26,126 bases of DNA from a virus. Every line of letters begins with the position of its first letter. Positions within the stretch are counted from its first letter, which is position 1. The translations under genes and the position numbers were made by a program. The notes below the pieces were generated by a model that had not been told where the DNA came from, searched no databases, and worked only from the letters and a program-made list of their open reading frames with translations. Positions 1 to 26,126 of this stretch are shown here, piece by piece. The stretch spans positions 1 to 26,126 of IMG/VR virus record IMGVR_UViG_3300025872_000270; one strand, written 5' to 3'.

Positions 1-127
1 TGCGCCACGTCAACGTTTGACCTCCACGCCCGTCCGCGGTCATCGTGAAGCGGTGCACCTCGACGGTGTCGGGACAAAGCCGCGCCACGAAGCGGGCCGA
101 TAGACGCTCGCGCAGACCGGTGTCCAT
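1..127 (-). CDS. Head closure / head-tail joining protein (3' end outside window)
   Basis: Only the first 42 codons are present; the rest runs off the left edge. The start ATG (127-125) overlaps by one base the TGA of the connector gene, so the two are translationally coupled. The visible part is a short basic helix followed by a segment reading VEVHRFTMTADGRGGQTLTW. A strand with a D-G-x-G-G-Q-T turn near residue 35 is typical of small head-closure proteins that follow the connector in siphovirus head-tail modules. The call rests on that motif and on gene order (capsid, connector, this gene). It is a family-level inference from a fragment. Confidence 0.55.
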   Translation of the reverse strand, partial: MDTGLRERLSARFVARLCPDTVEVHRFTMTADGRGGQTLTWR

Positions 128-621
128 CAGGCGATCACCATCGGGCGGTATCGCTCGGCCATAGCCACACAGTGTTCTCGGAGCTGGGACAACTTGACGT
201 CCTGTGCTCCGTCCTTAGCGTCTATCTCGCCGACTACACGGGAGGCTTTGATCATCCAGCACCGCTGAGCCGCGGTCCTTACGTCGTAAGACTCGACGTT
301 GGCGGGTCCTTGGTCGACCCACGTCAAAGCCGGATCGCCTACTCCATCTTCGATCCAATAGCCTTTATAGGCAATATAGTCGGGCCAGTCGGGCTCCGTT
401 GCCCCACTGGTCCCGGCTATACGAGCCTCGTACACCCGTCCATTCGGCACGGTCGGCACAATCCGGTCACCGACTGCATACGAGGTCGCCGCGGCCCACG
501 TCGAAAACCTGCGGGTATCGTCAAGGACCTGCCCTATGTCGGTCGTCGAAAGCTCAGGATACGTCTGGGCATCGCAGAGCATCGAGACACGGGATATGGC
601 ATCAGCACGGGTCAGACTCAT
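127..621 (-). CDS. Head-tail connector-like protein with an inserted beta domain
   Basis: Protein of 164 aa, start taken at the ATG at 621, which lies 6 nt after a -10-like box; a GTG 18 nt upstream in frame is the alternative. An N-terminal helix (LTRADAISRVSMLCD) and a C-terminal helical part (residues about 115-160) resemble gp6-like connector proteins that sit under the portal. Between them, at about residues 45-105, is an insert with the pattern W-A-x-x-x-S-Y-A-V-G-D followed by GTSGATEPDWP and a D-G-x-G-D-P-x-L-T-W strand, a small carbohydrate-binding-like beta module common in phage tail proteins. Its location after capsid and before head closure supports a head-tail interface role. 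The function of the insert is not known. Confidence 0.6.
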   Translation of the reverse strand: MSLTRADAISRVSMLCDAQTYPELSTTDIGQVLDDTRRFSTWAAATSYAVGDRIVPTVPNGRVYEARIAGTSGATEPDWPDYIAYKGYWIEDGVGDPALTWVDQGPANVESYDVRTAAQRCWMIKASRVVGEIDAKDGAQDVKLSQLREHCVAMAERYRPMVIA

Positions 622-627
622 GCTCCT

Positions 628-638
628 AGTATCCCACA
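628..638 (-). promoter_or_regulatory. Extended -10 box giving a leaderless transcript (connector gene)
   Basis: The minus strand reads TGTGGGATACT, then AGGAGC, then ATG. The hexamer GATACT ends exactly 6 nt before the A of the ATG, the distance expected between a -10 element and transcription start, so the RNA would begin at the start codon. The AGGAG inside the gap is only one base from the ATG, too close for a normal Shine-Dalgarno role. The same 11-base box (C or A at one position) with the same gap precedes the protease and portal genes. No clear -35 element is visible. Confidence 0.55.
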
Positions 639-642
639 CAAG

Positions 643-673
643 CGAAAAGCCCGGGACGACCGTCCCGGGCTTT
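643..673 (-). terminator. Intrinsic terminator
   Basis: A nearly perfect inverted repeat (arms of 12-13 bases, AAAGCCCGGGACG and its complement, with a very small loop) is followed on the minus strand by CTTTTCGC. It lies 21 nt after the stop of the 110 aa gene and just before the box of the connector gene, so it would separate the P1 operon from the connector transcript. Confidence 0.75.
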
Positions 674-693
674 GAATCAGCGCTTGCTCTTAT

Positions 694-1026
694 CTACCAG
701 TAGCGTTCCCGGTATCGATGATCGTTGCTTCCAGACTCCGCTTCGCCGAAGAAGGTCCCTTCCGGCGCAATGTCTTGCATCCAAAAGTAGAGTGCTTCCG
801 ATGCCCACAAAATCCGATCGGCCCGTTCGTCGCCGGAAAGCGACGCCACTGTCTGAATAATTGTGCGCACGTATTCCGACTTCCACTCCGGAACAAACGC
901 TCCACGCTTTGCAAGCATCGCATACGCGGTCTTCACGGCCGTTGCATATCGGCTAAGTGTCTCTTCCTCGGTGCCAAGCACCACGATAATCTTCTGCGCC
1001 TCGGCGCTGGTCAACTTTTCGAGCAT
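694..1026 (-). CDS. Hypothetical protein, 110 aa
   Basis: Start taken at the ATG at 1026 because it has the AAGGAGAACCAAGAG ribosome site seen throughout this genome; a longer in-frame reading to 1161 runs through the upstream gene and is not supported. The protein is mostly helical, with an acidic and aromatic C-terminal half (segment WASEALYFWMQDIAPEGTFF). I do not recognise the family. It is the second gene of the two-gene P1 operon and lies between capsid and connector genes, a place where small head accessory or moron genes occur. Function unknown. Confidence 0.7.
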   Translation of the reverse strand: MLEKLTSAEAQKIIVVLGTEEETLSRYATAVKTAYAMLAKRGAFVPEWKSEYVRTIIQTVASLSGDERADRILWASEALYFWMQDIAPEGTFFGEAESGSNDHRYRERYW

Positions 1027-1042
1027 CTCTTGGTTCTCCTTA

Positions 1043-1297
1043 TCAGCGAACTGCGTTATACAGAGCGTTTGTAACCTTGTCGTTGTAGTAGTTGTAGTCA
1101 TCACGGAGCACTTCTTCGTTTTCCGCAACCGGGCTAAGAAACGCGGCTTGGTGCCGTCCAAGATTGCGGCTGAACTGCATCAGCGTGTTCACTACCTGAA
1201 GTTGCTCGGCGGTCATCGTTGCAAGGGTAGCCGAAATAGATTCAAGATCAGCTCCGAATTCCATAGTCGGCTTGTAAGAAGGGCTCATGTGCTTCAT
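1043..1297 (-). CDS. Hypothetical protein, 84 aa
   Basis: First gene of the P1 operon. ATG at 1297 is preceded by GAGGAGAACCGAC, an ideal ribosome site. The predicted protein is helical (residues about 17-50) with a tyrosine/asparagine-rich tail (RDDYNYYNDKVTNALYNAV). No family recognised. It has its own promoter inside the head module, so it is probably expressed on a different schedule from capsid and connector. Confidence 0.7.
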   Translation of the reverse strand: MKHMSPSYKPTMEFGADLESISATLATMTAEQLQVVNTLMQFSRNLGRHQAAFLSPVAENEEVLRDDYNYYNDKVTNALYNAVR

Positions 1298-1310
1298 GTC
1301 GGTTCTCCTC

Positions 1311-1359
1311 GTCAGTAGACTGACACGGTTATATTAGGTCACACTTTCGTAGAGTGCCA
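1311..1359 (-). promoter_or_regulatory. Promoter P1 with 5' leader hairpin
   Basis: On the minus strand: -35 TGGCAC (1359-1354), 17 nt spacer, -10 TAATAT (1336-1331), then AACCGTGTC. Transcription should start near the CGTGTC. The RNA would begin almost at once with the hairpin GTCAG-TCTA-CTGAC (1324-1311), followed directly by the GAGGAGAACC ribosome site. P2 and P3 share the -35, the spacing, the -10 and the CGTGTC. Confidence 0.7.
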
Positions 1360-1392
1360 GCGTTTCGGGATATTTATGTGCCTTTTTTTGAG

Positions 1393-1426
1393 CAAGCAAA
1401 AGGCCCGGGAGAAACCTCCCGGGCCT
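1393..1426 (-). terminator. Intrinsic terminator after the capsid gene
   Basis: An 11 bp stem AGGCCCGGGAG / CTCCCGGGCCT with loop GTTT is followed on the minus strand by TTTGCTTGC. It lies 20 nt beyond the capsid stop codon, and the P1 promoter follows. The T-tract is short, so termination may be partial. Confidence 0.75.
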
Positions 1427-1445
1427 CGATGAACCAAACGGCGTA

Positions 1446-2729
1446 TCAGGTAGCCTGAGACGCTCCGACGATGAGCGAACCGGGAACGCGGGCCGACGCG
1501 GTAGCAGACACGTTGCCGGTGTCGAAGGCGTTGAAGCCGTACCGCTCAGTGGCCTTGAACGCCAAGGCATCCTCGACGAAGTACCGTTGGTCGCTGACCT
1601 CGACCGTCACGCCCCGCCGGTCTCCGAACACCGTGCCGACGCTGAGGTCGCCGAGCAGGATGTACGGGGTCGATGCCGCAAGCGTCTTGACCATGTTCTG
1701 GACGAACACGACCGGGTATCCGAACAGAGTCGGATTCGGACCGTAGGCATTCTGAATGTCGCCGATGGCGTTGCCGCTTAGGGCTTGGAGCAACGGTGCG
1801 ATGGCGGTGAAGAAGATTTCCTTGTGCATATACCACTTGGCGTTGCCAGCGTACTGCGGGAGCTTCCCGACCATCGACGCGAGGTTGGACAGCGTCGGGG
1901 CGTAGGTGATCGTCTGCGCGGTCGTGAACAGCTGAAGGCTCGCAATGTTCGCCTTCGTCGCGTTCAGGTTGTAGACCGCCCAAAGGATACCGTCGATGCC
2001 GCTAGTGGCGTCCGTGGCGTTATTGAAGACGACGCGGTCCTCCTCTTTGGCCATGACAAACGCCATGTCCCGAGCGAGGGTCGACCCGAAGTCGATCACG
2101 CTATCCTCGGCCAGTTCCTTAGAGACCTGCGTCAGGACGGCGAGCTTCTTCGCAACAAGCTGGACTTGCGCGAACGTAAGGTCGGACGCGGTGATTGCCG
2201 TGTTTTCCCCGGGGTAGTACACCGTGGTGGAGGCCGTTGCGTTGGGGACGTTGAGGATGTCCGCGGTCATCGGGTAAATCTTGGCGTTTTGCCGACCGAT
2301 CCCAAACTGCTCGCGGAGGTAGATCAGGTCCGAAGACAACGGGTCCGGGACGGTGAAACCACCAGCGGTAGTCGTGCCTTCGGACTGAGCCTTGAGGTTG
2401 TTCTTGACCCAGTCGGCGGCCTTGCGATTGCCCATCACGGAACGGGCCCACTGGCCGAAGGCATACGCTTTCCAGTTCGCCTCGTCGCGCGAGCCGGTGA
2501 ACGGGTTCTTGACCACGCCGCCCGACTTCCACGGCTCGTCGATCTGGGCCGGCTTTGCGGCAATCGGAGCGGTCTCACCAATCGCCTTGATGGCTTCGAT
2601 GCGCTCGGCCACCTTGTCGGCTTCGCTCATGATGGACTTGACCTGAGCAAGGTCGCCGTCACCGCTGGCCAGTTCGCGGGCGGTAGCAAGCAGGGACGCT
2701 CGCTTTTCAGTCAATTGTTCGATCGTCAT
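1446..2729 (-). CDS. Major capsid protein (HK97 fold)
   Basis: Protein of 427 aa. The N-terminal 60 residues form a charged helical, coiled-coil-like segment (scaffolding delta domain), then a linker (residues about 75-110) and the HK97-type shell domain: SEGTTTAGGFTVPDP at the domain entry, a long spine-helix region, and strands around residues 330-425. The upstream protease would be expected to remove the delta domain. The start ATG at 2729 overlaps the protease stop as ATGA and has GGAG 8 nt upstream; an upstream GTG is less likely. It is followed by a strong hairpin terminator. The HK97 capsid assignment is secure from sequence pattern and gene order. Confidence 0.93.
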   Translation of the reverse strand: MTIEQLTEKRASLLATARELASGDGDLAQVKSIMSEADKVAERIEAIKAIGETAPIAAKPAQIDEPWKSGGVVKNPFTGSRDEANWKAYAFGQWARSVMGNRKAADWVKNNLKAQSEGTTTAGGFTVPDPLSSDLIYLREQFGIGRQNAKIYPMTADILNVPNATASTTVYYPGENTAITASDLTFAQVQLVAKKLAVLTQVSKELAEDSVIDFGSTLARDMAFVMAKEEDRVVFNNATDATSGIDGILWAVYNLNATKANIASLQLFTTAQTITYAPTLSNLASMVGKLPQYAGNAKWYMHKEIFFTAIAPLLQALSGNAIGDIQNAYGPNPTLFGYPVVFVQNMVKTLAASTPYILLGDLSVGTVFGDRRGVTVEVSDQRYFVEDALAFKATERYGFNAFDTGNVSATASARVPGSLIVGASQAT

Positions 2730-3715
2730 TTCATCAGCTCCAACCACAGGATGCGTTCGAGCATCTCGCGGCGTTTGTCGTCGGAGGCTTTGACCTCCGG
2801 TTCATCGATAGTGTCCGTGTCCTTCGTCTGGCCTGCGTCCCGCAGGGCGTCCCAGATATCAGGTGCCAGCCGCTTGGCATCGGACCGGCTGAGGCCAACT
2901 GCATCCCGCAGTCGACGTTCGGTTGTGCGCAGGGTATCGGGCCGGAGCGGCCGGAGTGCCTTTGCGTCGATATTGATTCCGTCGAGCAGAGCCTTGGCCC
3001 GGTCGGCGAAGGCATCCACCAAAGCCACGACGAAGGGAGCTTTGTTGCCCTCGATCTCGGCTACCGCCATGATGCCACCGCAGAGCATCTCGTACAGGGA
3101 CTCAAGCCCTTCGTGGAAGATAGCACCGGGAGCTTCGGCGAATGCCCCGGCGGCGAACTGCGTTGGGTCCTCACCCGCCATAGGCTCTTCGATCTCGGGC
3201 ATTTCGGCTTCATCCATCTCCGGCATCTCGCCGTACATTTCCGGGAGGCTCTTGACGGTGTTTCTCCACTCGGCTGGAGTCGGAGTAATCGACGCTTCGG
3301 CGATTGGCCAGCGCGTTATCTCCGAGGCGGAACCAACCGACTTGCGCTCGACAAGATGACCCGCGGCGCCGGAACTGTAGCCCATCTTTCCCTCTTTGCA
3401 AAGCTTCGCGACCATTGCCGCGTACTCGTCGGCCATATCGAGCTGAGCCTCGTACCATAGTCCCTCATCGGTCAGCTTGACGTACCCGGTACCGATCGAC
3501 TTCCGCCCGATCTGCGGGTCCATGCCGTGATGGTAGTACACGTTCAGCGGGATGCGTTGCCCCTTGGAAACAGGGAATCCGAAGTCGGTCGCCGCGGTGA
3601 AGTAATCGCCCTCGAGGTCGTGCGCTTCAGGCCCGCCGAACCGGACCAGATAGCCCTTGACGTGCCCGAGCCGGTCGCTTTTGACCGCGCCTGCAATGAT
3701 GGTCGCCATGTCCAT
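2726..3715 (-). CDS. Prohead maturation protease (U35/S78-like serine protease)
   Basis: Protein of 329 aa. The N-terminal 160 residues carry the herpesvirus-like protease pattern of HK97 prohead proteases: a conserved His in LNVYYHHGMD (residues 62-63), strands IGTGYVKLTDEGLWYEAQLD, and the catalytic Ser region GKMGYSSGAAGH (Ser114/115), followed by EITRWPIAEASITPTPAE. The second half is an acidic linker (residues about 182-205, rich in E, M and P) and a charged helical tail that may act as scaffold. It processes the capsid delta domain during maturation. The ATG at 3715 lies 6 nt after a -10-like box; an in-frame ATG at 3709 is an alternative. It ends in an ATGA overlap with the capsid gene. 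Confidence 0.88.
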   Translation of the reverse strand: MDMATIIAGAVKSDRLGHVKGYLVRFGGPEAHDLEGDYFTAATDFGFPVSKGQRIPLNVYYHHGMDPQIGRKSIGTGYVKLTDEGLWYEAQLDMADEYAAMVAKLCKEGKMGYSSGAAGHLVERKSVGSASEITRWPIAEASITPTPAEWRNTVKSLPEMYGEMPEMDEAEMPEIEEPMAGEDPTQFAAGAFAEAPGAIFHEGLESLYEMLCGGIMAVAEIEGNKAPFVVALVDAFADRAKALLDGINIDAKALRPLRPDTLRTTERRLRDAVGLSRSDAKRLAPDIWDALRDAGQTKDTDTIDEPEVKASDDKRREMLERILWLELMK

Positions 3716-3721
3716 GCTCAA

Positions 3722-3732
3722 AGTATCCCACA
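3722..3732 (-). promoter_or_regulatory. Extended -10 box giving a leaderless transcript (protease-capsid)
   Basis: TGTGGGATACT on the minus strand, then TTGAGC, then ATG (3715). The geometry matches the boxes before the connector and portal genes. There is no Shine-Dalgarno sequence in the 6 nt gap, so a leaderless transcript is the natural reading. Confidence 0.6.
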
Positions 3733-3749
3733 CGCCCTCTAGGATCGCG

Positions 3750-4814
3750 CTACAGCCGCGATACGGGTACCACACGTACCTCAGGTCCCCACTGCGGATT
3801 GTCGGCTATTTCGGCCATGTTGCGAAGCGCGACGCCACTCTGCCAAGCGTTGTATCGCTTCGGCCCGAGTACGATGCGTTGCTCCGCATCCGACAACCCA
3901 GCAAACAAGTCCTCGGCATCCGGAACCCGCGGGCGTGTGTCGGGTAGTGACGGGTCGCCCGTTATCTCAGCCCACGACAGTGTTCTCGGGACCATCACGC
4001 AACGGCAGTTCGGGTGCGAAGGCATTATCTCGTTGCTCTTGTGGATGGTGCCGGACAGCGCAAGGCATCCCGGGCAGACACGCACGTCCTGAGTCGCCAT
4101 GCGGACGTACCCGGTAACCGCCGGGTTATCCTCGTAGATTCGCCGTGACGCTTCTCGCGAGGCCCGTATCATCTCGGTTCTGGCTATGCACTCGGCGCGG
4201 TATGACGGCATCGACGAGGCGATTCCACGGAGTTTCGCGGCAACCGATTTCGGACCGAGGCCTAGCGCGATCCCATCGGCTATGACCTGCTCCATCTGTT
4301 CACGGGTAGCACCGGGGATTGACGAGAACAGCGTGGCCAGCGGGGAACCGTCACCGGCCAGTCCTGCAAACGCTTGCAGTTCCTCCTCTGGGAGCTTTGT
4401 CCAGTTGATCGCAAGGTCCGGTTTCGGCTTGCGCCCTACTGCGGCTGTTACCAGTGGACCTGCCGTATCGTTGGTCAACCGCGCCATCTCGAGCTGACCT
4501 GCGGCGGTGACAGACGCTCCGTCAGCGGTCAAGGAAGCAAGGCGGGCTTCGATAGTCCTGATCGCCTCGGCATACCGATCGCGCATCATGACCATCGCCA
4601 CACCGGGCTGGGTCCCCGTAGCGAGCATACGGTCAAGTTCGCGCTCCAAGCGGAACAGCTCGCGACTGCTAGCGCGTTCCGCTCCCTCGTACAGCCTGAC
4701 GAGACGCTTGACCGATTGCTCCTCGAGGTCGATCAGCTTGTTGCGATATTGGATCGCTACCGAGTAGATTGATCCCTGTAGGCCGTCAGCCTTTAGTCCG
4801 CGACGCCAGCGGAA
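3750..4814 (-). CDS. Mu-F/SPP1 gp7-like minor head protein, read by -1 frameshift from portal
   Basis: The open frame holds a minor head (phage Mu F-like) protein: an N-terminal helical region (Q-G-S-I-Y-S-V-A-I-Q-Y-R-N-K-L-I-D-L-E and onward), then the morphogenesis domain IARTEMIRASREASRRIYEDN and CPGCLALSGTIHKSN...HPNCRC with its Cys/His cluster. It links portal and capsid interior and may be injected with DNA. The frame has no ATG or GTG before the conserved N-terminal part; the first conventional option is a TTG at 4649, which would delete the conserved helix. Instead the frame is continuous at -1 with the portal gene at the heptamer C CCT TTT (4820-4814), 18 nt before the portal stop. 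So it is probably made as a portal-MuF fusion. Coordinates start at the first -1-frame codon. Confidence 0.75.
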   Translation of the reverse strand, partial: FRWRRGLKADGLQGSIYSVAIQYRNKLIDLEEQSVKRLVRLYEGAERASSRELFRLERELDRMLATGTQPGVAMVMMRDRYAEAIRTIEARLASLTADGASVTAAGQLEMARLTNDTAGPLVTAAVGRKPKPDLAINWTKLPEEELQAFAGLAGDGSPLATLFSSIPGATREQMEQVIADGIALGLGPKSVAAKLRGIASSMPSYRAECIARTEMIRASREASRRIYEDNPAVTGYVRMATQDVRVCPGCLALSGTIHKSNEIMPSHPNCRCVMVPRTLSWAEITGDPSLPDTRPRVPDAEDLFAGLSDAEQRIVLGPKRYNAWQSGVALRNMAEIADNPQWGPEVRVVPVSRL

Positions 4815-6616
4815 AAAGGGTTGGCACGGTACGGCACCTCGAGGCCGTCATGGTCGCACGATTTGCCGCTGTCGAGGATACGGTCTCTCATACGCGTAGC
4901 CCACGCCTGTCCCGCATCGCCTCCCCACAAGTCCCACGCAACTCGTCCCGGGGACGGGTATCCGTCCTCCCCGGGAGAAAAGCCCTCGGCCTCCTTGTCG
5001 ACCTCGTGGCGGGCAAAGAACGAGTACATCCTGAGGATCGTGTCCTCGCTAATGATTCCACCGCCGACGATCTGGTTAGCCCGTGCAAGGCCGACTCTGG
5101 TCCCGCCGGGCTTGCCTTCCTCCTTCCATGCCAGCGCTCGCCTTGCGGCCTCTTGCATCGCGTCTGTCGGGCGGAACTTCGCTTCAATGCTTTTCGCTTC
5201 TTCGCGAAGCGTGACCGGCGCCGCGCCAGTATGCTGGACGGGAAGTCCCAGATACTGTGTGACCGATCCCGGCTCATACCCAGACCGGATAAGGATACCT
5301 GCGGCATTAGCGGCATCTGGCACGTCCAGTCCCGTCTGGCCACTGGCCGCAGATGGATGCATCACGCCCTCGTCCTCGGGCGCCGCCTCGAGGCCCGCGA
5401 TGCGCTTGGCTTCGGCGCGGTCAGCTATGCCGGCTTTGTATAGCCGCTCGGCCCGCTCCGACTCCGCTTGCAGGTCGTCTGCCAGCGCTCGGACGCCCGA
5501 GACGTCGAACTCAACGGTGTCGCCTTCCTGCGTCTCGACAAAATCGGGCAACAGCGAGATTGTCAGCGAATCAGCAATGGCACGGAGGAGCGGTATCATT
5601 CCGTCCTCCCACGCGGCTTGCTGGGCCCGCTCGTAATTGCTGTACGTCGAGCGGTCGAGGCCGGAACCGAGGCCAAGAACCATCGGGTTGAGTCCGAGCG
5701 TCGAGCAGATGCGCTCTTCAGGGACGCGGCGTACCGAATCCAGCGCCAGCTCCGCGGGGCTGAGGCTAACCTTATCCATTCGGTATGGGCCGGACATTAC
5801 GACAATGCCTCCGGCACTATCGCCGGTCAAGTCTTCATGCAGTTGTCGCTTGACCTGCCGGAGGTCGTCGATGGACAAATCGACCACGGTATCTTTAGCG
5901 TCCGGTCCGACAATCAAGCTTGGCATCGCGCCGTTCGACAGGAGGCCGTATGCCGCACTCGATGCAACGTTGTCTGAGGCTATTTCGCGGAGCACAGACT
6001 GGAGCGGGGCACGCCCGAGTCGGAAGTCGCTGGGCTCGCGGCCATATCGCAGATGGATCATATCCTCCAACGCTACGTCGTAGGATCGACCGTCTGTCGT
6101 GTAGACGTAGTGCGTCAGCGGATTCACGCCGTTGCCAACGGGCCGGACCATATCCTGTGGCAGGTACTGTAGCGCGACAGGTTGACCAGTACGGGACCCG
6201 CGGAGCTTGCGGATATAGGAGTTCCCAAACAGTTTATAGTCCTGCACCACGAGTCCCCAGAACACGGTCCCGGTCAGGCTATCCCCGGGCGACGCGATCA
6301 GGCCGAGGACCGGATGGTCCTCTACTGGCTCCGCTTGCTGGGAGTCAACACGTCGCATCACGCGTGGAACGGCCTGAGGCCAGTTCCGCACATACCAGTC
6401 GATCGCGGTTGCGACAACGCTGTTGAGTCCGAGGTCGCCGGCTACTTTCGACCAGTCTCGGGTGCTGTTTGGGAGCGCCCGCCGAAGCAAGGTTTGGAGT
6501 TGACCGGAGCCGTACCCGGTCAAGTACACGTCTCTGGATTGACCGAGTGGTAGCGGTAGCGGAGCGGTCGGGTTCGCCGCGGCTTTGCGCCCGAGGATGC
6601 GGTCGATGAGGCTCAT
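4793..6616 (-). CDS. Portal protein (HK97-type) with a C-terminal extra domain
   Basis: Protein of 607 aa, longer than a usual HK97 portal. Residues about 25-430 are the portal core: VATAIDWYVRNWPQAV, FWGLVVQDYKLFGNSYI, MIHLRYG, and the wing/stem region with VRRVPEERICSTLGLNPMVLG and STYSNYERAQQAAWE. It forms the dodecameric DNA channel and docks terminase. From about residue 530 a separate domain follows (GGTRVGLARANQIVGGG...MYSFFARHEVD...GEDGYPSPGRVAWDLWGGDAG), a module I recall from phage head proteins, function unknown. The ATG at 6616 is chosen because it lies 6 nt from a -10-like box; the frame stays open further upstream. The last codons contain the slippery site leading into the Mu-F frame. 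Confidence 0.9.
   Translation of the reverse strand: MSLIDRILGRKAAANPTAPLPLPLGQSRDVYLTGYGSGQLQTLLRRALPNSTRDWSKVAGDLGLNSVVATAIDWYVRNWPQAVPRVMRRVDSQQAEPVEDHPVLGLIASPGDSLTGTVFWGLVVQDYKLFGNSYIRKLRGSRTGQPVALQYLPQDMVRPVGNGVNPLTHYVYTTDGRSYDVALEDMIHLRYGREPSDFRLGRAPLQSVLREIASDNVASSAAYGLLSNGAMPSLIVGPDAKDTVVDLSIDDLRQVKRQLHEDLTGDSAGGIVVMSGPYRMDKVSLSPAELALDSVRRVPEERICSTLGLNPMVLGLGSGLDRSTYSNYERAQQAAWEDGMIPLLRAIADSLTISLLPDFVETQEGDTVEFDVSGVRALADDLQAESERAERLYKAGIADRAEAKRIAGLEAAPEDEGVMHPSAASGQTGLDVPDAANAAGILIRSGYEPGSVTQYLGLPVQHTGAAPVTLREEAKSIEAKFRPTDAMQEAARRALAWKEEGKPGGTRVGLARANQIVGGGIISEDTILRMYSFFARHEVDKEAEGFSPGEDGYPSPGRVAWDLWGGDAGQAWATRMRDRILDSGKSCDHDGLEVPYRANPFSAGVAD
4814..4820 (-). other. Putative -1 ribosomal frameshift site CCCTTTT
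   Basis: In the portal frame the RNA reads AAC CCU UUU UCC. The heptamer C-CCU-UUU fits X-XXY-YYZ exactly; slipping back one base gives CCC UUU and then UUC CGC UGG CGU in the Mu-F frame. The stem UCCGC/GCGGA lies immediately downstream; no stronger stimulatory structure was established by eye. Confidence 0.6.
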
Positions 6617-6622
6617 GCCGTC

Positions 6623-6633
6623 ATTATCCCACA
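6623..6633 (-). promoter_or_regulatory. Extended -10 box giving a leaderless transcript (portal)
   Basis: TGTGGGATAAT on the minus strand, then GACGGC, then ATG (6616). This is the best match to a -10 consensus of the three boxes, with the same 6 nt gap and no Shine-Dalgarno sequence. A terminator lies immediately upstream, so this should be the main promoter of the portal operon. Confidence 0.65.
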
Positions 6634-6634
6634 A

Positions 6635-6661
6635 CGGGAAAGACCCCGGCTTTCGCCGAGG
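6635..6661 (-). terminator. Intrinsic terminator with GAAA tetraloop
   Basis: Stem CCTCGGC / GCCGGGG (7 bp, one G-U pair) closed by a GAAA loop, followed by TCTTTCCC on the minus strand. It ends the P3 operon of small genes before the portal promoter. Confidence 0.65.
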
Positions 6662-6701
6662 CCTCCGAGTATCCGACACCAAGCGACGAGTGAACAGTTC
6701 G

Positions 6702-6899
6702 TCAGTCCATTGTACCAGCAGACTGAGCCTTCCGCGGCCTTCCCGGCTTGTTCCCGGATTGACGTTGCCGCCGCTTGCAGGATCGGCACGACCAGTAGAT
6801 ACCACGCGGTCCTGTCTCGCCTCCGCAAGCGTTGCAGGGAGGACCGACCACGCCTGTGCGTGGTCGGCCCGGGTTCTGATGCCGTCGATCGATCTTCAC
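6702..6899 (-). CDS. Small zinc-ribbon protein with basic GRPR motifs
   Basis: Protein of 65 aa from a GTG start (6899), 11 nt after the stop of the preceding gene, with AAAGGACC as a weak ribosome site. It has one zinc ribbon, C-N-A-C-G at about residue 22 and C-R-S-C-K at about residue 38, flanked by two short basic motifs, PGRPRT and KPGRPRK, that resemble AT-hook cores. The composition (many R, K, P, G) suggests nucleic-acid binding. Last gene of the P3 operon before a terminator. Start and function are uncertain. Confidence 0.6.
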   Translation of the reverse strand: MKIDRRHQNPGRPRTGVVGPPCNACGGETGPRGIYWSCRSCKRRQRQSGNKPGRPRKAQSAGTMD

Positions 6900-6910
6900 G
6901 TTCTGGTCCT

Positions 6911-7294
6911 TTATTCGCCGCTCAATGCCCAGCTGAGTCCCTGCTCCATCCAGCGTTTCAGTTCACCCTTGCCACTGTAGGTTGCACGGGCTCCCACGTG
7001 ATGGCACCAGCCGTAAGCATTCATCAGCTCGACGATCTGCTCGGCGTAGTACTCGACCATCTCGGTGATGTCGTCCTTGGACGTGCCGGGTGCAACGGTC
7101 ATTTGCACCGCGTGTCCGTTGTAGCATCGGATCGGCGTGCCGTTGTCGCTCTGGTGGAGCTTGTACACGTCGATCTCCTGAGCCCTGTAGTCGATCTCGA
7201 GGATCGTCCTATATGCGCTGTCGCGTTCCGTCTGCCATCCATTCTTGCTGAATCGAATCTTCGGCAAAGCGTTCACGGTCATCGTTGCTTCCAT
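6911..7294 (-). CDS. Hypothetical protein, 127 aa
   Basis: Start ATG at 7294 follows GGAGAACAGAG, and hammerhead ribozyme A lies just before that site, so this would be the first gene on the RNA released by cleavage. The protein has a beta-rich N-terminal half (TILEIDYRAQEIDVYKLHQ) and an alpha-helical middle (TSKDDITEMVEYYAEQIVELMNAYGW). No family recognised. The gene may be translated from both uncut and cut RNA. Confidence 0.75.
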   Translation of the reverse strand: MEATMTVNALPKIRFSKNGWQTERDSAYRTILEIDYRAQEIDVYKLHQSDNGTPIRCYNGHAVQMTVAPGTSKDDITEMVEYYAEQIVELMNAYGWCHHVGARATYSGKGELKRWMEQGLSWALSGE

Positions 7295-7309
7295 CTCTGT
7301 TCTCCTTGT

Positions 7310-7355
7310 CCGTTTCGCCCTTTGGGCTCATCAGCACCGGCCTACCGGTGGACGG
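7310..7355 (-). ncRNA. Hammerhead ribozyme A (type III)
   Basis: Read on the minus strand: CCGU-C, stem I CACCGG-UAGG-CCGGUG, core CUGAUGA, stem II GCCC-AAA-GGGC, core GAAA, then ACGG. Stem III is CCGU pairing with ACGG and is the open stem, making this type III. All core bases are present. Predicted cleavage is after the C of GUC, between 7351 and 7350. The released downstream RNA would begin with the stem I hairpin and carry AAGGAGAACAGAG-AUG a few bases after stem III. It sits between the 88 aa and 127 aa genes. Confidence 0.92.
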
Positions 7356-7356
7356 T

Positions 7357-7374
7357 GGCCCGGTTTCCCGGGCC
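7357..7374 (-). terminator. GAAA-tetraloop hairpin upstream of ribozyme A
   Basis: GGCCCGG-GAAA-CCGGGCC on the minus strand, 2 nt before the ribozyme. There is no T-tract, so it is unlikely to terminate strongly. After ribozyme cleavage it would be the 3' terminal hairpin of the upstream RNA, a plausible exonuclease block. An identical hairpin precedes ribozyme B. Confidence 0.6.
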
Positions 7375-7379
7375 TTGGT

Positions 7380-7646
7380 TTAGGCTATCCCGTCTTGCTC
7401 GAGCATAGCCTCGGCGTCATACCGATGGATCTCGGAGGATACCATCTTCCCTTCTCCGGTAACGATCGTCATCCATGCGGACCGTCGACCATCGGGGTAG
7501 TCGCTCAATCGGAGCCGGATCAACCAATCTTGGAACGACCGGTTCTCGAACGTCACTTGCCGGCAGGTCCGGTAGAGCTTGTCGCTGACTTCCACCCACG
7601 GATCGAGCTTCGGCGTCGGACCAGTGATCGTGCTAACAGTTTGCAT
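7380..7646 (-). CDS. Hypothetical protein, 88 aa
   Basis: First gene of the P3 operon. The ATG at 7646 follows GAGGAGAACTAAG; the longer reading to 7763 crosses the promoter and is rejected. The protein is beta-rich (TFENRSFQDWLIRLRLSDYPDGRRSAWMTIVTGEGKMV). No family recognised. It ends 5 nt before the hairpin that precedes ribozyme A, so cleavage would leave it as a one-gene RNA with 5' and 3' hairpins. Confidence 0.75.
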   Translation of the reverse strand: MQTVSTITGPTPKLDPWVEVSDKLYRTCRQVTFENRSFQDWLIRLRLSDYPDGRRSAWMTIVTGEGKMVSSEIHRYDAEAMLEQDGIA

Positions 7647-7659
7647 CTTAGTTCTCCTC

Positions 7660-7709
7660 GTCGGTTCTCCCGACACGAATATATTACGGCACGGTACTAG
7701 GCATTGCCA
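7660..7709 (-). promoter_or_regulatory. Promoter P3 with 5' leader hairpin
   Basis: -35 TGGCAA (7709-7704), 17 nt spacer containing CCGTGCC, -10 TAATAT (7686-7681), then ATTCGTGTC. The expected 5' end carries hairpin GTCGG-GAGAA-CCGAC (7674-7660), followed directly by the GAGGAGAAC ribosome site. It matches P1 and P2 closely. Confidence 0.7.
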
Positions 7710-7719
7710 GAATCGCGCC

Positions 7720-7751
7720 AAAAAAACCCGGGCTTTTTTTAGCCCGGGTTT
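7720..7751 (-). terminator. Intrinsic terminator
   Basis: Stem AAACCCGGGCT / AGCCCGGGTTT (11 bp) with a six-A loop, followed by a continuous T-tract on the minus strand. It is the strongest terminator in the window. It ends the P2 operon just before P3. Confidence 0.88.
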
Positions 7752-7791
7752 GGTCGACGGCAACTTAGCTTGCTAGGTTTGGACGATTGCG

Positions 7792-8019
7792 TCAGTAGCC
7801 CCATCCGCGCTCTGCGCGTACAGCGCAAGAGTCGCATTGGTATCCACGCGCCCTGTCTGCGGGCGTCAAGACGTCTTCGGCCCCGCAGGTGGGGCAGGGC
7901 AAGTTGCGCGGGTTGTCGGGAGTCTCTGCCCGAAGCGCGGAGCCCTCATTGGCAAAGTAGGTGCCATCACCGGCATCAAAGTCGTCCCAGTCACAATTGT
8001 AGTCGTAGTCGTCGTACAT
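7792..8019 (-). CDS. Small acidic zinc-ribbon protein, 75 aa
   Basis: ATG at 8019 after AAGGAGAACAGAG, directly downstream of ribozyme B. The N-terminal third is very acidic and aromatic (MYDDYDYNCDWDDFDAGDG). The C-terminal half holds a zinc ribbon, C-P-T-C-G at about residue 43 and C-D-S-C at about residue 62. Last gene of the P2 operon; a strong terminator follows. An acidic tail on a zinc ribbon could mimic nucleic acid or bind a polymerase, but that is only a guess from composition. Confidence 0.75.
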   Translation of the reverse strand: MYDDYDYNCDWDDFDAGDGTYFANEGSALRAETPDNPRNLPCPTCGAEDVLTPADRARGYQCDSCAVRAERGWGY

Positions 8020-8034
8020 CTCTGTTCTCCTTCT

Positions 8035-8083
8035 CCGTTTCGGCCTCTAGGCCTCATCAGCGTCGGGCACTACCGACGGACGG
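8035..8083 (-). ncRNA. Hammerhead ribozyme B (type III)
   Basis: Minus strand: CCGU-C, stem I CGUCGG-UAGUGC-CCGACG, CUGAUGA, stem II GGCC-UAGA-GGCC, GAAA, ACGG. Stem III is CCGU with ACGG. Predicted cleavage lies after GUC, between 8079 and 8078. Stem I differs from ribozyme A at both strands while pairing is kept. The downstream ribosome site is AAGGAGAAC. Confidence 0.92.
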
Positions 8084-8084
8084 T

Positions 8085-8102
8085 GGCCCGGTTTCCCGGG
8101 CC
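8085..8102 (-). terminator. GAAA-tetraloop hairpin upstream of ribozyme B
   Basis: GGCCCGG-GAAA-CCGGGCC on the minus strand, identical to the hairpin before ribozyme A, between the stop of the 96 aa gene and the ribozyme. No T-tract. Confidence 0.6.
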
Positions 8103-8108
8103 TTGCGT

Positions 8109-8399
8109 TCAGCTCGGGAACGGATGCTCAGCGGCCTTGAGCATCTCCCAGACGTTGACCGGCACGCTGAAGTCGTTCCGTTCTTCTTCGTCAATCAGTC
8201 CGGCCTCGAGCGCTCCGCTGATCACACCGGCGCATTGCTCCTTGGTCCATCCAGTTATCCGGCGGATATCCTTGGCCGTGAACCACGAGAAGTTGTCGCC
8301 AATCATCGTGTCATAGCTGGTCGGGCAGTTCCCTGCGTCGATCAGGACGGTCTCGAGCAACATAATCTGCATCGCGGTCAATTCGGTGTAAGCTTTCAT
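8109..8399 (-). CDS. Small winged-helix-like protein, 96 aa
   Basis: ATG at 8399 follows AAGGAGAACCGAGAG, downstream of ribozyme C. Residues about 40-72 (WFTAKDIRRITGWTKEQCAGVI and SGALEAGLIDEEE) have the pattern of a helix-turn-helix followed by a winged segment, as in small regulators. No named family recognised. Middle gene of the P2 operon, flanked on both sides by ribozymes, so it should end up as a one-gene RNA. Confidence 0.7.
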   Translation of the reverse strand: MKAYTELTAMQIMLLETVLIDAGNCPTSYDTMIGDNFSWFTAKDIRRITGWTKEQCAGVISGALEAGLIDEEERNDFSVPVNVWEMLKAAEHPFPS

Positions 8400-8416
8400 C
8401 TCTCGGTTCTCCTTGT

Positions 8417-8463
8417 CCGTTTCGGCCTCTAGGCCTCATCAGCACCGGCCTACCGGTGGACGG
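8417..8463 (-). ncRNA. Hammerhead ribozyme C (type III)
   Basis: Minus strand: CCGU-C, stem I CACCGG-UAGG-CCGGUG, CUGAUGA, stem II GGCC-UAGA-GGCC, GAAA, ACGG. It combines the stem I of ribozyme A with the stem II of ribozyme B. Predicted cleavage lies between 8459 and 8458. The core is complete. Confidence 0.92.
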
Positions 8464-8464
8464 T

Positions 8465-8483
8465 GGCCCCGATGGTCGGGGCC
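8465..8483 (-). terminator. GC-rich hairpin upstream of ribozyme C
   Basis: GGCCCCGA-CCA-TCGGGGCC on the minus strand, 8 bp. It occupies the same position as the tetraloop hairpins before A, B and D but has a different sequence and loop, so the structure rather than the sequence is kept. No T-tract. Confidence 0.6.
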
Positions 8484-8490
8484 TATTGAT

Positions 8491-8691
8491 TTATTTCAGG
8501 TAACCTTGTCGCTTCAATTGAAGCTTCAAGACGTCAACCGTTTTCGCGTCAACGCAATGACCACACGCGCCGTCCTCGCACGGCTTCCAAACTCCGTTTT
8601 CGTCGCAGTGCTGTTCATGCTGTTGGAGTTCTTCCTCCCACTCCTTGGGGATTTCGAGAACGATGGGCTTGAGGGTCGTCGTGGTGTTCAT
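8491..8691 (-). CDS. Hypothetical protein with Cys/His motifs, 66 aa
   Basis: First gene of the P2 operon. ATG at 8691 follows TAGGAGAAACCC. The sequence has several Cys and His residues (HEQHCDENGVWKPCEDGACG, then HCVD), which could form a small metal site. No family recognised. It ends 7 nt before the hairpin that precedes ribozyme C. Confidence 0.72.
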   Translation of the reverse strand: MNTTTTLKPIVLEIPKEWEEELQQHEQHCDENGVWKPCEDGACGHCVDAKTVDVLKLQLKRQGYLK

Positions 8692-8703
8692 GGGTTTCTC
8701 CTA

Positions 8704-8753
8704 GTCGATTGCATCGACACGGTTATATTAGGGCACGGTTACCGAGAGTGCCA
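8704..8753 (-). promoter_or_regulatory. Promoter P2 with 5' leader hairpin
   Basis: -35 TGGCAC (8753-8748), 17 nt spacer, -10 TAATAT (8730-8725), then AACCGTGTC as in P1. The 5' end of the RNA would fold as GTCGAT-GCA-ATCGAC (8718-8704), followed by the TAGGAGAAAC ribosome site. Confidence 0.7.
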
Positions 8754-8762
8754 GCATTTCTC

Positions 8763-8787
8763 AAAAAAATGTTGCTGTTTTTTCAGC
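8763..8787 (-). terminator. Weak intrinsic terminator
   Basis: A short stem GCTG / CAGC with a six-A loop, then AACA and seven T on the minus strand. It overlaps the stop codon of the 93 aa zinc-finger gene. The stem is only 4-5 bp, so termination of the long early/packaging operon here may be partial. Confidence 0.45.
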
Positions 8788-9064
8788 CGAACGTTGCACT
8801 CCACCAAACCTCGAAGCAATCGGACCCACAGAACCAGCGCCTGCGGTGGTACGGCCTCGATCCCTCCGCCGCCCAGTCCAAGACCCGGTACAAGCCGGAG
8901 CCGCAGGAGCGGCATCGCTGGTGCGTGTCTTCGATGGCGGCTAGCCGAGCAACGTCCTCAACCGCTGTCTCGGCTTGACGCTTCAGCCGATCGGCTGAGT
9001 TGCACCGCAAGCAAACGCGCCCGTGGTACCGACGATTGACCCCGCATCGATCGCACAGGCTCAT
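8783..9064 (-). CDS. Double zinc-ribbon protein, 93 aa
   Basis: ATG at 9064 overlaps the terminase stop as ATGA; TAGGAG lies just upstream. It has two Cys pairs at the N-terminus (C-D-R-C-G at residue 4, C-L-R-C-N at residue 18) and a second set, C-R-S-C-G at about residue 51 and C-G-S-D-C at about residue 78. This looks like two zinc ribbons joined by a helix. Position after the large terminase suggests a DNA-binding or packaging accessory protein; an HNH nuclease is often found here in other phages, but I see no HNH catalytic histidines. Confidence 0.72.
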   Translation of the reverse strand: MSLCDRCGVNRRYHGRVCLRCNSADRLKRQAETAVEDVARLAAIEDTHQRCRSCGSGLYRVLDWAAEGSRPYHRRRWFCGSDCFEVWWSATFG

Positions 9065-10227
9065 ACGGCTCCTAGCGAGCGCCGCATTGAGCTGACCGCG
9101 AAAGCGTAAGCTGTAGCATCGACCGCGTCATCGTGGTGCCCAACCGGGAATGATAGGAGCTCGTCCTCGTACCAGCTCGGCAAGCCGGGAGCGTGTACGA
9201 CGAGTCCTTGCTCGTACCGGACTTCCATCGATGCGAACCGGGTCACTTTGTCTTTATCCGGACGTATACCGCGCACTGGGAGCCGCGTGGTCCGGAGAAG
9301 CTCCTGCACCACGGCTACCTGATACTGGACTTGTTCGATACCGATCAGCGTCGGTTGCCACTTCGCGGCCATGTCGCGAATGAACCTTAGAACGCCGTCG
9401 AAAGGTGCACGAATCCGCGCGGCGTCGCGGACGTAGATGGTGCCATCCTCGCCACGGGACATGACGACGGCCGCGGTCCAGTCGGCCTCGGACTTGGTCG
9501 ATATGGCAAGGTCGACGCCCATTGTACAGGTCAAGCCGTCCGGCACTTCGCCGTGCCGCAACCATTCACGGCGTATGCGAGCACCAGCGGCATCGACGAA
9601 TTCAGCTAAGTACTCCTGCCGGTACGCTATCGACGGAAGGCTCGCCGCGGCGGCGGCTACCTCGTTGGGGTCGATCCAAGGATTCGCTGTAGTCGGCATC
9701 TGCCAGCGCGCCCAGAGCGGGTCGTCTGCGGCAAGCTCATGTAGCACGGAGAAGTAGTTGCGTCCCTTGGGCGTGCTTAGGAAAAACGCGTCTCCGCGGT
9801 AGTCCGTCAGGGTCGGCCTGATCGCCTCAGTCCATGCTTGTTCGAGGTGCCGCGCCATTGCGGCTTCGTCGATGATGACGCGCTTGTACTTCCGCCCACG
9901 GGCAACGGTTGCGGGGTCGTCTAGCGTCCAGTAGTCGATCGCTGCTCCGTTGAGCAACTCGATGCGCCGGCTGTGTATCGACCTTGCTATGACAGGCTGG
10001 TAGATGCGCTTGTGGTCGTTGTACGCCTCCTCGAGGAGCCGGTAGGTCGGGGCAAACCAACCAACGGGCTTGCACTCGCGGAGCGTCGGATCGGCTATAA
10101 GGTTGCCTCCAAGGGTCGTCTTGCCGAAACGTCTGCCGCACGCAAGGACGTTGTACCGTCGTGCCTCTGCGAGTATCTGGCGCTGGGCCGCGTGTGGACG
10201 CGGTAGTACGAGCCGGACGTCAGGCAT
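9061..10227 (-). CDS. terL: Terminase large subunit
   Basis: Protein of 388 aa, ATPase motor plus nuclease that packages DNA into the prohead through the portal. Walker A is CGRRFGKTT (residues 30-38); Walker B is KRVIIDEAAM with D120-E121; FLSTPKG (about residue 150) is the coupling motif. The RNase H-like nuclease half has its acidic residues in GVDLAI (about residue 239), GIEQVQ (about residue 302) and HHDDAVDATAYA near the C-terminus. The length is at the short end for the family but all motifs are present. The ATG at 10227 overlaps the small terminase gene by 8 nt. Confidence 0.95.
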   Translation of the reverse strand: MPDVRLVLPRPHAAQRQILAEARRYNVLACGRRFGKTTLGGNLIADPTLRECKPVGWFAPTYRLLEEAYNDHKRIYQPVIARSIHSRRIELLNGAAIDYWTLDDPATVARGRKYKRVIIDEAAMARHLEQAWTEAIRPTLTDYRGDAFFLSTPKGRNYFSVLHELAADDPLWARWQMPTTANPWIDPNEVAAAAASLPSIAYRQEYLAEFVDAAGARIRREWLRHGEVPDGLTCTMGVDLAISTKSEADWTAAVVMSRGEDGTIYVRDAARIRAPFDGVLRFIRDMAAKWQPTLIGIEQVQYQVAVVQELLRTTRLPVRGIRPDKDKVTRFASMEVRYEQGLVVHAPGLPSWYEDELLSFPVGHHDDAVDATAYAFAVSSMRRSLGAV

Positions 10228-10585
10228 CCGATTCCGGCCACGGGTCTTGAGCGTACTCGACTATCACGCGGACAGCCCCGCCACCGTCTCCGGTTGTCTC
10301 GGTACGCTGAGCCCAGTCCGCCTTCCGCTTGCGCTCAAGCCACCACGCCGCGGCCGTCCATGTGGTCGACGCGGCCTTCTGGATGATGGCTACGTTGCGT
10401 ATCTCGGCATCGGCCTCCGCTTTTTCTACGGCCTCCCGAAAATCGGCATAACGCTCGATCCAGAGCGCCAAAGTAGACTCGGATATTCCGGCGTAAGTGC
10501 AACTGGCGCGGCGCGTGTTTCCGGCCCTAAGAGCCTCGCACAGGCGCGATTCCCGCTCGGCGGTACGTTTAGTTGGCCTTGCCAT
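10220..10585 (-). CDS. terS: Terminase small subunit
   Basis: Protein of 121 aa. N-terminal helix-turn-helix (RAGNTRRASCTYAGISESTL and following W-I-E-R) of the type used by small terminases to bind the packaging site, then a helical oligomerisation core (about residues 45-90, VEKAEADAEIRNVAIIQKAA) and a loose acidic tail that would contact the large subunit. It directly precedes and overlaps the large terminase gene. It overlaps the end of the methyltransferase gene by 17 nt. Confidence 0.88.
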   Translation of the reverse strand: MARPTKRTAERESRLCEALRAGNTRRASCTYAGISESTLALWIERYADFREAVEKAEADAEIRNVAIIQKAASTTWTAAAWWLERKRKADWAQRTETTGDGGGAVRVIVEYAQDPWPESDA

Positions 10586-11639
10586 CTTGGGCCTTCCTTG
10601 AGTAGATTGCGTCCAACCACTGCTTTGCGACTTCGCTTGCTATCCTTGCCGTCATGACCGGCGGGACTGACATGCCTATAACGTACTTTGGTTCGGCATC
10701 GAGGAAGTTGTAGTCGAGCGGGAAGGAGCCACAAAGCATAAGCTCCCGAATACTCAGGAACCGCCTACTTTGAGCGCTTATTAGGTTGCTTCCATTTGTT
10801 GCGCATATTGTGTTGCAGACTGCTGAGTCAGCAACAATGCAAGACGTGAAACCTATATTTTTGCCTTTTGTTCGCATGTTTATGTCGGCGTAGTCCTTGT
10901 CGGTACTTTTCATTTTTGCTAGCATTTGTATGTCGTGATTGCTAGGCTTTTTATATTGACCGTCTCCTTCCCTGCGAACTTCCCCAAAATAAACCGGCTT
11001 GCTATTAAACTCAAGGGCAATGTCATTGACCCCAAGTGTTTTTAGCCGGGCTAAGAAAAAGACCCTCTGCCTCTTCTGTGGAACGCCCATAGATGCGGAA
11101 TTTAGAAGAAACACTTGGCAAGCGTATCCTGCCTTGCTAAATTCTTGGCATATCTCTTTCACATAACCTTTTGCATTCCCTTTCAGCATGCCGGAAACAT
11201 TTTCAGCTATCACAACCTTTGGTTTTAGTTTGGACGCTAGCGCAATGAACTCAAAAAACAGGTCGTCAAGACGCTGTTTTACTTGGCCTTCCCTAAACTT
11301 TTTCTCAATCCCCCATCCTTTCTCCCTACTTCCGGCCGTACTAAATGATGAGCACGGAGGTGACCCGTCAAGTACGTCAAGGTTGTATAGAGCTTGAGGG
11401 ATATCCGTCCGGTTTCTAAAGTCACGTATATCTTCAACGTACATCAAGCTAGGATGATGGTTTTCTTGGTATAGGCGTGCCATCTGTGGGTCTATCTCGC
11501 AACATCCGAGCACGTCGTAACCTGCGAGCTTGTAGCCCATAGTCGATCCGCCACCACAGGCGAAAGTGCTGAACACCTTGTAGCCATTCTTGGTTTCCGA
11601 GTATCCATCAACCAAGTTCCACTCATACGGGTAGCTCAT
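10569..11639 (-). CDS. DNA cytosine-5 methyltransferase
   Basis: Protein of 356 aa with the ordered motifs of C5-cytosine methyltransferases: motif I F-S-T-F-A-C-G-G-G-S (residues 23-32), motif IV DGSPPCSSFS with nucleophile Cys96, motif VI A-E-N-V-S-G, motif VIII QKRQRVFFLAR, and motif X YVIGMSVPPVMTARIASEV. The target recognition region lies at about residues 215-300. It transfers methyl groups from S-adenosylmethionine to cytosine in a specific site, probably to shield phage DNA from host restriction; no cognate endonuclease is adjacent. Base composition is markedly AT-richer than its neighbours (10801-10860 has 26 G+C in 60), a sign of recent acquisition. ATGA overlap with the ParB-like gene. 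Confidence 0.93.
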   Translation of the reverse strand: MSYPYEWNLVDGYSETKNGYKVFSTFACGGGSTMGYKLAGYDVLGCCEIDPQMARLYQENHHPSLMYVEDIRDFRNRTDIPQALYNLDVLDGSPPCSSFSTAGSREKGWGIEKKFREGQVKQRLDDLFFEFIALASKLKPKVVIAENVSGMLKGNAKGYVKEICQEFSKAGYACQVFLLNSASMGVPQKRQRVFFLARLKTLGVNDIALEFNSKPVYFGEVRREGDGQYKKPSNHDIQMLAKMKSTDKDYADINMRTKGKNIGFTSCIVADSAVCNTICATNGSNLISAQSRRFLSIRELMLCGSFPLDYNFLDAEPKYVIGMSVPPVMTARIASEVAKQWLDAIYSRKAQDGKAN

Positions 11640-12154
11640 TGCTCGAACTCAAATCCACACCGCGGGCACTTGAGCGCGTCTTCGCCAAGCAAGTCTTCAG
11701 CGTTCACTTCCTTGTTGACAGGTGAATAATCGTTGTTCATTCCAGACAGCCGTCCAATCAGGTCATCAAGGTCGTCGCCATCGAATCCAGTACCAAGTAG
11801 ACCGGAAGGTGTCGTAGACAGTTCCGATAGCAACTCGGCAAGTTGGGCCTCGTTGTCAATGCCGAGACGCGTTGTCCGGTTATCGGCTACCAGTATCCGG
11901 ACTTCTTCGTCCTTATCCACATCGACCCAAGCAACCGGAACCTTCTCGAACCCTAGCTGTTTTGCGACCGCATAACGATGGTTTCCTGCTAGGATATGCC
12001 CGGTCCGTTTGTTGGCGACAATCACGCCGTAAAAGCCGTTGGTCTTTACCGATTCCTGTATCGCCCCGAAGTCTCCCTGATTGACATTCCGCGGGTGAAT
12101 CTTGAGCGCACCGAGCGGCGCGTCCTCTATCGCATGGTTGATGTTTTTTGGCAT
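11636..12154 (-). CDS. ParB/sulfiredoxin-fold protein with C-terminal zinc ribbon
   Basis: Protein of 172 aa. Residues about 10-100 carry the ParB N-terminal pattern: LKIHPRNVNQGDFGAIQESV, then GHILAGNHRYAVAKQLG with the G-x-H-R nucleotide-binding motif, then VPVAWVD and A-D-N-R-T-T. A C-terminal C-P-R-C-G forms half of a metal site. Such phage ParB-like proteins are often next to methyltransferases. The ATG at 12154 has GGAG 8 nt upstream; a GTG at 12160 overlapping the previous stop is possible. A nuclease, NTPase or DNA-binding role cannot be chosen from sequence. Confidence 0.85.
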   Translation of the reverse strand: MPKNINHAIEDAPLGALKIHPRNVNQGDFGAIQESVKTNGFYGVIVANKRTGHILAGNHRYAVAKQLGFEKVPVAWVDVDKDEEVRILVADNRTTRLGIDNEAQLAELLSELSTTPSGLLGTGFDGDDLDDLIGRLSGMNNDYSPVNKEVNAEDLLGEDALKCPRCGFEFEQ

Positions 12155-12156
12155 GA

Positions 12157-12828
12157 TCACAACTCCAAGGCCATTGGTAATGGCGCGGCTTTCTTACGGC
12201 TAAAGTTCTCGAGGAGCGCAAACGATTCCGTCGAGAAGGCGGCTAGACTATCGTCTCGGTCTATTGGCAGTCCGAGGCACTTGGCCTCGGACTCGGAGTA
12301 TACAACCCGGGCGAACTTGAGACCGTACTGCTCGATTAGCGCATCGTGCTTGCCACCGTATGACGCCGTTATATTGACGTTCGCTGGTATATGATTCTGG
12401 CGCGCAACCCAAAACGGGAGGCTCTTTGTGAAAAGCCAGAAACGCACTCCCGGGTTCCGCCGGCACACGGTCATCCAGCCGTCGAAATAAGCCTGCGAGA
12501 ACATATCCCCGGCGGCGTGAATCCGAACGAGCTTTGCATCCTGAGGCAGAAGGGAACATACAACGTCCGCTACTTCCTGCTCGTCCAGCCCGAACACAGC
12601 GTCCCTGTTCGCCCACGACTTATCCCGTACCGCCGGGAACCTCTCCGTTACCGCCGAGTAGCAACGGAATTCGTTCTCCTTGCCAAGCTTGACTCGACCG
12701 GTTGTGCGGTCCGCGTATGCAAGGCACTTGAGCGCTCCCGGGCAGGTATATCCGGACGGCAGGTTCCACGTCCAGATATCCCGCGAGAACAGGTATTTGT
12801 TAGCGCGAGCGAACCCGGGCTTTGCCAT
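12157..12828 (-). CDS. Gp88-like phage protein
   Basis: Protein of 223 aa with the pattern I associate with the mycobacteriophage gene product 88 family: an N-terminal W-N-L-P-S-G-x-T-C-P-G-A-x-x-C-L-A-Y-A segment (Cys at about residues 29 and 35), C-Y-S-A at about 57, and RIHAAGDMFSQAYFDGW in the middle, followed by P-G-V-R-F-W-L-F-T-K-S. The biochemical role of the family is unsettled. Start ATG at 12828 with CTGGAG 7 nt upstream. It sits in a ParB-like / methyltransferase cassette, suggesting a DNA-modification or host-takeover role, which is inference only. Confidence 0.75.
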   Translation of the reverse strand: MAKPGFARANKYLFSRDIWTWNLPSGYTCPGALKCLAYADRTTGRVKLGKENEFRCYSAVTERFPAVRDKSWANRDAVFGLDEQEVADVVCSLLPQDAKLVRIHAAGDMFSQAYFDGWMTVCRRNPGVRFWLFTKSLPFWVARQNHIPANVNITASYGGKHDALIEQYGLKFARVVYSESEAKCLGLPIDRDDSLAAFSTESFALLENFSRKKAAPLPMALEL

Positions 12829-13375
12829 TCGTCGACTCCAGTCGTAGTTCCAACGCGTGTGCGATCCATCGCCAGCTGTCTGGGCAGGTACGTGCGATCT
12901 CCGCTATTCCGTCTCGTACAAGCGCCACCGGGACAGCACCGGCGGGTATCGATATCGGAGGCCTATCCGATCGCGTTGTCAGCCGTCGCCCTATCCATGG
13001 ACGGTTTTGGCAAGCGTCCCTATGTGGTTCCTGAGCCAGTAGCAACACGACCGCGTTTTCTCCGTGGACGAGACCAAGGTTTCGATATTGCCACCGTATC
13101 CACGCATCCCGAGAGGAGTAGTCGAGTCGGCTCCGCTTAAGGTCGTCCGACATGATTTCGGCGGTATACCTGCGATGATACAGGCTCCGGTACTTAGCGA
13201 TACGTGGGTAGACTGCCCGCTTGTATTCGCGTCCCTGTCTCCGCTTGCAATGTCGGCAAACGTGGTCGGTTGTCCAGCCTTTTCTGGTGCTTCGCCTGAC
13301 AACGCGGAAAACGTCGATAGGATAGACGGTGCCGCATGAGCGGCACCGTCTTGGCGACGTCTGGTCAACCGGCAC
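12800..13375 (-). CDS. Zinc-ribbon protein, 191 aa
   Basis: GTG start at 13375, overlapping the end of the preceding gene by 11 nt; the 3' end overlaps the Gp88-like gene by 29 nt. N-terminal zinc ribbon C-R-S-C-G (residue 11) and C-R-H-C-K-R-R-Q (about residue 40) followed by a basic, Tyr-rich helix (YKRAVYPRIAKYRSLYHRRY). This layout is common in phage proteins related to HNH or VSR-like endonucleases, but I see no convincing catalytic motif. The C-terminal half resembles nothing I know. The start is the weakest part of the call. Confidence 0.65.
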   Translation of the reverse strand: MPVDQTSPRRCRSCGTVYPIDVFRVVRRSTRKGWTTDHVCRHCKRRQGREYKRAVYPRIAKYRSLYHRRYTAEIMSDDLKRSRLDYSSRDAWIRWQYRNLGLVHGENAVVLLLAQEPHRDACQNRPWIGRRLTTRSDRPPISIPAGAVPVALVRDGIAEIARTCPDSWRWIAHALELRLESTNGKARVRSR

Positions 13376-14093
13376 TTGAGGCCTTGACCCCGTTTCGCCA
13401 GTGCCGGAGCATCATCGCCGCGGCAGATTGACTCCCGGTCGCACGCTCCTTGATCTCGGCGCGCCGGGCTTTAAGTTTTGCGTTCTCAGCCCGTAGTCCA
13501 ACCTTCCGTTCCCTGTCTCGGTTGATGGAGTCAATAGTGGCGTGAGCTTTGCCTTCCGACAGATGCAGGAGGCAGTTCATGAGCACTTTGTCGTAGCCGT
13601 CGTCTCCGAGCGACGGGAACCGATTGACCCACGACGGAATGGTATCCGGCATGGTTGCCTCGGGAAGCCCAAGGAGCCCGTCAGAAGCCTTGGCGGCTAG
13701 TTCCTTGTATTGATCGGGCGCCTCGATGATTCGGCGTTGTTCCGCGGTTTCTCCGGTCAGCTCGGTCGACGTTTCGATCAAACCCAAGCGAGCGGCTTCC
13801 TCGTCAACTTCGTGAAACTTCGGGCGGAACTTTCGATCCCTGATCCAGAGCAAAAGGTTTCCCGCTCCGTTGACCCAGTAGAGAGGCGATTCCCCGGGAA
13901 CGTACCCGGGTTCGTAATGCGCGATCCTGAGCCCAGTCCGTCCCATCCGCTTAAGGCGGAACATGAACGTCTTGACCATGTCCATGTCGAGCTCGTCGAG
14001 CGGAGCTCCGGGGTGCCGGGCAAGCTCCGCCACCAAACGCTGGCGGTACTCGTCGTATGCCGCCTTGATCCACACGATTTCTTCTCTGTTCAC
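13365..14093 (-). CDS. Hypothetical protein with C-terminal coiled coil, 242 aa
   Basis: GTG start at 14093 overlaps the initiator stop as GTGA. The protein is helical at the N-terminus (IVWIKAAYDEYRQRLVAELA), has an aromatic-rich middle (HYEPGYVPGESPLYWVNGAG) and ends in a charged coiled-coil-like stretch (about residues 190-222). Directly downstream of a replication-initiator-like gene, it occupies the place of a helicase loader in many phages. No family recognised, so that role is only positional. Confidence 0.68.
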   Translation of the reverse strand: MNREEIVWIKAAYDEYRQRLVAELARHPGAPLDELDMDMVKTFMFRLKRMGRTGLRIAHYEPGYVPGESPLYWVNGAGNLLLWIRDRKFRPKFHEVDEEAARLGLIETSTELTGETAEQRRIIEAPDQYKELAAKASDGLLGLPEATMPDTIPSWVNRFPSLGDDGYDKVLMNCLLHLSEGKAHATIDSINRDRERKVGLRAENAKLKARRAEIKERATGSQSAAAMMLRHWRNGVKASSAG

Positions 14094-14677
14094 TTCCCGA
14101 TCCTCCTGTTCGCCCTAGTGTACTCCGCAATCCGGCGCTCCTCCTCCCGGTCCGCGTCTGCGAAATACCGGGTCGAGTACTCGGACGCTTCGCGTGCTCG
14201 ACGCTCGGGAGCTGACTCGGCGCGTTGCCCTTGGACACGCAGAGTATATCTACTACCAAGGGTATCTCTTACTAGTGGTTCTACTGATGGTTCCCCTGAT
14301 GGTTCTGTGTACCGTTTTTGGTACTGTTTCGAGTCCGTTTTTGGTACAGCTTGGAGTCCGTTTTCGGTACTGTTCCGTTTTCGGTACTGCTCCGTTTTTG
14401 GGACCGTTTCCTCAGGTATCCCTAGTATCCAAACCTTGATTCCTCCGGTGGCTCCGACTCGACGTCCCGTGTCCTGTATTAGCCCGGATTCGGCAAGGTC
14501 GCGGAGCACCGAAAGCACCGTCTTGCGGTTAAGCTCCGTGTCCCGGGATAGTGTTTCAATCGATGGATATGCCTCGCCTGATTCGCCCGCGTAATTAGCG
14601 AGCGCCATCAAAACGGACTTCCGGGAGGACGACCCCGTGGTCGTCCTCCTTGCCCAGTTAATCGCTTGGATGCTCAT
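14090..14677 (-). CDS. Helix-turn-helix replication initiator-like protein
   Basis: Protein of 195 aa. Residues about 18-85 form a winged helix of the HTH_36 / phage O-protein N-terminal type: KSVLMALANYAGESGEAYPS, IETLSRDTELNRKTVLSVLR, DLAESGLIQDTG and a hydrophobic wing strand. The middle (about residues 90-135) is low-complexity and encoded by two arrays of DNA repeats; the C-terminal part is a charged helix. The arrangement recalls lambda O, where origin iterons lie inside the initiator gene. It follows the RecT-like gene by 3 nt, starting at ATG 14677. DNA binding is likely; the replication role is inferred from family and context. Confidence 0.75.
   Translation of the reverse strand: MSIQAINWARRTTTGSSSRKSVLMALANYAGESGEAYPSIETLSRDTELNRKTVLSVLRDLAESGLIQDTGRRVGATGGIKVWILGIPEETVPKTEQYRKRNSTENGLQAVPKTDSKQYQKRYTEPSGEPSVEPLVRDTLGSRYTLRVQGQRAESAPERRAREASEYSTRYFADADREEERRIAEYTRANRRIGK
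14271..14306. repeat. Three tandem 12-bp repeats
   Basis: Plus strand: ACTAGTGGTTCT, ACTGATGGTTCC, CCTGATGGTTCT, three imperfect 12-mers in a row. They encode an EPSG/EPSV-like peptide repeat in the initiator. They adjoin the iteron-like array and may be part of the same origin or a variable linker. Confidence 0.6.
14311..14406. repeat. Five iteron-like repeats, candidate origin
   Basis: The plus strand has five copies of a CCGTTTTTGGTAC-like unit, starting at 14312, 14335, 14358, 14375 and 14392, thus at spacings of 23, 23, 17 and 17. Copies 3 and 4 read CCGTTTTCGGTAC; copy 5 ends GGGAC. The unit has a partly palindromic core (GTACC...GGTAC). Being inside a DNA-binding initiator-like gene, this is a good candidate for origin iterons. 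Confidence 0.6.
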
Positions 14678-14680
14678 ACC

Positions 14681-15556
14681 TTAGTTTTCCGCGAAGGGAT
14701 CGACGATCTCCTCGTCCTCATCGGAACCCGCAACCTCGGCGTCTGATTCTTGGAGCATGATCTCTACCGCGGCGTACCAGCAAGCCGGGTCCTCGGAATC
14801 GAACGGCTTGTCGTCCAGAGCAAGAAGCGTCCGCGCCGCATCGACCATTCTGCTTTTGGACGGCTTGCCGGCATCCGTCGTAACGGACAACCCATTCTCG
14901 CTAGCAGCTACCGCGAAGTCCTGCATGGCAATCCTAAGCACACGGGCTTTTACCTTCAAGTCGCCTTCCTGTTCCTCGTCGTGATGCGGGCGCGGAGCCT
15001 CTATCGCAGGAATGGCATTTTGAGGCACTTCTACGGCCCGTACACTGGCGATAGGTGCCCTTTGGGATATCGGCTCCATATTGGACGCTTCCTCGGGCGT
15101 GTAGAGGCCATTTGTCGCACCCGGCAAAACGGACCGGACGCCTTCGCTAACGCATCGAGCGTGGAGCATCTGACGCGGGTACTGAGCCCAGACGTCTTTC
15201 CCGGTAAGTTTCGCGGCGCGGGCTTGCTCAATCGTCCAGCGGACCGTAACGGTACCACCAAGCGGATGCGAAAACGTGGCCTCGGCCGCGGTATCGTCCC
15301 TCTGAGCCCACTCGACCCGACCTCCAAGCCGGACGAATTCTCCGAGCATTGCATCCGCTCGCATAACCGGGCGTCCCTGCACAACGTGGTACCGCTCGAT
15401 GGCGGTCATAGGGTCGAGCCCTTTGCTCCGGCACAAAAGCATCATCGCGGCCGCGGCTTCGCGAGTCTTGAACATCGGAAATAGACCGCTCTTGACCACC
15501 ACGTCCGCCATTTGCATGACGTCCGCGACGGATGTCGTCGCCACCAGTTCGCTCAT
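14681..15556 (-). CDS. RecT-like single-strand annealing protein
   Basis: Protein of 291 aa. Residues about 1-180 match the RecT/Bet pattern: AAAAMMLLCRSKGLDPMTAI, then VVQGRPVMRADAML, a beta segment with VEWAQRD...GTVTVRWT, and QYPRQMLHARCVSEGVRSVL followed by GLYTPEE. The C-terminal part is acidic and unstructured, ending in DEDEEIVDPF. It anneals complementary single strands during phage recombination. No RecE/exonuclease is fused, but two PD-(D/E)XK-type nucleases lie just to the right. ATG at 15556 has GGAGAACAAAG; the longer reading to 15622 would cross the P4 promoter. First gene of the early operon. Confidence 0.85.
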   Translation of the reverse strand: MSELVATTSVADVMQMADVVVKSGLFPMFKTREAAAAMMLLCRSKGLDPMTAIERYHVVQGRPVMRADAMLGEFVRLGGRVEWAQRDDTAAEATFSHPLGGTVTVRWTIEQARAAKLTGKDVWAQYPRQMLHARCVSEGVRSVLPGATNGLYTPEEASNMEPISQRAPIASVRAVEVPQNAIPAIEAPRPHHDEEQEGDLKVKARVLRIAMQDFAVAASENGLSVTTDAGKPSKSRMVDAARTLLALDDKPFDSEDPACWYAAVEIMLQESDAEVAGSDEDEEIVDPFAEN

Positions 15557-15568
15557 CTTTGTTCTCCT

Positions 15569-15603
15569 ACCGATCGGATATCGGTGGTATAGTGTAACAC
15601 ATA
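15569..15603. promoter_or_regulatory. Divergent promoter/operator P4
   Basis: The 47 nt gap between recT (minus) and the ribbon-helix-helix gene (plus) holds overlapping signals. Minus: -10 TACACT (15596-15591), then hairpin ACCGAT-ATCCG-ATCGGT (15585-15569) and TAGGAGAAC. Plus: -10 TATAGT (15588-15593) only 10 nt before the ATG, giving a nearly leaderless RNA. TAGTGTAACACATA (15590-15603) overlaps both -10s and resembles the perfect inverted repeat in P5. No clear -35 was seen for either direction. Confidence 0.6.
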
Positions 15604-15780
15604 ATGGCCAGAAATAGTACACTTGACCGCGACCGGGAACAGCCCGTTTTTTCCGTTCGCCTCAGCCTCGACGAACGGGCAAAGCTTGATGAGGTACGGT
15701 CAGCTACCGGCAAGTCTCGCAACCAGATAATCGCGGAGGCACTGGTCCTCTACCGCCAGACTGTACTGGGCAAACCATGA
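15604..15780 (+). CDS. Ribbon-helix-helix regulator, 58 aa
   Basis: One of the few plus-strand genes. Sequence has a short beta strand V-F-S-V-R-L-S (residues about 15-21), helix LDERAKLDEVRSAT, the turn G-K-S-R and helix NQIIAEALVLYRQ, a standard MetJ/Arc or CopG-like ribbon-helix-helix. Such dimers bind short inverted repeats. It starts right beside the TAGTGTAACACA element and is divergent from the recT operon, the classical arrangement of an autoregulated repressor. There is no Shine-Dalgarno sequence before ATG 15604. The stop overlaps the next plus-strand ATG as ATGA. Confidence 0.85.
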   Translation: MARNSTLDRDREQPVFSVRLSLDERAKLDEVRSATGKSRNQIIAEALVLYRQTVLGKP

Positions 15781-16076
15781 GACGGTCGACACCGCGCTCG
15801 CGGATCGACGCATCCGAGTATGCCGATCGGATAATACTAATCGCCGAAGCAATAGCCACGGCCAACGGCTGGACGCGTAAACCGTTTCCGCTATTTCTCA
15901 AGCTGGTCACGGACGTTGCGGACTGCACTTGCGTCTCGGCCAAACCGCTCCTCGACATCAAGGATGGCGGCAAGCGAGTCCCTGACGCTCCGGACGATGA
16001 CAATGGAGCCCTCGGCCATCAGCACTTTCTGCTCTGGCCGAATCGCCCCGCCGGGCCGTTTGACCTCGAGCCCTAG
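15777..16076 (+). CDS. Doubtful ORF downstream of the regulator, 99 aa
   Basis: ATG 15777 overlaps the regulator stop as ATGA, which argues for translation. The first 38 residues (helical, RIDASEYADRIILIAEAIATA) look protein-like. The rest, from 15891 on, is antisense to the VRR-NUC gene and has the composition of a shadow frame. It may be a real short gene that runs on into a random tail, or not a gene at all. Confidence 0.3.
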   Translation: MRRSTPRSRIDASEYADRIILIAEAIATANGWTRKPFPLFLKLVTDVADCTCVSAKPLLDIKDGGKRVPDAPDDDNGALGHQHFLLWPNRPAGPFDLEP

Positions 16077-16283
16077 CCAGAGCGTCCCCCACGCTTTAGC
16101 CGTGATCATCAGGTCCGGAGCCCCGGGAGTGTTGCCCTGCCATCCGATGGCGGGCGTCCTAGCACCGCACTTGCGGCACGGAACCATTCGGCGGCTCCTG
16201 CCAATCTCTATGACGGTGTAGCCAAACATCCTCAGGATGTTGACAATCGACTGCTGTATTGCCGACTCAGGCTCGCTAGACAT
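15891..16283 (-). CDS. VRR-NUC domain nuclease
   Basis: Protein of 130 aa with the compact VRR-NUC fold of the PD-(D/E)XK superfamily: an N-terminal helix with E-S-A-I-Q-Q-S-I-V, the G-A-P-D-L-M-I motif (catalytic Asp), L-G-L-E-V-K-R-P (catalytic E-x-K) and a C-terminal helix. A C-R-K-C-G pair at about residue 36 may hold metal. Phage VRR-NUC proteins are thought to cut branched or junction DNA in recombination and packaging. Start chosen at ATG 16283, preceded by GGGGAACC; the open frame upstream to 16505 is antisense to another gene. It lies opposite to the surrounding plus-strand genes. Confidence 0.88.
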   Translation of the reverse strand: MSSEPESAIQQSIVNILRMFGYTVIEIGRSRRMVPCRKCGARTPAIGWQGNTPGAPDLMITAKAWGTLWLGLEVKRPGGAIRPEQKVLMAEGSIVIVRSVRDSLAAILDVEERFGRDASAVRNVRDQLEK

Positions 16284-16295
16284 TAGAGGTTCCCC

Positions 16296-16802
16296 ATGCA
16301 CAGACGGACAATGTATGAGGCCGATACCGACCGTGCCGTCCAGACAATCGTACAACGATTCCTCCAGTTCGAGTCTTCGGTCGCGATCCCGGGTTCCGTG
16401 GTATCCCAGACGCCTCCGCGGTCTCAGGTCGATTTCTGCTGGCACGTCGGGCCGCGGCTGATACACGTTGCGGAGCTCAAGCGGAGGAACTGCCGCCACG
16501 ACCACTGGCCAGACTATATGATTAGCCTGAGCAAGGTCGAAGCAGTTATGCAGTACGTGGAGCTAGGATGGATTCTCGTTCTCTACACGGACGGGCTATA
16601 TCGTATCCCTATCCGGCGCGGCATGAACGTGGAGCAACGGCACGGAGGCAGGACGACTCAGGTACGGGACCAATGGGACCAGCGGGGAGAACCGTGCGCC
16701 ATTTTCCCGATATCCAACCTTATGCCGTTTCGCGGCTGGTCGAAAGACTGGGAGGAAAAGATAGCCGAAGCAGTCGGCAAACACAAACGCCCTGCCGGGT
16801 AA
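16296..16802 (+). CDS. Putative PD-(D/E)XK nuclease, 168 aa
   Basis: Plus strand, divergent from VRR-NUC with only 12 nt between start codons; an in-frame ATG at 16311 is an alternative start. An N-terminal helix (ADTDRAVQTIVQRFLQFE) is followed by R-S-Q-V-D-F-C-W (candidate catalytic Asp) and H-V-A-E-L-K-R-R-N (candidate E-x-K), then an amphipathic helix and VMQYVELGWILVLYTDGLYRI, the usual beta-alpha order of restriction-fold nucleases. No named family recognised. With the VRR-NUC and RecT-like genes nearby it suggests a recombination cluster. Ribosome site is weak (AGAGG). Confidence 0.65.
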   Translation: MHRRTMYEADTDRAVQTIVQRFLQFESSVAIPGSVVSQTPPRSQVDFCWHVGPRLIHVAELKRRNCRHDHWPDYMISLSKVEAVMQYVELGWILVLYTDGLYRIPIRRGMNVEQRHGGRTTQVRDQWDQRGEPCAIFPISNLMPFRGWSKDWEEKIAEAVGKHKRPAG

Positions 16803-16814
16803 CCAGCAGGGCGT
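16787..16814. terminator. Hairpin at convergent gene ends
   Basis: A 9 bp stem ACGCCCTGC / GCAGGGCGT with a 10 nt loop overlaps the stop codon of the plus-strand nuclease and lies 19 nt past the end of the minus-strand 117 aa gene. On the minus strand it is followed by TTTGTGTTTG, so it most likely terminates the minus-strand P5 operon; on the plus strand there is no T-tract. Confidence 0.5.
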
Positions 16815-16832
16815 CGGGGTAGGAGAACCGAT

Positions 16833-17186
16833 CTATGCTACCGGTTCGACGTCTTGTTCCGCAAGGCGAACGGCGAACCAGATAAACCTAGCGTCGGCCT
16901 CAGAAGTCGAGGCGTAAGGATTCCGAACAATCCTCAAAAACGCCACCATCGCCCGGCTCGACACGTCCACCGGCAGGTTCGCCATGTCCCCTACCGTCAC
17001 GTTCGCGAGCACACGCTCGACGACGGACGGAATCATCGGCCCGATCTCGGGCTCGGGAGAATTCCCTTGCAATTTCTCGCTTCCATATGGCGTGAAATTC
17101 CGCTTCGTCCTCATCCGTCCAATCAGGCGGAGGAGCGCATCGCCTGTAGCGCTCGTAGCGTTGTGAAGCCGTATCCAAGCCGTCAT
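16833..17186 (-). CDS. Hypothetical protein, 117 aa (reading frame of 5' half uncertain)
   Basis: ATG at 17186 follows GGAGGAG and overlaps the previous stop as ATGA. The C-terminal half (IPSVVERVLANVTVGDMANLPVD and onward) looks like a genuine folded protein. The N-terminal half is less convincing, whereas the overlapping frame from a TTG at 17178 reads QRYERYRRCAPPPDWTDEDE then AEFHAIWKREIAREF, which looks more protein-like, before degrading into Arg/Gly-rich sequence. So this may be one gene broken by an indel, one with a +1 frameshift near 17060, or two overlapping genes. No family recognised. Confidence 0.55.
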   Translation of the reverse strand: MTAWIRLHNATSATGDALLRLIGRMRTKRNFTPYGSEKLQGNSPEPEIGPMIPSVVERVLANVTVGDMANLPVDVSSRAMVAFLRIVRNPYASTSEADARFIWFAVRLAEQDVEPVA

Positions 17187-17308
17187 AGTATCTCCTCCGT
17201 CTCGCGGTCGATCCGGTCTTGATACCGGCATACGACGTCGATCAACCAACCAAACAGCAGGACCATGCTGGCGCCCATGATGAGCGCCAGCACGACGACG
17301 ATGATCAT
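17183..17308 (-). CDS. Tiny single-span membrane protein, 41 aa
   Basis: ATG 17308 overlaps the previous stop as ATGA and is preceded by GGAGG at 8 nt. Residues 2-26 (IIVVVLALIMGASMVLLFGW then LIDVV) form one transmembrane helix; the remainder is a charged cytoplasmic tail (RYQDRIDRETEEIL). The size resembles small phage membrane proteins such as superinfection or lysis-helper proteins. It could serve as a holin-like partner of the endolysin, though it is in a different operon. Function unknown. Confidence 0.75.
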   Translation of the reverse strand: MIIVVVLALIMGASMVLLFGWLIDVVCRYQDRIDRETEEIL

Positions 17309-17739
17309 TGCGTGTACCTCCACGATGCGTAATAGTCGAGGTCGCGGTAATGGGACGGATCTGCGTTGGCGTAGTGCCGTGTCTCGGTCATTATGTCGGA
17401 GAATCCGAACAGCGTGTCCGTGCGGAACGGCCCGAGGATGAACATCGCATTTGGTTGGCCTTGTCGACCAAGATTCCACCACTCGTTGGTTTCGTCGTTG
17501 ACGTGCAAGGTGGTCTGGCGACCGTCGCGCTCGACGACGCATTCCTCCGTGTTTTCGATGTGGATGACCTTCCACAGACGGTTTCCATCTTCGCGGAGCT
17601 CGATCGCCATCGCGTTGAGCTCTGGGCGGACCCAGTAGCCGTAGGGCTGTGGAGGATGGATGATTGTCTTGGCTTCCCAATGCCGCTCCTCGTCCTCCTG
17701 CCAGCGGTAGTCCTCCATCAGATCGTCGAAGTCGGTCAT
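17305..17739 (-). CDS. Hypothetical protein, 144 aa
   Basis: ATG at 17739, preceded by GGGAGG; overlaps the stop of the upstream membrane protein gene by 4 nt. The N-terminus is very acidic (MTDFDDLMEDYRWQEDEERH). The rest is beta-rich with many W, Y and R (LNAMAIELREDGNRLWKVIH then IENTEECVVERDGR). No family recognised. Part of a tightly overlapping set with the 59, 41 and 117 aa genes; this compact coupling contrasts with the ribozyme-separated genes upstream. Confidence 0.72.
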   Translation of the reverse strand: MTDFDDLMEDYRWQEDEERHWEAKTIIHPPQPYGYWVRPELNAMAIELREDGNRLWKVIHIENTEECVVERDGRQTTLHVNDETNEWWNLGRQGQPNAMFILGPFRTDTLFGFSDIMTETRHYANADPSHYRDLDYYASWRYTQ

Positions 17740-17915
17740 TGGCTCATACCTCCCTCGGCGCGGATGATCGCGGCGCGTTGCTCGGCCTCGATGTCGCGCC
17801 GCGCCCAGAACCCGTCGGCGAACCACCAGCCCATCGCTACCACCAGAACTGCAATAGCAACCTTGACGATCGGGTGTTCGTCGTTCGGCCGTTGTATCAT
17901 GGTACGATTGCTCAT
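17736..17915 (-). CDS. Small membrane protein, 59 aa
   Basis: Start at ATG 17915 after GGAGGAGAACAGAG. Residues about 16-36 (I-V-K-V-A-I-A-V-L-V-V-A-M-G-W-W-F) make one transmembrane segment, followed by an amphipathic helix (ARRDIEAEQRAAIIRAEGG). It is too short to be included in a typical ORF list of 60 aa or more. Overlaps the next gene by 4 nt. Function unknown; one of two single-span membrane proteins in this operon. Confidence 0.72.
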   Translation of the reverse strand: MSNRTMIQRPNDEHPIVKVAIAVLVVAMGWWFADGFWARRDIEAEQRAAIIRAEGGMSQ

Positions 17916-17929
17916 CTCTGTTCTCCTCC

Positions 17930-17958
17930 AAGGCCTGCCGGGTATCCCGGCAGGCCTT
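17930..17958. terminator. Long hairpin without ribozyme
   Basis: A perfect palindrome: 13 bp arms AAGGCCTGCCGGG / CCCGGCAGGCCTT with a 3 nt loop, between the 82 aa gene and the ribosome site of the 59 aa gene. It takes the place that hairpin plus hammerhead has in other spacers, but no CUGAUGA/GAAA core is present. A T-rich tract follows only on the plus strand (TTCTTTCT), so it may be partly read as a plus-strand terminator or act as an RNA stability element. Confidence 0.6.
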
Positions 17959-17966
17959 CTTTCTAT

Positions 17967-18215
17967 CTATGCGTTCTTCCGGATGCGCTCGAGCGGCCCA
18001 ACCACTGCATCGCGTCCGTCGATTATATAGACTTCCATCATCGAGTAGACGTCGTTCGGGGATACCTCGGGGCTCGAGGCGATATTGATGATACGGAACC
18101 ACACTTCGTGGTCCTTGAATCCGTTCTCAATCGCATAGAGCGCGTCATCGATCAGCTCGCGGAGCTTGTCCGCGCCTTGGTTCGCGGCCGATATGGCCCA
18201 GTTCGTCGTCTTCAT
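17967..18215 (-). CDS. Hypothetical protein, 82 aa
   Basis: ATG at 18215 after GGAGAACAGAG, immediately downstream of ribozyme D. Helical N-terminus (GADKLRELIDDALYAIENGF), then a short beta-like central part (DHEVWFRIINIASS). No family recognised. After cleavage by ribozyme D it would be the first gene on the released RNA. Confidence 0.72.
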   Translation of the reverse strand: MKTTNWAISAANQGADKLRELIDDALYAIENGFKDHEVWFRIINIASSPEVSPNDVYSMMEVYIIDGRDAVVGPLERIRKNA

Positions 18216-18227
18216 CTCTGTTCTCCT

Positions 18228-18279
18228 CCGGTTTCGGCCTCGCTAGGCCTCATCAGTACGGCTCGTTGCCGTAGACCGG
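18228..18279 (-). ncRNA. Hammerhead ribozyme D (type III)
   Basis: Minus strand: CCGGU-C, stem I UACGGC-AACGA-GCCGUA, CUGAUGA, stem II GGCCU-AGCG-AGGCC, GAAA, ACCGG. Stem III is CCGGU with ACCGG, one pair longer than in A-C. Predicted cleavage is after GUC, between 18274 and 18273. All three stems differ from the copies 10 kb away yet pair perfectly, which is strong covariation. The ribosome site GGAGGAGAAC overlaps the edge of stem III, so the folded ribozyme might also partly mask it. Confidence 0.93.
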
Positions 18280-18294
18280 CCCGGTTTCCCGGGC
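18279..18294 (-). terminator. GAAA-tetraloop hairpin upstream of ribozyme D
   Basis: GCCCGG-GAAA-CCGGGC on the minus strand, the same core as the hairpins before ribozymes A and B. It shares one base with stem III of the ribozyme and begins 5 nt after the stop codon of the 54 aa gene. No T-tract. Confidence 0.6.
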
Positions 18295-18299
18295 TCCTC

Positions 18300-18464
18300 C
18301 TATGCCTTCCGAACGCAGGACGTCACCGTGTACGAGGACGTACCCATGATTCCTCGGTAGGTCTTGCCTACCTTCAGCTCGACCGTGGTCTCGTCGAGGA
18401 TTTCGATTCCCTCGAGCACTCCGGAAACGAACCGCTTGCCTACGATGTAGCGAACACTTTCCAT
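18300..18464 (-). CDS. Hypothetical beta-rich protein, 54 aa
   Basis: ATG at 18464 after AAGGAGGACGGT; the longer reading to 18521 overlaps the upstream gene and lacks a ribosome site. Strand-rich small protein (VSGVLEGIEILDETTVELKV then GKTYRGIMGTSSYTVTSC), likely a single beta barrel or SH3-like fold. No family recognised. Second gene of the P5 operon, ending at the hairpin before ribozyme D. Confidence 0.68.
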   Translation of the reverse strand: MESVRYIVGKRFVSGVLEGIEILDETTVELKVGKTYRGIMGTSSYTVTSCVRKA

Positions 18465-18483
18465 ACCGTCCTCCTTCTTCCCG

Positions 18484-18684
18484 TCAGGAAATAGCTTCGA
18501 TCTTGACGCCAGCGCGTTCAACGCGATTGTGGTCGGCGCGGCTCCAGCTCAGCGTCGTTATCTTGCCAAATCGCTCGACAGCCGATTCATCTCCGATCCA
18601 CTGCTTCGCGTCTGCTTCCCAGCGGAACCCAGCATCCTTGATGATGTCGCGAATCGAGTAGGTGTTTCCGGTGATGGTGTACAT
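18484..18684 (-). CDS. Small DUF5710-like protein, 66 aa
   Basis: ATG at 18684 after GACGAGGAGAACCAG; the reading extended to 18825 runs through promoter P5 and is rejected. The segment Y-S-I-R-D-I-I-K-D-A-G-F-R-W-E-A-D-A-K-Q-W resembles the short motif I associate with DUF5710-type proteins (a residue run of the form K-x-x-G-A-x-W-D-x-x-x-K-x-W). The C-terminal half is basic. First gene of the P5 operon. Function unknown; such domains appear in mobile-element and phage accessory genes. Confidence 0.65.
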   Translation of the reverse strand: MYTITGNTYSIRDIIKDAGFRWEADAKQWIGDESAVERFGKITTLSWSRADHNRVERAGVKIEAIS

Positions 18685-18697
18685 TCTGGTTCTCCTC

Positions 18698-18745
18698 GTC
18701 AGCGGTCTGACAGGGATAGTGTAACACACTACGGGAAGGTTGCCA
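18698..18745 (-). promoter_or_regulatory. Promoter P5 with operator-like palindrome and leader hairpin
   Basis: -35 TGGCAA (18745-18740), 16 nt spacer, -10 TACACT (18723-18718), then hairpin GTCAG-ACCG-CTGAC (18711-18698) and GAGGAGAACC. A perfect inverted repeat, TAGTGT-AAC-ACACTA on the plus strand, overlaps the -10. The sequence ATAGTGTAACACA is shared with P4, so P4 and P5 are probably under the same regulator. Confidence 0.68.
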
Positions 18746-18754
18746 TATATTTGG

Positions 18755-19546
18755 TTACATTTTTTCGCGTATTTTTCGGAGCGCCGAGTCAAGCCGGGAA
18801 TGGATCGCTTGACGGCTGTACCCATACGTCATCGCAATGGCCTGCAACGTCTCCGGCTTGCGTCCATCCAGCCCGTAGTGACGGACCAGCATAGACCGGG
18901 TATCGAGGTCGATAGACAGGATCGCATCGTACAACTCGTCGTACCGGTGCTCGTCCTCGAAACGCTCGTCTGCCCCACCGGTAACAGCGGTTAGCACGGA
19001 CAGGTCGAGCGGATCGTCAAGGCTACGCGGTGCCATAGCCATTGTTCGCCGTGCAATACCGATCGTGTCACGGTCAAGCCCCGTACGATCCTCAAGCTCC
19101 TCCGGTGTTGGATGTCTGCCGAGCTCTAGGCAAAGATGCGCCCACGCCTTGCGGACCCGGTGTGCCTTATAGACCATGTGTTCTGCCACCCGTATCGTGT
19201 CCTGATACGAGGCGGCATACCGGCGCGCTCGTTGTCGGGCCCAGTGCAAAGCATACGTTGAAAACCTGAGTCCGCGGTCTGGGTCGAACGTTTCGACAGC
19301 CCGGCAGAGTCCCCCGAGAGCGGCGGCCACGGCATCGTCCCTGTGCTCATCCCGGGCATACGTTGCCGCGGCATTATGGGCGAGCCCGAGGTTGCGCCAG
19401 ATAAGCAGGTCGCGACACGTCTCGGCCTCGATCCCAGCCCGGTAGCCTCTGGCTAGGATCAGTTCCTCCGCGTGCGTCAGCAGTCGATCCGGCTGGGACT
19501 TTATTTTCCGGATAGCGACCCGCACGGACGCCGCGGTCAGGACCAC
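18755..19546 (-). CDS. Phage-encoded sigma-70 family factor
   Basis: Protein of 263 aa. Region 2 (about residues 45-112): LLIWRNLGLAHNAAATYA, then GLCRAVETFDPDRGLRFSTY and A-L-H-W-A-R-Q-R-A, the core-binding and -10 recognition helices. Region 3 (about 120-170): VYKAHRVRKAWAHLCLELGR then PTPEELEDRTGL. Region 4 (about 205-262): DAILSIDLDTRSMLVRHYGL, then a -35-binding helix-turn-helix in TLQAIAMTYGYSRQAIHSRL. Region 1.1 is absent. It would redirect host RNA polymerase to phage promoters. GTG start at 19546 with a poor ribosome site, 3 nt after the endolysin stop, so it may be coupled. Confidence 0.88.
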   Translation of the reverse strand: MVLTAASVRVAIRKIKSQPDRLLTHAEELILARGYRAGIEAETCRDLLIWRNLGLAHNAAATYARDEHRDDAVAAALGGLCRAVETFDPDRGLRFSTYALHWARQRARRYAASYQDTIRVAEHMVYKAHRVRKAWAHLCLELGRHPTPEELEDRTGLDRDTIGIARRTMAMAPRSLDDPLDLSVLTAVTGGADERFEDEHRYDELYDAILSIDLDTRSMLVRHYGLDGRKPETLQAIAMTYGYSRQAIHSRLDSALRKIREKM

Positions 19547-19549
19547 GGC

Positions 19550-20083
19550 CTACCAGTTGATGCGAGCAAACCCGCCAAGCTTGCCAAGCTCGCTCCACGT
19601 CCGGAGCTTGCGATAGACGCCATCGCCTTCCCGGTTGACTCCATCCGGATCGTCCGGTCCCGTATTGCCTTCCACTGTGACGACGCCCCAGCTTTTCCCA
19701 GACTCCACGACGATCCCAATATGCGCGATTCGTTGTTTGGCTGAGAACCAAAATAGCGCGAGATCGCCAACCCGGGGAACCACCGTACCAGCCTCGGCGG
19801 TCGAGACCGGAATCCAGTAGCCGTTTTGCTTTGCCCAGTTGGCGTAGTCCGGCGTCCATCCCGAGTCGGGGAAGGATGCCGGAACGGTCGTCCCCAGCGC
19901 CGCGGCGGCCCGCTCAAGACGATACCGGACGAACGCGGCGCACCACGGCGAGCCGGGAGGTATACCCACGGCGAGCTGGTACGTTTCCACCCAGCGACCA
20001 CGGTTCTCGCCTTCTTCAATTACGCCGACATTGAGTAGCGCATCCGCCGCGGCCTTGAGCGCTATAGGCCGGTTGCTTGCCAT
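19550..20083 (-). CDS. Endolysin-like cysteine peptidase/amidase (CHAP / NlpC-P60 type)
   Basis: Protein of 177 aa, single domain. Catalytic-site pattern: G-S-P-W-C-A-A-F-V with Cys48, R-I-A-H-I-G-I-V-V with His121, and V-E-G-N-T with Glu138/Asn140. The R-V-G-D-L-A-L-F element just before the His is typical of CHAP-like amidases. No signal peptide and no separate wall-binding domain. It would cut peptidoglycan crosslinks or the stem peptide at lysis, or help DNA entry if virion-bound, since it adjoins tail genes. ATG at 20083 with AGGGGAAC upstream. Confidence 0.8.
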   Translation of the reverse strand: MASNRPIALKAAADALLNVGVIEEGENRGRWVETYQLAVGIPPGSPWCAAFVRYRLERAAAALGTTVPASFPDSGWTPDYANWAKQNGYWIPVSTAEAGTVVPRVGDLALFWFSAKQRIAHIGIVVESGKSWGVVTVEGNTGPDDPDGVNREGDGVYRKLRTWSELGKLGGFARINW

Positions 20084-20092
20084 TATGTTCCC

Positions 20093-23065
20093 CTAGTTGT
20101 ATGTGGTGCCATCGTTGGATCGTCTGGTCACGATCCCACCGCTTGTCGAATAGAGGAGTACAACGTATCCCTCGCGCCATTCCGCGTGGATCGACGAGTC
20201 GGAGACGCCGGATGCCACCACGGTTGTCTCCGCGATGAGCTCGTTGCCCTGCGGATCGAGCACCCGCGTCTTGATCGAGCTAGTCCCAGAAACATATGCG
20301 AAATGGTACTCGACGCCGCTCGGGCTGACACAGAACGTTGGCCGTGTCCCGGAGGTAAATATAGTAGTCGGCACAGTCGAACTCCTCCCCTCGTCGAGCG
20401 TGGTCAGCCGCTTGATCGCTCCGCTCAACTCGTATGTTACAACCAGCGCCGTCGTATCATTGGTCGTCGTGTAGTTGATCCAAGCGCGGGTCGTCGCAAG
20501 ACCCGTATCCAGATCATCCCATGCCTGCGCCACCGGATACGCGGAGTAGCCGAGCCAGAGCGTACCCGTTTGGATATACCCACGCGTCAACCGGAGCGAC
20601 GGGGACAAAGCCAAAACAATCCCGTCGCCCGCGCTGGTGACCGGCTTTGCGCGGAAGTGCGCCCGCTTCCGCGGTCGTCCCGGGTACGTACCGGTGTTCC
20701 CAGTGTCGAAGCGGAGCGTGATATCCCCACCGTTCCCTCGACCATACGATAGTTCGGTCTGAGCGTATCCGTTCGATGCGCTGGTACCGGTACCGCGGGA
20801 GGATGCCGCCTGCTCGAGCGTCAGTGTCGAGCCGCTCGATGACAGGCCGGCCGTCGTCAACGCGAGGCCGACGCCCTGATGCCGCATTATCTTCGCCAGC
20901 TTGAGGTAGAGCGTCCCGGTCGTCGCGCCCGCATCGTGAAAGAAGATGTCGCCAACGTTCCCGGGACACTGGGTGAGCCGCGTGAATCCACCTTGCCACG
21001 GGAGCGTCAAGGCTCCGCCCGCGTTGGTCCGTTGCTCGGCATCGATCCCGCTCGCCCAGTATCCCGGCGTCGCACCGGCGGGCGGTACCCAGTAGTAACC
21101 GCCTCCGAGGATGCCGTGCATCTCCCGCTCCCGGTTGTACCAAGCCGCGGTGCCGGTGCCGGATACGGGAGCCACTATGGTGGCGCTCCATCCGGGACAA
21201 AGCTTCGCGGCGTTGATCCTTCCGGCAAGCCATTCGATGGTCTGCTCGTACAAGTTATGGGTAATGATCCCGGTCGAACCCGCGATGGTCTTGTCCCATT
21301 GGGTGTCCGACCATTCCGCGGCGATCAGACGTCCCTCGAGGTCGACTTCGTAGCTTTGGCGGACGTAGTGGTACGTGGTCGTGTTCGACGCCGATACCAC
21401 CGTGTCCGGTCTTTGCTGCACCCACCGGTTGTACGTCGGGAGGTTGGTGGCGAGGATCGTATCCGCCACGGTGCGCTTGCCTTTGATGCTGGTGACCGTG
21501 AACGTGCGGCTGGTCCCAACCTCGATCCGGATAGACGTTGCCGATAGGACGCCCGTGTAGGGTCCGTTACCCGCCCGAGGATACGAGTCCTCTGTGCCGC
21601 CGTCTGCCGTCCAGTCCTGAGCGTATGGGTACGTCGTGTCGTTGGCATCCGTCGATGCCGTCTCGCTCGTCGGTGAGCAGAGGTCGATCTCCCACGTCGC
21701 GCTGTTGCCCGATCCCGGCGCGGTGAGGCTGGACCCGTTCCTGTCCTTGGTCCATTCCTTCGAGCCGATCTTGATGGTGACGGCCGCGCCGGCCGATGCG
21801 CCACCGGTCTCCGCGATGATGACCTCCAGATACCGCCAGCCCATGAGCCCTTGCCACGGAGACCATGTCCGCTCGATGCCGTAGGTGAGCGCCGAATCCG
21901 ACCCGGTCAGATTGCTCGATGTACCCGGTGTCTCAATCGACAGAGCGCCGATCTTCTTATCCTTAAACAAGAATCCAGCATCGCCCGTCGGCTCGTCGTA
22001 TGCCTCCATCGAGCTGGTCTTTAGGTCAAGCTGGATTGGGCCAAAATCATTTGGGTAATCGTAAGTGTCCGAATCCTCGGTCGTGCCGTTGCCGACGACC
22101 GATGTCGAGCTATCCTCATCCCGGTACGTCCTTACTTCGGAGTAGGACCCGCTCGTGAGCGCCGTATCGACCGTGGTCAAGGCCCTCTCGTACCGGAGCG
22201 TCATGGTCTCGGGATATGCGTCCTCCATCGCCCGAAGCGCCGCACCAAGGTTGTACGTTAGAGGCACGGCCAAGTTTCGCGATGCGTTCGCTGTCCCCGT
22301 ATCGCCAATGGCATTGGTGAGGCACTTCGCAACCGCCTTCACGCCGTTTGTGTTGTTGGCGTAGGCGTCGCCATGCGATCCGGAGCTGCTGATCTCGGTC
22401 GCAATTGTGGCTCCGCGCCATGTACCGGTAGTCTCTCCAGTGATCGTGAGCGTCGTGTCGTCGTAGAGCTGTGTAGAGATCGCCGAAGCGCTGGAGCTGA
22501 TGATGTCCGGCCATCCGATCTCCGTCGAGCTGGAGAAGGTGCCGGACCGCGTGGCGGACGCGGCGCCGCAGGAAGCCGAAATAGACCAGTTTCCTCCGTT
22601 CTTCCGCCGGTAGTACACCCGGTAGGTGTAGCCCGTTGGAGGGTCCGGCATATAACCACCGGCGCCAGTGCCGCTCGGGATCGTCGGCTTGGTGACATCG
22701 AGGCAAAGCTCGGCATCGATCGAGATCGACCATGTCCCGGTTCCGCTCACGTCCGGTTGAATCTTGCTGGTGGCGGTGAACGTGGTTCCGTCGCTGCTGG
22801 TGCTCGAGTTGCCCAGCGGGTCGGTTACCGAAACGGTAAACCCTACCTTGTAGGTGTAGGCTCCCGGCGTGGTCCCGGTATTGTTCGTCCATGACGACCA
22901 CGTCAGGCTTCCGCCACCGGTAACCGATACCGATCCGCTGGTGCTTCCCGAATGCTGCGGGTCCTCTGGCGGTTGCACGTTGTCGCCGTAGAACGTTGCC
23001 ACCGTCCTGCCGGAGATGTTCCCCGACCCGGTTAGCGTCTCGTCCCGCAGGACAACGGTCGCCAC
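20093..23065 (-). CDS. Large tail / fibre-like structural protein, 990 aa
   Basis: Rich in Ser, Thr, Gly and Asn throughout, with a beta-rich pattern (SGSVSVTGGGSLTWSSWTNN near residue 45) and fibronectin-like strands in the first 300 residues; the last 200 residues have W-G-x-x-x-Y-x-x-S-D-like beta-propeller or lectin-like spacing. This suggests a tail fibre, tip or receptor-binding protein, but no family is named with confidence. A GTG at 23065 directly follows the previous TAA with no ribosome site visible, so translation may need reinitiation. It lies immediately before the endolysin gene. Confidence 0.72.
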   Translation of the reverse strand: MATVVLRDETLTGSGNISGRTVATFYGDNVQPPEDPQHSGSTSGSVSVTGGGSLTWSSWTNNTGTTPGAYTYKVGFTVSVTDPLGNSSTSSDGTTFTATSKIQPDVSGTGTWSISIDAELCLDVTKPTIPSGTGAGGYMPDPPTGYTYRVYYRRKNGGNWSISASCGAASATRSGTFSSSTEIGWPDIISSSASAISTQLYDDTTLTITGETTGTWRGATIATEISSSGSHGDAYANNTNGVKAVAKCLTNAIGDTGTANASRNLAVPLTYNLGAALRAMEDAYPETMTLRYERALTTVDTALTSGSYSEVRTYRDEDSSTSVVGNGTTEDSDTYDYPNDFGPIQLDLKTSSMEAYDEPTGDAGFLFKDKKIGALSIETPGTSSNLTGSDSALTYGIERTWSPWQGLMGWRYLEVIIAETGGASAGAAVTIKIGSKEWTKDRNGSSLTAPGSGNSATWEIDLCSPTSETASTDANDTTYPYAQDWTADGGTEDSYPRAGNGPYTGVLSATSIRIEVGTSRTFTVTSIKGKRTVADTILATNLPTYNRWVQQRPDTVVSASNTTTYHYVRQSYEVDLEGRLIAAEWSDTQWDKTIAGSTGIITHNLYEQTIEWLAGRINAAKLCPGWSATIVAPVSGTGTAAWYNREREMHGILGGGYYWVPPAGATPGYWASGIDAEQRTNAGGALTLPWQGGFTRLTQCPGNVGDIFFHDAGATTGTLYLKLAKIMRHQGVGLALTTAGLSSSGSTLTLEQAASSRGTGTSASNGYAQTELSYGRGNGGDITLRFDTGNTGTYPGRPRKRAHFRAKPVTSAGDGIVLALSPSLRLTRGYIQTGTLWLGYSAYPVAQAWDDLDTGLATTRAWINYTTTNDTTALVVTYELSGAIKRLTTLDEGRSSTVPTTIFTSGTRPTFCVSPSGVEYHFAYVSGTSSIKTRVLDPQGNELIAETTVVASGVSDSSIHAEWREGYVVLLYSTSGGIVTRRSNDGTTYN

Positions 23066-23653
23066 TTACGCGCCGATGAAGCCGGAGGCGGACACGATCA
23101 CGTTCGACCCTGTCGTGACGTTCGCGGCATTAAGCGCGGTGTTCGCCGTGAGCCGGAGCGGGCTTGGAAGCGTAATGCTGGTTTGGCCGCCAGTCGCCGT
23201 CACATACGCCGAATAGATCGTCGTCGCGCCATCTTTGATATTGACCTGCGTCGCGACCGTGGCGTGGCTGTTGAAGATTTGGATATGGGTGACGTAGATT
23301 CGGATACCTGCACCCTGAGCCGCGATCACCGCCGTATCGGACGTGCCGGTAATGGCCGCGGAGACGCCGCGAACCAGCGCCTCTGGGATGGTGTTCGCTA
23401 CTACAAGACGACCTTGCAAGTCGAACAGCGCGTTCACCCGATCGCCGGAGGCCACCGCGGTCGGGTTCGCGGACAATGCCTTGCCACCAACCTTCACCGG
23501 GTTGCCGGAGTCCACCGCGTCGTTGGCGACATCGCCGCCCAGCGTCCCAGAGAGGGTCGCAACCGGCACGAACGGGTCCCCGATAGCACCCGTGCCAGAC
23601 GAGCTCATATAGATCGTCGTGCCGTTCGCGTCTTTGACCTGATAATTCGCCAT
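23066..23653 (-). CDS. Beta-rich tail-associated protein, 195 aa
   Basis: ATG at 23653 with AAGGTAAC upstream. The first part is low complexity (G/S/T/D). Residues about 95-195 form a beta-sandwich-like domain: IYVTHIQIFNSHATVATQVN, then IKDGATTIYSAYVTATGG and S-P-L-R-L-T-A-N-T-A-L-N. I recall such domains from phage structural proteins, possibly trimeric fibre or decoration proteins. Lies between two large tail genes. Confidence 0.68.
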   Translation of the reverse strand: MANYQVKDANGTTIYMSSSGTGAIGDPFVPVATLSGTLGGDVANDAVDSGNPVKVGGKALSANPTAVASGDRVNALFDLQGRLVVANTIPEALVRGVSAAITGTSDTAVIAAQGAGIRIYVTHIQIFNSHATVATQVNIKDGATTIYSAYVTATGGQTSITLPSPLRLTANTALNAANVTTGSNVIVSASGFIGA

Positions 23654-23665
23654 GATCTTGTTACC

Positions 23666-25966
23666 TTACCGCGGGAATCCAAACATCCCGCTATTGTTCG
23701 CATCACTCCCCACTAGGGATTGTGTCCTTAGCTTGATAGCTTTGTACCGGACATTGCGGGTCCGAAACCGCGACCCGTCGCCCTCGTCGACGAACGTGAT
23801 ACTGGGGATCGCCACGATCTGGTAGTCGCCCTTTGTGGTCGTGCCGTCCGGTTGCATGATGCGGACGATGTCCCCAAGCCAGAGCTGAACATCCGTTGTT
23901 GAGTCCACAAGTAGATCAGATTCCCACTCGACTACCGTCCGCCCGGGCATCAACCGTCCAGCCATTTGGAGCGCAATGTAACCGACCGCCGGGAGCGAAT
24001 GTATTGCCGGGTCTTGGTACAGAAACGGCTCCGTGGTTCCAAGCCAGTTCTCAGGCCTTGCGGATGGCGCGAGGCTAGGGTCTTGCGATGCGTCATCGTT
24101 CATGGTCGCCCAGAGCAACTCACCAGTATGAGGGTCTTGCCCAAGCACCTGTACCTGATTCGCTTCCGGTCGCTCGTACACCTCGGTCAACCGCCGTATG
24201 ACACGCTTTGGCCTCAGCGCCTCAGCCACGCCGGCCGTGGTGGCCGTGGAGATCGATTGGTAGAGGGTCACCTTCGGAATAACCGATACCGTAGCTGGAT
24301 CGCGCCAGCGGAAGACATAAGTTTCGGCGAATGAGCCAATAGGAGGACCGAAGCCGCGAATCCAGAGCGGAGCGTACTCCTGATGCAGCTTGTCAATCCA
24401 TTTGCCGATCGTGTCGCCACGGTCCGGGAGCAGGCTCCATTTGTCGAGCGAAGCATCGATCGTGGTCGCCGCGGGAGTAAAGTCCGAATCATAGTCGACC
24501 TGCGTGGTGCAGTCAAATCCACCCTCGCACAGCAGGTCCTCGAGGATATACGCAATCGGAGTGTTGTCGTATGCGATCACGTCGCGGAACCAGATGCGAT
24601 CAAGAAGGCCCATGTAGTCCTGACCGCGGAACGTCAGTAGCGCCCAGTCCGAGTTTGCTGAATCGTCCCGCTCGAAATACTCGATATCGGGCGCATCGAA
24701 CTGGCCGCGGACCAAGTCCTGCTCGGTCGTGCCATTGGACAACCTGATCGCGAATGCCCGATTCGCGATGATATGAGGGCGGTTCACTCCAGCATCGGTG
24801 AGCATCTTTTTACGGGCGGTCATCGTGACTTGTACGCGGCCGTCCTCACCTACCGAACATTCGAGGCTCTCCACCTTGGTCGTAATGTCGACGTTTGTAT
24901 TGCTGGTATTGACCGAGCTGGTTTCGCTATAGGCGTCCGCAAAATAGACGCCGATGCCGTCGAATGCCGTCGATGCGCTCATGGCAACCTTGAGCCGGAC
25001 CTGATCCTGCGTCCCGTTGAGCGTCAATGCCGAGCCGTCGGCATTTACCAGCGTGATCGTCCGCGATCCGGACGTACCGAGCCCCATCGTGTGGTAGCCC
25101 AGATCGTTGACGCTATATGACCATCCGCTCGGCAGTGCAAACCGCGTCCGCGTCACCGGCCCATATAGATTGCCGCTGGTCTTGAAACGTACCTGATACA
25201 GCTGGACGACAGCCTTGCCGTTTGAAGCGTAGAAGTAGATCGGAGCCGAAGGCGTGATCACTTGGAAGGACGGTCCGGATCCATCCGGAGGCGCGAGGTC
25301 CTTGAAGGTATGGCAGATCGCGGACCCGTTGGCGTCGATGATGAGCAGGTCCCGATACCGGCAAGGTACAAGCGTCATCGCATGGAACTGCCCTCGGGAC
25401 GAGCTGGTATTGTAGGCGGTCCGCTTGGTATCTTTGGCATCCGCGCCGGGGGCGTACTGGCCGACTTGCGTACCGCTCTTCCAGACGCGGTACTGACCGG
25501 ATGCAAGGAGCTGCACCTTTACTTCTTGCGCGGTTCCGTAACCCCAGCCGCCTTCGAGCACGACGCGGTCGGACGATCCCTTGACGCCGTCGACATAGGC
25601 TCCGATATAGATCGGCTGATTCGGCGCCGCGCTGTTGCGGCTCTGCACCACCTCGTTGACGCCGAGGGATTCGTGCCAGTAATCGTATTGCCCGCGGACC
25701 TGATTCGTTACCCACTTGGCCGGCGTTGGGAACGATAGGTTGCTCGCCGGGAACCGCTCGTAATCGCCGGTGAACGTGGTTTCAAACTCCGGCGTGAGCG
25801 ATAGCGGCATGAGCATCGCGGTGTTCGTGACCGCGTCGAAAAATATCGTGGAGTCGCTTGCCGCCTTGTCCCAGCAGGTCCCATCCGCCGCGATCACGAT
25901 GCGCCCGATATCGGGCCTTGGGTTGGCGGTGTCGATGTAAACCTTGAGCGGCCAGTCGGTTGCCAT
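23666..25966 (-). CDS. Large minor tail protein, 766 aa
   Basis: ATG at 25966, 1 nt after the TGA of the upstream gene; no strong ribosome site. Mixed alpha/beta protein with several beta-sandwich segments (e.g. GQYRVWKSGTQVGQYA near residue 155) and a C-terminal region (about 480-766) with IGKWIDKLHQEYAPLWI and a baseplate hub-like run. The position just after the presumed tape-measure end and before fibre proteins fits a distal tail, tail-associated or baseplate protein. No catalytic motif seen. Confidence 0.72.
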   Translation of the reverse strand: MATDWPLKVYIDTANPRPDIGRIVIAADGTCWDKAASDSTIFFDAVTNTAMLMPLSLTPEFETTFTGDYERFPASNLSFPTPAKWVTNQVRGQYDYWHESLGVNEVVQSRNSAAPNQPIYIGAYVDGVKGSSDRVVLEGGWGYGTAQEVKVQLLASGQYRVWKSGTQVGQYAPGADAKDTKRTAYNTSSSRGQFHAMTLVPCRYRDLLIIDANGSAICHTFKDLAPPDGSGPSFQVITPSAPIYFYASNGKAVVQLYQVRFKTSGNLYGPVTRTRFALPSGWSYSVNDLGYHTMGLGTSGSRTITLVNADGSALTLNGTQDQVRLKVAMSASTAFDGIGVYFADAYSETSSVNTSNTNVDITTKVESLECSVGEDGRVQVTMTARKKMLTDAGVNRPHIIANRAFAIRLSNGTTEQDLVRGQFDAPDIEYFERDDSANSDWALLTFRGQDYMGLLDRIWFRDVIAYDNTPIAYILEDLLCEGGFDCTTQVDYDSDFTPAATTIDASLDKWSLLPDRGDTIGKWIDKLHQEYAPLWIRGFGPPIGSFAETYVFRWRDPATVSVIPKVTLYQSISTATTAGVAEALRPKRVIRRLTEVYERPEANQVQVLGQDPHTGELLWATMNDDASQDPSLAPSARPENWLGTTEPFLYQDPAIHSLPAVGYIALQMAGRLMPGRTVVEWESDLLVDSTTDVQLWLGDIVRIMQPDGTTTKGDYQIVAIPSITFVDEGDGSRFRTRNVRYKAIKLRTQSLVGSDANNSGMFGFPR

Positions 25967-25967
25967 A

Positions 25968-26126
25968 TCAGCCTCGCGGGATGGCGTAGCCGCCGGATCG
26001 CCTTATCTCGTCCATGATGGTGCGCCGAATGTGACGCTCGATGTAGTTGCCTCCGGAGATGGAGTTGCTCGATACACCGTAACCACTCCCGGCGCTCATG
26101 TTCGCGGCCCGTATCTCGGATGCCGT
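25968..26126 (-). CDS. C-terminal end of a long tail protein (possibly tape measure)
   Basis: Only the last 52 codons are present; the start lies beyond the right edge. The visible end reads SISGGNYIERHIRRTIMDEI followed by RRSGGYAIPRG. A basic amphipathic helix near the end and the location upstream of minor tail genes would fit the C-terminus of a tape-measure protein, but the fragment is too short to be sure. The stop overlaps nothing and is 1 nt from the next ATG. Confidence 0.55.
   Translation of the reverse strand, partial: TASEIRAANMSAGSGYGVSSNSISGGNYIERHIRRTIMDEIRRSGGYAIPRG

Follow-up and report, generated by a model that had tools for sequence, protein, structure and literature searches.

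What do hammerhead ribozymes (HHRs) do between the small genes of a phage? In the review literature, the function of hammerheads in phages and bacteria counts as an open question (PMC6155905). Perreault et al. (2011) found that clustered prophage HHRs flank single genes or short blocks and proposed that long phage transcripts are processed into single-gene mRNAs; a triple HHR array of A. tumefaciens cleaved both in vitro and in E. coli (PMC3088659). In haloviruses HF1/HF2, a start codon follows the HHphage ribozyme after 13 nt, and an mRNA 5' end maps no more than 3 nt from its cleavage site (PMC3088659). We analysed a 26,126-nt stretch of viral DNA (IMG/VR record IMGVR_UViG_3300025872_000270, positions 1 to 26,126; hereafter the window), whose minus (coding) strand carries four type III HHRs (Table 1). 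Our results suggest that the spacers holding them, each built of a GC hairpin, a type III HHR and a Shine-Dalgarno (SD) sequence, are probably end-forming elements of mRNA processing.

Table 1 Features of the window around the four hammerhead ribozymes
Feature	Position	Strand	Detail	Evidence
HHR1, type III	7310..7355	-	Predicted cut 7351/7350 (GUC/C); between genes 7380-7646 and 6911-7294	CM 48.6 bits, E 1.3e-13
GC hairpin GGCCCGGGAAACCGGGCC, GAAA loop	7357..7374	-	1 nt 5' of HHR1; no U-tract on coding strand	Sequence, MFE fold
HHR2, type III	8035..8083	-	Predicted cut 8079/8078	CM 63.8 bits, E 1.6e-18; RF00008 E 1.3e-5
GC hairpin adjoining HHR2	8085..8102	-		Sequence, fold
HHR3, type III	8417..8463	-	Predicted cut 8459/8458	CM 53.6 bits, E 3.2e-15
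GC hairpin GGCCCCGACCATCGGGGCC	8465..8483	-	Adjoins HHR3	Sequence, fold
HHR4, type III	18228..18279	-	Predicted cut 18274/18273	CM 43.8 bits, E 4.9e-12
GC hairpin CCCGGGAAACCGGG	18280..18293	-	Flush against HHR4 stem III	Sequence, fold
Small gene, 66 aa	8491..8691	-	First of unit A, upstream of HHR3	Pfam: no match
Small gene, 96 aa	8109..8399	-	Between HHR3 and HHR2	Pfam: weak helix-turn-helix-like matches only
Small gene, 75 aa, zinc-ribbon-like	7792..8019	-	Downstream of HHR2, last of unit A	Weak Pfam zinc-ribbon/Lar matches, under cutoffs
Terminator-like hairpin and T-run	7720..7751	-	Closes unit A	Sequence
Small gene, 88 aa	7380..7646	-	First of unit B, upstream of HHR1	
Gene, 127 aa	6911..7294	-	Downstream of HHR1	
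Small gene, 54 aa	18300..18464	-	Upstream of HHR4	
Small gene, 82 aa	17967..18215	-	Downstream of HHR4	
Promoter-like -10 (TAATAT), leader stem-loop 6 nt after, then SD	8687..8730	-	Unit A start	
Promoter-like -10, leader stem-loop	7642..7686	-	Unit B start	
Promoter-like -10 (TACACT), leader stem-loop	18680..18723	-	Start of HHR4 unit	

The hammerhead identity of the four copies is near certain. A CTGATGA-N4-30-GAAA pattern matched the window five times (0.25 expected in shuffles), and four of these matches are the HHR copies; a descriptor of all stems gave no match in 0.76 Mb of reversed sequence and none in 3.6 Mb. A covariance model (CM) built from 23 HHRs of other phage lineages only detected exactly the four copies (43.8 to 63.8 bits, E 1.6e-18 to 4.9e-12), with the next match in the window at E 0.51. 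Pattern, descriptor, model and alignment thus support the earlier note, in which four type III hammerheads with GUC cleavage sites and covarying stems had been placed here on the coding strand. All copies contain the conserved core CUGANGA ... GAAA and a UH cleavage site, the triplet being GUC. Loops close stems I and II and stem III is open, so two stems are closed and not three, as had been claimed. Stems I, II and III differ between the window copies with pairing kept. In the alignment of the 23 non-window sequences, whose rows were picked with a descriptor that requires pairing, 12 of 16 pairs changed on both sides, 100% of cells paired, and the covariation score was 0.653 against 0.165 in shuffles. 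A tertiary contact between loop I and loop II seems plausible from the loop sequences, UAGG/UAGUGC/AACGA and AAA/UAGA/AGCG. The ViennaRNA minimum of HHR2 and HHR3 differs from the complete hammerhead fold.

Against Rfam model RF00008 (Hammerhead_3), the four copies scored 40.1, 38.7, 33.6 and 31.8 bits (E 1.3e-5 to 3e-3), and none reached the gathering score of 48.5. The earlier note had named a below-threshold score for all copies as grounds for refutation; the scores indeed fall below it, but the cutoff does not discriminate, because it also excludes type III HHRs at 14 further phage loci. The gathering score is a curation cutoff, not a structural feature. In the loci tested, Rfam cutoffs miss phage ribozymes of this class.

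The spacers share one order of parts: stop codon, GC hairpin lacking a U-tract, type III HHR, SD and start codon, with the hairpin immediately 5' of all four copies and the SD immediately 3'. All four HHRs are co-oriented on one strand and lie between genes, and their description as dividers of co-transcribed small genes is upheld. They are spread over three predicted transcription units, where two operons had been proposed, with promoter-like sites near 8730, 7686 and 18723; HHR3 and HHR2 sit between three genes of a single unit (unit A). At 11 of 11 promoter-like sites in the lineage, a stem-loop follows 5-6 nt after the -10 and is itself followed by an SD; the scan demanded a stem-loop 3-11 nt downstream, and the tight offset alone is informative. 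These sites were defined by the recurring -10/stem-loop/SD pattern, and a scan for the sigma-70 consensus found nothing above chance. The terminator-like hairpin of unit A has a T-run; the HHR hairpins are T-less. The earlier note was silent on the SD and on the 5' hairpin, the most informative part.

Hairpins were counted beside dereplicated phage and bacterial HHRs (99 type III, 162 type I); the HHR pattern scans left the upstream flank unspecified. A hairpin ended 0-3 nt before stem III in 48 of the 99 type III HHRs (6.3 expected), 36 of them at exactly 0 nt, compared with 3 of the 162 type I HHRs (5.6 expected; type III versus type I, Fisher p 6e-21). The type III excess disappeared when 10-50 nt of flank were trimmed (6-8/99) and survived stricter hairpin rules. 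A separate viral scan gave the same result (8/23 versus 0.8). Flank GC was 0.58 for type III and 0.48 for type I, a difference for which shuffles correct and matching does not. Very coarse clustering of HHR cores weakened the contrast (8.0 of 25 type III clusters, 1.0 of 38 type I). Both types co-occur on only five contigs (hairpin at 1/5 type III and 0/10 type I), so no strong within-genome comparison is available. The abutting hairpin is not essential, since roughly one in two type III copies elsewhere lacks it. In type I HHRs, the closed stem III carries a GNRA or UNCG loop in 72 of 165 cases (stem II, GNRA in 12 of 165); this stem III is the end of the upstream product. The cut of type III lies close to the 5' edge of the ribozyme and that of type I close to the 3' edge, so that with either type the upstream mRNA would end in a hairpin. 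The fold, the part order and the asymmetry between the two types are established by computation, and a hairpin right at the cutting end suggests what the cut is for.

Hammerhead cleavage leaves a 5'-hydroxyl and a 2',3'-cyclic phosphate. On the nascent transcript, the HHR would fold and cleave itself behind GUC, close to its 5' edge. The upstream message would be left with the hairpin, a short tail and a 2',3'-cyclic phosphate, resembling an end formed by a terminator; the downstream message would begin with a 5'-hydroxyl and stem I paired from the first nucleotide, followed by the SD, and would mimic the stem-loop leaders of the predicted primary transcripts of this phage. A two- or three-gene transcript would thus be divided into mRNAs of one gene each, with new ends that look like native, protected ones. 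Cleavage by the window copies in the cell is very likely, judging from their intact core and the published activity of an array, and we infer that the new mRNA ends are protected.

The hairpin could instead be a weak or host-specific transcription terminator, with the HHR merely trimming or insulating read-through message. Similar GC-rich hairpins with a T-run do close units in the window (near 660, 1420 and 7740), and the junction at 17930-17958 has a hairpin and an SD without an HHR. However, the U-tract is missing: among the 48 type III hairpins only 3 show five or more T among the 8 nt that follow, which sets the group apart from ordinary intrinsic terminators, and none of the four window hairpins is a GC hairpin followed by a U-tract or is listed as a terminator on the coding strand. 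Stopping at the hairpin would moreover leave most transcripts without the HHR, and a terminator does not predict the absence of hairpins beside type I HHRs. We consider this explanation unlikely.

HHR-bearing loci numbered 233, of which 168 hold a single copy, 65 hold 2-6 copies and 17 hold four or more; all copies were on the same strand in 65/65 multi-copy loci. Four copies as a regular divider, called unusual in the earlier note, therefore have company here and a precedent in Perreault et al. (2011). A survey of 80 terminase relatives found these HHRs in L004, L005 and L006 only, so they are not core-genome features. BLAST of the HHR spacer against named phages gave no match, and terminase and capsid searches against them gave distant matches only. 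Relatives of gene 6911-7294 in L005, L006, L089/L135 and L114/L132 each have an HHR directly upstream, and a different ORF stands in the place of gene 7380-7646 in L005, whose HHR may be weakened by a C.A pair beside the core. When the window is compared with L005, or L102 with L120, near-identity extends over the promoter-leader and over the HHR with its downstream gene, and the ORF between them is replaced; in the second pair the hairpin sequence changed and its pairing was preserved. It is the upstream genes that are exchanged, and the downstream gene keeps its HHR. The 144 downstream genes tested had no common function (51 PHROG families, each with at most 3 members; few anti-restriction matches), and their small size (median 83 aa) was the only clear trend.

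This linkage to the downstream gene would also suit a 5'-UTR switch, in which access to the SD would depend on cleavage, or on how salt or a ligand controls it, and processing upstream would take second place. The SD begins a few nt from stem III, type III HHRs end a median of 18 nt before the start codon, and salt-dependent control was proposed for the halovirus HHR (Perreault et al., PMC3088659). Yet the SD lies outside stem III in every window copy, the small loops show no conserved ligand-binding extension, and the abutting 5' hairpin is left unexplained, which makes a switch distinctly improbable as the main role. The ORF replacement between near-identical flanks, and the conserved downstream genes beside differing upstream ones, could likewise mean that the hairpin-HHR-SD block is kept mainly as a DNA boundary for gene exchange by homologous recombination, with incidental ribozyme activity. 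Such an anchor would preserve sequence rather than pairing and be indifferent to HHR type or orientation, whereas the L102/L120 hairpin differs yet pairs and HHR stems covary across lineages; boundary exchange is also compatible with an RNA function. We regard it as very unlikely that the block is mainly a DNA boundary. It is extremely improbable that tandem HHRs free single-gene RNAs for closure into circular mRNAs by a host RtcB-type ligase: one gene does lie between the directly oriented HHR3 and HHR2, and matching 5'-hydroxyl and 2',3'-cyclic phosphate ends would result, but no spliced or circular products turned up when Perreault et al. looked for them (PMC3088659), and most loci have one copy.

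If the spacers form mRNA ends, the hairpin asymmetry offers a specific, testable answer on the HHR role, namely that cleavage makes defined hairpin-ended messages, and the hairpin-HHR-SD element is a natural design to split a polycistronic message. More tentatively, phage type III HHRs might constitute an extended class in which a hairpin stacked on stem III, the ribozyme and an SD form a self-contained unit rebuilding both mRNA ends at a gene junction; type I would obtain the same upstream 3' end through its own stem III, so that HHR type predicts flanking architecture. Phages would then be using ribozymes as movable internal ends for swapping small accessory genes without new promoters or terminators.

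That HHRs occur in several copies between the genes of a phage is no novelty; here, and in about half of the related phage copies, a hairpin directly adjoins the cutting end. The prophage arrays (Perreault et al. 2011, Fig. 3; PMC3088659) likewise have several co-oriented HHRs flanking small genes, whereas in the window each of the four belongs to type III and has a hairpin against its 5' side. A term search of that article returned no terminator and no such hairpin, a result that covers the terms searched in this one article. HF1/HF2 HHphage differs in belonging to an archaeal virus, in its variant core and in having been described at a single gene. With RF00008 the window copies have the permutation, core, GUC site and three helices in common, but at 32-40 bits they lie below 48.5, and their stems and loops are phage-HHR-like. 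Bacterial and phage mRNAs carry 5'-stabilising stem-loops, as in the ompA leader, and REP-type 3' hairpins. The messages proposed here would likewise begin with a paired segment ahead of the SD and carry a GC hairpin close to the 3' end, but these ends would come from ribozyme cleavage rather than from initiation, termination or RNase trimming.

On the minus strand of this 26,126-base IMG/VR virus record lie tailed-phage genes (terminase, portal, head protease and major head protein), and its hammerhead motif count far exceeded chance expectation; with a stem-aware descriptor, the reversed sequence gave no matches. A covariance model trained on 23 hammerheads, all from other lineages, recovered exactly four copies (E 1.6e-18 to 4.9e-12; next match 0.51), confirming the four type III hammerheads that an earlier note had placed here. 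Their stems covary in an alignment whose rows were picked with a pairing descriptor. All four copies fell below the gathering score of the Rfam hammerhead model RF00008 (E 1.3e-5 to 3e-3), the threshold proposed in that note, but this check is uninformative because 14 other loci, each with clear type III hammerheads, also reach no Rfam gathering score (L126, L098, L137, L150, L180, L140, L102, L114, L120, L089, L173, L221, L217 and L168). Rfam-based annotation overlooks the hammerheads of these phage-hammerhead loci. Four copies dividing co-transcribed genes, which the note had regarded as unusual, are unexceptional, since 65 of the 233 collected loci are multi-copy, always on a single strand, and 17 carry four or more. 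Viral contigs L153, L343, L222, L224, L314 and L334 pack five or six copies, all oriented alike and most of them type I, into a few kb.

On the coding strand, each spacer runs from the stop codon through a GC hairpin (for example GGCCCGGGAAACCGGGCC) to the stem III 5' strand with the GUC cleavage site, closed stem I, CUGAUGA, closed stem II, GAAA, the stem III 3' strand, the Shine-Dalgarno sequence (SD) AGGAGAA and the start codon. HHR3 and HHR2 separate the three genes of one putative unit, and no hammerhead was found at the core head/packaging gene junctions of the window. A GC hairpin directly before an SD, with no hammerhead, occurs at the gene junction at 17930-17958 and similarly in loci L006 and L007.

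Hammerheads, putative transcription units and exchanged segments
Feature	Location	Strand	Remark
HHR1, type III	7310-7355	coding (minus)	
HHR2, type III	8035-8083	coding (minus)	
HHR3, type III	8417-8463	coding (minus)	
HHR4, type III	18228-18279	coding (minus)	
Promoter-like -10 hexamers	8730, 7686, 18723, 15596, 1336	minus	TAATAT or TACACT
Unit with HHR3 and HHR2	promoter-like site ~8730 to T-tailed hairpin 7720-7751	minus	
Second unit	promoter-like site ~7686		HHR1 between its first two genes
Third unit	promoter-like site ~18723		contains HHR4
Whole-ORF replacement	window 7250-7730 vs L005 10430-10895		conserved promoter-leader to conserved hammerhead and downstream gene
Whole-ORF replacement	L102 4780-5330 vs L120 4280-4885		conserved promoter-leader to conserved hammerhead and downstream gene

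Core patterns blind to the upstream flank were run against viral contigs and bacterial genomes, and a hit was retained only where its stems close. Results showed that a GC hairpin ends 0-3 nt before stem III in 48 of 99 dereplicated type III hammerheads (6.3 expected from dinucleotide shuffles), at exactly 0 nt in 36 of these 48, whereas type I had 3/162 (5.6 expected; Fisher p 6e-21). The excess survived stricter hairpin rules, vanished when the flank was trimmed by 10-50 nt, was absent downstream, and was repeated in a separate viral scan (8/23 type III, 0.8 expected). When cores were clustered, the contrast was 33.3/72 type III versus 1.1/102 type I clusters, falling to 8.0/25 versus 1.0/38 at the coarsest clustering. 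Only 3/48 hairpins had a T-rich tail. At 11-20 nt upstream, type I hammerheads had slightly more hairpins than expected (23 versus 12.1).

This pattern of hairpin and type points to mRNA end formation. Type III cleavage would fall close to the ribozyme's 5' edge, so upstream RNA would retain only the stem III 5' strand, with the abutting hairpin as its 3' terminal structure. Type I cleavage would fall close to the 3' edge, so upstream RNA would keep the folded ribozyme and end in stem III, whose loop is GNRA or UNCG in 72/165 (stem II loop GNRA in 12/165). In both types alike, the upstream message would end with a stable hairpin and short tail, bearing a 2',3'-cyclic phosphate by hammerhead chemistry. 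Cleavage in the cell probably occurs, given strong precedent, and general knowledge of RNA decay suggests that the new ends may be protective or stabilising. Type I hammerheads also adjoin tRNA genes, in L268 (Microbacterium, inside a 25-tRNA array), L182 (6031-6090, 7 nt after a tRNA) and L212 (a 424-kb viral contig; 626-712, 12 nt after a tRNA). These positions suggest that ribozymes trim tRNA arrays.

At all 11 putative promoters found in this phage lineage, a stem-loop stands 5-6 nt downstream, followed by an SD; the scan demanded a stem-loop at 3-11 nt, and only the tight offset is informative. At the five window sites the stem-loop is short, variable in sequence and constant in presence, and the SD is AGGAGAA. 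A primary transcript is therefore predicted to open with a stem-loop that starts at about the first base. The downstream cleavage product would begin with stem I and thus resemble it.

Across relatives, the hammerhead and its downstream gene remain together, and the gene on the upstream side varies. The terminase relative L005 retains HHR1 and the downstream gene behind another ORF; the genes surrounding HHR2 and HHR3 are missing from it. Between L102 and L120, promoter-leader, hammerhead and downstream gene are nearly identical, the intervening ORF differs, and the hairpins differ in sequence with pairing kept. Such ORF swaps suggest that small genes are traded while the regulatory boundaries on either side stay fixed. 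The genes that follow hammerheads are short, with a median of 83 aa; most are orphans, and a few belong to anti-restriction families. The L005 copy at 10782-10827 has a C.A mismatch at 1.1-2.1, adjoining the core, and is possibly slowed or dying.

The abutting hairpin, restricted to type III, is a candidate new element of uncertain priority; neither it nor its restriction to type III was found in the literature examined. In a review, the role of prokaryotic hammerheads is considered an open question (PMC6155905). Clustered hammerheads flanking phage genes, with a likely processing role, have been known since 2011, when cleavage in E. coli was shown (PMC3088659).
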